A stretch of DNA of 49,332 bases, from the NCBI GenBank assembly GCA_009694095.1, contig SHVV01000003.1, positions 1 through 49,332 on the forward strand. Reading direction: 5' to 3'. The notes under the pieces were generated by a model that was not told the DNA's origin, ran no database searches, and saw only the letters and a list, made by a program, of their open reading frames with translations. This DNA comes from Alphaproteobacteria bacterium (GTDB lineage Bacteria > Pseudomonadota > Alphaproteobacteria > SHVV01). This document shows positions 1 through 49,332 of the stretch, in pieces. A program made the position numbers and the translations under genes. How positions within the stretch are numbered: the first letter of the stretch is position 1; each line of letters starts with the position of its first letter.

Positions 1-357
1 ATGGCCGGCGAAACCGAGGAGGGCTTGCAGAAGAAGCAGGTGCCTTACGTCGTCGGGCGCGCGCGCTACGCCGCCAACGCCCGCGGCCAGATCATCGGCG
101 ACGAAGACGGTTTCCTGAAGCTCCTGTTCGACGCCGAGACCATGAAGCTCCTCGGCGTCCACGTCATCGGCGAATCGGCGGCCGAGATCGTGCACGTCGG
201 CCTGACGGCGCTGATGGTTGGCGCCGGCGCCGAGCTTTTCATCAACACCTGCTACAACTATCCGACGCTCACCGAGGTTTACAAATACGCCGCCTACGAC
301 GCGATGGGCGCGCAGCAACGCCTGTCCTTACTGAAAACTCCATCCGCGTTCGCATGA
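1..357 (+). CDS. sthA: Soluble pyridine nucleotide transhydrogenase, C-terminal fragment (cut by window edge)
   Basis: This is the last 118 codons of a flavoprotein disulfide-reductase-type enzyme. Visible features are the dimerisation domain with a VPYVVGRARY strand, the GVHVIGESAAEIVHVG helix and the YNYPTLTEVYKYAAYDA tail, all typical of SthA, which transfers hydride between NADPH and NAD+ in the cytoplasm. SthA lacks the redox-active C-terminal His-Glu pair of lipoamide dehydrogenase, and none is seen here. The ATG at position 1 is an internal Met, because the FAD and NAD domains lie upstream of the window. The last 15 or so residues form a non-conserved tail. The stop lies 18 bases before an IS6-family element, so the gene does not appear to be interrupted by it. 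Confidence 0.8.
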   Translation: MAGETEEGLQKKQVPYVVGRARYAANARGQIIGDEDGFLKLLFDAETMKLLGVHVIGESAAEIVHVGLTALMVGAGAELFINTCYNYPTLTEVYKYAAYDAMGAQQRLSLLKTPSAFA

Positions 358-375
358 AAGGCCCATGCCTGGCAT

Positions 376-387
376 GGCATTGTCACG
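376..387 (+). repeat. Left terminal inverted repeat of the IS6-family element
   Basis: The sequence GGCATTGTCACG pairs with the complement of 1171-1182 with one mismatch and matches the end of the second element (49151-49162, GGCTTTGTCACG) at 11 of 12 positions. It begins with the GG dinucleotide usual for this family. Confidence 0.7.
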
Positions 388-398
388 GCGTTTGCGAC

Positions 399-1127
399 TT
401 GCGGTTCCTGTGGCGGGTCGGTAGCCAAGGGGATGAAAAAAACAGCTACAGCAGCTATCGGTTTCCGCCTGGGATAGTCCATCGGGCGATTTGGCTCTAC
501 CTCCGGTTTACTTTGAGCCTCCGCGATGTCGAAGACCTGTTGTCGGAACGCGGCATCGGGCTGTCCTATGAGAGCATTCGGCGCTGGGTGAACCATTTCG
601 GGTCGCTGATTGCGGCCGACTTGCGCCAGCGCCGGCCCAAGCCCCACACGACCTGGCATCTGGATGAAGTCTATCTCAAGATTGATGGCCGCATGGTCTA
701 CTTGTGGCGTGCCGTCGACGCCGAAGGCGAGGTCCTTGATGTGCTGGTCCAGGCGAAACGGAACAAGCAGGCCGCGCTAAAATTGATGCGCAAGCTTCTG
801 AAGAAATTCGGCTTCGTTCCCCAAGTGTTGGTCACCGATCACTTGCCGTCGTATCACGCCGCTGCCCGCGGTCTCGGGATAGAAAAGCGCCATGAGCGTG
901 GTCGATGGCAAAACAACCGCGCCGAGAACTCGCATCAACCGACCCGACGACGGGAACGCAAGATGCAGGGTTTCAAAAGCCGCGGATCAGCCCAGCGATT
1001 TCTCTCGACCCACGCCGCCGTCTACAACACCTTCAACGTCGAGCGCCATCTGACCTCAGCCTCGACGCACCGAACCTTCCGTGCGGCGGCCATGGCCACG
1101 TGGCGCGAGGTCACCGCCGCGGCTTGA
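399..1127 (+). CDS. IS6-family DDE transposase (start uncertain, possibly frameshifted)
   Basis: The protein has the IS6 layout: an N-terminal helix-turn-helix region (RFPPGIVHRAIWLYLRF, RDVEDLLSERG), then an rve-type catalytic core. The DDE residues are visible in WHLDEVY, LVTDHL and the RAENSHQPTRRRERKMQ block. It would catalyse replicative transposition and cointegrate formation. The start is problematic. In-frame ATG 354 lies outside the element's left end. The natural-looking start, ATG at 433 just after AAGGGG, is out of frame because of a run of seven A. In-frame TTG 399 is the only early candidate found inside the element. Either the gene uses that weak start, relies on slippage at A7, or carries a frameshift. 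The catalytic part is otherwise intact. Confidence 0.75.
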   Translation: MRFLWRVGSQGDEKNSYSSYRFPPGIVHRAIWLYLRFTLSLRDVEDLLSERGIGLSYESIRRWVNHFGSLIAADLRQRRPKPHTTWHLDEVYLKIDGRMVYLWRAVDAEGEVLDVLVQAKRNKQAALKLMRKLLKKFGFVPQVLVTDHLPSYHAAARGLGIEKRHERGRWQNNRAENSHQPTRRRERKMQGFKSRGSAQRFLSTHAAVYNTFNVERHLTSASTHRTFRAAAMATWREVTAAA

Positions 1128-1170
1128 GCCAAACGGAGTTAATGGTTTTTCTGCGACCGCTATTCCTCAA

Positions 1171-1182
1171 CGTGACAATCCC
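1171..1182 (-). repeat. Right terminal inverted repeat of the IS6-family element
   Basis: Read on the minus strand this is GGGATTGTCACG, the imperfect partner of 376-387. It lies 43 bases after the transposase stop codon. Confidence 0.7.
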
Positions 1183-1241
1183 CTTGGCTTGACGCCTCGG
1201 CCGAGCCTCGAATCGGACGCGCGGGGCTCGCAGTATTGGCT

Positions 1242-1979
1242 TTAGCGCGCCGCGCCGAGGCCGATGAGCGCGTCGAGCCGAGTCGGGTCGTCGCGAAGAG
1301 CGATGCTCGGGCCGTCGTAGACTATTCGACCGCGATCCATCACCAGGGTGCGGAACGAGAGGTCGAGCGCCAAGCGGATGTTTTGCTCGACGAGAACGAT
1401 CGCCAGGCGCTCTTCGTCGCGCAACCCTTCGATCGCCCGCACGAGTGCTTCGACGACCACCGGCGCCAGTCCCTCGCTTGGCTCGTCCAGCAGAAGGACG
1501 CGCGGGTTGCCCATGAGCGCCCGTCCGATCGATAGCATCTGCTGCTCGCCGCCCGAGATCTGATTGCCGCGATTTCCAGCCCGAGCGCTGAGCTGCGGAA
1601 AGGCTCCAAAAACGCGCTCCGCCGTCCACCGGCCCGGCCGCGCCGCCACCAACAGATTTTCGAGCACCGTGAGCGACGGGAAAATCTCACGCTCCTGCGG
1701 CACGTAGCCCAGCCCGGCGCGGGCGCGACGGTGGCTTTCTAGGCGCGAGGCGACCAACGGGCCGATCCGAATCTCGCCCCGATGCATCGTCGTATGCCCC
1801 ATGATCGTCGCAAGTAGCGTCGTCTTGCCGACGCCGTTGCGACCAATCACGCTCACGCTTTCGCCCTCGTTAAGCGCGAAATCGATATCTTCGAGCACGA
1901 CCGTCTCACCATAGCCCGCGGCTACGCCCGCCAGGCGTAATAGTCGCTCGGCGCCGGCCCGTCCCGCGGGCCCGGTCAT
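1242..1979 (-). CDS. livF: Branched-chain amino acid/amide ABC transporter ATP-binding protein LivF
   Basis: The product is 245 residues, the usual LivF length. It is one of two cytoplasmic ATPases that power Liv-type uptake. Visible motifs are Walker A GRNGVGKTT, the Q-loop region GYVPQEREIFP, signature ISGGEQQ, Walker B VLLLDEPSEGL, and the LivF-type VLVEQNI in place of the H-loop histidine segment. The ATG at 1979 overlaps the livG stop by 4 bases (ATGA), indicating translational coupling and fixing the start. It is the last gene of the livK-H-M-G-F set. The longer upstream open frame is only read-through across livG. Confidence 0.93.
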   Translation of the reverse strand: MTGPAGRAGAERLLRLAGVAAGYGETVVLEDIDFALNEGESVSVIGRNGVGKTTLLATIMGHTTMHRGEIRIGPLVASRLESHRRARAGLGYVPQEREIFPSLTVLENLLVAARPGRWTAERVFGAFPQLSARAGNRGNQISGGEQQMLSIGRALMGNPRVLLLDEPSEGLAPVVVEALVRAIEGLRDEERLAIVLVEQNIRLALDLSFRTLVMDRGRIVYDGPSIALRDDPTRLDALIGLGAAR

Positions 1980-2752
1980 CGCGGCGCGCCCTGCGATAGG
2001 AACGCTTCGCCGAGATAAGCAGCCCGCACGCTCGAATCGGCGGCGATCTCCTCGGCGGTTCCTTCGGTCAATATCTGGCCGCGGACCAGCACCGTGATCC
2101 GGCGCGCGAAACGGAATACGACGCCCATGTCGTGATCGATGATGAGCACGGCGATCGCCGCCGGCAAGGCGTCGAGCGCAGCAAGGATCACGTGGCTCTC
2201 GGCGGAGGGAATTCCGGCCGCTGGCTCGTCGAGCAGCAAGACCGACGGGCGCTGCGCCAGCGCGATAGCGATCTCGACCAAACGTTGTCGGCCGTAGGCG
2301 AGCGCTCGGATTGGCGTCGCCGCATCGCCAGTAAGATTGAGTGAAGCGAGTAGCACCATCGCCTCGTCGACGATCGCAGGAAACGAGGCCAACCCGCGCC
2401 ATAGCACCCGCGCCACGCCATCGCGCTCAGAGATCGAGAGTCCGACGTTTTCCAAGACCGTCAGGTTGCGAAACAACTGACTGATCTGAAACGTCCGGGC
2501 AATGCCGGTTTTTCCCCCCGCTTGCGACAGGCGGGTAATGTCGCGGCCGTGCAGGAAGATCGTTCCGCTCGTCGGCGCGAGCGAACCCGACACCAGATTG
2601 ACGAACGTCGTCTTGCCGGCGCCGTTAGGACCGATCAGCGCCTGGCGCGCGCCGGGCGCCAACGCGAACGTCATACCGCGTATGACCTCGAGACCGCCGA
2701 AGCGCTTGTGCAGATCGCGCACCTCCAGCGCCGGCTGAAACGCAATAGTCAC
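1976..2752 (-). CDS. livG: Branched-chain amino acid/amide ABC transporter ATP-binding protein LivG
   Basis: The product is 258 residues, matching LivG. Motifs are Walker A GPNGAGKTT, the LivG-type extended insert around GIARTFQISQLFRNLTV, signature LAYGRQR, Walker B VLLLDEPAAGI and H-loop IIDHDMG. It ends with the C-terminal AEEIAADSSVRAAYLG segment that is characteristic of LivG. The GTG at 2752 is chosen because GTGA overlaps the livM stop by 4 bases and places the first beta strand correctly. It pairs with LivF to form the nucleotide-binding heterodimer under LivH/LivM. The signature departs slightly from canonical LSYGQQR. Confidence 0.93.
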   Translation of the reverse strand: MTIAFQPALEVRDLHKRFGGLEVIRGMTFALAPGARQALIGPNGAGKTTFVNLVSGSLAPTSGTIFLHGRDITRLSQAGGKTGIARTFQISQLFRNLTVLENVGLSISERDGVARVLWRGLASFPAIVDEAMVLLASLNLTGDAATPIRALAYGRQRLVEIAIALAQRPSVLLLDEPAAGIPSAESHVILAALDALPAAIAVLIIDHDMGVVFRFARRITVLVRGQILTEGTAEEIAADSSVRAAYLGEAFLSQGAPR

Positions 2753-3756
2753 GAGCGCCGCTTTCCCAGACGCGCGATGTCCTCGGCAACGCCGAATAAA
2801 CCGCGCCGAGCGAACATCACGGTCGCAACCAGCACGAGACCGACGCCGAACTCCCAAAACTCGGGGCTCAGCTTGGCGAGTTGGTCCTCGAGAATCACGT
2901 AGATCGTCGCGCCGATGAAGGCGCCGTAGAGCCGGCCGGCGCCACCCAAGATGACGGCGATGAGAACAGCTCCGGAGAGTTGAAAGCCCATCACCTGCAG
3001 GGTGACAAACGCGTGCATCTGGGCAAAGAGGCCGCCAGCAATACCGGCAATTGCGGCAGCGATGGTATAGACCGCGACAAGCCGGCCATGCACCGGCGCT
3101 CCGATGGCGTTCATGCGCTGAACGTTCTCGCGAATACCGACCAGCGACTGGCCGAACGGCGAGGTCACGATGCGACGGACGACGAGAAAGAGCACGAACA
3201 ACACGCACAACCCATAGACGTAATAATTTTGTCGAAAGAGGTCGTTATCGAAGCGCCCAAGCAGCGGATCGATGGCGATGCCGAGAAGGCCGTCGAATCC
3301 GCCGGTATAAAGCGCCAGCGTATTCGCAAGCTCCTGCAACAGAATGGCGGTTGCGAGCGTCAGCATGAGAAGCGTCAAGCCGCGGTAGCGAAGCAGGAAC
3401 CAGCCCGAGGCAAAGCCGACCAACCCCGCGACCGCGCCGGCGAACAAGAGCCCGGTGATCGGCTCGTTCCAGCCTCCGTGCGCCGATAGCATGCCAGCGG
3501 CGTAGGCGCCGGTGCCGAACAGCGCCGCGTGGCCGAGCGTGATGATTCCGGCGTAGCCGAGGACTAGATCGAGTGAAAGCGCGAAGATGATCATCACGAT
3601 CACCTGACAGCCGAGCGCTAGGTAGCCGGGAAACGTGAACAAGGCACCGACGAGCACAAGCCAGGGCAACGCTTCGGCCCAATCCCAGCCCTTTTGGCCG
3701 AGCGTCGGCGGTGCTTTCTCGCCTCCGGTCGCGGCGGCGCTAGTCCCGCTTGCCAT
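2749..3756 (-). CDS. livM: Branched-chain amino acid/amide ABC transporter permease LivM
   Basis: The product is a 335-residue inner-membrane permease with about nine hydrophobic segments. It has the LivM landmarks: DLVLGYAGIITLGHAALFG near the N-terminal third, GQSLVGIRENVQRMNAIG in the cytoplasmic EAA-like loop, and ILGGAGRLYGAFIGA near the end. The ATG at 3756 (MASGTS) is chosen because upstream extensions run deep into livH; even so the two genes overlap by 17 bases. It forms the channel with LivH, and the spacing implies one transcript. Confidence 0.92.
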   Translation of the reverse strand: MASGTSAAATGGEKAPPTLGQKGWDWAEALPWLVLVGALFTFPGYLALGCQVIVMIIFALSLDLVLGYAGIITLGHAALFGTGAYAAGMLSAHGGWNEPITGLLFAGAVAGLVGFASGWFLLRYRGLTLLMLTLATAILLQELANTLALYTGGFDGLLGIAIDPLLGRFDNDLFRQNYYVYGLCVLFVLFLVVRRIVTSPFGQSLVGIRENVQRMNAIGAPVHGRLVAVYTIAAAIAGIAGGLFAQMHAFVTLQVMGFQLSGAVLIAVILGGAGRLYGAFIGATIYVILEDQLAKLSPEFWEFGVGLVLVATVMFARRGLFGVAEDIARLGKRRS

Positions 3757-4606
3757 AGAGCCCCTCGGGTTTGGACAGCAGAACGGCCACCGTGACCGCG
3801 TAAATGAAAAACCCGCCGCCGGCCGGCCACACGTATTTGCCGGCGGTGTCGATAATTCCGAGCAGAAGCGCGGCGAGAAACGCGCCGCGGATGCTGCCGA
3901 GCCCGCCAACCGAAACGACGATCAGAAAAAGGACGAGGTTCTGGATTGCAAAGATCGGCCGCAGCCCGATCAACTCGACCGCGAGGCCGCCGCCGACGGC
4001 CGCGAGGCCGCTGCCGACTGCAAACGTCAACGTGAAGAGGCGACCGACGTTGATGCCGAGCGACTGCGCCATGCGGCGATTATCGACCGCAGCCCGGATG
4101 CGGGCGCCTAGGAGCGTGCGCTCGAACGTCAGCCAGAGCGCGAGGATCATGGCAAACCCAATGCCGATCATGAACAGCCGGTAGGTCGGAAACGAGCGAA
4201 ACCCGAGGTCGACCTGGCCGCGCAGATAGGGCGGTAGCTCGATACCGAGCGGGTTGGGACCCCAGACATACGTGAACGCGCCGATCGCCATGAACACGAA
4301 GCCGATCGTCATCAGCACCTGGTCCAGCTCGCTCCGCCGGTAGAGCGGCGCGTAGAGCAAACGTTCGAAGATGACGCTCGTCGCGCCGACGATGAGAAAC
4401 GCCATCGGCAACGCAGCGAGAAACGGCAACTCCCAAGCCCGCATCATCGTGACCGTCGCATAGCCGCCGGCGGCGGCAAAGACGCCGTGGGCCAGGTTGA
4501 CGAAATTCATCATCCCCATGGTGATCGAGAGCCCGACTGCGATGATGAACAGAATCATCGCGTAGGCGAGCCCGTCGAACAGGATGCTGACAGCCGCGCT
4601 GAGCAT
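3740..4606 (-). CDS. livH: Branched-chain amino acid/amide ABC transporter permease LivH
   Basis: The product is 288 residues and strongly hydrophobic, with the LivH signatures GLSITMGMMNFVNLAHGVF, YRRSELDQVLMTIGFVF, the RAAVDNRRMAQSLGI cytoplasmic loop and VGGLGSIRGAFLAALLLG. It forms the membrane channel with LivM. The ATG at 4606 gives the expected N-terminus (MLSAAVSILFDGLAYAM). It lies 70 bases downstream of livK and overlaps livM, so the five genes likely form one operon. Confidence 0.92.
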   Translation of the reverse strand: MLSAAVSILFDGLAYAMILFIIAVGLSITMGMMNFVNLAHGVFAAAGGYATVTMMRAWELPFLAALPMAFLIVGATSVIFERLLYAPLYRRSELDQVLMTIGFVFMAIGAFTYVWGPNPLGIELPPYLRGQVDLGFRSFPTYRLFMIGIGFAMILALWLTFERTLLGARIRAAVDNRRMAQSLGINVGRLFTLTFAVGSGLAAVGGGLAVELIGLRPIFAIQNLVLFLIVVSVGGLGSIRGAFLAALLLGIIDTAGKYVWPAGGGFFIYAVTVAVLLSKPEGLYGKRD

Positions 4607-4676
4607 GTCCCGCTACCGAAAAACTGCCGCCACCGCGAGATCGACTGTGCGGCGGCTTCCGCTTAGTACGACGCGG

Positions 4677-5876
4677 CTATTGGCCGCACCGCCCGACCTT
4701 GAGTTCGATGCATTGATCTTTAACCTGGTCGACCTTGCTGATCACGCTCACCTTGAGACGCGCTCCGTCCTTGATAATTTTGTGGACGTACTCGTTCTGG
4801 ATGATGTCGCGTGTATCCGGGTTGATCATGATCGGGCCACGTGGGCTCGCGAACTTCCAGCCTTTGAGCGCATCCATCACTTTGTCGCCGTCCATGTTGC
4901 CGTCGAGCTTCTTGACGGCGTGCATGATCGCCGCCATCCCATCATAGCCCTGCACGCCCATGAAGTCGGGCGTCGAGTTGGCGCCGTAAGAATCTTTCCA
5001 GGCCTTCACGAACGCTTTGTTTTCAGGGGTGTCGTAGTCGGCCGAGTAGTGGTGGACCACGATGAGACCCACCGCGCCATCGCCCATTTCCTGAAGACTG
5101 CTGTCAGGCGTGATATCGCCGGGTCCTATCAATTCGATGCCCGCGGCGCGCATGCCCAGGTTGGCGTACGTTTTTACCACCGCGGTTGCGTGATTGCCGG
5201 ACGGCACGAACACGTAAAAAGCGTTGGGCTTGGCGTCTTTAACGCGCTGGAAATACGGCGTGAAATCCGGCACCTCGGCCGGCCCACCGATTGGCATTTG
5301 ATCGACGATCTTACCGCCCTTGCTTTCGAATCCGAGCCGGAATGCATCGGCGCTGTCTTTACCCGGCGGGTAATCAGTGACGCCGATGATCGCCGTTTTG
5401 TGACCCATCTTCTCGGCCGCGTACTCGCCCATGACATAGCCCGCCTGCCACATCGAAAAAGACACCCGAGCGATGTAGGGCGAGAGCTTCGGGATCCACG
5501 CCGTGCCGGCGTTCATGATGATCATCGGCACTTTACCCTGCGTCGCCAGCGGAGCGCTCGACATGGCATCGGGCGAGAAGACAAAGCCGGCCAGGACGTC
5601 GACCTTCTCGCGCGCGATCAGTTCAAGCACTGCGTTCTTGGCCTCGGCGCCATCCGGGCGCTTTGAGTCGCGCTTGACGATTTCGATCGTGTGCGGCGCG
5701 ATGTCCCTGACGTGCAGTCTCAGGTAAAGCTCATAACCGCGCTCGATTTGTTGGCCAAGTTCGGCGCCGTTGCCGGAAAAGGTGGCGACGATCCCAACCT
5801 TGACCGTCTTGGCTTCGGCACTCACAACCAATGCAAGGGCGAGGGTCGCAACCGCTACTAACGGACCAAACTGCAT
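4677..5876 (-). CDS. livK: Periplasmic substrate-binding protein of the Liv-type ABC transporter
   Basis: The product is 399 residues of the type I periplasmic binding fold (Peripla_BP_6). Residues 1-22 are a clear signal peptide ending in VVSAEA, followed by KTVKVGIVATFSGNGAELGQQ, the usual first strand and ligand loop. An AGRE-like segment is absent. Later blocks include IIMNAGTAW, GVTDYPPGKDSADAF and GVQGYDGMAAI. The ATG follows AAGGGAG at a usable distance. It is first in the liv operon and delivers substrate to LivHM. The exact ligand (branched-chain amino acid, amide, urea or aromatic acid) cannot be read from sequence; related proteins serve aromatic-acid and amide uptake. Confidence 0.88.
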   Translation of the reverse strand: MQFGPLVAVATLALALVVSAEAKTVKVGIVATFSGNGAELGQQIERGYELYLRLHVRDIAPHTIEIVKRDSKRPDGAEAKNAVLELIAREKVDVLAGFVFSPDAMSSAPLATQGKVPMIIMNAGTAWIPKLSPYIARVSFSMWQAGYVMGEYAAEKMGHKTAIIGVTDYPPGKDSADAFRLGFESKGGKIVDQMPIGGPAEVPDFTPYFQRVKDAKPNAFYVFVPSGNHATAVVKTYANLGMRAAGIELIGPGDITPDSSLQEMGDGAVGLIVVHHYSADYDTPENKAFVKAWKDSYGANSTPDFMGVQGYDGMAAIMHAVKKLDGNMDGDKVMDALKGWKFASPRGPIMINPDTRDIIQNEYVHKIIKDGARLKVSVISKVDQVKDQCIELKVGRCGQ

Positions 5877-6150
5877 CGAAATTACTCCCTTGGTTCAGCC
5901 CGTCCCCTATTCGGTTCTATTTTTCCGCGGATGAACTGGTTGGTTTGCGTATTTTATCGCCGATTTCGCCACGACCGACCAGCGAAGTCCCGAAAGGCGC
6001 ACCGTTCGCTGCCGAAAAAGCACAGCCAATCATTGCAAGCCCTATTTCTTTGACCGATTCGCGTGCCTGGCGGGGTTGGAGAGGTGGTCACACGCATTCA
6101 GCTGGTCGAAGCCGGCAAGCGTCCTCAGCGAGGAACGAGAGCGGCCGAAT

Positions 6151-6912
6151 TTACCTAACGAAGGAATAGGTTGAAAGAGAAAAGCCAAAGACAATGATCA
6201 CTAGACGCAAGACATCGGACGGCAACCGGCGGGCCAACTCGCCGCCGTAGTATCCGCCAATTACCGCACTGGCCATCATCGCAAGGGCGCGGAGCCACGA
6301 CACCGTGCCAGCCGCAATATAAGTCACCACGCCGACCCCTGTGATAACCGTGACCAGGAGATTCTTTAGCCCCTTCAGCTCCTGCATATCCTTGACGCCG
6401 GTCATGGAAAGGATTGGCAGCAGCATCACACCCAGCCCACCGCCGAAAAAGTTGCCGTAAGCGGCGCAAATGAATAGGGCCGCGGAGACAAGAAGGAGTT
6501 TGCCGACAGAGGTCTTTGAGTCCACATCGGAGATCGCAAATCGCTTCGAGAGCGACTTGTCCAAAATCAGCAGCAAGGTGGCCAGAAGGATGAGCCAGGG
6601 CACCGCTGCCAGGAACCCGGCGTCGCTGGATCGCAGCAGGAGCCACGCGCCGGCAAGCCCTCCGAGAAGACTGACCGCCCCGGTCCAAAGCGCGCGTCGA
6701 AGTTGGCGGTCGAGTTCACGTCGATAACTGGCGATTGCCAACAAACGTCCCGGCCATATCGCAGTGGCGTTCGAGGTATTGGCGATAACAGCGGCTACCT
6801 CCGTCGACAGGAACGCGGGAAAAGTGATGAACGTGCCCCCGCTGGCGACCGCGTTGACCGCCGCGCCGACAAGTCCTGCCGCCAACAGAAGAACCATCTG
6901 CGCGCAATCCAC
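6151..6912 (-). CDS. TauE/SafE (TSUP) family membrane permease
   Basis: The product is 253 residues with about eight hydrophobic segments. The first repeat carries the family motif GAAVNAVASGGTFITFPAFL, and the second carries AAYGNFFGGGLGVMLLPIL with LKGLKNLLVTVITG. These are the two inverted halves typical of TSUP transporters, which export sulfite, organosulfonates or related anions across the inner membrane. The start is GTG at 6912, preceded by GGGAG at suitable spacing; an in-frame ATG five codons later is an alternative. It is separated from livK by 274 bases in which nothing was recognised, so it is probably transcribed on its own. The substrate is unknown. Confidence 0.85.
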   Translation of the reverse strand: MDCAQMVLLLAAGLVGAAVNAVASGGTFITFPAFLSTEVAAVIANTSNATAIWPGRLLAIASYRRELDRQLRRALWTGAVSLLGGLAGAWLLLRSSDAGFLAAVPWLILLATLLLILDKSLSKRFAISDVDSKTSVGKLLLVSAALFICAAYGNFFGGGLGVMLLPILSMTGVKDMQELKGLKNLLVTVITGVGVVTYIAAGTVSWLRALAMMASAVIGGYYGGELARRLPSDVLRLVIIVFGFSLSTYSFVR

Positions 6913-7446
6913 GGTTCGCTCCCGCCCCCGCCCGACGTTTTGTTGGTATCGGAGTGTGGCCGTTGCTCAATCGGCCGCGAGCAGCTCTCGAAGGGCATCG
7001 ACTATTGGAGGGGCTTCGAGAACAGGGCCAACTTCCACCAAAACGAGACGTAAATTTTCGCTTCTGCTTGTTTCGCCAGACTCATAGTCAAGGTTCCTCG
7101 GTCTACCGGATCGCCGCCCAACTTTCGCCGAGCTCTTTCAATGCCTGGAGCGGTACGACCCGCGCCAAAGCATCGAGTGCATCGGGATCGCGGTTCAATC
7201 CACGTCGGAGGGGCGGGTACGCAAACTGTTTCAGCGCGTTCTACTACGCCAAGGTGAAGCCCAGAAATATCGCTCGCTAGGCAACAGGGCCAATCTCTTC
7301 AGTCAGCGCCGCCGAGGCCTACAATCGCACGATCATCCTCTCGTACGTGCTCCAACTGAAAAGGTTTGCGCGGCTCGGCGTCGACGCAGTTCGTGTAGTT
7401 CCATCAGAGATTCGCGTGCGGTGGGCTTGCCGCCGCAAGTTCGGCG
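6913..7446. other. 534-bp stretch without a recognisable intact gene
   Basis: No open frame here has family features or a convincing start. Short protein-like stretches exist on the minus strand. One is a frame reading DALDALARVVPLQALKELGE and ending in a stop near 7104. Another is a 28-codon frame starting near 7089 after GAGGAA. They are separated by stops, as expected for eroded genes. Given the broken genes just downstream, this is probably degraded coding sequence. Confidence 0.4.
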
Positions 7447-8050
7447 CTAGATCGGCGGGACGAAGCCGTCTTTGCCGACGAGAGCGCGCGCGGCGGTCAA
7501 TGTTCTATCCGCGCTTTTCGTCGCGCTAAGGACGATGTTGGCGCCTTTGCGCACGAGATTGCGCGCCGCCGGGGGGAACTCACCGGGGTGACATCGGCCG
7601 GGATAGACACGCGCACCGAGCGATCGGCGAGTTTGAGCGTAATGCTGCGACCGTCCGCCGCATCGACCGAGGCGACGACCGTCGCATTGGTCATCGTGCC
7701 ATCGGGCACGACGTCCCAAGCCCGATGGCCTTCGCCAGTGCCGCGCATGCTCTCGGGGAATACGACGATTTGGACCGCTTTGACCGATCCATCGGCCAAA
7801 GGCTTCGCTCCGGCACCTACGAAATGACCCGGCGCTATCTCCTTGGGATCGAACGGCGCGACTTCCGTCACGCTGTAGTCCACGGCGAGCGCGATCGAAA
7901 CCTAGCGCCCGTCACGTGTCGTCAGCTTAAGCGTTGCACCCGCGATTTCATCGAAGGTACCGCGGAAGCGCTCACCTTGCGGCTGAGCCACTGCAGAGCT
8001 GGTAAAAAGAGAAACAACGGCGAAAGCGCGAGAAAACGGCTGCGCGACAT
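7447..8050 (-). pseudogene. Broken gene for a secreted DUF5666-like protein
   Basis: Three lesions split one reading path. The ATG at 8050 opens a signal-peptide-like start (MSRSRFLALSPLFLFLPAL). A frame change near its end leads into AVAQPQGERFRGTFDEI. An in-frame TAG at 7902-7904 follows LKLTTRDGR, after which the same frame continues as VSIALAVDYSVTEVAPFD. A one-base shift near 7585 moves VRVSIPADVTP into EFPPAARNLVRKGANIVLSA, ending at 7447 with GKDGFVPPI. The repeated short strands and the KLTTRDG and PGHFVGAGAK phrases resemble secreted small-barrel proteins with DUF5666-like repeats, some of which carry the misleading database name metal ABC transporter permease. Function unknown; not expected to be made. 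Confidence 0.65.
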
Positions 8051-8128
8051 CGGTGCACACCGACTGGGGCGGAGGTATTTTAGGCGACGCTGGCCAGGTT
8101 CGCTGTAACGGTGTTGTGATTGCTACGC

Positions 8129-8151
8129 CCCTCTCCTCGTCGCGGGGAGGG
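8129..8151. repeat. Small hairpin-forming inverted repeat
   Basis: CCCTCTCC and GGGGAGGG flank a 7-base loop and can form an 8-bp stem with one T-G wobble. It has no T run, so it looks more like a dispersed palindromic repeat than a terminator. Confidence 0.35.
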
Positions 8152-8157
8152 CTCCAT

Positions 8158-8187
8158 AAAAAAAGCCGCCCCAAAGGGCGGCTTTTT
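8158..8187 (-). terminator. Rho-independent terminator of the cold-shock gene
   Basis: The stem GCCGCCC (8165-8171) pairs with GGGCGGC (8176-8182) around a CAAA loop. On the minus strand it is followed by seven U. It lies 33 bases after the csp stop codon. Five T follow on the plus strand, so it may work in both directions. Confidence 0.85.
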
Positions 8188-8219
8188 GTCTTGCCTTGAG
8201 AACGCGACGGAAGCCTGAT

Positions 8220-8429
8220 CTAGGCGGCCGCGATGACGCCGACTTCGGTCTTGCCGGTGCGGCTGTCAGGCCGGGTGTCGAACGACACCTTTTGACCCTC
8301 GGCAAGGGTCTGCATGCCGGCCCGCTCAAGCGCCGTGGCGTGGACGAATACGTCCGGGCCACCGCCTTCAGGCTGGATGAAACCGAAACCGCGCTGCGTG
8401 TTGTAGAATTTGACGATACCTGTCTGCAC
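8220..8429 (-). CDS. Cold-shock domain protein (CspA family)
   Basis: The product is 69 residues, the standard single cold-shock domain length. The RNA-binding motifs are RNP1 RGFGFI and RNP2 VFVHATAL. It begins [10 protein letters not shown] and ends with a VGVIAAA tail, as in alphaproteobacterial homologues. It acts as a cytoplasmic nucleic-acid chaperone that melts RNA secondary structure. It is monocistronic, with its own promoter at 8598-8625, a 5' leader of about 160 bases and a strong terminator. The long leader suggests post-transcriptional, temperature-sensitive control as known for the family. Whether this copy is cold-induced cannot be told. Confidence 0.93.
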
Positions 8430-8597
8430 TTCTTTGTCCTTCAGTCTCTTAGTTGTCTATGGGCATCCGGGCCCGTCGTGCGCCGTAACGCGACTCGGGT
8501 TCTCGGCTGTCGATGTTTGGTGAGGGTCTGAACGTGCGCTCCCCGTACTGAGCGGGGACGTAACGGCCCGATTGTCCGGCCAAATGTCGAAGGCACC

Positions 8598-8625
8598 AAT
8601 ATAGACCGATTCGGCGCCAAAGCAA
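8598..8625 (-). promoter_or_regulatory. Sigma-70-type promoter of the cold-shock gene
   Basis: On the minus strand TTGCTT (8620-8625) and TATATT (8598-8603) are separated by 16 bases. Transcription would start near 8590, giving an untranslated leader of about 160 bases before the ATG at 8429, a length typical of cold-shock mRNAs. Confidence 0.6.
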
Positions 8626-8641
8626 GGACGATGCTGTCCAA

Positions 8642-8914
8642 CTACCCGGCCGCGCGTTTTTTCCGCTCCGCCTTCCTCTCCGCGCTCAACGCAACTTTTG
8701 ATTTGCGCTCGACGGCGGCCGCATCGCTGACGATTTTGTCGGCTGCTTCTTTCGCGACCCGAAGTGCACGTAGTCGCTGAGTCTTAGCGACCATGATGGT
8801 CCGGCTTTGCTCGACCTCGGTCACAGCGTGGGCCGCATCGCGCTTAACTTTGGCGCGCCAAACGTCGGCGCTCAAACGAGCCGCTTCATCCCGTTCTCGT
8901 TCCGGTTTGCGCAT
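8642..8914 (-). CDS. Small basic, helical hypothetical protein
   Basis: The product is 90 residues, very rich in Lys, Arg, Ala and Glu, beginning MRKPERERDEAARLSADVWR and ending in a Lys/Arg-rich tail (ERKAERKKRAAG). The ATG at 8914 is chosen because AAGGAG lies 5 bases upstream; a longer frame to 9064 has no such site. Composition predicts one long helix or coiled coil and possible nucleic-acid binding, but no known family was recognised. It ends just upstream of the csp promoter on the same strand, so it may be expressed separately. Function unknown. Confidence 0.65.
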   Translation of the reverse strand: MRKPERERDEAARLSADVWRAKVKRDAAHAVTEVEQSRTIMVAKTQRLRALRVAKEAADKIVSDAAAVERKSKVALSAERKAERKKRAAG

Positions 8915-9064
8915 TTCGACTCCTTCTTTTCCAGGAAATTCGTCTACAACGCGGTACCCACGGGCCAACAAAGGTACGAGTATCACAGAGCGACACCCTT
9001 TCGTTCGAAACCTCTTCTCTCGGACTGCCCGAGTCAACCTTATTCGGCTCCGCGCGCTCGCCAC

Positions 9065-9586
9065 CTAAACGCCAGCAGCGTCGATCAGGACGCCGAGAAG
9101 AGTCACCGGTTCCCGGCCGCGATTGACCCACGCGTGATTGGTACCCTGCTGGATCACCACGTCGAACGGCCGCAGTCGGACCTCGCCTTCGTCGAGCAAC
9201 AAGGTGACTTCGCCGGACAACACCATGATGTAGTCGATGGTGTGTGTGCGATGCATGCGCGGGTTGCGCGAGGTGTCGATTTGAGCATCCGGAACACCGA
9301 GCTTGGCGAACATATCGCCGAAGAATTTACGCACCTGCTCGACCGGAACCGCTGGATCGTCCGGCGGCATGTCAAACACCAGGAACCGCGTACAGCCGCG
9401 GGGCGGGGGCAACCGGCCGACCAATCGGTCTGCTTGCGCCGGATCGCGCGGTTGCGCCGGCGCGGCGTCGGTCGTCCAAAATACCACCTGACCTGCGCTA
9501 TCCGGGGCAGGCGGCGCTTCATCCGAGAGAATGACCGATCGCCCGCGGGCATCGTGACCGGTCACGATTCGACGAGGTTTGAACAT
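9065..9586 (-). CDS. Cupin-domain protein
   Basis: The product is 173 residues. The C-terminal half has a Cupin_2-like core: HRTHTIDYIMVLSGEVTLLL, with RPFDVVIQQGTNHAWVNRG as the second motif. The histidines of both motifs could bind a metal. The N-terminal part (FKPRRIVTGHDARGRSVILS) is a shared extension seen in cupins annotated near aromatic-compound or carboxylate metabolism. The ATG at 9586 follows a GGAG-like site. It stands alone among partly decayed genes. The reaction, if any, is unknown; cupins of this size may be enzymes or sugar/ligand binders. Confidence 0.8.
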   Translation of the reverse strand: MFKPRRIVTGHDARGRSVILSDEAPPAPDSAGQVVFWTTDAAPAQPRDPAQADRLVGRLPPPRGCTRFLVFDMPPDDPAVPVEQVRKFFGDMFAKLGVPDAQIDTSRNPRMHRTHTIDYIMVLSGEVTLLLDEGEVRLRPFDVVIQQGTNHAWVNRGREPVTLLGVLIDAAGV

Positions 9587-9908
9587 GGCCTGTTGCTCCG
9601 TCTCGGTTGCCTAAGTTTGATACCAGCGGCGCGAGGTGGGCAACCTTCCACCGAATAAAGGCACTATCTAGCGGTTGTCGGTGGGCCAAAGTTATGTGCA
9701 AGGATTAGAACACGCGGTCGATAACCTGTGTTGGATGTCACAGCGTGCGACGGACTTTCGTGACAGACTGTTATGTGCACGTGTTTGAACGAGCCGTGTC
9801 ACAACCTCCGATTTCATTCGGGCTAACCCTAAAGGGGAGTTGTATTCGAAACCGGTGCTTACTAACTATTCTCAATTAGTGACCGACGCACTTCAGGTAC
9901 AGGTAACA
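9587..9908. other. Intergenic region, no gene seen
   Basis: These 322 bases separate the divergent cupin gene and the broken VPLPA-CTERM gene. The AT content is slightly higher than around it. No confident promoter, terminator or RNA gene was found. Confidence 0.4.
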
Positions 9909-10472
9909 ATGTTCCACCGCAAAATTCTTGGGCGCGTTGGAGTTACCCGTCTAGCTGTTGCCGTTAGTCAAGCGCCGGCCGAGGCAAACGCCGCGCCGAT
10001 CACCCTCTCGATCGTCGGAACGGTCGCGAACGGTGCGCTCGCGGGCCAGACCGGAACGGGAATGGTGACCTAGGACTCCGATTTGGTGTCCGGGTCGGGA
10101 TTCGAGTTGCTCGGCGGAACCTCGTTCGATCTCGATTTCACGATTTTTGGTCAAACTTTCAGCGAACAAGACGACGTCGACTATTCGAATTTTCCTCGCC
10201 TCGGTGTACTCGATAGCGTTCCGTTTTTTCTCGACTTCGACGTCTCTGAAACCAACCCCGACAATCCGACCGATATCGTCCTTGGAAGCGTACTCGGATT
10301 TTCGATGTTCGATTTGTCGCTCGATGGCCGGACGCTTTACGGCGATGTATCCGTGACCTACGCCAGTCAAGTAGCGACGGTCCCGCTCCCGGCGGCACTG
10401 CCGTTGTTGGCGAGTGGACTTGCTGGACCGGGCTTCATGGGCTGGCGTCGGCGCAAAACGCAGACGTCGTAA
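9909..10472 (+). pseudogene. VPLPA-CTERM sorting-signal protein, interrupted by an in-frame stop
   Basis: ATG 9909 opens a signal-peptide-like N-terminus (MFHRKILGRVGVTRLAVAV, then ANAAPITLSI). Reading continues to GTGMVT, where TAG at 10071-10073 interrupts, then resumes in the same frame as DSDLVSGSGFELLGG. The C-terminus is a textbook tripartite sorting tail: VPLPAALPLL, a hydrophobic helix and WRRRK. Proteins of this class are exported and processed by an exosortase or related enzyme, usually in strains making exopolysaccharide. A single change from a Tyr codon would explain the stop. No exosortase gene is in the window. The middle is acidic and has no recognised domain. Confidence 0.75.
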
Positions 10473-10540
10473 CGCGAACTAGATGGGCTCGCGTGCGAAC
10501 GGAGCGGCACAAAGCCGCCTCGTTTCATTTAGCGAAACGA

Positions 10541-10821
10541 TTATTGACGCCGATCGGCGTCACGGATGCGTTGCTCAATCTGCGTTCGTTCAGCTTCGAG
10601 CGTACGCAAGCGATCGCTCACGTCGCGATCGCCAAAGGCTTGCGCCCGGTCGAGTTCGCGAATACTGCCGGTGATTGCCGCGCGATAGCGCTCGGCCTCG
10701 TAGCGCCCGAATCACGCGACCGCGGCCCAAGCAGGTCCGATCGGGTCGTCGGCGAGCGCAAGGATTCTGACTGCACCGGGTTCAGGGTTTGCGCCGCCAC
10801 CGGGCCCGACAGCATCGACAT
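10541..10821 (-). pseudogene. Broken gene for a small secreted coiled-coil protein
   Basis: The first frame starts MSMLSGPVAAQTLNPVQ, a signal-peptide end with an AQT cleavage region. After a frameshift around the SESL codons, the adjacent frame reads ALADDPIGPAWAAVA, meets TGA, and continues FGRYEAERYRAAITGSIREL and LRTLEAERTQIEQRIRDADR to TAA at 10541. The second half is a clear amphipathic coiled coil. The TGA could come from CGA (Arg) by one transition. The plus-strand open frame that covers the same bases has no family features. It is probably the remnant of a periplasmic protein of about 95 residues; no family was recognised. Confidence 0.5.
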
Positions 10822-10966
10822 CAAGAAGAGGGCAAGAATCCGTGTGCTTATTCGCGGCCTCGAGTCTTGCAGACCAAACGCTTCGAAACACCGACCTTTA
10901 TTGAAATGGCACCGAACATGAACTAATCCCAGTTAACCGCCCGCGAATTTATCGGAAGCAACGCCA

Positions 10967-11314
10967 ATGACGGTCGCGCGCCTCAAGACCCGAATCTGGG
11001 TACAAGCGCAGATAAGGCTCTGCGACATCAAAGCGCTTCCGATCGTCGTTGAGCACCGGGGCGACCCCGATGCCGGAACCGTCGTTTTACGGCTGCGCCG
11101 TCGCGACGGCCGTTCGTTGTTGCTGCGCCGCGCGACGTCATTCGAAGGCGAGCCCGCATGGATGGCGGTTGGCGGCGGCCCGGACCTCGACGCCGCCGCT
11201 GCCGATGGCTACATCGCACGCGAACTCGCACGCGACCGCGACCTATGGGTGCTCGAGATCGAGGACTTCGATCACCGCTACGAGCTGGACGGGCCGGTTG
11301 CGGCGGTGCGTTGA
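10967..11314 (+). CDS. DUF1491 family protein
   Basis: The product is 115 residues and matches the DUF1491 pattern: RLKTRIWVQAQIRLCD at the start, a central GTVVLRLRRRDGRSLLLRR strand pair, and the ending YIARELARDRDLWVLEIED. The family is largely confined to Alphaproteobacteria, which supports the taxonomic guess. It is cytoplasmic with no signal peptide, and the function is uncharacterised. The ATG at 10967 is the only sensible start. It lies between broken genes yet is itself intact, implying retention under selection. Confidence 0.8.
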   Translation: MTVARLKTRIWVQAQIRLCDIKALPIVVEHRGDPDAGTVVLRLRRRDGRSLLLRRATSFEGEPAWMAVGGGPDLDAAAADGYIARELARDRDLWVLEIEDFDHRYELDGPVAAVR

Positions 11315-11403
11315 CCCCGATCCGGCGAAAACCCAACCGGCAAGCCTTTAATTAACCATCTCCTCGGACAATCCGAAGTGGGCAAACCCGGATCCGTATT
11401 GTC

Positions 11404-12576
11404 GTGAACCGGCAAAAAGCGCTCGACACTGCCGCGCGACGGCAGAACGCCGGCGATTTCCTCGCCGCACAGGAGCTCTATCGCCAAGTCCTCGCCGCCG
11501 CCGCCGACAACGTGCAAGCGCTCTCCAATATGGGCAGCGTCCATCAAATGAACGGCGAGCTCGAGGCCGCCGCTGCGTGTTTTCGCCATGTCGTCGCGTT
11601 GGCGCCGGAGGCGGCCGAAGTGCACAGCCGGCTTGGTGTCGTCCTTCTCCAACTTGGCGACGCCGCGAAAGCCAGCCACCACCTTGAAGCGGCGGTCGCG
11701 CTCAAGCCCGACGACGTCGCGGCACTCAATAACCCCGCCAACGCGCTCGCCGCCTTGAACGATCGCGACGGCGCCATCGCTTGCCTCCGTCGAGCGATTG
11801 CCACGCGTCCGACCGCCGTAGAACCGCTTGAGAAGCTGGCGTGGCTCCTGATCGAGAGCAGCCGGTGAGATGAAGCCCTACAACTACTCAGTGCCGCGAC
11901 CGAAGCGGCGCCGGCCAACGGCGCGCTGACGCTCGGGAAGACGCACGTCGAACTCGACCTCGGCCTTGCCGAACAAGCGGCGGCCTCGGCGAGGGCATGC
12001 ATCAAAATTACCCCGACCGCGGAGGACCACTATCTCCAAGGATTGGCTTTCGCGCATGCCGGCGCTCCGGGCAATGTAGTGAAGGCGTTTCAGGCCGCGA
12101 TCCTCCTCGCGCCGGACAATTTAGCGGTTCATTTCCAGTTCGGGTTCGCGCTTCGGCGCATGGGTCGTCTCGACGACGCCGAAGATGCGGCGGTTCACGC
12201 GCTTGCACTCAATTCGCAGCCGGCGCCCGCCGTTGCGCTGGTCGCTTCGATCGTGCGCGACAAGGGCGAGGTAGAACGCGCGGAGCAGTACTTCCGTCGC
12301 GCGATCGGGATCGATCCGACCGACAGAGATATCGCCTACGACATCCTCTCGGCGTACGCCGCGCGGAGTGGTATTCCCGTGCTCATCAACACTAGCTTCA
12401 ACGTACACGAAGAGCCGATCATCAACACGCCGGGCGAGTGCCTAACCGCCCTGCGCGAGGGTCGGATCGACTATGTCGCGACCGCGCGGCCGGAGTCTAC
12501 GCCAGGGCGTGACGCCGAGATCCTGGTACGGCGATCGAGGCAGTATCATGCGCCCTGCTCCCGTACCAAGATATAG
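11404..12576 (+). pseudogene. TPR-repeat protein fused to a carbamoyltransferase C-terminal fragment, with in-frame stop
   Basis: GTG or ATG-like start near 11404 (VNRQKALDTAARRQNAGDF) begins a chain of tetratricopeptide repeats (for example NVQALSNMGSVHQMNGELEA). TGA at 11866-11868 interrupts after LLIESSR. The same frame then continues DEALQLLSAATEAAPA with further repeats to about residue 310. The last 75 codons change character: AYAARSGIPVLINTSFNVHE, EPIINTPGECL and REGRIDYVAT form the C-terminus of NodU/CmcH-type carbamoyltransferases, which carbamoylate sugars or antibiotics. The rest of that enzyme is absent, so a deletion has probably joined two genes. CGA to TGA would account for the stop. 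Neither half should be functional. Confidence 0.65.
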
Positions 12577-12652
12577 GGTTCGCGACTGACACCATTATCG
12601 CGGTTTTCGAGTAAGGTGGGACTCGAGAAACCATACGATCGGGGGAGGGGTC

Positions 12653-13393
12653 ATGATCGAACGTAAGATCGACATCAAAACGAAAGACGGGGCGTTGAAT
12701 ACGTTCATCACTCATCCCGACGAAGGTGGGCCATTCCCTGCGGTATTGTTCTATCAGGACGCGCCCGGCATTCGCGAAGAGCTATTCGAGATGGCACGCC
12801 GCCTCGGGACCGTCGGTTACTATGTGATGCTGCCGAACCTCTACTACCGCAAGGTGCGCGACATCGTCATCGACGGCAATCAAGCCGATATCGAGAACAG
12901 TTACGACTATAGGAAGATGTTCGAGCTCATGCTGGCGACCTCGAACACGATGCCGGTCGAGGATACTCAAGCGATGTTCGACCACCTCGACCGTGAACCG
13001 ATGGTGCGCAAGGGGTCGGTCGGCGCGCTCGGCTATTGCATGGGCGGCCGGTTCGCGACCTGCGCCGCCGCCCGCTATCCGCGAATTGCGGTGATCGCGA
13101 CTTATTGCGCGACCTGGATGGTCAATGACAAGCCCGATTCGGCTCACCTCGTCGCCGACCAAATCAAAGGCGAGATCTACTTCGGCGTGGCGGAAAAGGA
13201 CGACTATTTTCCGCCCGAGCAGATCGAGGAGATTCGCCGCCGATTGACCGCTGGCGGCGTCAAGCACCGCTTTGAAACCTATCCCGGGACCCGACATGCC
13301 TTTGCTTTCCGCGACCGCGACACCCACGTCACCGCCGCCGAAGAACGCCACTGGGAGCGGATGTTCTCGCTGTTCCGCCGTCACCTCGGCTAA
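12653..13393 (+). CDS. Dienelactone hydrolase family protein
   Basis: The product is 246 residues with an alpha/beta-hydrolase fold of the dienelactone hydrolase type. The Cys-Asp-His triad is visible: nucleophile C129 in GALGYCMGGRF, acid near D183-D184 in EKDDYFPP, and H215 in GTRHAFAF. It probably hydrolyses lactone or ester bonds, in the cytoplasm since no signal peptide is present. The ATG follows GGGGGAGGGG, a strong ribosome site. The physiological substrate is unknown. Members act in chloroaromatic degradation but many have other roles, and no catechol pathway genes are nearby. Confidence 0.88.
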   Translation: MIERKIDIKTKDGALNTFITHPDEGGPFPAVLFYQDAPGIREELFEMARRLGTVGYYVMLPNLYYRKVRDIVIDGNQADIENSYDYRKMFELMLATSNTMPVEDTQAMFDHLDREPMVRKGSVGALGYCMGGRFATCAAARYPRIAVIATYCATWMVNDKPDSAHLVADQIKGEIYFGVAEKDDYFPPEQIEEIRRRLTAGGVKHRFETYPGTRHAFAFRDRDTHVTAAEERHWERMFSLFRRHLG

Positions 13394-13404
13394 GTGAGCG
13401 CGAC

Positions 13405-13617
13405 GTGGCGGACACAGAAGGCCCAGACGTTGAGCGAATCGACATCGTCTTTAGCGAAGCGTTGGAGAAGCTGCAGGCCGAAGGCGTCAATCAACGCGTT
13501 TTCGGTGTCGCATTGCTCGAGTTGGGCGTCACCGCGCTGGCACTGGCTGGAGAAAGCCAGGCCCGCATTCTCGAGCAAGCGCAGACGATCTTCGGCAAAG
13601 TGGCTCCGCTGCGGTAG
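13405..13617 (+). CDS. Small hypothetical protein
   Basis: The product is 70 residues starting at GTG 13405, eleven bases after the hydrolase stop. It is acidic at the start (ADTEGPDVERIDIVFSEALEKL) with a hydrophobic helix GVALLELGVTALALAGE. It has no signal peptide or known motif. Position suggests co-transcription with the hydrolase and zapE. The sequence looks helical throughout, and the function is unknown. Confidence 0.55.
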   Translation: MADTEGPDVERIDIVFSEALEKLQAEGVNQRVFGVALLELGVTALALAGESQARILEQAQTIFGKVAPLR

Positions 13618-13650
13618 TCGAGCCGCTGCTGAGCGCCGCGCGCACGCCTC

Positions 13651-14793
13651 ATGACGATTCCGGCCGACTCGCCCCTTGGGCTGTATCGAGCTAAGCGCCA
13701 CGCTGGCGAGTTGCGACCGGATTCAGCCCAAGAACTTGCGATCGAAAAGCTGCAACTGCTCTACGGCCGCCTCAAGCACCATGGGCCCCGGCAGGTATCG
13801 CGGTGGCAGGAACTCCTGCGCTTGAAGCGCCGCGAGGAACCACTGAAAGGTCTGTATTTCGTTGGCGATGTCGGTCGCGGCAAGACCATGGTGATGGACC
13901 TTTTCTTCGAGACCGCGCCAGTGATGGCCAAACGCCGGACGCATTTCCACGCGTTCATGCGCGACGCCCACGAACGGATCAACCGTTTCCGGCGCGACTT
14001 CCGACCGAGCGGCAGCGATCCGGTGCTGGCGAGTGCCGAAGAAATCGCCGGCCAGGCTTGGCTCCTATGCTTCGACGAGATGGAAGTGCGCGACGTCGCC
14101 GACGCGATGATACTCAGTCGCCTATTCACCCAACTTTTCGAGCACGGCGTGGTCGTCGTCGCAACCTCGAATCGAGCGCCCGACGATCTCTATCAGGGCG
14201 GACTCAACCGCGAGCTGTTTCTGCCATTCATCGACACGATCAAGGAGAAAATGGAGGTCGTTGAGCTCGGAGGTCATACCGACTATCGGCTCAATCGAAT
14301 TGTTGGTAAGCCAGTGTACCACACGCCGCTCGGCCAAACGGCCGATCGAGCGTTAGCGGAAGCGTTCGTCCAATTGACCGATGCCGAGCGTGGCGACCCC
14401 AGCGAAATAGAGATCAAAGGTCGAAAAATCGCGGTCTCCGAGCAAGCAAAGGGCGTCGCTCGCTTTACCTTCCAGGATCTTTGCGAACGACCGCTTGCCG
14501 CGGCTGATTACCTCGCTATTTCCGAGCATTATCACACCGTCATTCTCGCCAATATCCCCAGCCTGGGACCCGAGAAAAGGAACGAAGCGCGCCGGCTCGC
14601 GAACTTGATCGACGTATTGTACGACAACAGGATCAAGCTCGTTTGTTCGGCTGCCGCGGCGCCGGCCGAGCTATACCCCCACGGGGACGGTACGTTCGAA
14701 TTCTCGCGCACGGTATCGCGCCTGACCGAAATGCAGTCCGAATCCTACGTCTCGGCGCCGCACCCCGATCGTTTCAACGCCATCCGCGCCTAG
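13651..14793 (+). CDS. zapE: Cell division ATPase ZapE (AFG1-like)
   Basis: The product is 380 residues of the AFG1/ZapE P-loop ATPase family. Walker A GDVGRGKT lies at residues 72-79, Walker B LLCFDEMEV near 138-146, and the family blocks VVVATSNRAPDDLYQGGLNR and RFTFQDLCERPLAAADY are present. ZapE is a cytoplasmic ATPase that associates with FtsZ rings under stress; the mitochondrial homologue helps degrade unassembled respiratory subunits. The length is typical. The ATG at 13651 gives the usual short N-terminal extension. It sits directly before the electron-conduit operon but is separated by a 165-base gap with a candidate promoter. Confidence 0.9.
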   Translation: MTIPADSPLGLYRAKRHAGELRPDSAQELAIEKLQLLYGRLKHHGPRQVSRWQELLRLKRREEPLKGLYFVGDVGRGKTMVMDLFFETAPVMAKRRTHFHAFMRDAHERINRFRRDFRPSGSDPVLASAEEIAGQAWLLCFDEMEVRDVADAMILSRLFTQLFEHGVVVVATSNRAPDDLYQGGLNRELFLPFIDTIKEKMEVVELGGHTDYRLNRIVGKPVYHTPLGQTADRALAEAFVQLTDAERGDPSEIEIKGRKIAVSEQAKGVARFTFQDLCERPLAAADYLAISEHYHTVILANIPSLGPEKRNEARRLANLIDVLYDNRIKLVCSAAAAPAELYPHGDGTFEFSRTVSRLTEMQSESYVSAPHPDRFNAIRA

Positions 14794-14849
14794 CCGCACG
14801 CGCGCGCCTGCAAACGACTCGCAGCAGCCTCGTTTTACGTACGTGACCG

Positions 14850-14878
14850 TTGACACTTCCTGTCTGCGACCCGATTCT
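14850..14878 (+). promoter_or_regulatory. Candidate promoter of the electron-conduit operon
   Basis: TTGACA (14850-14855) is a perfect -35 element. Seventeen bases later, GATTCT (14873-14878) is a weak -10. It lies about 80 bases before the ATG of the first conduit gene, in the only long gap between zapE and that gene. The weak -10 could mean dependence on an activator. No clear FNR or CRP palindrome was found. Confidence 0.4.
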
Positions 14879-14958
14879 AAGCCATTGAAAAATAATCGCC
14901 TTCGGTCATAGAGTGGCGCGGTCCCGGGCGTAGGGTAGCGATGATGGGAGATTAGAGA

Positions 14959-17340
14959 ATGGCCGGTAAGTTTAAGGTCGCCATCGTCGGATCGGGACCT
15001 GCTGGAATGAGTGCCGGCGGCCGCGCTGCGGAAACCAACGTCTCGCACATCTTGTTTGAGAAATCCGACCACCTGTCGGACACCATCTATAAATACCAAA
15101 AAGGCAAGTTCGTCATGGCTACGCCAGACGTCTTGCCGCTGCGAAGCCCGATGACGTTCCAAGCCGGGATCCGCGAGGACATCCTGGGAACCTGGGACAA
15201 AGAAGCGGCGAAGCACAAGGTCAACGTCCGCTTCAAGAGCGAAGTCGTCGCGATCAAAGGACAAAAAGGGAACTTCGAACTCCGCGTCCAGGGCGGCGGC
15301 GATATCGTGGCCGAGTACGTAATCCTTTGCATCGGACTGCAGGGTAACCTGCGCAAACTCGAATGCGAGGGCGCCGACCGTCCCTGGGTGCAGTATCAAC
15401 TGGACGATCCCGACGCATACTCGGACGAAACCATCGTCGTGATTGGCGCCGGCGACGCGGCGATCGAAAATGCGGTTGCGCTTGCCAAGCAAAACAAAGT
15501 GATTATCGTCAACCGCCGCGATGAATTCGCCCGCGTCAAACAGGGCAATCTCAATCTGATCGCCGAAGCGATCGATAAGGGAATCATCGAGTGCTACTAC
15601 AACTCGGAACCGGGACACATCGGCGACAACTATCTTCTGCTGAAGACCGCCGAGGGCGAAGCCAAGATCGAGTGTAACCGCATCATCGCCCGACTTGGCG
15701 CCGACCCGCCGCGCCGATTCGTTGAATCGTGCGGCATCAAGTTTCCGAGCAAGGATCGCGCCGCGCTGCCCGAGCTTTCCGGGTCCTACGAGTCGAACGT
15801 TCCCGGCCTTTATATTCTCGGCGCCCTCGGCGGCTATCCGCTGATCAAGCAGGCGATGAACCAGGGCTACGAAGTTATCGAGTTCATCGAGGGGCGACCG
15901 GTCAAGCCAGCCGATGAGCCGCTGCTCGAATCAAAGTTCGCCAACATCAACGTGCCGGTCGAGGAGATGTTGCAGCGCATTCGGCAAAACGTACCGCTTC
16001 TTAGCGGCCTAACGACGCTGCAGTTGCGCGAGTTCATGATCGACTCGAATGTTCATACGCCGCGTCGCGGCGACGTTATTTTCCATCGCAACGACTACAC
16101 CAACAGCTTTTTCTCGATCGTCCAAGGCAATGTTGATATTCAGATCAATCCCACCAACACGGCGGAGGTGGTCGGCCTGGGACAGGGCCAATTCTTCGGC
16201 GAGATGGGCTTGATTTCAGGGCGGCGACGGACGGCAACGACAATTTCGGCGTCTGATGATTGCGTTCTCATCGAAACCCCGCGCCGATCGATGATCAAGC
16301 TGGTCAATTCTGTCGCCGCGGTGAAAAAGGTCCTCGATCAGACCGCGATGGCGCGGCAGATCCAGACCCATCTCGCCCCGGCCGTTCCGACGAGCGAGCT
16401 GCAGGAAGTCGTCGAGAGCGCGAAGATCGAGAGTTACCCGGCGGGTCACGTCATCTTCAACGAAGGAGACCAAGGCGACGCCGTCTACCTGATACGTCGC
16501 GGATCGGTCACCGTATCGCGCTCGATCGCCGGTCGGAATCTCGTGTTATCGTACGTACCCGCGGGCAACTACGTCGGCGAGATGGCTCTGCTCTCGCGCA
16601 AACCACGATCGGCGACGATCAAGACCGCCGTGGCGACCGAAGCGGTCAGGCTCGACGGTTCGGCGTTCAACAAGGTGCTCGACAAATATCCCGACCTGCG
16701 GCGACGTCTCGAGGCAAAATACGACCAACGTTTGGTCGAGAACGTGCGCATGGAGGCCTCGCCCGAGAGTGGCAGCCTCATTGAGTTTTTGGTCGCCCAG
16801 GGTGTCGGCGAAGCCACCGACGTACTTCTGATCGACGAGTCGCTCTGCGTACGCTGCGACAACTGCGAAAAAGCTTGCGCCGAAACCCACGGCGGAACCT
16901 CGCGGCTCGATCGCGAAGCTGGTCCAACCTTTGCCTCGCTTCACGTGCCGACGAGCTGCCGCCACTGCGAGCATCCGCATTGCATGGCTGATTGCCCGGC
17001 CGACGCCATTCACCGGGCCTCGAACGGCGAAGTCTTCATCGACGATAAATGCATCGGCTGCGGCAATTGCGAACGCAATTGTCCGTACCAGGTCATTCAC
17101 ATGGCGGCTAAACCACCCGCCAAACCAGGGTTGCTGCAGTGGTTGTTATTCGGCATGGGGCCGGGCCCCGGCGAAGACCTGGAAGCAAAGAAAATCAAGA
17201 GCAGTTCGCCAAAACTTGCCGTCAAATGCGACATGTGCAAGGACTTGGCGGCGGGTCCAGCGTGCGTTCGGGCTTGTCCGACGGGCGCGGCGATCCGCGT
17301 CAATCCAGAAGATTTTTTTGCGTTGACCATTAGAGGCTGA
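14959..17340 (+). CDS. FAD/NAD(P) oxidoreductase with two cyclic-nucleotide-binding domains and a four-cluster [4Fe-4S] ferredoxin module
   Basis: The product is 793 residues, cytoplasmic, with no signal peptide. Residues 1-310 form a two-dinucleotide-binding flavoprotein: FAD motif GSGPAG at 11-16 and NAD(P) motif GAGDAA at 163-168. The CxxC of thioredoxin reductase is missing. Residues about 350-460 and 475-590 are two cNMP-binding (Crp-type) folds, with GQFFGEMGLISGRRRTATT and NYVGEMALLSRKPRSATI at the ligand-pocket positions. Residues 625-790 hold sixteen Cys in four groups (630/633/636/640, 667/670/675/679, 698/701/704/708, 757/760/769/773), as in DmsB/NrfC-type subunits. It probably carries electrons between NAD(P)H and the next-encoded membrane cytochrome, gated by a nucleotide. 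The ATG is preceded by GGGAG. Confidence 0.88.
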   Translation: MAGKFKVAIVGSGPAGMSAGGRAAETNVSHILFEKSDHLSDTIYKYQKGKFVMATPDVLPLRSPMTFQAGIREDILGTWDKEAAKHKVNVRFKSEVVAIKGQKGNFELRVQGGGDIVAEYVILCIGLQGNLRKLECEGADRPWVQYQLDDPDAYSDETIVVIGAGDAAIENAVALAKQNKVIIVNRRDEFARVKQGNLNLIAEAIDKGIIECYYNSEPGHIGDNYLLLKTAEGEAKIECNRIIARLGADPPRRFVESCGIKFPSKDRAALPELSGSYESNVPGLYILGALGGYPLIKQAMNQGYEVIEFIEGRPVKPADEPLLESKFANINVPVEEMLQRIRQNVPLLSGLTTLQLREFMIDSNVHTPRRGDVIFHRNDYTNSFFSIVQGNVDIQINPTNTAEVVGLGQGQFFGEMGLISGRRRTATTISASDDCVLIETPRRSMIKLVNSVAAVKKVLDQTAMARQIQTHLAPAVPTSELQEVVESAKIESYPAGHVIFNEGDQGDAVYLIRRGSVTVSRSIAGRNLVLSYVPAGNYVGEMALLSRKPRSATIKTAVATEAVRLDGSAFNKVLDKYPDLRRRLEAKYDQRLVENVRMEASPESGSLIEFLVAQGVGEATDVLLIDESLCVRCDNCEKACAETHGGTSRLDREAGPTFASLHVPTSCRHCEHPHCMADCPADAIHRASNGEVFIDDKCIGCGNCERNCPYQVIHMAAKPPAKPGLLQWLLFGMGPGPGEDLEAKKIKSSSPKLAVKCDMCKDLAAGPACVRACPTGAAIRVNPEDFFALTIRG

Positions 17341-17382
17341 GCGCTTCAGGGCGCCGCCGAGGGGCGGTACGCGGGTGGGAGA

Positions 17383-18210
17383 ATGCACGAGTCTATCTTA
17401 GTTTATCGACATTTCCGTTACCTTAAGTGGGCGGTAACGCTGACCGTGGTCGCAATTCTGGCGTATGTTTTTCACACGCCTGGCGAACCCGCGAACGGCG
17501 GCACGTGGCTTGGGTACACGTTAGGCGGGATCGGCGCTGGCCTCATTTTTTGGCTGGCGTGGTTCGGTATGCGAAAACGCGACTATGCCAAGCCGACCGG
17601 CAAACTCGAAGACTGGCTTTCGGCCCACATCTACCTCGGCTTGTCGCTGATTTTCATCGCCACGCTCCACTCCGGATTCCAGTTTGGCTGGAACGTTCAT
17701 ACGCTGGCATACGTCCTCATGATGCTCGTGATCGCTTCTGGCGCGTTCGGGCTTTACGCCTATATCCGCTACCCGCGGCTGATGACCGACAACCGTCGCG
17801 GTACGACGCTCGATGCGATGATCGTCGAAATGGCCGAGGCCGACCGGGAGATTCGCGAATTGGCCGCGAAAATGAGCGACGAGATACGCGATCTCGTTTT
17901 CGACGCAATCGACAACACCACCATCGGTGGCGGCGTTCGCCGCCAGCTCGAGCCGGGTCGCTCCGGCCGTACCGTCGCGGCAATCGACAAAGTACGCAGT
18001 GCGTTTGCGTCGGGGGCGCGCGACCAGACCGAAACCTCGCGCCGTCTTATCTCGCTGCTAACGCGCAAGAATGAGCTTGTCGTGCGGGCGCGCAACGACG
18101 TCATGTACAAAGCAATGATGGATGTTTGGCTGTACGTCCACGTGCCGCTTTCGTTCGCTTTGCTCGTGGCCTTGGTCGCCCACGTCATCGCCGTTTTTTT
18201 CTACTGGTAG
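17383..18210 (+). CDS. Diheme cytochrome b-like inner-membrane protein
   Basis: The product is 275 residues with about five membrane segments (near 16-31, 43-62, 78-96, 104-128, 248-272). H82 and H96 lie in one helix and H253 and H267 in another. Each pair has 13 residues between, the spacing that binds two stacked b hemes in cytochrome b families. Between helices 4 and 5 is a soluble, charged, helical loop of about 115 residues (130-247). The likely role is electron transfer across the inner membrane between the FAD/FeS protein and the periplasmic decaheme protein, possibly through quinone. The start is ATG after GGTGGGAGA. The family was not recognised by name. Confidence 0.75.
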   Translation: MHESILVYRHFRYLKWAVTLTVVAILAYVFHTPGEPANGGTWLGYTLGGIGAGLIFWLAWFGMRKRDYAKPTGKLEDWLSAHIYLGLSLIFIATLHSGFQFGWNVHTLAYVLMMLVIASGAFGLYAYIRYPRLMTDNRRGTTLDAMIVEMAEADREIRELAAKMSDEIRDLVFDAIDNTTIGGGVRRQLEPGRSGRTVAAIDKVRSAFASGARDQTETSRRLISLLTRKNELVVRARNDVMYKAMMDVWLYVHVPLSFALLVALVAHVIAVFFYW

Positions 18211-18219
18211 GGTAGACCC

Positions 18220-19905
18220 GTGCGCGTTCGAATTAGTCACCTCACGCGAAAAGCCAAGGGTGTCGCTCACCGCGACGAAGATCGCGAAGAGGATATTCTT
18301 CGTATCGGTCGAGCGACCGATTCGGAAATCTATCTACCCGATGCTCGAGTCAATCTCGTCCACGCGACGCTCAGTCGTCGGCCGGGCGGGTTCTTCATTG
18401 AGGCCGTTGGCGCATCGACGATCCGGCACAATGGCGCATCGCGCTCTTCAGCGCCGCTTAAGATCGGCGACAACGTCATGATCGGACCCTACGATTTGAC
18501 GATCGTTGCCCCCGCCGCCGGGGAAGCGATCGATGTCACGATTGCGGTAGAACTGGTCCGGGCGCAGGCCGACGATCTGGTCGCGCTACGCGCGCGAAGC
18601 CGGACGTCGATCGAAGAAACCGGCCTTCGTAAACGCAGCGTGTCATGGGCTCTATCGATTGTCGTTTTTGTCCTCTTTATCGCCTTGCCCATCGCCGGGT
18701 TCTTCATTCCGGGATTGAACGAATGGTCGCGCAAACTGCCGGTCGCATTCGACCATTCTTGGGATTCCGGGCCGGCGTCGGATTCGCATAAATTCTTTGC
18801 TGGCGACTGCAGCGCTTGCCACCAAAAGGCGTTCGTACAGGTGCGCGACTCGGCTTGTCTGGCATGCCACGCCAAAATCGAAGAGCATGCGCCGCACGAC
18901 GTGAAGGTCGCTGCTTTGTCGGAGGAGCGATGCGCGCACTGCCACAAAGAACACACGCACAATGACGCGATCATCGTCCGAGCGCAGGGGTTCTGCGCCA
19001 ACTGTCACGTCGACCTAAAGAAATTCAACTCTAAATCGACGGTTGCCGATATTGGCGACTTCTTCAGCCAACACGCCGAATTCCGGCCAACCGTCGTCAA
19101 GGCCGTCGAAACGAAAAAATTCGAACGCGTGTCGCTTTCCGACAAAGCTAATCTGATCGAACAATCGAACCTGAAGTTCCCGCACGATAGACATCTGAGC
19201 GAACGCGGCGTGCGCGGACCAAACGGCGTCAGGCAGCTAAAATGCGCCGATTGTCACGAGCCCGACCGCGGCGGCGTCGGTTTGTTGCCAATCGAGATGA
19301 CCAAGCACTGCGCCGATTGCCACCAACTCACCTTCGATCCACGTGCGCCCGAGCGTAAACTGCCGCACGGCGACGTTGCTTCGGCTGTCGGCGTCATTCA
19401 AGACTTCTACGCCGGTCTCGCGCTGAGGGGCCAGATTGAAGAGGAATCGGCGCCGGCTTCGGTTCGCCGACGCGTGGGCCAGCCACTTCGTGAAGAAGAG
19501 AAAAAAGAAGCGCTTGCCTGGGCCGAGACCAAAGCCAAACAACAGATGGAGATAATCCTCGGTACGTCGCTCTGTAAGAGCTGTCATATCGTCGAGCCGC
19601 CGAGCGCGCAGAATCCGTCATGGCGCGTGAAGCCAGTCAAGGTCGTAAACGTCTGGATGCCAAAGGCCATATTCGTCCATGCCAAGCATTCGACCGTCGA
19701 CTGCACGCACTGTCACGACGCACCTAAATCGACGCAGTCATCCGACGTCTTGATGCCTTCGATCAATACTTGCCGCGAATGCCACGGCGGCGAAAATCAG
19801 GCGAGCCGACTTCCATCGCCGTGCGCGATGTGCCACGTCTTCCACCGGCAAGATCTCGGGCCAATGCGCCCAGACTTCAAGAAGACGGCGGCAACGGGTA
19901 ATTAG
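18220..19905 (+). CDS. FHA-domain protein fused to a membrane-anchored periplasmic decaheme cytochrome c
   Basis: The product is 561 residues. Residues 20-100 form an FHA (phosphothreonine-reading) fold: ILRIGRATDSEIYLPD, VHATLS and RHNG. Residues 142-164 are one membrane helix. The rest is periplasmic with ten CxxCH heme sites at 197, 213, 238, 259, 342, 364, 452, 495, 518 and 535. The FHA domain would lie in the cytoplasm, with the topology set by the RKR just before the helix. The canonical FHA Ser before the His is replaced (NLVHA), so phosphopeptide binding is uncertain. The start is GTG, nine bases after the cytochrome b stop. It probably takes electrons from that protein and passes them across the periplasm. 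Confidence 0.88.
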   Translation: MRVRISHLTRKAKGVAHRDEDREEDILRIGRATDSEIYLPDARVNLVHATLSRRPGGFFIEAVGASTIRHNGASRSSAPLKIGDNVMIGPYDLTIVAPAAGEAIDVTIAVELVRAQADDLVALRARSRTSIEETGLRKRSVSWALSIVVFVLFIALPIAGFFIPGLNEWSRKLPVAFDHSWDSGPASDSHKFFAGDCSACHQKAFVQVRDSACLACHAKIEEHAPHDVKVAALSEERCAHCHKEHTHNDAIIVRAQGFCANCHVDLKKFNSKSTVADIGDFFSQHAEFRPTVVKAVETKKFERVSLSDKANLIEQSNLKFPHDRHLSERGVRGPNGVRQLKCADCHEPDRGGVGLLPIEMTKHCADCHQLTFDPRAPERKLPHGDVASAVGVIQDFYAGLALRGQIEEESAPASVRRRVGQPLREEEKKEALAWAETKAKQQMEIILGTSLCKSCHIVEPPSAQNPSWRVKPVKVVNVWMPKAIFVHAKHSTVDCTHCHDAPKSTQSSDVLMPSINTCRECHGGENQASRLPSPCAMCHVFHRQDLGPMRPDFKKTAATGN

Positions 19906-19960
19906 TGGCTCCATGCGTAGTTTTAAATATCGTGAACTGAAGAATGACGGAGGCTGCCCG

Positions 19961-20392
19961 TTGTTGAAACGAGTGATGCTATGGGGCATTGGGGGCGTGC
20001 TGGCGCTTGCCATGACGACGACGTTTGAATCGGCACAGGCGGCGTCTTTGTCGACGTCCGGAGCGGTCTTGACCGATCTGCGGGCCGACATCGACAACGC
20101 ACAGATTTCGCAAACCATCGATCTCAATGGCGACGTTGCGATCGCGACCTACGTCATGGCGCACATGCCCGATGGCAAGTCATTGCAACGCAACAATCTC
20201 GGCTACTGGTTGCCGTGGAACGGCCAGATCGACACCCTCCTCGACAATAAGTTCGTCGCCGGAGGTTCGACGCTCACATTCAAGATCATCGACCAAAGTA
20301 TTCGCGATCGAATGTTTCCGATCACCTTCGTCGTCGCCTATCGCACGGCCGCGGCGTTCAAGTTCGGCGTGCTTCAAGTGTCGCCCCAATAA
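19961..20392 (+). CDS. Small exported hypothetical protein of the conduit operon
   Basis: The product is 143 residues from TTG 19961. That start is chosen because GGAGG lies 7 bases upstream and it gives a good signal peptide (KRVMLWGIGGVLALAMTTT, cleavage near AQA-ASLS). The mature part is about 115 residues, beta-rich, with GYWLPWNGQIDTLLDN and the ending FKFGVLQVSPQ, and no cysteines. No family was recognised. Its place between the decaheme and HbpS-like genes suggests a periplasmic accessory or assembly factor of the conduit. A start at ATG 19913 would bury the signal sequence behind 16 polar residues. Confidence 0.7.
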   Translation: MLKRVMLWGIGGVLALAMTTTFESAQAASLSTSGAVLTDLRADIDNAQISQTIDLNGDVAIATYVMAHMPDGKSLQRNNLGYWLPWNGQIDTLLDNKFVAGGSTLTFKIIDQSIRDRMFPITFVVAYRTAAAFKFGVLQVSPQ

Positions 20393-20398
20393 ACGAGC

Positions 20399-22279
20399 AT
20401 GCTGATACGACATTGGATTCAAGCGTTTGTTTCGACCTTCATCGCCGCCGTGGCAACCGGTCCGGTGGCAGCAGAGAGTGCGCTGACGGCGGCCGAAGTC
20501 GGCCAGATCATCGCGCAAGCGGTCAACGAAGCCCAGGGGCGCGGCGCATTGGCGACGATCGCTGCCGTCGATCGCGTCGGCAATGTCTTGGGCGTATTCC
20601 AGATGACCGGCGCCGCCGCCAACGCGACGATCAGTTCAGGCCGCAACGTCGTCGGCGGGCTCGAAGCCGCCGCCGTTCCTTCGACGCTCGCCGCCATCGC
20701 CAAGGCGATCACCGGCGCCTACATTTCTTCCCGCGGCAATGCGTTCACGACACGCACCGCGAGTCAGATCGTCCAGCAAAACTTCAACGTCGGCGAAACT
20801 TTTCAACCCGGCGGACCGCTGTTCGGCGTGCAATTCAGTCAGCTGCCGTGCTCGGACCTCGCCGTGCGTTTTTTCGATGGTGGCGCGGGCGGCATCGTTA
20901 ACGCGACGCTCGGGCCGAAACGCTCGCCGCTTGGCCTCTCGGCCGACCCCGGCGGGCTCCCGCTCTATAAAGCCGGCGACCTCGTCGGCGGAATCGGGGT
21001 CATCAGCGACAGCCTTTATTCGCTCGACCCAGTCATTACCAATTTCGATACCGACGCCGACGAATTGATCGCGGTCGGTGGCCAATCCGGATTCGCGCCA
21101 CCCAACGATATCAAGGCGAATTTCATTTCGGCCGGCGGACGGACGCTCCGCTACATCGATCGCGGGCCCGAAGCATTGGCGCGAAACCCGGCGACTGCGA
21201 CTGCATTCGGCGGGATCAACGGCGTCGTCGGCGTGCTCGCTAACGTCACCGGCTATTTCACTGCCGGCGGCGGCATTCTCGCTGGGCGGCAATACGGTAC
21301 CGCCGCGTCAGGCTATCGCCTTGAAGACGGGACGACTTACGGAACATTCCGCAACGGCAACCGCGCGATGATCTTGGTAGATGGCGCCGACACCAACCGA
21401 TTCCCGCCGGCCGTTGGCAGCGATGGACTGCTGTCGGCGGCCGAGGTGACTCGAATCATGATCGGAGCGCTGGCGGTGGCTTACGCTGGCCGGGCGCAAA
21501 TCCGGCGGCCGCTTTCGGACAACATTCACGTTACGATCTCGATCGTCGACACCAACGGCAAGATTCTGGCGTTGGCGCGGACCTTCGATGGTCCAGTGTT
21601 CGGCACCGACGTATCGCTGCAAAAAGCCCGCTCGGCGATGTTCTTCAGCAATCTCAACGCGGCTGCTGACTTTACTGCCGGGGGCCACGGCGCGCGCGTT
21701 GCGCAGGTTCGAACTTTCTTCGGAATCCCGACGTTATTGGCTGACGGTATCGCCTGGGGAAATCGCTCGATCGGCAATATCGCTCGCCCGTACTACCCCG
21801 ATGGCATCAACGGCAATCCGAATGGTCCGCTCAGCAATCCGGAATCCGCTTGGAGCCCGTTTTCGGTCGGGCTCCAGCTTGAGTTGGTCTCCGCCAACAT
21901 CCTGACCCACCTCGGATTCGTCGCCGGCCTGAACGCCGACACGCCGTCGCGTTGCACCGCGCTGCCGTTGCAGGTCGCGACCGGCGCGCCGAGGCTTGCC
22001 AACGGCCTGCAGATTTTCGCCGGCGGCGTTCCGATTTTCCGGGGCAATACCCAAGTCGGCGGCATCGGCATCTCCGGCGATGGCATCGACCAAGACGACA
22101 TGGTGGCATTCCTCGGCTTGCACAACGCTGGAGTCGCGCTCGCGACCGGCGTCAGTAACGCGCCCAAGGGGATCCGCGCCGATAATATCAGCGCATTTGG
22201 CGCTCGGCTGCGCTACGTCAATTGCCCGTTCGCGCCCTTCATCGACACATCGGCTCAGAACGTATGCGCCGGCAAATGA
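20399..22279 (+). CDS. Exported tandem HbpS/GlcG-like (DUF336) protein
   Basis: The product is 626 residues with a signal peptide (residues 1-25, ending PVAAES). Two copies of the GlcG/HbpS fold start near residues 28 and 344: ALTAAEVGQIIAQAVNEAQG with IAAVDRVGNVLGVFQM, and LLSAAEVTRIMIGALAVAYA with ISIVDTNGKILALART. Each copy is interrupted by long insertions and then resumes with GDLVGGIGV or TQVGGIGIS. Single-domain relatives bind heme or act as redox-linked accessory proteins. Doubling with large inserts is unusual. It probably resides in the periplasm or at the cell surface with the conduit cytochromes. It is six bases after the preceding gene and overlaps the next. Confidence 0.75.
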   Translation: MLIRHWIQAFVSTFIAAVATGPVAAESALTAAEVGQIIAQAVNEAQGRGALATIAAVDRVGNVLGVFQMTGAAANATISSGRNVVGGLEAAAVPSTLAAIAKAITGAYISSRGNAFTTRTASQIVQQNFNVGETFQPGGPLFGVQFSQLPCSDLAVRFFDGGAGGIVNATLGPKRSPLGLSADPGGLPLYKAGDLVGGIGVISDSLYSLDPVITNFDTDADELIAVGGQSGFAPPNDIKANFISAGGRTLRYIDRGPEALARNPATATAFGGINGVVGVLANVTGYFTAGGGILAGRQYGTAASGYRLEDGTTYGTFRNGNRAMILVDGADTNRFPPAVGSDGLLSAAEVTRIMIGALAVAYAGRAQIRRPLSDNIHVTISIVDTNGKILALARTFDGPVFGTDVSLQKARSAMFFSNLNAAADFTAGGHGARVAQVRTFFGIPTLLADGIAWGNRSIGNIARPYYPDGINGNPNGPLSNPESAWSPFSVGLQLELVSANILTHLGFVAGLNADTPSRCTALPLQVATGAPRLANGLQIFAGGVPIFRGNTQVGGIGISGDGIDQDDMVAFLGLHNAGVALATGVSNAPKGIRADNISAFGARLRYVNCPFAPFIDTSAQNVCAGK

Positions 22280-24087
22280 CCTTATGGTACGTTTTCTATG
22301 TTGCGCTCGCGGTAGCGATCACCCTGGCAACATCGCCATCGTTTGCCGGCAAAGAAAAAATCGAAGCCAGCGGTGAAACCGGCGTCACGCTGGCGCAGGC
22401 AACCGACGAAGATCGCCGCCGACCCGGGCGTCCGGTCCCGGACCGGCAACAAATCCCCGCAGTCGATTCGTCCCGGGTGCCGCCGCCGCAGCCGACGCTG
22501 CCGCGCGAAACCATCCCGGTTCCCGATCGTTGGCGCATCGTCGAGTCGATCGGCGTCAACTCGCGTTGGTGGGACCCGTACAATCAGAACATGCTCAAGG
22601 GCGACCGGCCGGTGTTCGATGACTGGTTCGTCAACTTGAGCGTGATCCTCGACGCGATTTACGAACCACGCCGGTTTCCCAACCCGACCGGCACGCAGGC
22701 GACGACCAACGCCAACGCGGTCGATCAGTTCGGCAAGAACAAGCAGACGGTTCTCGCCGAGAACCTGATCACCACGCTGTCGTTTATCAAAGGCAACACC
22801 GCCTACCAACCGCCGGACTATGAAATCCGCATCGGGCCGGTCTTCAACCACAATAAGGTGGTGGCGGAGGAAGTGGGGCTGCTGTACGCCGACCCGGCCA
22901 AGGGCCGCACGCGCAGCGATCAGTTCGTCGGCTGGCAGGAGCTGTTCCTCGACTACCATATTCGCAACGTCTCCGATCGGTTCGATTTCGACTCGATCCG
23001 TCTCGGTATCCAGCCCTTTCAACTCGACTTCCGTGGATTCCTCTTTCAGGACTTGCAGCTCGGCGCGCGTCTGTTCGGCAACCGCGACAACAATTTCTGG
23101 CAGTACAACGTCGGTTGGGTGCGCCGCCTCGAAAAAGACACTAATAGCGGTTTGAACGACATCGGCGCCAAGCTGCGCGACGATGACGTCTACTTCGTCA
23201 ATCTTTTCCGCCAGGACTGGCCGGTGCTCGGATTCACGAGCCAGGCCGTGGTCGCGCACAACCGCAACAACGAGGACGATCGCCGCTATTTCAACGAGAA
23301 CGAGTTCCAGGAGCGTCCGGCGCCGATCGGCGATCAACGGCCGCGCAAGTATCACGTCACCTATCTCGGGCTGAACGGCGACGGACACTTCGGCCGGCTC
23401 AACCTGACCGGCTCGCTCTATTACGCATTCGGTAAAGACGAGCTTAATCAATTCGCCGGCGACGGATCGAGCGCCGATATCCGCGCCTATTTCGCCGCTA
23501 CGGAGGCGTCTTGGGACTTCAGCTGGATTCGAGTTCGTGCCCAAGCGGCGTATGCGTCCGGCGATAACGATCCAACTGACGGCAAGGAGGGCGGCTTCGC
23601 GGCGATCTTCGAAAACCCGCAGTTCGCCGGCTCAGATACGAGTTACTTCATTCGGCAGTCGATCCCCTTCATCGGTGGCGGCGGCACGACGATCACTTCG
23701 CGCAACGGGATGCTCACGGAGCTGCGCACCTCGAAGGAGCACGGCCAGTCGAACTTCATCAATCCGGGCTTGATCCTTGCCGGCTTCGGCACCGACATGG
23801 ACCTCTCGCCGCAGCTTCGCGTCTCGACCAATTTCAACCACTTGTCGTTCGCCACCACCGATTCGCTCGAGTTCCTGCGCAATCAGAACGCGATCGGCGA
23901 CGAAATCGGTTACGACCTCTCGGTCGCTTTCACCTATCGCCCGCATTTCACGCAGAACGTCGTGTTCCGGCTATCCGGCGCCTGGTTGATCCCGGGCGAC
24001 GGGTTTCGCGACATCTACCGGGCGCGAACCGGAACCGGCGACGACTTCTTCTACTCCGTGCTCGGCAACGTGACTCTCACCTATTAG
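22264..24087 (+). CDS. Outer-membrane beta-barrel protein of the conduit operon
   Basis: The product is about 607 residues. The ATG at 22264 gives MRRQMTLWYVFYVALAVAI with a positive start and signal cleavage near SFA-GKEK. The ATG at 22276 gives a 4-base ATGA overlap with the previous stop and is the alternative. After a proline-rich linker come many alternating amphipathic strands with aromatic girdle residues (FNHNKVVAEEVGLLYAD, LTGSLYYAFG, AQAAYASGDNDPTDG). It ends in a barrel-closing strand with terminal LGNVTLTY, the aromatic end recognised for outer-membrane assembly. The GDNDPTDG phrase recalls alginate-export-type porins. It is likely the pore or sheath through which the decaheme protein contacts the outside. 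Confidence 0.8.
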   Translation: MRRQMTLWYVFYVALAVAITLATSPSFAGKEKIEASGETGVTLAQATDEDRRRPGRPVPDRQQIPAVDSSRVPPPQPTLPRETIPVPDRWRIVESIGVNSRWWDPYNQNMLKGDRPVFDDWFVNLSVILDAIYEPRRFPNPTGTQATTNANAVDQFGKNKQTVLAENLITTLSFIKGNTAYQPPDYEIRIGPVFNHNKVVAEEVGLLYADPAKGRTRSDQFVGWQELFLDYHIRNVSDRFDFDSIRLGIQPFQLDFRGFLFQDLQLGARLFGNRDNNFWQYNVGWVRRLEKDTNSGLNDIGAKLRDDDVYFVNLFRQDWPVLGFTSQAVVAHNRNNEDDRRYFNENEFQERPAPIGDQRPRKYHVTYLGLNGDGHFGRLNLTGSLYYAFGKDELNQFAGDGSSADIRAYFAATEASWDFSWIRVRAQAAYASGDNDPTDGKEGGFAAIFENPQFAGSDTSYFIRQSIPFIGGGGTTITSRNGMLTELRTSKEHGQSNFINPGLILAGFGTDMDLSPQLRVSTNFNHLSFATTDSLEFLRNQNAIGDEIGYDLSVAFTYRPHFTQNVVFRLSGAWLIPGDGFRDIYRARTGTGDDFFYSVLGNVTLTY

Positions 24088-24097
24088 GGTCGCCTCA

Positions 24098-27000
24098 ATG
24101 CGCTTGGTCTTTGCCGCGATCTTTTTCTTCGCGCTCGGCGTTGCCGGCGGCGGTATGGCGTCCGAAGGCGAGAAGCCGCTCGACCTTCAATACGTGACAG
24201 CGCCGCCAGCGCCGGTATCGCAAACACAAGCTCAGGCCGACGCCAAAAGTGTGGGCTGCATGAGCTGTCACACCCAGACCGATCAGAAGACGATGCATGC
24301 CAACCCGGCGATCGTCTTGGGGTGCGTCGACTGCCACGGTGGCGACGCTGCGGTGCGCAAGCCGGAAGGTTCGAAATACGACCGCACCTACGCGAAGGAG
24401 AAGAAAGCGCTCCACCACGACGACGAACACGGAAAGGGCGGCGAGGAAGAGCGCCATGGCGCAATCGACCCGTTGTTATTCGGCGACGCCGCCTACGTCG
24501 CGGCGATGCAAAAAGCCCACGTCATGCCGCGCATGCCCAATACCTGGGGCTATCCGCGCAGCCGCAACCCCGAGCGCGCCTACACGCTCTTCAACAAGGA
24601 GGCGCCGGAGTACATCCGCTTCGTCAATCCGTCCGACTACCGCATTGCGCGAGAGGCCTGTGGCGCCTGCCACTTGCCGATCATCCAAGCCGCCGAGCGC
24701 CATCTGATGTCGACCGGCGCCATGCTGTTCGGTGGTGGCGCCTACAACAACGGCATACTTCCGTTCAAAAACTATCTCTTGGGCGAGGCTTACACGCGAG
24801 ACGGCCAGCCGGCCGCGGTCGAAAGCCCTGGCTTCACGCCGGAGATGAAGAAGTGGGGCGTCATCGAAAAGTTGGTGCCGTTGCCGACGTTCCAGACCGT
24901 GCCGCCGGGCGACGTTTTCCGCGTGTTTGAGCGCGGCGGGCGCAACATCGTCACCCAGTTCCCCGAGATCGGGTTACCCAACTCGCTCGGCCAGATTCAA
25001 CGTCTCGAAGAACCGGGCCGTCCCGATTTACGCCAGTCGATGCGCGGGCCTGGAACCGGGCTTCGCATTGCGGTGCCGGTCCTCAACATTCACCGAACGC
25101 GCCTCAACGACCCGTTCATGTGGTTCATGGGCACCAACGATCAGCCCGGCGACTACCGCACGTCGGGTTGCGGCGGTTGCCACATCGTTTACGCCAACGA
25201 CCGCGACCCGCGCCACTCGGGGCCTTATTCGATTTACGGACACGAGGGCAAGACCCAGACTATCGACCCGACGATCCCGAAGGACGAAGAAGGCCACCCG
25301 ATCAAGCACGAATTCTCGCGCCAAATTCCGACCGCGCAGTGCATGAACTGTCACATGCACCAACCCAACGTCTTCGTGAACAGCTTCATGGGCTACACGA
25401 TGTGGGACTACGAATCGGATGCACCGAACATGTGGCCGGAGAAACAGCAATATCCGACCGCGGCCGAGATCCGAAAAGTCAACGAACGCAATCCCGAGGA
25501 AGCCGCGATCCGCGGCAAGTGGGCGGACGTCGAGTTCACCAAGAACGTGTGGACCGACGTCAACCCGAAGAACAAGGATACGCAATTCGCCGACTATCAT
25601 GGCCACGGCTGGAATTTCCGCGCCATCTATAAACGCGATCGCAAAGGCAATTTGCTCGACGCCGATGGCAAGATCGTTTCCAACGACGATCCGCAGAAGT
25701 TCAAGAAAGCCGTGCACATGTCGTCGATCCATGTCGACAAAGGCATGCACTGCATCGACTGTCATTTTTCCCAGGACGCTCACGGCAACGGCTACATCCA
25801 GACCGAGGTCGCCAACGCGGTCGAAATCGATTGCGCCGACTGCCACGGCACGGTCGACAAGTTGCCGTCCCTCATTACGAGCGGGCCGGCGGCGCTCCGC
25901 GGCGGTTACGACCTCACGCTGATCCGCCTGGGCGACGGCCGCCGCCGTTTCGAATGGCGTGGCGACACGCTTGTCCAGCGCTCGGCGCTGTGGCCCAATC
26001 TCGAGTGGGAGATGAGTCTCGTCAAACACAGCGTCGAGCCCGATCACAAGGACTACAACCCCAAGGCGGCGCGGGCGAAGCTGATGTCCAAGGATACAGC
26101 GTCGCTCAAGTGGGGCCCCGGGGTTGCCAAGGACGATCGCGCCCATAAAGACGACGAAATGCTGTGTTTCACATGCCACCTCTCGTGGACGACGAGCTGC
26201 GCTGGTTGCCACCTGCCGATTCAGGCCAACTGGAAGGCGCCTTCGCATAAGTACGAAGGCCAAGTCTCGCGCAACTACGCGACTTACAACCCGCAAGTCG
26301 CGCGCGACGATGTCTTCCACTTGGGTCGCCACCAGACCACAAAAGGCAACAAGATCGCTCCCGTCCGGTCTTCATCGGGGCTGGTGTTGTCGTCGCAGAA
26401 CATTAACCGCGAGCGCATCTACATCCAGCAGCAGCCGGTCGCCGCCTCGGGCCACTCGGCGCAGGCTTTCGCTCCACACTTCCCCCACACTGAGCGCAAG
26501 ACCGAAACCAAGACCTGCAACGATTGCCACCTGTCGGAGAGCGACGACAACAACGCGATCATGGCCAACACGCTGATGTTCGGGACCAATTTCCCGACCT
26601 TCGTCGGCGCCAATGCCTGGGTCGCCGCGGATGGCGGCATCGAGGGCGTGCAAGTGACCGAGTACGACGAGCCGCAGGCCGTCATCGGCAGTTACCTGCA
26701 CCGATATGCCTACCCCGACTGGTATGCCGACCACCAAAAGCACGGCAAGGAACTGCAGATCGCCCACAACCACCCATCGGCGCGCGCCGCCTGCCTCCAG
26801 CTTCGCGGCGAATATCTCTACGTCGCCGAGGGCCCGAATGGGTTCCGCGCCTACGACGTCGCCTCGATCGCCAACAAAGGATTTTCACAGCGCATCGTCA
26901 CGGCGCCGTTCGGCCCGTGGGGTCACGACACCCACATCGCCACAAAGAACGCGACCTGCGTGGCCTTGCCGTCGAACGCCCAAGCGATTCATCCGGCGCG

Positions 27001-27970
27001 CAACCAGGGCGACCTGATGCGCAAGGACAATCAGGAGCAGCCGTTCCACCCAATCTACGACTACGCGTTCGTCACCGACTCGGAAGAAGGTCTGATTGCG
27101 GTCGACGTCAACACTCTTTCGGACGGCGAGCCGCGCAATAATTTTTTCACCCGCGCGCTGACGTGGAACGAGAACGGAGTCCTGAACGGCGCCCGCCACA
27201 TCACGATCGCTGGCTACTATTTCTACATCGTCGCCGATTCGGGCATCGTCGTTCTCAACATGGACGATCCGATGAAGCCCAAGGTCGAAAGCATCATACC
27301 GCTGAAAAACGGCCATTCGACGGCGCTCCAGTTCCGCTACTTGTTCGCCACCGACGCCGAGGGCTTCAAGGTGTTTGACGCCACCAACATGGCCAAACCG
27401 GTTGCGGTGCCCGGCGCCGTCATCCCGCTCAGAAATGCCAACCGCATCCTGCCGGTCCGAACCTACGCTTATGTCGCCGCCGGCAACGAGGGTCTTGTCA
27501 TCATCGACATCGAGAAACCGCGTAAACCTTCGGTCTACATGAAGTACACCGCCGACGGCGCGATCAACGATGCGCGCGACGTGACAGTAGGCACGACTAA
27601 CGCGACGCTCTTCGCTTACGTCGCCGACGGCAAGAACGGTCTCAAGGTGATTCAACTGACCGCGCCTGACACGCAGCCCAACTTCTACGGGTTTAGCCCT
27701 GAGCCCAAACCGAACCTGATCGCGTGGTACAAGACGACTTGGCCGGCGCTCGGTCTCTCCAAAGGGCTCGAACGTGACCGCGCCGTCGATGAAACCGGCG
27801 GTCAGATCGCGGTCTTCGGTCGGCTAGGGTCGCGTCCGTTCTCGAAGAAAGAAATGGAGAAATTCTATCTCGATGCCCAAGGGCGGCCGTGGTTCACCCA
27901 CGAGGAAATTCGCCAACGTGACTTCGTGTCGGTCAAGCCCGGCGAGCGCAAGGCGGCGAGAGCGAACTGA
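24098..27970 (+). CDS. Large decaheme cytochrome c with C-terminal LVIVD-type beta-propeller
   Basis: The product is 1290 residues with a signal peptide (1-21). Ten CxxCH sites are at residues 54, 76, 188, 358, 415, 552, 579, 690, 701 and 807. Widely spaced hemes and many extra His suggest bis-His ligation. From about 895 to 1190 there are repeated blade-like units (YLYVAEGPNGFRAYDVASI, YIVADSGIVVLNMDDPMKP, YVAAGNEGLVIIDIEKPRKP, AYVADGKNGLKVIQL), as in LVIVD-repeat propellers, probably a surface or ligand-binding module. It ends with a short KK/RK-rich tail. It lies eleven bases after the barrel gene. This is the probable terminal reductase or oxidase of the conduit; the partner (metal, mineral or soluble compound) is unknown. 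Confidence 0.88.
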   Translation: MRLVFAAIFFFALGVAGGGMASEGEKPLDLQYVTAPPAPVSQTQAQADAKSVGCMSCHTQTDQKTMHANPAIVLGCVDCHGGDAAVRKPEGSKYDRTYAKEKKALHHDDEHGKGGEEERHGAIDPLLFGDAAYVAAMQKAHVMPRMPNTWGYPRSRNPERAYTLFNKEAPEYIRFVNPSDYRIAREACGACHLPIIQAAERHLMSTGAMLFGGGAYNNGILPFKNYLLGEAYTRDGQPAAVESPGFTPEMKKWGVIEKLVPLPTFQTVPPGDVFRVFERGGRNIVTQFPEIGLPNSLGQIQRLEEPGRPDLRQSMRGPGTGLRIAVPVLNIHRTRLNDPFMWFMGTNDQPGDYRTSGCGGCHIVYANDRDPRHSGPYSIYGHEGKTQTIDPTIPKDEEGHPIKHEFSRQIPTAQCMNCHMHQPNVFVNSFMGYTMWDYESDAPNMWPEKQQYPTAAEIRKVNERNPEEAAIRGKWADVEFTKNVWTDVNPKNKDTQFADYHGHGWNFRAIYKRDRKGNLLDADGKIVSNDDPQKFKKAVHMSSIHVDKGMHCIDCHFSQDAHGNGYIQTEVANAVEIDCADCHGTVDKLPSLITSGPAALRGGYDLTLIRLGDGRRRFEWRGDTLVQRSALWPNLEWEMSLVKHSVEPDHKDYNPKAARAKLMSKDTASLKWGPGVAKDDRAHKDDEMLCFTCHLSWTTSCAGCHLPIQANWKAPSHKYEGQVSRNYATYNPQVARDDVFHLGRHQTTKGNKIAPVRSSSGLVLSSQNINRERIYIQQQPVAASGHSAQAFAPHFPHTERKTETKTCNDCHLSESDDNNAIMANTLMFGTNFPTFVGANAWVAADGGIEGVQVTEYDEPQAVIGSYLHRYAYPDWYADHQKHGKELQIAHNHPSARAACLQLRGEYLYVAEGPNGFRAYDVASIANKGFSQRIVTAPFGPWGHDTHIATKNATCVALPSNAQAIHPARNQGDLMRKDNQEQPFHPIYDYAFVTDSEEGLIAVDVNTLSDGEPRNNFFTRALTWNENGVLNGARHITIAGYYFYIVADSGIVVLNMDDPMKPKVESIIPLKNGHSTALQFRYLFATDAEGFKVFDATNMAKPVAVPGAVIPLRNANRILPVRTYAYVAAGNEGLVIIDIEKPRKPSVYMKYTADGAINDARDVTVGTTNATLFAYVADGKNGLKVIQLTAPDTQPNFYGFSPEPKPNLIAWYKTTWPALGLSKGLERDRAVDETGGQIAVFGRLGSRPFSKKEMEKFYLDAQGRPWFTHEEIRQRDFVSVKPGERKAARAN

Positions 27971-28083
27971 CAGAGGCCGTCTTCAATCAGCTCTCGCCAT
28001 CGGGCTTGGTCTCGACCCCGTAGCTCGACGAACACTTGTGACACCCAGGTTAGGCGCTTGGAACTCTAAGCGAGAAAACCTCG

Positions 28084-28115
28084 AAAAAAAGAGCGCACCG
28101 GAAGGTGCGCTCTTT
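28084..28115 (-). terminator. Terminator between the convergent conduit operon and c554-like gene
   Basis: GAGCGCACC (28091-28099) pairs with GGTGCGCTC (28104-28112) around GGAA, a perfect 9-bp stem. On the minus strand seven U follow, fitting the end of the c554-like gene. On the plus strand only TTT follows, so termination of the conduit transcript would be weaker. Confidence 0.85.
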
Positions 28116-28138
28116 CGCTGAACCGGACGAAACAGACT

Positions 28139-29482
28139 TTAAGACCGCGGGATCGCCTCGTTGAGCTTCCGCATCGCCGCGACGAACGCTTCCGGCCGAT
28201 AAGCTTCGTCCTTCGCCGTCGCGTCGTACGCCTCGTTCAAGGTATTGATCATCTTTTTGTGCTGAGCGTCGTTGACGAGGCCCGACTGTTTCATCGCATT
28301 GATGATCGCCGAAAGCGCCATCGTCGCTTGCTCCGCCGTCGCATAGTCGACGAATTCACCCTTCATGCCCTCTTGGGTGACGCCGCTCAGAAGCGCTTCC
28401 ATGTCTTTGCGCTCGAAGGTGTGCTTGGCGAACCGGTCGACCAGCTGCGCGACAATCGCCAGCATCTCCTTGGCGGCATCGGCCGTTTGCTGCGGGCTCT
28501 GGGTCGAAGCCTGATGCAACTTAACCGTAGAGTCGCGGAGCCGTTGTCCGGACGGCTCATCGACCTGCGTTGCAATGATGCGCAGCATGATCATGTTCGC
28601 GTCGTTGAGCCGAATGATGCCCGGCCCGAGCTTGGCGCTTTCACGCCGTTGCCAGCGTACGTTGCTCATCGGGTGATGGCACGCGTGGCAGTCGAACAGC
28701 ACGAGCTCGGGGAAAATACCGTCGTGGCTTCGGGTCGGCGACGTCAAGGCCTCAAGGAGCCCGCGGAGTTGAATTGCTTGACCGATCGCCCAGGTCTGAA
28801 CGCCGTTCAGGACCGGCTTGCGCTTGCGATAGTCGGCATCGACGACGAAGTGCGCCGGCTGGATGGCGGTAAACGTGTCGAGCTCAAAGCTCATGCGTGG
28901 ATGGCCGGCACCCATAATGCGGTGGGTGACGAACTTGGTTTCGTTGCCGAAGTGGCACGACAGGCAAAGCTCGGCTCGCTTAACCGGGTCGGTGGTTGGA
29001 TACATGCCGTTCTTCAGATTGTCGGCGTGACCGGCCGTGCCCGAGATGTGAATGCCGAGCCAGCGTACCGCACCGCCATGACACGCCTCGCACCCAACGC
29101 CATCCGATACCTGGTAGGTGCGGCCGCGCGCTTCGGGGGCGGGACTGTCGGCGTGACAATCGAGGCAAATCTTCGCCGTATGGGCGTTGGGAAGCCCCAA
29201 ATTGGCGGCAATCCGTTTTGAGCGCTCGTTATGCAGCACCTCGAACGCTTTGGCGTGCTTATCCTGACGCGTCCAGGTGACGTATTCGTTTTGCTGAACG
29301 TTGGCGTCCTTCCATGGCGTGACCGCGCCGTGGCACGTGGAGCCGGCGCAACTGGCGACGCCGAGGTGTACGTCTTTGCTCTGGGACGGCAATTGCTGGC
29401 CAACAGCAGCCCACGCGAGAACGCTCGCGAAAAGGCCGACGACAAGGAATGAGCGAAGGGTCATCCCCAAGCGCCGCGTCAT
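28139..29482 (-). CDS. Multiheme c-type cytochrome (cytochrome c554-like)
   Basis: The product is 447 residues from ATG 29482, chosen because GGGAGGA lies just upstream; a longer frame to 29521 lacks such a site. The signal peptide ends near AVGQQ. Four CxxCH sites lie at residues 106, 131, 173 and 265. A fifth candidate, C45-AGST-C50-H51, has four residues between the cysteines. The blocks HLGVASCAGSTCHG, DGVGCEACHGG and ELCLSCHFGN resemble the c554 family. The last 170 residues are heme-free and helical. It is periplasmic and convergent with the conduit operon, and may be an electron shuttle or reductase partner. The substrate is unknown. Confidence 0.85.
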   Translation of the reverse strand: MTRRLGMTLRSFLVVGLFASVLAWAAVGQQLPSQSKDVHLGVASCAGSTCHGAVTPWKDANVQQNEYVTWTRQDKHAKAFEVLHNERSKRIAANLGLPNAHTAKICLDCHADSPAPEARGRTYQVSDGVGCEACHGGAVRWLGIHISGTAGHADNLKNGMYPTTDPVKRAELCLSCHFGNETKFVTHRIMGAGHPRMSFELDTFTAIQPAHFVVDADYRKRKPVLNGVQTWAIGQAIQLRGLLEALTSPTRSHDGIFPELVLFDCHACHHPMSNVRWQRRESAKLGPGIIRLNDANMIMLRIIATQVDEPSGQRLRDSTVKLHQASTQSPQQTADAAKEMLAIVAQLVDRFAKHTFERKDMEALLSGVTQEGMKGEFVDYATAEQATMALSAIINAMKQSGLVNDAQHKKMINTLNEAYDATAKDEAYRPEAFVAAMRKLNEAIPRS

Positions 29483-29571
29483 GATTCCTCCCTGAAACTT
29501 GTCTCTTCCGAACGCTCTCACTGCTTCAATACTATGGCGCGCTCCCGGGCAATGATAAAGCCTTAAGTCGG

Positions 29572-30327
29572 ATGCCGGAACTACCCTTGCAATCGATTCT
29601 CATTATCGCCGCGGCGCCGTTTTTCGGCAGTTTTATCGCGACTGTTGCCCGCCGTTTGCCGGCCGGATCGAGCATCGTCTTTGGCCGATCGCGATGCCCC
29701 TACTGCCAAGCGGTGCTATCACCGCGGGACCTCGTTCCGGTCCTCAGTTGGGCGCTCGCGAAGGGCCGTTGCCGTCTGTGCGGACATGCGCTCGGCGGCT
29801 ACTATCCGGCGGTCGAATTGATTGCGCTCGCGATCGCCGCGGTTGCGGTTACCTTTTTCACGGGGCCCTGGTCTTGGGTCGCGGCATCGTTTGGTTGGGC
29901 GCTGCTCGCGCTCGCGGCGGCCGATGCCGACTCTTTCACGCTGCCCGACTCGATCACGCTCCCGCTAATACCAACCGGCCTCGCCGCCGCGTGGGGGCTC
30001 GATCCCGATCGACTTCTTATGCACGCACTGGCCGCCGTGGGTGGGTTCGTTTGTTTCGCCGCGATTACGGTCGCTTACCGCGCGATTCGCCACCGCGATG
30101 GCCTCGGTTGGGGTGACGCCAAGCTCATGGCCGCCGCCGGCGCTTGGGTAGGGCCCTGGCCGCTGCCCTCGATCGTTCTCGCCGCTGCACTCGCGGCGCT
30201 CTCGGTCGTTGCGGTCAGCCGCCTTCGCGGCCGTAGCATCGAGGCGACGGAACAGGTACCCCTTGGCCTCTACCTCGCTCCGGCGATATGGGCCGCTTGG
30301 GTGGCCGAGCGTACCGGCGCGCTCTAG
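29572..30327 (+). CDS. gspO: Type II secretion prepilin peptidase GspO
   Basis: The product is 251 residues with about seven membrane segments. The zinc-type cysteine pairs CPYC and CRLC lie in the first cytoplasmic loop. The two catalytic aspartates of the GxGD protease family are in AAADADSFTLPD and GLGWGDAKLMAAAGAW. It cleaves and N-methylates pseudopilins G-K encoded downstream. The ATG at 29572 gives the usual MPELPLQSILII start. It is the first gene of the secretion operon and divergent from the c554-like gene (89 bases between starts), a likely two-way promoter region. Confidence 0.9.
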   Translation: MPELPLQSILIIAAAPFFGSFIATVARRLPAGSSIVFGRSRCPYCQAVLSPRDLVPVLSWALAKGRCRLCGHALGGYYPAVELIALAIAAVAVTFFTGPWSWVAASFGWALLALAAADADSFTLPDSITLPLIPTGLAAAWGLDPDRLLMHALAAVGGFVCFAAITVAYRAIRHRDGLGWGDAKLMAAAGAWVGPWPLPSIVLAAALAALSVVAVSRLRGRSIEATEQVPLGLYLAPAIWAAWVAERTGAL

Positions 30328-30406
30328 CAGTGTTCGCTCGAATGGCGCGGCCGCGCAGGTCCGGTTAAGATACCGCGGTAACTCACGATTTCAGGTGCTG
30401 ACCGCG

Positions 30407-32080
30407 ATGCCCCGCGAACTTGCGGACATATTGATCGATTCCGGCAAGCTCGACGCGCAGGCCCTCGACCGGGCGCTAGCTCTGGGCCGTTCAACCGGCG
30501 AGCGGACCGACGTCGTTCTCACTCGACTCGGGCTCGTTTCCGAGGACGACATGGCCCAAGCGCTGGCTGAGTTCCTGGGGCTGCGCGTCGCTCGTGCAGA
30601 ACACTATCCCGACGTGCCGGTCCTCACCGGACGGGTAACGCCGCGCTTCCTGCGCGAAGCGCGCGTACTACCGCTCGAAGAGCGCGAAACCGGTCTCACG
30701 CTAGCGATGGCCGACCCGCTCGATCGCTATGCGCTCGACGCGATGGGACTGCTGATCGGTAAAAAAATCGAGCGGTGGGTTGCGGTCCCCGCCGAGTTGG
30801 AGCGGGCGTTGGCCCGGCTGTACGGCGAGGGCGGTGCGACCGCGGAGAAGCCTGTGGCGGACGCCCGCGACCTATATTCCGCCGACGCGGCGCGGCTACG
30901 AGATCGCGCAAGCGATGCGCCGGCGATCCGCGCCGTCGACCAAATGATCGAAGACGCCACCGCCGAACGCGCATCCGATATCCACCTCGAACCGCTGGTC
31001 GATCGCATCCGCGTTCGCTTTCGGATCGATGGCATGTTGCGCGAACGGCCGGCGCCAATGGCCGCGGTGCGCACTGCCATCGTCAATCGGATCAAGGTCA
31101 TGGCCGGTTTGAATACGGCCGAACGGCGGTTGGCGCAGGACGGGCGTATCCGAACCAGTGTACGCGGTCGAGAGCTCGACATCCGCGTTTCGATCATTCC
31201 GGTCCAATACGGCGAGAGCGTCGTTCTACGCCTCCTCGACAAGTCACACGGTCCGGTCGATTTCGATCGGCTCGGCTTCGCACCTGACCTGGCGGCCAAG
31301 CTCGGCGACCTGCTCGCGCTGTCGCATGGACTAGTCCTGGTCACGGGACCGGTCGGCAGCGGTAAGACGACGACGCTCTACGCCGGCCTCAAGCGCCTGA
31401 ACTCAAGCGAACGTAAGATCGTAACCGCAGAGGATCCGATCGAGTACGAACTTCCCGGCATTAATCAAACGCAGGTCAAGCCGGCGATCGGCTTTACGTT
31501 CGCCGACGTGCTTCGGGCAACGCTGCGTCACGATCCCGACGTTTTGATGATTGGCGAAATCCGCGACCGAGAGACGGCGGAGATCAGCGTCCAAGCGGCT
31601 CTCACCGGGCACCTTGTTCTCACGACTCTACACACCAACGACGCAGCGAGCGCGGTGACCAGGCTCCTCGACATGGGAATCGAGAGTTTCCTTCTCGCCT
31701 CGGTTTTGCGGGCTGTTGTCGCACAGCGCCTGGTTCGAACGCTGTGCCTTGCGTGTCGTGCGCCTTACCGGCCGAGCGCCGAGGAGGCCGCCTACGCCGG
31801 AATAGCGCCGACGGCCGACGGCCAAATGCCGGACTTTTTTCACGCGGTCGGCTGTCCCGCTTGCGGCGGCACCGGCTATTCCGGTCGTACCGTAGTTGCC
31901 GAATTGCTCCCGGTTGATGAAGTAGTGCGCCCACTTATTCTCCAACGCGCCGATTGGCATACCATCGCGCGGGCGGTGGGCGCGGCCGGCGTTCGTAGTT
32001 TGGCCGCCGACGGTTTTGCCAAAGTGCGTGCCGGCGTGACAACCATTGCCGAAATCGTCCGTGTCACGCGGACTGTTTAG
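30407..32080 (+). CDS. gspE: Type II secretion ATPase GspE
   Basis: The product is 557 residues. The N-terminal T2SSE_N domain (ADILIDSGKLDAQALDRAL, EDDMAQALAEFLGL) is followed by the ATPase core. The core has Walker A GPVGSGKTTT near residue 315, the Asp box EDPIEYELPGINQTQV, Walker B VLMIGEIRDRETAE and the His box GHLVLTTLHTNDA. The C-terminal zinc knuckle CLAC plus CPACGG is present, as in GspE. It powers pseudopilus assembly from the cytoplasm, docking on GspL. The ATG at 30407 is chosen by homology of the first helix; open frame continues upstream into gspO without a start signal. Confidence 0.93.
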   Translation: MPRELADILIDSGKLDAQALDRALALGRSTGERTDVVLTRLGLVSEDDMAQALAEFLGLRVARAEHYPDVPVLTGRVTPRFLREARVLPLEERETGLTLAMADPLDRYALDAMGLLIGKKIERWVAVPAELERALARLYGEGGATAEKPVADARDLYSADAARLRDRASDAPAIRAVDQMIEDATAERASDIHLEPLVDRIRVRFRIDGMLRERPAPMAAVRTAIVNRIKVMAGLNTAERRLAQDGRIRTSVRGRELDIRVSIIPVQYGESVVLRLLDKSHGPVDFDRLGFAPDLAAKLGDLLALSHGLVLVTGPVGSGKTTTLYAGLKRLNSSERKIVTAEDPIEYELPGINQTQVKPAIGFTFADVLRATLRHDPDVLMIGEIRDRETAEISVQAALTGHLVLTTLHTNDAASAVTRLLDMGIESFLLASVLRAVVAQRLVRTLCLACRAPYRPSAEEAAYAGIAPTADGQMPDFFHAVGCPACGGTGYSGRTVVAELLPVDEVVRPLILQRADWHTIARAVGAAGVRSLAADGFAKVRAGVTTIAEIVRVTRTV

Positions 32081-33328
32081 GTGCCGCGCTTTCGGTATAA
32101 GGCGGCCGAGCCGACCGGCGAGACCGTCGAGGGCGAACTTGAAGCGGCCAACGAGGCAGCGGTGATCGCGTCTCTCCGAACCGGCGATCGAGTTCCAATC
32201 CGCATCGTCGAGGTCGCGGCAGATGGGTCCAGAGGGTCGCGATTTTTCACCGGTCTTTTTCGCGTGTTGCAGCGGCCGATCGGCGCCGGCAGCGGGGTCG
32301 CCCCGCGCGATATCGCTGCGTTGACCAGCGAACTTGCGCAGTTGCTCCGTGCCGGCCTTGCTCTCGACCGCGCGCTTGTCGTAATTGCTGCAGCGGCGAC
32401 AGCAGTGCCACTGAAGGCGCTCGCGATTCGACTTGCGGGACGGGTTCGACGTGGACAAACGCTGTCGGCGGCCCTCGAGGCGGAACGCCCGGCGATACCG
32501 AGCCTCGCCGTCGCACTCGTTCGCGGCGGCGAAGCGAGCGGAGCGCTGCCGCTCGTTCTTGAACAATATGCTGCGTATGCCGCCCGCAACGACGACACCA
32601 AGGAAGCGATTCGCTCCGCGTTAACGTACCCCTGCATCGTGCTTGTCGCTGCCGCTCTATCGGTCATTGTTCTGTTGGTTTTCGTGATGCCCGAATTCGC
32701 GCGGATGTTTCGCGAAACCGGACAACAACTTCCGTTCTCGACGCGCATCGTTGTCGGGATAGCCGGTTTTCTTGGCGACTTCGGCTGGCTGCTGGCGCTC
32801 GGCCTAGTCCTCGCTGGCATCGCCACGGCCGGCGCGCTTGACGATCAAGGTCGGGCCGAGCGCTTCGACGGGGCGTTGCTACGCACACCGATCGTCGGCG
32901 ACCTCATCGTACGGCTCGATGTCGAACGGCTGGCACGCAGCCTGGCCATGCTACTCGGCGGCGGCATCCCTCTTGCCGAAGCGTTGCCGATGGCTGCCGA
33001 AGCGGTGCGCAATCGAGCGTTCGCACGCGCCGTCGCCAACGTTGCAGCCCGGGTACGCGAGGGGATATCGTTTTCGGCAGCAACCCGGAGCGAACCTTTG
33101 ATGCCGGTCCGTCTAGTCGAATTGGCGCTCATCGCCGATGAAATTGGTCGGCTCGACGCCGTGATGGGCCGCGTCGCGGACATCTACCGGCAAGATCTCG
33201 AACGATCCCTGAAACGAATCGCCGGGTTGCTCGAGCCGGCGCTTGTCCTCGTTCTCGGCGTGGTTATCGGAGCGATTGTCATTTCGATTTTCTCGGCCAT
33301 CGTCGGACTCAATGCGCTCGCGATATAG
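32081..33328 (+). CDS. gspF: Type II secretion inner-membrane protein GspF
   Basis: The product is 415 residues with the usual two T2SSF repeats. The first is FTSELAQLLRAGLALDRAL-like near residue 85, and the second is VERLARSLAMLLGGGIPLAE near 285. Membrane helices lie around 185-210, 230-255 and at the C-terminal end. It anchors the assembly platform. The GTG at 32081 begins immediately after the gspE stop and encodes the standard MPRFRYKAAEPTGE start. It overlaps gspG by 17 bases. Confidence 0.92.
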   Translation: MPRFRYKAAEPTGETVEGELEAANEAAVIASLRTGDRVPIRIVEVAADGSRGSRFFTGLFRVLQRPIGAGSGVAPRDIAALTSELAQLLRAGLALDRALVVIAAAATAVPLKALAIRLAGRVRRGQTLSAALEAERPAIPSLAVALVRGGEASGALPLVLEQYAAYAARNDDTKEAIRSALTYPCIVLVAAALSVIVLLVFVMPEFARMFRETGQQLPFSTRIVVGIAGFLGDFGWLLALGLVLAGIATAGALDDQGRAERFDGALLRTPIVGDLIVRLDVERLARSLAMLLGGGIPLAEALPMAAEAVRNRAFARAVANVAARVREGISFSAATRSEPLMPVRLVELALIADEIGRLDAVMGRVADIYRQDLERSLKRIAGLLEPALVLVLGVVIGAIVISIFSAIVGLNALAI

Positions 33329-33764
33329 CGCCCATCCCGATCGCTCGCGCTGGCGCGTCGCGGGCTACACTTTGATCGAACTCCTGGTCGTGCTGGTAAT
33401 TCTGGGCTTGCTGGTCGGGGTCGTCGGGCCGCAGATTTTCCCTTACCTCGGACGCGGTAAGTCGGAAACCGCCGCGCTGCAAATCAAGAGCCTCGAAGCT
33501 GCGATCGACCTGTTCCGCCTCGACGTTCTGCGGCTTCCAACCCAGCAAGAGGGCCTTGAGGTGCTGGTCAAGAAACCCGAGGGCGTCAGTCGTTGGACCG
33601 GCCCCTACCTCAAGGGCGGAAGAATCCCACTCGATCCGTGGGACCGCGCCTACGTTTACCGCATCCCAAGTCTGAGCGGCGGCGACTACGATCTGTTTTC
33701 GCTCGGCGCCGATGGTCGCGAAGGCGGCGAAGGTGAAAACCGCGACATCACGAACCGCCCTTGA
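33312..33764 (+). CDS. gspG: Major pseudopilin GspG
   Basis: The product is 150 residues. The prepilin site G-YTLIELLVVLVILGLLVG has Glu5 and a leader of about 17 residues. The rest follows GspG: TAALQIKSLEAAIDLFRLD, LRLPTQQEGLEVLV and PLDPWDRAYVYR, with the calcium-loop ending LGADGREGGEGENRDI. It polymerises into the pseudopilus after GspO processing. The ATG at 33312 lies inside the end of gspF; an upstream open frame is gspF read-through. Confidence 0.93.
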   Translation: MRSRYSAHPDRSRWRVAGYTLIELLVVLVILGLLVGVVGPQIFPYLGRGKSETAALQIKSLEAAIDLFRLDVLRLPTQQEGLEVLVKKPEGVSRWTGPYLKGGRIPLDPWDRAYVYRIPSLSGGDYDLFSLGADGREGGEGENRDITNRP

Positions 33765-34209
33765 TCGACCCCGCTACGTGTCGAACGCCGGTTTCACGTT
33801 GTTTGAGCTGCTCGTCGTCGTCGCGATCGCAGCGATTGCAATTGCAATCGTTGGCCCCGTGGTTGGGCCGGGCACCCGGAGCGGTCTGACGACGACAGTC
33901 CGCGATCTCGGCGCTGCGTTGCGCGAAGCACGTAATGTCGCGATCGCAACAAATCGAGTCGTGGTAGTCGAAATCGACGCCGCCAGCGGGACGCTGCGCT
34001 ATGTCGGGATTGCCGGCCCGGTCGTACGACGGCTTGGCGCGGCGGTGTCCTTGACGGCACCGGGCGGCGGCGCAGCGATTGCCACCTCCCGGCTCTGGTT
34101 CTCGCCCGACGGCAGCGCCACCGGGATGACGATTGCGATCGTACGCGGTGCCGACCGGATGGTGGTCGATGTCGAGAGCCTGACGGGACGCATTCGTGTC
34201 GCGCTATAG
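33712..34209 (+). CDS. gspH: Minor pseudopilin GspH
   Basis: The product is up to 165 residues with the prepilin motif G-FTLFELLVVVAIAAIAIAI and a GspH-type body (LREARNVAIATNRVVVVEID, SRLWFSPDGSATG). The start is unsure: ATG 33712 gives a 27-residue leader and a 53-base overlap with gspG, GTG 33733 gives 20 residues, and GTG 33778 gives five. It forms part of the pseudopilus tip. The following gspI overlaps its end by 14 bases. Confidence 0.85.
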   Translation: MVAKAAKVKTATSRTALDRPRYVSNAGFTLFELLVVVAIAAIAIAIVGPVVGPGTRSGLTTTVRDLGAALREARNVAIATNRVVVVEIDAASGTLRYVGIAGPVVRRLGAAVSLTAPGGGAAIATSRLWFSPDGSATGMTIAIVRGADRMVVDVESLTGRIRVAL

Positions 34210-34618
34210 CAACGTGCTTGGCCGAGCGGGCGGGTTCACGCTGCTCGAAGTCTTGGTGGCGTTTGTGGTGATCGCCGCGACCCTCGGCGCCGTATACTCG
34301 CTGATCGGTCAAGGCACGCGCGGGCTAGCGGCAGCCGATGAGCGCCTCCTCGCGGCTGCGATTGCCGATTCCGAACTGGCGCGCGCGACGATGGAAGCGC
34401 CGCTGGTGGCCGGAGCATACGAATCGATGTTCGACCAGCGGCTGCGCGTTCGAACCCGAGTGGCGCCGTATAGCGAGCTCGTCGAGCGGCTCAAGTCCGC
34501 GCCGATTGCGGCTTTTCTGGTCGAGGTCACCGTAACTCGGGTCGGTAACGTCGAACCGATCGCACGGGTCGCCACGATTCGATTGGCGCCGCGCCAAGGG
34601 CCAGCACGTGCCGAATAG
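34196..34618 (+). CDS. gspI: Minor pseudopilin GspI
   Basis: The product is 140 residues from GTG 34196, with a 13-residue leader before the processing site G-FTLLEVLVAFVVIAATLGAV. The remaining 110 residues have the small body of GspI (LAAAIADSELARATMEAPL). It pairs with GspJ and GspK at the pseudopilus tip. It overlaps gspH by 14 and gspJ by 11 bases, so translation is coupled. Confidence 0.88.
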   Translation: MSRYSNVLGRAGGFTLLEVLVAFVVIAATLGAVYSLIGQGTRGLAAADERLLAAAIADSELARATMEAPLVAGAYESMFDQRLRVRTRVAPYSELVERLKSAPIAAFLVEVTVTRVGNVEPIARVATIRLAPRQGPARAE

Positions 34619-35237
34619 AGCCTGCCAGGAGCCGACGCGGCGCCCAGCGAGAGCCGCTGGATTTACGTTGCTCGAACTCCTGGTCGCGATGAGCGTGCTA
34701 GCGCTTGTCCTCGCCCTTGGTGTCGCCGGCGTCCGCCTCGGTGCGATCGGTGTGGGCCGGGCAGAAGCGGTGCAGAACGGACTCGAAGAACTTCGCGTCG
34801 TTCATACCTTTGTGCGTGATCGCATCGCCGAGGCTTTGCCGGTCATCGAGGGAGAGCCGCCGACGGTCGTCTTTGCTGGACGTAGCGACAGCCTGGGCGT
34901 GGTGGCGATTTTCCCAACGCAAAGCGATATGCCAGGATTCCGTCGGGTCGACTTCGGCGTCGCACGGCGTGGTGTGGTTTACGACCTGGTATTTACCGAA
35001 ATGTCGCTCGGCTTATCGTCGCGGCCGGTACCCCGAGTGCTGGCGACCGGATTTTCGAGCGTCCGATTCGCCTATTTTGGCGCCAAACCACCGGATGAGC
35101 GGCCGCGCTGGCATGACGAATGGGAGAAGCAGGGGGCGCTGCCAAAACTTGTCCGGCTTTCGTTCGATCGTCACTCAGGAATCCGACCGTGGCCTCCTCT
35201 GATCGTCGCCCCGGCGCTCGATCGCGAAATACGATGA
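34608..35237 (+). CDS. gspJ: Minor pseudopilin GspJ
   Basis: The product is 209 residues, the GspJ length. The leader of about 18 residues ends at G-FTLLELLVAMSVLALVLAL, with Glu5 present. The body includes VHTFVRDRIAEALPVI and LPKLVRLSFDRHSG, fitting the larger tip pseudopilin. The start at 34608 (GTG, ...gtgccgaataga) overlaps gspI by 11 bases. Confidence 0.88.
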   Translation: MPNRACQEPTRRPARAAGFTLLELLVAMSVLALVLALGVAGVRLGAIGVGRAEAVQNGLEELRVVHTFVRDRIAEALPVIEGEPPTVVFAGRSDSLGVVAIFPTQSDMPGFRRVDFGVARRGVVYDLVFTEMSLGLSSRPVPRVLATGFSSVRFAYFGAKPPDERPRWHDEWEKQGALPKLVRLSFDRHSGIRPWPPLIVAPALDREIR

Positions 35238-36127
35238 GTGAAAGACCAACAACTACGGAGCGTGAAAACGGCGTCGCACTTCTGGCCGCATTGTGGATAG
35301 TCGCGCTGATTGCGGCTTTGGCGGCGAGTTTTGCCGCCACAACGCGGACCGAATCGGCGCTGACTCGCAACCTCGCCGATCGCTGGCAAGCGCGCCACCG
35401 TGCCGAGGCCGGAATTCAAATCGCGGTCGCCCAACTTCTGGCCGCCGCTAGCCCACGCGCTTTCTGCGCCGATGGGCGTCCTTTCAAGGTCTCATTCGAG
35501 GGCTACGCCATCGAGGTGACGGTAACTGACGAAGGTGGCAAGATCGACCTCAACGAAGCGCCAACGACGTTATTGTCCCGTCTTTTTCGCGCTGTCGGCG
35601 CACCGGCTGACGAAGCAACGGCGATTGCTGACGCGACGGCCGATTGGCGCGACCGCGACAGCGATCGTCGGCCGTTCGGAGCTGAAAACGACGACTACCG
35701 TCGCGCCGGCTTGGCGGTTGGAGCCAAGAATGCGCCATTCGAAACGATTGCGGAGCTGGCGAGCGTCAAAGGCGTCACCGCCGCACTCTTCGAGCGCATA
35801 CGCCCGCATGTCACGGTCCACTCGCATTCACCCGGCCTCGATCCGCTGGTCTCGACCCCGCTTGCGCTAGCGGCGGTGCCAGGATTCAGCGCCGAGACAG
35901 CACGCGACTACGTGGCGATTCGGACCTGCACCGGCCCGCCCCCACCCCCGCTCCTCGAAGCGCAGCCCCACTTTGCACCGTCCGCGCACCTCGCCTACGC
36001 GGTCACCGCGATCGCCCACGGCGATGCCGGGACGACCGTCCATCGCGAAGCGGTTGTCGGCATAAACTTCACGGTGGAAAAACCGCTGCTTTTTCTCGAC
36101 TGGCGAACACTCTCAACCGCGCCGTAA
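35234..36127 (+). CDS. gspK: Type II secretion pseudopilin GspK
   Basis: The product is 297 residues from ATG 35234, a 4-base overlap (ATGA) with the gspJ stop. The processing site is ENG-VALLAALWIVALIAALAA, without Glu5, as is usual for GspK. The following region has GKIDLNEAPTTLLSRLFRAV and two helix-hairpin-helix-like segments (IAELASVKGVTAALFERIRP and LAAVPGFSAETARDYVAIR), typical of the GspK insertion domain. It caps the pseudopilus tip with I and J. A longer frame to 35120 is read-through over gspJ. Confidence 0.9.
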   Translation: MSERPTTTERENGVALLAALWIVALIAALAASFAATTRTESALTRNLADRWQARHRAEAGIQIAVAQLLAAASPRAFCADGRPFKVSFEGYAIEVTVTDEGGKIDLNEAPTTLLSRLFRAVGAPADEATAIADATADWRDRDSDRRPFGAENDDYRRAGLAVGAKNAPFETIAELASVKGVTAALFERIRPHVTVHSHSPGLDPLVSTPLALAAVPGFSAETARDYVAIRTCTGPPPPPLLEAQPHFAPSAHLAYAVTAIAHGDAGTTVHREAVVGINFTVEKPLLFLDWRTLSTAP

Positions 36128-36174
36128 CGCCCTGATTCGTTGCCTGAGAGCAATACCAAGTGTAGCTTTCCAGT

Positions 36175-37317
36175 GTGTCGGGAAGACTTGAACAAACGCA
36201 AGCAGTCGCGAATACATCGGGGCTTAAGAAATCGGTCCGTGGCCAAGGCGTCGCCCGGACCGTCGCCGCCGCGCTAGCGTGGTGGGCCCACGAAATAGCG
36301 GCGTTTCTGCCGGTCACGGTCCGACGCTGGACCGGCATCGAGCCCGATCTCCTCGTCGTCGATCAGACAGCAAGCGGATTTGATGTCGGCGTCGATCGCG
36401 CCGGACGGTATAGCGCTCTTGGCGTGTTGGTGCTTTTAACATCGAACGACGACCCAGGGGGCCGGCTAAGCCAGTTCGCGCAGTTTATGCGCGCGACCGG
36501 CATCGGCGCGAAGCGCGTCGTATTGCGGCTCGGGCTCGATCGAGCGTTACGTAAGACGGTCGATCTGCCGCTCGCAGCCGAGGAGAATCTTCGCCAAGTT
36601 CTCGCCTACGAGATGGAAAGAGCCACTCCGTTTCGCCCTGACCAGGTCCGTTTCGTCCATGAGGTAAAGTCGCGTGATCGCATGAACAAGCGTCTGTTGG
36701 TCGAGCTGACGGCGGTGCCCTCCGACGTGGTGGCCGCCGCACTTGCCGAAGCCGCTCGCTTCGGGATCGCACCCCCCATTGCGGTTACCGGTCAACCCGG
36801 CACAGCGGTCGAGCGCAACGCCAACTTGACGCCGGAGAGCGGTTCCATCCGCCGCTACGGACCGCTCGATCGTTTGTTCGCCGCCGCCGCGGCCTTGCTT
36901 GTGGTCGCGATACTAGCGGTGCCCCTGATCCGCTACCAGATAGCACTCGCGGAAACAGAACAGCGCTTGGATATAGTGCGCGCCGGCGCCGAGGCCGCAT
37001 TGAAGAGTCGGGCCGAACTCGAGGCGGAATTGGCTGGCGCCGGTACAGTTTCCAGAATCAAAGCAGGGGCGCCCTCTCCAGTCCTCATTCTCGAGGAGCT
37101 CTCGCGCCTTCTTCCGGACGACACCTGGCTCGCGCAAGTCAATATCGCCGACGGGGAAATCGACATCGAGGGACTTGCACCTTCGGCCGCAGCGCTCGTG
37201 CCGATCCTTGAAGCATCGCCGTTGTTTGCCGATGTAAGATTCCGGACGCCGGTGATGCGCGATCCGCTCACAAGCCGCGAGCATTTCGCGCTCTCATTGA
37301 AGGCAGGTCAGCCGTGA
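36175..37317 (+). CDS. gspL: Type II secretion inner-membrane protein GspL
   Basis: The product is 380 residues. The cytoplasmic actin-like part (about 55-215) has RVVLRLGLDRALRKTVDLPL and LRQVLAYEMERATPF, the PilM/GspL-type recognition region. One membrane helix lies near 230-250 (LFAAAAALLVVAILAVPLI). A periplasmic PilN-like segment follows (LEELSRLLPDDTWLAQVNI). It links GspE to the assembly platform. The start at GTG 36175 is 47 bases after gspK; the first 50 residues are poorly conserved, so the true start may be later. Confidence 0.85.
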   Translation: MSGRLEQTQAVANTSGLKKSVRGQGVARTVAAALAWWAHEIAAFLPVTVRRWTGIEPDLLVVDQTASGFDVGVDRAGRYSALGVLVLLTSNDDPGGRLSQFAQFMRATGIGAKRVVLRLGLDRALRKTVDLPLAAEENLRQVLAYEMERATPFRPDQVRFVHEVKSRDRMNKRLLVELTAVPSDVVAAALAEAARFGIAPPIAVTGQPGTAVERNANLTPESGSIRRYGPLDRLFAAAAALLVVAILAVPLIRYQIALAETEQRLDIVRAGAEAALKSRAELEAELAGAGTVSRIKAGAPSPVLILEELSRLLPDDTWLAQVNIADGEIDIEGLAPSAAALVPILEASPLFADVRFRTPVMRDPLTSREHFALSLKAGQP

Positions 37318-37883
37318 TCCTCCAAGTCGCCATCGGGCGATCGAGCGCCTATACGCGGATACTCGCGCTCGCAATCCTGGTGACCGCCATCTCGCTCGCC
37401 TATGCCGCGATCATCGATCCGGTTTTGGCCCGACTTTCCGAAAGCCGAGATGCGCTTGCTGTCGCCCGCGAACGAGTCGAGCGCTACGAGCGACTGGTGC
37501 GCGACGCCGGTCGGATCGAAACGTTGCTCAAAAACGCTAAGGTGCGCCGAGCGACAGGGTTGTTCATCGAGACCGGAACCGAGACGGCGGCGAGCGCTTT
37601 CCTGCAGGAGCACCTCAAGTTGATCGCAGCCGAGGCTGGTGCCGTCGCAACGAGCTTTTTTGCGCTACCGGTCGAGCGCCGGAATGATCACCGGATGGTG
37701 CCGTTGCGGATCGTTTTCTCTGCCGACACTCGCTCGCTGCAGCGGATACTATATGCGGTCGAGACGGATTCACCGGCGCTCGTCATCGACAAAATTTACA
37801 TCCACGCTCGGTCCGGTCGGGCGTCGGAAAGCCGGCCGCTCGACGTCGAGATGCAAGTCGTCGGATTTTTGCGGGCGTTTTGA
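37314..37883 (+). CDS. gspM: Type II secretion protein GspM (PilO-like)
   Basis: The product is 189 residues from GTG 37314, overlapping the gspL stop by 4 bases. One N-terminal membrane helix (YTRILALAILVTAISLAYA) is followed by a coiled coil (LARLSESRDALAVARERVER) and a small ferredoxin-like domain ending VDVEMQV-type (LDVEMQVVGFLRAF). This matches the alphaproteobacterial GspM subtype. It partners GspL in the periplasm. Confidence 0.82.
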   Translation: MILQVAIGRSSAYTRILALAILVTAISLAYAAIIDPVLARLSESRDALAVARERVERYERLVRDAGRIETLLKNAKVRRATGLFIETGTETAASAFLQEHLKLIAAEAGAVATSFFALPVERRNDHRMVPLRIVFSADTRSLQRILYAVETDSPALVIDKIYIHARSGRASESRPLDVEMQVVGFLRAF

Positions 37884-37884
37884 C

Positions 37885-38370
37885 GTGCTCCGCGACATCC
37901 ATACCCGCCTCCTCGCCGCGACCTGCGTGCTTCTCGCAGTTACGCTGCTGGTTGTGGCGACCGCTTCGATTGGCCGCACGCCCACGGTGCCAAATGCGGC
38001 AACCGACGACGCAATTCGCCCCGTCCTGCCGCCGCCCCTGCCGGCGCTTGCAGCGCTGGTCGAGACGACGAGCCGGCCGGTTTTCATCGCCACGCGGCGC
38101 GAGGAGACGGGAGGTCGCCCGCTCCAACTGAGCGCAGGCGGCGGACAAAGCGACCTCATTCTCGGGCGATATCGGTTAGTTGGCGTCATTTCATCCGGTG
38201 GTCGGTCAACGTTAAAGCTGCAGCTGGCTGGGGGCGGTAAAGCACGGGAAATCGGGGTCGGAGACAACCTCGACGGCTGGACGGTTGAGCGGATAACGAC
38301 CAACTACCTCGATCTTCTGGCGGGGACAACGCGCGAGCGCATACCGTTAACGCGGCAACGTCGCAAGTGA
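37885..38370 (+). CDS. GspC-like (GspN-annotated) type II secretion protein
   Basis: The product is 161 residues from GTG 37885, one base after the gspM stop. An N-terminal membrane helix (LLAATCVLLAVTLLVVATA) and a proline-rich linker precede a GspC homology-region-like domain (YRLVGVISSGGRSTLKLQL, IGVGDNLDGWTVERIT). GspC normally connects the inner platform to the secretin N0 domain. This protein lacks the PDZ or coiled-coil C-terminus of GspC, so it is a minimal version. Homologues in related bacteria are sometimes called GspN. It stands directly before gspD, consistent with that docking role. Confidence 0.7.
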   Translation: MLRDIHTRLLAATCVLLAVTLLVVATASIGRTPTVPNAATDDAIRPVLPPPLPALAALVETTSRPVFIATRREETGGRPLQLSAGGGQSDLILGRYRLVGVISSGGRSTLKLQLAGGGKAREIGVGDNLDGWTVERITTNYLDLLAGTTRERIPLTRQRRK

Positions 38371-40592
38371 GACTCCGGCACGATTTGGCGCTAGATTTGT
38401 TTGCCTCATCAAGGGATTGGCTTTTCGTGCCGCGCCAGGGAGCGTCCTTTTGCGTCGTCGTGTTGCTCGTTCTCGGCCTTGCGGCTTGCGCGCTTGCGCC
38501 GAGGGACGAGCCCGCCAACCGGGCAGCGCCGCCCGCAGCAACTCCGCGTCAAACCATAGCCACCCAAGCGCAACCGTCGCGCCGCACCGAAACGGCCTCA
38601 GGGACCGCCCAGACCGCCCCAGCGGCGGCGCCAAAACTCGTCGAAGTCTACCCGCCCCGCAGCGCGCTGGCTCTAGCGGCTGCTCCAGCTACGGGTCGTT
38701 CGGACTCAACGGCGCCGGGGCGCGGCGACATCACGCTCAACTTCGAGAATGCGGACGTTCGAGTCATCATCGACACGATCCTCAGCGACCTGCTCTCGAG
38801 CAATTTCGTCATCGACCCCGACGTCCGCGGCGTCGTGACCCTCAAGACCGATCGACCAATTTCCCGCCAGGCACTGATTCCAACCCTTGAGGCCGTGCTG
38901 GCAGGCACCGGAGCGGTGCTGCTAAAGGTTGGCGAGATTTACCGAATTGCAACCGCCCAGCAAGCCGGTCGTGCGGTCGGCCCGACAATGCTCGGAGCCA
39001 ACGCCACCGAGCCTGGATTCGCGCTGATCGTCGTTCCGCTCGAATTCGTTTCGGCGGCGTCGATGCAACGGATACTGACTCCGCTTTTGCCGGAGGGCCG
39101 TATCGCGATCATCGACGAGGCACGCAATATCGTCGTTGTCCGCGCGAGTGGTGCCGAGCAGAAGCTAGTCCGCGACACGGTCGCGATCTTCGATGTCGAT
39201 CAACTGGCCGGCACGACCGTTCTTCTCGAAGCGCTGGAGCGTGTCGATGTCGCTACGGTGATCGGTGAACTCGAGAATATCTTTGGCAGCGGCAAGGGCG
39301 GTCCGCTCGCCGGCGTCGTTCGCTTTATTCCGGTCGAACGATTAAACGCGATCTTGGTGATGACGCAGCAGCCGCGCTACATCGAAGAGGTGCGTAATTG
39401 GATCGCGCGGCTCGATCGCAGCCAAAGCGTCGCCGGGCGTCAACTTTTCGTCTATTACGTTCAAAACGGCAAAGCCGCCGATCTGGCGCGTACGTTGAAC
39501 GGCATCTTTTCCGGCGACGGGCGACAACCGTCCGTAAGTGGAGTTGCGCCGTTGTCCGGCGGCGCTAATCGCGAGGCTTCTGGCTCGCCGGCTGCTGGAT
39601 CGGCCGCACCAGCGGCGACGAGCAATCAGGCTCAACCGACGTCGCCGACCACAAACCCTGGCGACATACGCATTATCGCCGATGAGGTCAACAACGCGTT
39701 GCTCATTCGCGCCGACCGCGCCGAGTACAGCATCATTCAGGATGCGCTCGCCAAACTCGATATCGTGCCGCTTCAGGTGCTGATCGAAGCGTCCATTATC
39801 GAGGTGACGTTGCGCGACGTCCTGCGCTTTGGCGTGCAGTATTTTTTCAACAGCGGCGGGCTCAGCCTCGCCGATGGCGGCAAGACGATCCTCACCACCG
39901 CGTCGACTCTGCCGATCCAGCCCCTTCTGCCAGGATTTTCGTTCACTTTGACCAATGGGCCGGGACCTAAATTCATTCTCGACACGCTCACGCTGTTGAC
40001 GGAGGTAAATGTCCTGTCCTCGCCGCAGGTCTTGGTGCTCGACAACCAGACCGCTCGTATCCAGGTCGGCGATCAAGTGCCGATCACGACGCAATTTCAG
40101 CAGAGCACCGTTCTAGCCGGTTCGCCGCTCGTGAACACGGTTGAGTATCGTGATACCGGAGTTCACCTCAACGTCCGACCGCGCGTCAATGCGAGCGGAC
40201 TCGTGACCCTCGAGTTAGTGCAAGAAGTCAGCGATGTCGTCGCCACTACGACATCGACCATCAATTCACCGACGATTCAGCAGCGCAAAATCGTCAGCAC
40301 GGTGGCGGTCAACAGCGGCGAAACCGTGGTCCTTGGCGGACTGATCCGAGAGATCAACAATCAAGACAAGTCAGGCATTCCGGGATTGGTCAACTTGCCT
40401 TTGATTGGCCCCCTGTTCGGTTCTCAGTCACGCGATACACGACGGACTGAATTGCTGGTGCTCTTGACGCCACGCGTCGTACGCAATCAGCAGGAGGCGC
40501 GCGATTTGACGCGCGATATCAGCCGGCGCTTCGCCGCTGTCCTCGAATTGCGTGAAACAGGAGCGGCTCAACCGCGACGATTCAGCCGCTAA
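38367..40592 (+). CDS. gspD: Type II secretion secretin GspD
   Basis: The product is 741 residues. An N-terminal lipobox (LVLGLAAC, Cys41) suggests an acylated secretin. The GTG at 38427 would give a shorter, more typical signal peptide than the overlapping GTG at 38367. After a Pro/Ala linker come N0 (ITLNFENADVRVIIDTILSD), N1-N3 with a Ser/Gly-rich N3 insert near residues 395-430, then the secretin core (VNVLSSPQVLVLDNQTARIQ, VGDQVPITT, NSGETVVLGGLIRE, IPLLG-like GLVNLPLIGPLFGSQ). It forms the outer-membrane channel. It is the last gene of the operon and overlaps the GspC-like gene by 4 bases. Confidence 0.93.
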   Translation: MRLRHDLALDLFASSRDWLFVPRQGASFCVVVLLVLGLAACALAPRDEPANRAAPPAATPRQTIATQAQPSRRTETASGTAQTAPAAAPKLVEVYPPRSALALAAAPATGRSDSTAPGRGDITLNFENADVRVIIDTILSDLLSSNFVIDPDVRGVVTLKTDRPISRQALIPTLEAVLAGTGAVLLKVGEIYRIATAQQAGRAVGPTMLGANATEPGFALIVVPLEFVSAASMQRILTPLLPEGRIAIIDEARNIVVVRASGAEQKLVRDTVAIFDVDQLAGTTVLLEALERVDVATVIGELENIFGSGKGGPLAGVVRFIPVERLNAILVMTQQPRYIEEVRNWIARLDRSQSVAGRQLFVYYVQNGKAADLARTLNGIFSGDGRQPSVSGVAPLSGGANREASGSPAAGSAAPAATSNQAQPTSPTTNPGDIRIIADEVNNALLIRADRAEYSIIQDALAKLDIVPLQVLIEASIIEVTLRDVLRFGVQYFFNSGGLSLADGGKTILTTASTLPIQPLLPGFSFTLTNGPGPKFILDTLTLLTEVNVLSSPQVLVLDNQTARIQVGDQVPITTQFQQSTVLAGSPLVNTVEYRDTGVHLNVRPRVNASGLVTLELVQEVSDVVATTTSTINSPTIQQRKIVSTVAVNSGETVVLGGLIREINNQDKSGIPGLVNLPLIGPLFGSQSRDTRRTELLVLLTPRVVRNQQEARDLTRDISRRFAAVLELRETGAAQPRRFSR

Positions 40593-40613
40593 GACCAGCG
40601 GCCAGTAATGCGA

Positions 40614-41813
40614 CTAGGGCGAAAACGTCACCGTGATGTTGTATGCGCCCGTGCCCTGGCAGCAGTGCTTAACCCGGGCGAAATAGGTTCCGGCGACGAG
40701 CGCCTGGCCTAAACTGAAATTGTACCAAGTTGCGCTGTCAGCGTCGGATGCGATTACCGTTCCGGCGCCGTCCTCGAGCGTCACGTCGACGTCGGTCGGT
40801 CCCGAGGAAACCAAGGTCAATACTCCCGGCGTAGCGAGCGTGACTTTGAAAACGTCGTTGTCGCCGGGTGCGCCGATCATGCCGGATGTCGTTGAACCGA
40901 TCAGCACCTCTGTCGCGGTGGCCGCGGTACCGCCGTGATCGTCGGCCGACGGAGCAAGCGTTCCGTTTCCGCTCACGAGGAGGATATCGAAGCTGTCGAC
41001 CGGTACGAACGTGTTGCCGGCGTTAAAGACCAGAAGTTTCGCCAGACCGGTGGCAACCGACTCCGATATCTCGAGCGTTGCAGTTATTTGCGTAACGCTT
41101 GCGAGCGCAACGTTGCTGACGACGATGCCGGTGGGCGCCATCACGCTCGGCGAGCCGCGGACGCTGCTAAATCCGGTTCCGTTCAGCGTCACGGTCGTCA
41201 TCGTGCCGGCGGCGAGGATGCCGCGTCCTTCCAGCATGGCGTCGCGCGCCCGCGCGACGACTGCGCTCAGGTCATCCGTGTTGGTCGCAAGCAACGCTGT
41301 TTTGACGGCGGCAGGAATCTCGGCGCTCTGCCCGACGAGGAGTTTGAACATGTAGCCCTGTGCGTCGGCGAGCGTACCGAACCACTTGCCGCCCGAGCCA
41401 TCGAGGCCGACGTAGAATTGCGCGCCGTTGCTGCGGTATTGTTGTTTCAGTTGAATTTCGTTACCGCCGAGCTGGCGATAGATGTCATAAATACGCAAGT
41501 TCGCGCGTGCCCAATCGGCATCCGTCTGTCGAAAGCCCTGGGTCCCGTAAATCATGGAGCGGTCGGTGCCCGGGTCGTAGACGAGTTCGATGCCGGAATA
41601 CTGTCCAACGGCGCGATCGAGGTACACCTGCGACAAACTGCGCAGCGAATTGACCATCGAGGTGAGACTCGCCAAGTAGCTTGTCGACCCTGCCCCGTTG
41701 TCGACCGTGATTGAGCCGGCGTTGACACCACCGGAGATGGCCGCGAGGAGTCCTGCGACTAATAGACTCCGGGCTCCATGGGTCATGGGATGCATCATTA
41801 GAGCCTTGAACAA
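40614..41813 (-). CDS. Exported protein with a C-terminal PPC-type domain
   Basis: The product is 399 residues. The signal peptide has a hydrophobic core ARSLLVAGLLAAISGG and cleavage near VNA-GSITV. Residues about 285-399 look like a bacterial pre-peptidase C-terminal (PPC) beta-sandwich: DDHGGTAATATEVLIGSTTS, DNDVFKVTLATPGVLTLVSS and LVAGTYFARVKHCCQGTGAY. PPC domains commonly occur at the C-termini of secreted hydrolases and are removed during maturation. The first 200 residues have no catalytic motif that could be recognised. It ends 21 bases from gspD on the opposite strand, so it is a good candidate for a type II secretion substrate, by inference only. Confidence 0.72.
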   Translation of the reverse strand: MFKALMMHPMTHGARSLLVAGLLAAISGGVNAGSITVDNGAGSTSYLASLTSMVNSLRSLSQVYLDRAVGQYSGIELVYDPGTDRSMIYGTQGFRQTDADWARANLRIYDIYRQLGGNEIQLKQQYRSNGAQFYVGLDGSGGKWFGTLADAQGYMFKLLVGQSAEIPAAVKTALLATNTDDLSAVVARARDAMLEGRGILAAGTMTTVTLNGTGFSSVRGSPSVMAPTGIVVSNVALASVTQITATLEISESVATGLAKLLVFNAGNTFVPVDSFDILLVSGNGTLAPSADDHGGTAATATEVLIGSTTSGMIGAPGDNDVFKVTLATPGVLTLVSSGPTDVDVTLEDGAGTVIASDADSATWYNFSLGQALVAGTYFARVKHCCQGTGAYNITVTFSP

Positions 41814-41866
41814 GCTACGAAATCAGTCGCATGGTAGTGAAAAATTACGCTGAGACCAAGCTCGCC

Positions 41867-43816
41867 CTACCATCGGGCCTCGACGCAACTACGTGGGACG
41901 AAAACGGACTTGCCGTGTGCGGTAGGACCGATGAACTCCCCGCCAGTACAGGCATTGGCGCGAAAACCGATCGCGAGCAATCCGTTGTAGGTCAGCTCGC
42001 GCACCTCGACCTCAACTGCATCGTCATCCTCGGACCGCACGAAACCGCACCATTTCGCCTGGTTCGGGTAATAACCCTGCTTGGAACAGAGATAAGCGCC
42101 GAGCATCGAAGCGCCAGCTAACCCAACCTCGCGGCGAGGGGTGGCTGCTCGGGTGTTGATCGCCGACAAGCGTTCGGTCGCAATCTGCGCCAGAGCTGCT
42201 CCAGCGTAGCGCCTGGCAAGTTCGCTATACGCCTGTACCGCCTCGATGTCGCGACCCTCGCGCTCAAGCGTGCGCCCACGGACGAAAAGCGACTCGGCCT
42301 GAGCGGGTGGGGCAAGGGTTGGTAGCGTGTTTGGTGCCGCGATCGCCGTCGCTAGCGCATAGACCCGGTAACCATCCGGCGTCGCGACCAGGTCGGCGGT
42401 GTTGGCGTGGAGTGCGTCGCGCAGCCATGGGAGGAGCAATGAGGTTGGAAGATTGGACGGTGCCCCGATATTCACCTTGCCGGTCACGTCGGCATCGATC
42501 GAGAAGCGCAATTTAAGAACGTCGCCGAGAATGAGCTTAGTCGCATCGCGGATATCGGCGCCAGCGAGATTGATAGCGAGGCGCTGCTCCTCGCTCGCGT
42601 CGGCAGTGCCGGCCATCGGCGCGGATGGTACGGGTGGCTCCGCTGCAATCGGAACCGCATCGGACAAACGAGTAAAACCAAGCGCCGGACTGGGGTCATT
42701 TGCGGCCCGGGGCGCCCGTAGTCGGATCGGTTCGCTGTTCAACGGAATCGCGCCGACCCTCGACGCCGGCCCGGAGCCCTGGACAAGTTTGGCCGGAAGG
42801 CGCGGCGCTCCAGCGCGGACGGCAGGTTCGCTGGCCGGGTTCAGCGGCCGGAACTCCGGCATTGAGCCCGTGTAGTCAAGCAACGGCAGCGGTTGCGGCG
42901 GAACTGCATTAAGTATCTGATTGATGATTCGCGTCTCGCTGAAAGCTTCGGCGTTGAGCGTCGCCTCGACTCCGACCAAATTGATTCCACCCGGTATGGG
43001 TGCGGCGACAACGCGCGCGAATGAGGTTTCGAAGCTCGTGCGTTGAAACGACGGCGTGAAGCCTGCGGCGCTTTGCGCCGAGACGGACGTCACAGCAGTC
43101 TTAGGTATGGCGACGGCGAGTGGCCCTGGCGCGACTTCCGCTGGGCTCGGTGGCGCCGATTCAACGGCCAGCGGCAAGACGATCGGTCGTGCGACCGTTG
43201 CCGTCGGAACGAGCGGCGGGTCGACTGGTCTTGGCTCGGCGCCCAGGGTTCGAGAGGCCAACGCGGGCGCGGGCGCGTCCGCCTCACGCGCCGGGCGTTC
43301 GACGAGCAGTGTTGCGACCCGCTGATCGCCTTTGCGCGCTTCACGCCAAGCCTTTATTTCGTCTCGTCCGAGACGTTTCTGCGCCAACAATTCGCCTTCG
43401 GAATAGACGCTTTGGACGTAACTTCCCTCGGGAGCAACGACCATGAACTCGCCGTGTCGCACGCCATCCTTATAGTTACCGAATACGATCGTTTTGTTGG
43501 CGAGCTTAACCACGGCATCGCCGTGTAATTCGCCACTCCGAAACGTACCCTCATCCCGCTCGGTTTCGATCCCGTTTTCAAACCAGATCAATGTGCCCGG
43601 GCCATGGATCCGTCCACGCAAACATTTGGCGGACCACGAGATGGTCTCTCGGCCGGTTGAAAATGGGTTGGAGGTACCGCAGTTGGCCGCAGGATCAATG
43701 ATCCAACCTGGTCCCGCATGCTCGACCTGTCTCGCCTGCGACCATGCGGGTAAAGGACCAAGTCCGACCGCGAGCACAAGGACGGTTGCTATCGACAGAC
43801 GGGTCATAGATGGCAT
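41867..43816 (-). CDS. Exported MORN-repeat protein with a secretin-N0/STN-like domain
   Basis: The product is 649 residues with a signal peptide (1-26, ending AWSQA). Residues 60-140 are MORN-like (GRIHGPGTLIWFENGIE, GELHGDAVVKL, DGVRHGEFMVV). A Pro/Ala-rich linker runs from 175 to 405. Residues 411-488 resemble a secretin N0/STN fold (LAINLAGADIRDATKLILGD, FSIDADVTGKVNI, DLVATPDGYRVYA), compare N0 of the nearby GspD. The C-terminal 80 residues hold four Cys (577, 590, 623, 644). It is encoded beside the secretion operon and 53 bases from the PPC protein. A role as secretin accessory or docking factor is possible but unproven. Confidence 0.7.
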   Translation of the reverse strand: MPSMTRLSIATVLVLAVGLGPLPAWSQARQVEHAGPGWIIDPAANCGTSNPFSTGRETISWSAKCLRGRIHGPGTLIWFENGIETERDEGTFRSGELHGDAVVKLANKTIVFGNYKDGVRHGEFMVVAPEGSYVQSVYSEGELLAQKRLGRDEIKAWREARKGDQRVATLLVERPAREADAPAPALASRTLGAEPRPVDPPLVPTATVARPIVLPLAVESAPPSPAEVAPGPLAVAIPKTAVTSVSAQSAAGFTPSFQRTSFETSFARVVAAPIPGGINLVGVEATLNAEAFSETRIINQILNAVPPQPLPLLDYTGSMPEFRPLNPASEPAVRAGAPRLPAKLVQGSGPASRVGAIPLNSEPIRLRAPRAANDPSPALGFTRLSDAVPIAAEPPVPSAPMAGTADASEEQRLAINLAGADIRDATKLILGDVLKLRFSIDADVTGKVNIGAPSNLPTSLLLPWLRDALHANTADLVATPDGYRVYALATAIAAPNTLPTLAPPAQAESLFVRGRTLEREGRDIEAVQAYSELARRYAGAALAQIATERLSAINTRAATPRREVGLAGASMLGAYLCSKQGYYPNQAKWCGFVRSEDDDAVEVEVRELTYNGLLAIGFRANACTGGEFIGPTAHGKSVFVPRSCVEARW

Positions 43817-43980
43817 CGAACTTCCCAGTCACCCACCGGACCCAGTCCGGCGTCGCAAGTATACAGGATCGATGCGTGAACAGCCGCTAGGTTGCGGTTG
43901 CAGCATAGCAGCCCTTACAGATATGAACCCGGAAGGAGCGTCGGCGATAGCCGACGCCCAAGACCGAAAAGGGGGACCCG

Positions 43981-44433
43981 ATGTCGAAAATCCAATACCT
44001 CAATCCGCCCGGGCTCGGACCGGCCCAAGGCCTCTATTCCATGTGCACGCTGGTTCCGGCTGGGACCGACACCTACCACATCGCCGGCCAACTCTCGGTC
44101 GGCAAAGACGGTTCGATCGTCGGAGTCGGCGATTTTGCCGCGCAGTTCCACCAAGTCTTCAGCAACCTCGGTGACTTGCTGAAAGTGCTGGGCGAGCCTT
44201 GGAACAACGTCATCGTGTTCCGAACTTATCTCGTGCACTCGCAGTCGATCCCGAAGTTCATGGAATTTCGCCGAGCACTGTTCCCTAAATTGTTCGCGAC
44301 TTCGGACTACCCGCCGAACACGCTTCTCATGATCGATCGCCTCGTCAAAGAAGAGTTCGTCATCGAACTCGAAGCTGTCGTGGCAAAGACCAAAAAATAT
44401 CCGACCGGATCGGATGAACGGAGGGAGCCATGA
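43981..44433 (+). CDS. RidA (YjgF/YER057c/UK114) family protein
   Basis: The product is 150 residues with the RidA fold: GLYSMCTLVPAGTDTYHIAG, FHQVFSNLGDLLKVLGEPWN and a terminal strand FVIELEAVVA. RidA enzymes deaminate reactive enamines and imines, but the Arg of classical RidA is not at the expected place, so this belongs to a divergent subgroup, often catabolic. The ATG follows AGGGGG. The stop overlaps the DUF1989 start by 4 bases, beginning a four- or five-gene operon. Confidence 0.85.
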   Translation: MSKIQYLNPPGLGPAQGLYSMCTLVPAGTDTYHIAGQLSVGKDGSIVGVGDFAAQFHQVFSNLGDLLKVLGEPWNNVIVFRTYLVHSQSIPKFMEFRRALFPKLFATSDYPPNTLLMIDRLVKEEFVIELEAVVAKTKKYPTGSDERREP

Positions 44434-45062
44434 CAAAAACATACGAGCAAGTGCCGGGCCGGGTCGTCGCCGACGAAATCATCCCGGCCAAAGTCGGTTG
44501 GAGCCGTGAGATCAAGGCGGGCCAGGTGCTCCGCTTTGTTGATTTGGAGGGCATGCAGGCGGTCGACTTCCTTTGTTACAATGCGAAGGATCACGAAGAC
44601 CGCTATGCCGCAGCCGATACCATGAAGATCAACGGCAACCTCTTCATCAAGAAGGACACGGTCATCTATTCGATCAATTGCAACAAGATGTTCACCGTAA
44701 CCGCCGACAGCTGTGGTTTTCACGACACCATCGGCGGCTGCTGCTCGTCGGCGATCAATCGCAAACGCTATAACAAGCCGGACGACCCCAATTGCCGAGC
44801 CAATTTTCTAGGCGAACTCAAGAAATATGGTATGGGGCCGCGCGACATGGTCGCGAATCTCAATTTTTTCATGTACGTCCCGATCGCGCCGGACGGCGCT
44901 ATGGACATGGGACCCTCGATCTCGCGTGCGGGAGACTACATCGATCTTCGTGCCGAAATGGACGTGATCGCCGTCGTTTCCAATTGTCCACAAATCAACA
45001 ATCCGGTTAACAATTTCAACCCGACCCCGGTCCGGGCCATCGTCTACCAACCGACCGACTGA
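44430..45062 (+). CDS. DUF1989 (urea carboxylase-associated type) protein
   Basis: The product is 210 residues with family blocks VDLEGMQAVDFLCYNAKD, VTADSCGFHDTIGGCCS and NLNFFMYVPIAPDGAMDMG. The cysteines and histidine in CGFHDTIGGCC are the likely metal or active-site residues. Relatives accompany urea carboxylase and guanidine or nucleobase degradation, where they are thought to be hydrolases, but the exact reaction is unsettled. It is cytoplasmic and translation-coupled to RidA upstream and the acyl-CoA dehydrogenase downstream. Confidence 0.85.
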   Translation: MTKTYEQVPGRVVADEIIPAKVGWSREIKAGQVLRFVDLEGMQAVDFLCYNAKDHEDRYAAADTMKINGNLFIKKDTVIYSINCNKMFTVTADSCGFHDTIGGCCSSAINRKRYNKPDDPNCRANFLGELKKYGMGPRDMVANLNFFMYVPIAPDGAMDMGPSISRAGDYIDLRAEMDVIAVVSNCPQINNPVNNFNPTPVRAIVYQPTD

Positions 45063-45094
45063 TGACAAGCAGCTGCCCTCGCACCGGTACTCCC

Positions 45095-46243
45095 ATGGAC
45101 ATCGAAACACGCACCCAACTGAAGGAAGCCGTACGCCGCTTCGTGCGCGAACGGCTGGTCCCGCTCGAGAAGAGCGTCGAGGAAGAGGACGCGGTCCCCG
45201 ATGAGGTCCGCGCCGAGATCAAGCGATTGGGCCTGTACGGCCTCACGATTCCGGTCGAGTACGGCGGACTCGGTGTCGATATGGTGACCGACGTCGAGGT
45301 CGCATTCGAGCTCGGCTGGACTTCGCCAGCCTTCCGCTCGGTGATGGGAACCAATATCGGCATCGGATCGCAAGGAATCGTCATCGACGGTACACCGGAA
45401 CAAAAAAAATATTGGCTCCCCAAACTAGCGTCCGGCGAGATCGTGGGATCGTTCGCGTTGACCGAACCCGATGTCGGTTCGGATGCCGGCAGCATCAAGA
45501 CGCGGGCGATCAAGAAGGGCGACCGTTATATCGTCAACGGCACTAAACGATTCATCACCAATGCTCCCTACGCACAGGTGTTCACGCTGATGGCGCGCAC
45601 GGATCCCAAAGATCCAGGGGCGAGCGGCGTGTCGGCTTTCATCGTACGCGCCGACAGCAAGGGACTCCGTCTCGGCAAACCCGACGCTAAGATGGGTCAG
45701 CGTGGAACCAAGACCTGCGACGTTTTCTTCGAGGACGTCGAGGTGCCGGCCGAGAACATTATCGGCGGTCGCGAAGGGCAGGGGTTCAAGACCGCGATGA
45801 AGGTTCTCGATCGCGGCCGCATTCATATTTCGGGCATCTGCGTCGGCACCGCCGGGCGTCTGATCCGCGAGTCGCTTTCCTACGCCATCAATCGAAAGCA
45901 GTTCGGCAAGCCCATCATCGATTTTCAATTGATCCAAGCCATGCTGGCCGATTCGCAGACCGATACCAACGCGGCTAGGGCCTTGGTGCTGGAGACTGCG
46001 GTGCGCTACGACCGCGGCGAAAAGACGACCTTGAGCGCCGCGGCGTGTAAGTACTTCGCCTCCGAAATGGTCGGGCGGGTCGCCGACCGTGCGGTGCAGA
46101 TTCATGGCGGCGCAGGCTATATGGCCGAGACCCCGGTCGAGCACTTTTATCGCGACGTTCGGCTATTTCGGATCTACGAAGGCACGAGCCAAATCCTTCA
46201 GCTCATCGTTGCCCGCGAGATGCGCAAGGAGTTCGAAAACTAA
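45095..46243 (+). CDS. Acyl-CoA dehydrogenase
   Basis: The product is 382 residues with all three ACAD domains. FAD-binding blocks are FALTEPDVGSDAGSIKT and FITNAPYA. The C-terminal segment has QIHGGAGYMAETPVEHFYRD and the catalytic-Glu motif RIYEGTSQI. It oxidises an acyl-CoA to the trans-2-enoyl-CoA, passing electrons to ETF. The ATG at 45095 (MDIETRTQLKEAVRRF) is the homology start; ATG 45062, which overlaps the previous stop, would add 11 residues. Downstream is a CoA-transferase that could supply the thioester. Chain-length specificity is not readable. Confidence 0.9.
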   Translation: MDIETRTQLKEAVRRFVRERLVPLEKSVEEEDAVPDEVRAEIKRLGLYGLTIPVEYGGLGVDMVTDVEVAFELGWTSPAFRSVMGTNIGIGSQGIVIDGTPEQKKYWLPKLASGEIVGSFALTEPDVGSDAGSIKTRAIKKGDRYIVNGTKRFITNAPYAQVFTLMARTDPKDPGASGVSAFIVRADSKGLRLGKPDAKMGQRGTKTCDVFFEDVEVPAENIIGGREGQGFKTAMKVLDRGRIHISGICVGTAGRLIRESLSYAINRKQFGKPIIDFQLIQAMLADSQTDTNAARALVLETAVRYDRGEKTTLSAAACKYFASEMVGRVADRAVQIHGGAGYMAETPVEHFYRDVRLFRIYEGTSQILQLIVAREMRKEFEN

Positions 46244-46334
46244 TCTACCCGGTAGCGATGTTTCGTCATAGCCGCACCGTTTGCTCGCCACGGCCGACGC
46301 CGCTACGGTGCCTTCGTTCAAGGGGGTCGCCGCC

Positions 46335-47540
46335 ATGACCGGCACAAATCGAGGGGCGCTCGCCGGGCTGAGAGTCCTCGATCTCTCGCGCGTGCTCGGC
46401 GGACCGCTCTGCACCCAAATGCTGGGAGACCACGGCGCCGAGGTCATCAAAGTTGAACCGCCGCAGGGCGACGAAACGCGCGGCTGGGGGCCGCCATTCC
46501 ACGATGGAGAAGCGGCCTATTTTGTTGGCATCAATCGCAATAAGCGTTCGATCGGGCTCGACCTATCTCGGCCAAAGGGGTGCGATATCGTGCTCCGCCT
46601 ACTCGAGAAAGCGGACGTACTCATCGAGAATTTCCGCATCGGGACCATGGAGCGTTGGGGCCTTGGCTACACCGCCGTTCTGGCGGCGCGTTTCCCTAGA
46701 CTCGTGTACTGCCGGATTTCGGGATTTGGCGCCGATGGTCCGCTGGGCGGCATGCCCGGCTATGATGGAGTCGCACAAGCGCTTTCAGGCCTGATGAGCG
46801 TTAACGGCTCGCCGAGCTCGGGCGCCGTCCGGATTGGTGTCGCGGTGGTCGACCAAGCGACCGGTTACATGGCGGCATTCGCGATCATGGCGGCCCTTTA
46901 CGAACGCAATAACTCCGGCCGCGGCCAATTCATCGAAACGACGTTGTATGACAACGGCGTCGCGCTGCTTCATCCGCAGAATGCCAACTGGCTCATGACC
47001 GGGAAATCGCCGACCATCACCGGCAACTCGCATCCAAATGTTGCGCCGTACGATCGGTACGAAACAAGGACGCGTCCGATCTTTTTAGCGGCGCTCAACA
47101 ACGGCCAATTCCGCCGGCTGTGCGCCAAGCTGGGCAATGCCGCGCTTGCCGACGATGATCGTTTTCGCGACAACGCCGACCGGGTGGTCAATCGCGCGGA
47201 GCTCGACGCGGCGCTTATTCCGTTGTTCGCCGCCGCGGACGGTGAAGAGGTCTACCTTGAGCTGCTCAATCACGGCGTACCGGCGGCGACGATCAACGAT
47301 GTTCCAACCGTGCTCGATCATCCACATACCCGTCACCGCGCCATGGTGGTCGAAAGCGACGGCTATCGCGGCGTCGGATTCCCGGCGAAGCTCGGGCGCA
47401 CACCGGCATCGATGCGACGCAAGCCGCCGCGTTTCTCGGAATACGGCCGCGAGATCCTGGTCGAAGCAGGATATTCCTGCGCCGAGATCGAGGCGTTTGC
47501 TACCGACGGCGCGTTGGTCGAAAAGCGTCGACCGGGATGA
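46335..47540 (+). CDS. CaiB/BaiF family (family III) CoA-transferase
   Basis: The product is 401 residues. Family blocks are GLRVLDLSRVLGGPLCTQML, GAEVIKVEPPQGDETRGWGP, NRNKRSIGLDLSRPKG, DVLIENFRIGTMERWGLGY and GFGADGPLGGMPGYDG. The catalytic Asp of the family would be in YDGVAQALSG or nearby GVAVVDQATG. It moves CoA between an acyl-CoA and a free acid. The ATG at 46335 is preceded by AGGGGG and gives the standard start. It pairs with the acyl-CoA dehydrogenase upstream, 91 bases away. Specific acids are unknown. Confidence 0.9.
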   Translation: MTGTNRGALAGLRVLDLSRVLGGPLCTQMLGDHGAEVIKVEPPQGDETRGWGPPFHDGEAAYFVGINRNKRSIGLDLSRPKGCDIVLRLLEKADVLIENFRIGTMERWGLGYTAVLAARFPRLVYCRISGFGADGPLGGMPGYDGVAQALSGLMSVNGSPSSGAVRIGVAVVDQATGYMAAFAIMAALYERNNSGRGQFIETTLYDNGVALLHPQNANWLMTGKSPTITGNSHPNVAPYDRYETRTRPIFLAALNNGQFRRLCAKLGNAALADDDRFRDNADRVVNRAELDAALIPLFAAADGEEVYLELLNHGVPAATINDVPTVLDHPHTRHRAMVVESDGYRGVGFPAKLGRTPASMRRKPPRFSEYGREILVEAGYSCAEIEAFATDGALVEKRRPG

Positions 47541-48055
47541 CGAAAGCTGTCGTCGGCAAGACGAGCTTAACGGCGCGGCTTACGCGCCGGGCAGTCGCCA
47601 TTGCGCTGGTTTTGGTGTTTTTCACGGGCGCCATCGCACCGACGAAAAGCTTGGCCTCGGGCGTCGGGCACAAGAAAGAAGGCGAAGAACCAAAGTCGAA
47701 GAAGCCTACGGCCAACTTGTGTTACGAACGCTCGGGTGCGCTGGCGGGGGAGGTCGGGTTCGTCAAGCTCAAGCTATTCACGGTGAGTTTGATTGAAGGC
47801 AAAAAAACGTGGAGCCGGCTCAATTTGGGGCTCAATTTCGAAACCGTCGCCGGACCACCCGAAGACAAGCTCATCGCCAATATTCCGCGACTTCAGGCGG
47901 CCTATGTCGACTACCGGACAAGAACGGGATCGACCTTCATCAAAGGGGGAAAGCTACAGCTCGACCCGGTCAAGGTTGAACTGCAGAGAATCACGGACGT
48001 TACGCTCGGCAAAGACGTGGCGACCGTCTTGATCCGCGAGGCAATCAAGAAATGA
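47537..48055 (+). CDS. Exported or membrane-anchored hypothetical protein (FliL-like tail)
   Basis: The product is 172 residues. The ATG overlaps the CoA-transferase stop by 4 bases. A positively charged start (TKAVVGKTSLTARLTRR) leads into one hydrophobic helix (AVAIALVLVFFTGAIAP), then a Lys/Glu-rich linker and a small domain (FVKLKLFTVSLIEGKKTWSR, LQRITDVTLGKDVATVLIRE). The last part vaguely recalls FliL-type periplasmic domains, but no flagellar genes are near. Function unknown. Its 3' end overlaps the convergent amidotransferase by 11 bases. Confidence 0.65.
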   Translation: MTKAVVGKTSLTARLTRRAVAIALVLVFFTGAIAPTKSLASGVGHKKEGEEPKSKKPTANLCYERSGALAGEVGFVKLKLFTVSLIEGKKTWSRLNLGLNFETVAGPPEDKLIANIPRLQAAYVDYRTRTGSTFIKGGKLQLDPVKVELQRITDVTLGKDVATVLIREAIKK

Positions 48056-48776
48056 TCGTACCGTCGCGCCGCCCTGGAGCTATCGACGCATCCCCAAGCC
48101 AAACGTTAAGAAAATTTTTAAGCCACGCTCGAACGTGGCGTTCGCTCGAGGGTTTGCGTTTGATCTGTTCGGCTAGCGGCTGAGCGCCGGGCAGCGACAA
48201 ACGTTGTGCCGCGACCGTGGTCCAAAAATTTACGATCCGCCCGGTCACCTCGGGATGAAATTGAATGCCGTAGGCAGCACCGTAGCGAAAGGCCTGGTTT
48301 TCAAAAGTGTCACCGGTTGCGAGCAATGTCGCGCCGGCAGGTAGGCCGAAGCCCTCAATGTGCCATTGATAGTACCGTGCTTCGCGCTCAAAGAGATGCC
48401 GACCGTCGGGCGTGCCGCGAACCGGGTAATAGCCGATCTCGCTCAGTTTATCCGGGTGCGGCGAAACCGTTGCTCCAAGGACGCGGGCCAACATCTGCGC
48501 GCCGAGGCAGACGCCGAGAAATGGCTTGTTGGCATCGAGAACGACTGGAATCCATTCAAGTTCACGCCGGATGAACTCGAGTTTGCCGTCGTCGTTGGCG
48601 CTCATCGGACCGCCAAAAACGATGGCCCCGGCATGGTCGGCCATCGTCGGCGGGAGCGGGTCGCCGCCGCTCGGCCGGCGTATATCAAGCGAAAACCCGA
48701 TCGAACGTAGCTGCGTCCCGACCCTCCCGGGATCGGAACGTTCGCTGTGAACAATGACGAGGATCTTGTCCGGCAT
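48045..48776 (-). CDS. Class I glutamine amidotransferase-like protein
   Basis: The product is 243 residues. The catalytic triad is visible: Cys90 in FLGVCLGAQMLA, His174 and Glu176 in IQFHPEV. Other blocks are AIVFGGPMSANDD and YYQWHIEGFGLP. Stand-alone members resemble GMP synthase amidotransferase domains or gamma-glutamyl hydrolases such as PuuD and are often annotated only as GMP synthase-like. The C-terminal extension of about 50 residues is basic. It is cytoplasmic, probably monocistronic. The acceptor substrate is unknown. Confidence 0.87.
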   Translation of the reverse strand: MPDKILVIVHSERSDPGRVGTQLRSIGFSLDIRRPSGGDPLPPTMADHAGAIVFGGPMSANDDGKLEFIRRELEWIPVVLDANKPFLGVCLGAQMLARVLGATVSPHPDKLSEIGYYPVRGTPDGRHLFEREARYYQWHIEGFGLPAGATLLATGDTFENQAFRYGAAYGIQFHPEVTGRIVNFWTTVAAQRLSLPGAQPLAEQIKRKPSSERHVRAWLKNFLNVWLGDASIAPGRRDGTIIS

Positions 48777-48991
48777 AGTTCAGATGTCGAGTTTGGCCCT
48801 AGCCGCTGGGGACGACTGACACGATAGCGCGAATCGCCGGCCTCGAAGCGGCTAACTATTCCAAGGCCTAACGACTAGAAGATGAGCGTGGGCCACTATG
48901 GTCTACGGTCGGTTCGAGCAGAATCGGGGCGGTCGGCCAGCGCATCTGGCTCTTTGCTCCGGCCAGGCCGCCCAAACTTGAGGAGGTCGAA

Positions 48992-49150
48992 ATGAACGTC
49001 GCCACCATCCTCGCGGCCAAAGTCAACGCTGTGTTGACGGCCAAGGAATCGACGAAACTTTCGGAAATCGTCGCTACCCACCGCGAAGACAATGTCGGCG
49101 ACATCGTCGTTTAGGACGATGGGTTGCGCGTAAAGGGAATCGTTTCGGAG
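48992..49150 (+). pseudogene. CBS-domain protein gene truncated by an IS6-family element
   Basis: AGGAGG sits five bases before ATG 48992, an excellent ribosome site. The reading frame gives NVATILAAKVNAVLTAKEST, KLSEIVATHREDNVGDIVV, then TAG at 49112-49114, then DDGLRVKGIVSE in the same frame. This is the first half of a CBS domain; homologues continue with RDIVR-like sequence. Here the IS terminal repeat begins at 49151 instead. Thus the gene has both a nonsense codon (one base from Glu GAG) and an insertion. The intact ancestor was probably a small adenosyl-ligand-sensing protein. Confidence 0.7.
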
Positions 49151-49332
49151 GGCTTTGTCACGTTGCCGGACGAAGAACGCGAAGAGCTTGCGGGCGCCAG
49201 ATTCTCAGGCTGCCGCGACCGCCGTCCGCCACGTGTCCATGGCCGCCGCACGGAAGGTGCGGTGCGTTCGGGCGGATGTCAGGTAGCGTTGGACGTTGAA
49301 GGTGTTGTCGACGGCGGCGTGAGTTGAGAGAA
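49151..49332 (-). mobile_element. IS6-family insertion sequence, partial (runs off window)
   Basis: The terminal repeat GGCTTTGTCACG (49151-49162) matches the ends of the first element. Transposase coding begins inside and continues past the window edge on the minus strand. It lies in opposite orientation to the element at 376-1182 and interrupts the CBS gene. Confidence 0.75.
49205..49332 (-). CDS. IS6-family transposase, C-terminal fragment (cut by window edge)
   Basis: The last 41 residues read LSTHAAVDNTFNVQRYLTSA then RTHRTFRAAAMDTWRTAVAA and a stop at 49205-49207. They match the C-terminus of the first transposase at roughly four of five positions, so the two elements are related but not recent identical copies. 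The catalytic residues lie outside the window. Confidence 0.8.
   Translation of the reverse strand, partial: LSTHAAVDNTFNVQRYLTSARTHRTFRAAAMDTWRTAVAAA

Follow-up and report, generated by a model that had tools for sequence, protein, structure and literature searches.

Porin-cytochrome conduits served by an inner-membrane protein with two b hemes are already known as a kind of system. In PCC3 and PCC4, this protein carries WX3HX13H motifs on helices 3 and 5 and an SGXXG motif on helix 4, which have been read as two b hemes, and PCC4, whose decaheme cytochrome is listed as periplasmic, was proposed for the uptake of electrons from an extracellular donor (He et al. 2017, PMC5566968). A 'Forkhead-associated protein' with 10 CXXCH motifs has also been listed as Gallionellaceae cluster 403, recorded for 27 of the 87 iron oxidisers and placed in Table 1 under 'Other' with neither a function nor an operon (Hoover et al. 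2023, PMC10734462). In the open-access literature, this table row was the sole earlier mention of an FHA-multiheme fusion that was found, and no functional study of such a fusion was found.

In our study, an alphaproteobacterial stretch of 49,332 nucleotides (hereafter the window) was analysed around a gene encoding an FHA domain, a membrane helix and ten hemes in one protein, referred to here as the FHA cytochrome. The FHA name and the ten hemes are common to this protein and cluster 403 and, likened by description, the two very probably belong to the same family. Together with the oxidoreductase OXR and the membrane protein CYB, encoded upstream, it probably forms a widespread but barely studied three-part machine which carries electrons between the metabolism of the cell and its exterior. 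As far as our tools show, an inner-membrane module of this FHA, FAD and cyclic-nucleotide kind is undescribed.

Architecture and hemes of the FHA cytochrome

The ORF list, Pfam, homologue alignment and profile searches define the FHA cytochrome as a protein of 561 amino acids (18220..19905, + strand), whose GTG start codon lies nine bases past the stop of the upstream gene. The FHA-fold domain covers residues 24-97 (18289..18510, + strand) and is followed by a single transmembrane helix, located by hydropathy and alignment, with its peak at residues 145-163 (18652..18708, + strand) and RKR just before it. The ten-heme region spans residues 197-539 (18808..19836, + strand), and the Pfam models Cytochrome_C7 and class III cytochrome match the protein outside the FHA domain. 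This architecture is kept in an alignment of 25 homologues, spread over many families within the Alphaproteobacteria and the other Pseudomonadota; the set includes the window protein, to which the remaining members are 29-72% identical. Because the whole arrangement is conserved, the fusion is far beyond chance, and an assembly artefact, a frame-shift fusion or a chance FHA match is ruled out. The earlier note had read this ORF as an FHA domain joined through a membrane helix to ten hemes, and Pfam, hydropathy, motif count and the homologues all bear it out. The attachment of c-type hemes is periplasmic and the hemes lie beyond the single helix, hence the FHA domain must be cytoplasmic; the invariant R139 directly before the helix agrees with this orientation, which had also been proposed.

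The CXXCH motifs start at residues 197, 213, 238, 259, 342, 364, 452, 495, 518 and 535 and all ten are kept across the homologues, the distant member L077 having nine by the strict pattern and one of its motifs in the form CX4CH. Nine histidines outside the motifs (H190, H223, H245, H285, H322, H325, H383, H487 and H542) are invariant in the 25 homologues and H490 is conserved in at least 90% of them. Ten motifs and ten conserved extra histidines lead to the expectation of ten bis-His hemes. A catalytic role of the hemes was rejected, as a candidate distal histidine is present for every heme, and the heme region would thus be expected to serve as a wire. Membership in the MtrA/MtoA group was rejected, since the score of the FHA cytochrome against TIGR03508 (DmsE family; MtrA/MtoA/PioA decaheme) is only 17.4 bits in comparison to a cut-off of 192.2.

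Upstream neighbours and the sister system

OXR (14959..17340, + strand) is a cytoplasmic oxidoreductase of 793 amino acids in which domain searches and alignment have highlighted three parts. A TrxR/YpdA-like FAD-NAD(P) domain covers residues 5-303, with the RR of the TrxR NADPH motif only partly conserved. Two cyclic-nucleotide-binding domains, resembling those of PKA regulatory subunits and CRP, follow at about residues 366-590; their phosphate cassettes (GE...R.AT/S) both keep Glu and Arg in 25/25 homologues, by which the sites look apparently intact and cyclic-nucleotide control of OXR may be supposed. The ferredoxin part (residues 622-785) has 16 Cys, invariant in 25/25 and enough for four [4Fe-4S] clusters. 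PF13247 (Fe-S) matches OXR, which is located directly upstream of CYB but has its Fe-S part fused to the FAD and cyclic-nucleotide-binding domains.

CYB (17383..18210, + strand), recognized by hydropathy, alignment and motif search as a five-helix membrane protein of the PCC3/PCC4 inner-membrane type, contains two WX3HX13H motifs (W78/H82/H96 and W249/H253/H267) and SGXXG at residue 119. Across its homologues, both WX3HX13H motifs are found in 25/25 and SGXXG in 24/25, and H82, H96, H106, H253 and H267 are invariant. On the basis of these ligands, CYB is predicted to carry two b hemes. An AlphaFold2 model of CYB (pLDDT 58, three-sequence alignment) gave no meaningful fold match.

In each of the 24 homologous loci analysed in addition to the window, the genes for OXR, CYB and the FHA cytochrome lie side by side, which supports the link to the upstream oxidoreductase suggested in the earlier note. 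With thresholds of E < 1e-60 for CYB and E < 1e-35 for the FHA cytochrome, the strong matches of both fall in an identical set of 36 among 385 genomes of the class, and 25 other genomes have weak CYB matches only. A decaheme cytochrome with LVIVD repeats is found in 28 genomes, all of them inside the set of 36. A search for a conserved partner with cyclase or phosphodiesterase activity yielded only a metallophosphoesterase, located beside the triad in five sphingomonad-like loci. On large Sphingobium plasmids (megaplasmids; L064 and L065) the whole system is present and is followed by the metallophosphoesterase, one copy being annotated as the cAMP phosphodiesterase CpdA.

Further fetched loci hold a sister system, with operons encoding a tetraheme cytochrome, a cyclic-nucleotide-binding Fe-S protein of about 550-590 amino acids without FAD, a CYB-like protein, a ten-heme cytochrome, a five-heme cytochrome and a barrel, an arrangement in agreement with the published description of PCC4 subgroup II (He et al. 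2017, PMC5566968). The sister ten-heme cytochrome has the same helix, whereas the FHA domain is swapped for a conserved cytoplasmic Cys-rich domain, about 85 residues long and with up to nine conserved Cys (YERP..CGRA..GKPC..GP..DG.CGGT.EC...), for which no Pfam match was found. Genes of this kind lie at L094:2649-4670, L103:7218-9185, L100:8940-10883 and in 13 more loci. OXR has the FAD domain in 24/24 fetched FHA loci, whereas its counterpart is without FAD in 16/16 Cys-rich loci. This pairing is suggestive of contact between the cytoplasmic domain of the cytochrome and OXR, but in the CYB tree the FHA type and the Cys-rich type each form one group, and therefore the pairing amounts to a single evolutionary contrast and is weak proof of contact.

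In comparison to PCC4 subgroup II, the window system shares the five-helix protein with two WX3HX13H motifs and SGXXG, the upstream Fe-S gene, ten- and four-heme cytochromes and a porin. On the other hand, FHA takes the place of the Cys-rich domain in the window, the cyclic-nucleotide-binding Fe-S protein carries a fused FAD domain, the barrel is of another kind, an LVIVD decaheme and an HbpS protein are present, and the five-heme protein is absent. Its decaheme is membrane-anchored with a cytoplasmic domain, in contrast to the periplasmic listing in PCC4. The PCC4 set of a porin with 4-, 5- and 10-heme cytochromes is present in three other loci (L066, L072 and L073), whereas the window cytochromes have 10, 10 and 4 hemes. 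In case of PCC3, the signature of the inner-membrane protein is common to CYB, whereas the FHA, cyclic-nucleotide-binding and LVIVD domains lie outside PCC3 as described (He et al. 2017; Hoover et al. 2023). PCC3 has a periplasmic cytochrome of 21-27 hemes (about 21 or more) together with a large extracellular one; the two large cytochromes of the window have 10 hemes each. In L089 and L097, the neighbours of CYB are cytochromes with 21 and 24 hemes, which corresponds to the PCC3 arrangement. A separate Fe-S and FAD protein of 434-449 amino acids, resembling parts of OXR, is also encoded in these PCC3-like loci (L089:2788-9350 and L097:2479-10887) and is a candidate cytoplasmic partner for PCC3.

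The FHA domain and its probable role

The domain search proposed in the earlier note placed PF00498 (FHA) on residues 28-89 with 28.3 bits, above the cut-off of 20.7 (E 2.5e-6), which is the only FHA match in the window's own genome, a 63%-complete MAG. A profile built from the 25 FHA-domain sequences retrieved GarA at E 2e-11, as well as the FHA domains of Rv1747, OdhI, FhaA and Rad53. The AlphaFold2 model of the FHA and transmembrane part has low confidence (pLDDT 51, three-sequence alignment of the window and two related loci); it contains ten strands, and FHA domains rank first among its Foldseek matches.

The phosphothreonine (pThr) site is altered. G30 and R31 are invariant, and the Arg of the phosphate pocket is retained in 25/25, as the earlier note had it. 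It was also right that the usual Ser is replaced near VNLVHA: the phosphate-contacting position after beta4 (residue 45, N45 in the window) is Ser in only 2/25 and is replaced in 23/25. The claim that the Asn is retained stands for N71 (present in 15/25), which aligns with the second Asn of 'SLNGTYVN' in GarA, but fails for the peptide-contacting Asn of LNG (the SxNG loop), which aligns to a gap in a shortened loop. Thus, the fold and the invariant GR are common to this domain and those of GarA, OdhI and Rv1747, whereas the pThr-contacting Ser and Asn are absent and the domain is membrane-anchored and fused to hemes. With these recognition residues lost, a role as a structural clamp is more likely for the domain than one in sensing phosphorylation.

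The earlier note had proposed that FHA may recruit a phosphorylated partner, the upstream oxidoreductase for instance, to the membrane. In such a case OXR or CYB would be phosphorylated on Thr by a Ser/Thr kinase, and the electron route would be switched in this way. The clear FHA fold and the invariant phosphate-contacting Arg speak for such recruitment, but the altered Ser and the deleted Asn speak against it, and so does the want of kinase matches in several near-complete carriers. Hanks-type kinases (PF00069) were searched in 34 genomes carrying the FHA cytochrome; matches were above the cut-off in 17 and none were present in 15. Of these 15, 11 are at least 97% complete (G061, G068, G146, G257, G314, G335, G573, G617, G698, G702 and G743), the window's own MAG has a single sub-threshold match, and no kinase gene is conserved in the neighbourhoods of the homologous loci. 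We therefore regard phospho-recruitment as quite improbable. The alternative that FHA is a self-assembly module packing the cytochromes into rings or arrays can draw on YscD/PrgH or EssC, whose FHA-like domains in the cytoplasm are phospho-independent. Yop-YscD_cpl matches the FHA region about equally in E-value (1.3e-6 in comparison to 2.5e-6 for FHA), in the homologues as well, but falls below its own cut-off; the profile favours canonical FHA domains such as GarA, Foldseek ranks GarA-type domains above YscD, and self-assembly leaves the tie to an FAD-bearing OXR unexplained, which makes this alternative unlikely. The heme redox state might instead pass through the helix to FHA and be signalled to a cytoplasmic partner, as the earlier note had also considered. 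Only the topology speaks for such a sensor. None of the conserved neighbours encodes a signalling partner; they are redox proteins whose cofactor path points to electron transfer, and a single helix joined to ten bis-His hemes resembles a conductor, so that we give this sensor very little credence.

In the reading that we favour and hold to be rather probable from the sequence evidence, the FHA cytochrome forms the periplasmic arm, anchored in the membrane, of a three-part complex with OXR and CYB, and FHA is a phospho-independent dock for OXR. OXR, with NAD(P)H or ferredoxin, FAD and four 4Fe-4S clusters, would exchange electrons with the two b hemes of CYB, and these in turn with the ten c hemes of the FHA cytochrome, which would connect to the outer-membrane porin/multiheme conduit. 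FHA would hold OXR against CYB at the inner membrane face, and the two cyclic-nucleotide sites probably gate OXR. Electron export would be equally compatible with such a complex as uptake. The retained Arg of the phosphate pocket and the poor models of the FHA part and CYB count against this reading. A possible variant, held tentatively, keeps the same complex and overlaps with the favoured reading on the role of FHA, but lets CYB serve the quinone pool, as proposed for PCC3/PCC4 (He et al., PMC5566968); OXR would then be a side input under cyclic-nucleotide control and NAD(P)H would not be the main partner. The CYB signature common to PCC3/PCC4 and a sister OXR entirely without FAD are consistent with this variant, whereas an OXR with FAD and four clusters in every FHA-type locus argues against it. 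As a speculative and somewhat doubtful extension of the dock reading, cyclic-nucleotide binding on OXR might alter the clamping by FHA and so open or close the electron path linking NAD(P)H to the outside, making the system a trans-envelope wire gated by a second messenger, with FHA and Cys-rich domains as interchangeable couplers matched to the oxidoreductase type.

If the favoured complex is real, about one tenth of the sampled alphaproteobacterial genomes (36/385), as well as Sphingobium megaplasmids, would hold a full NAD(P)H path through both membranes with cyclic-nucleotide control built in. The unexplained inner-membrane protein of PCC3/PCC4 would gain two partners, one in the cytoplasm and one with hemes anchored in the membrane, and electron entry to or exit from the cytoplasm would become a testable question with three adjacent genes.

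Outer-membrane modules and other genes of the window

In the window and most of its relatives, the triad is followed by the HbpS-like protein, the predicted barrel and the ten-heme LVIVD cytochrome, with a tetraheme C554-type cytochrome often close. In the window, a small secreted-looking protein of 159 amino acids, which recurs in several operons, comes first (19913..20392, + strand; ORF list and locus comparison). The HbpS-like protein (20399..22279, + strand) has PF03928 in three stretches and a signal-peptide-like N-terminus, and the predicted outer-membrane beta-barrel (22222..24087, + strand) matches Alginate_exp (PF13372) just at the cut-off; both assignments come from Pfam and locus comparison. 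The HbpS-like protein usually adjoins the barrel gene in LVIVD-type clusters. Domain search, motif count and locus comparison identified the ten-heme cytochrome with LVIVD repeats (24098..27970, + strand), which has a signal-peptide-like N-terminus, and the tetraheme C554-type cytochrome (28139..29521, - strand), which recurs in most clusters.

The FHA-type triads of L066, L072 and L073 adjoin PCC4-type genes for the 4-heme and 5-heme cytochromes and the porin, whose pentaheme and barrel proteins are about 50-66% identical to the counterparts in the sister system; hence the type of cytoplasmic domain on the cytochrome does not follow that of the accompanying outer-membrane module.

Reading of the translations revealed a prepilin peptidase and type II secretion genes next (29572..40592, + strand), and this secretion system may export the outer cytochrome. 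Type II secretion genes adjoin the cytochrome cluster in other genera and families too (L107, L067, L112 and L113), accompanied by two uncharacterised proteins homologous to those at 40614-41813 and 41867-43816 of the window. Near the contig start, the ORF at 354-1127 is presumably an IS6-type DDE transposase-like one, and a small ORF at 10083-10472 ends in VPLPAALPLLASGLAGPGFMGWRRRK, which resembles a VPLPA/PEP-CTERM sorting tail.
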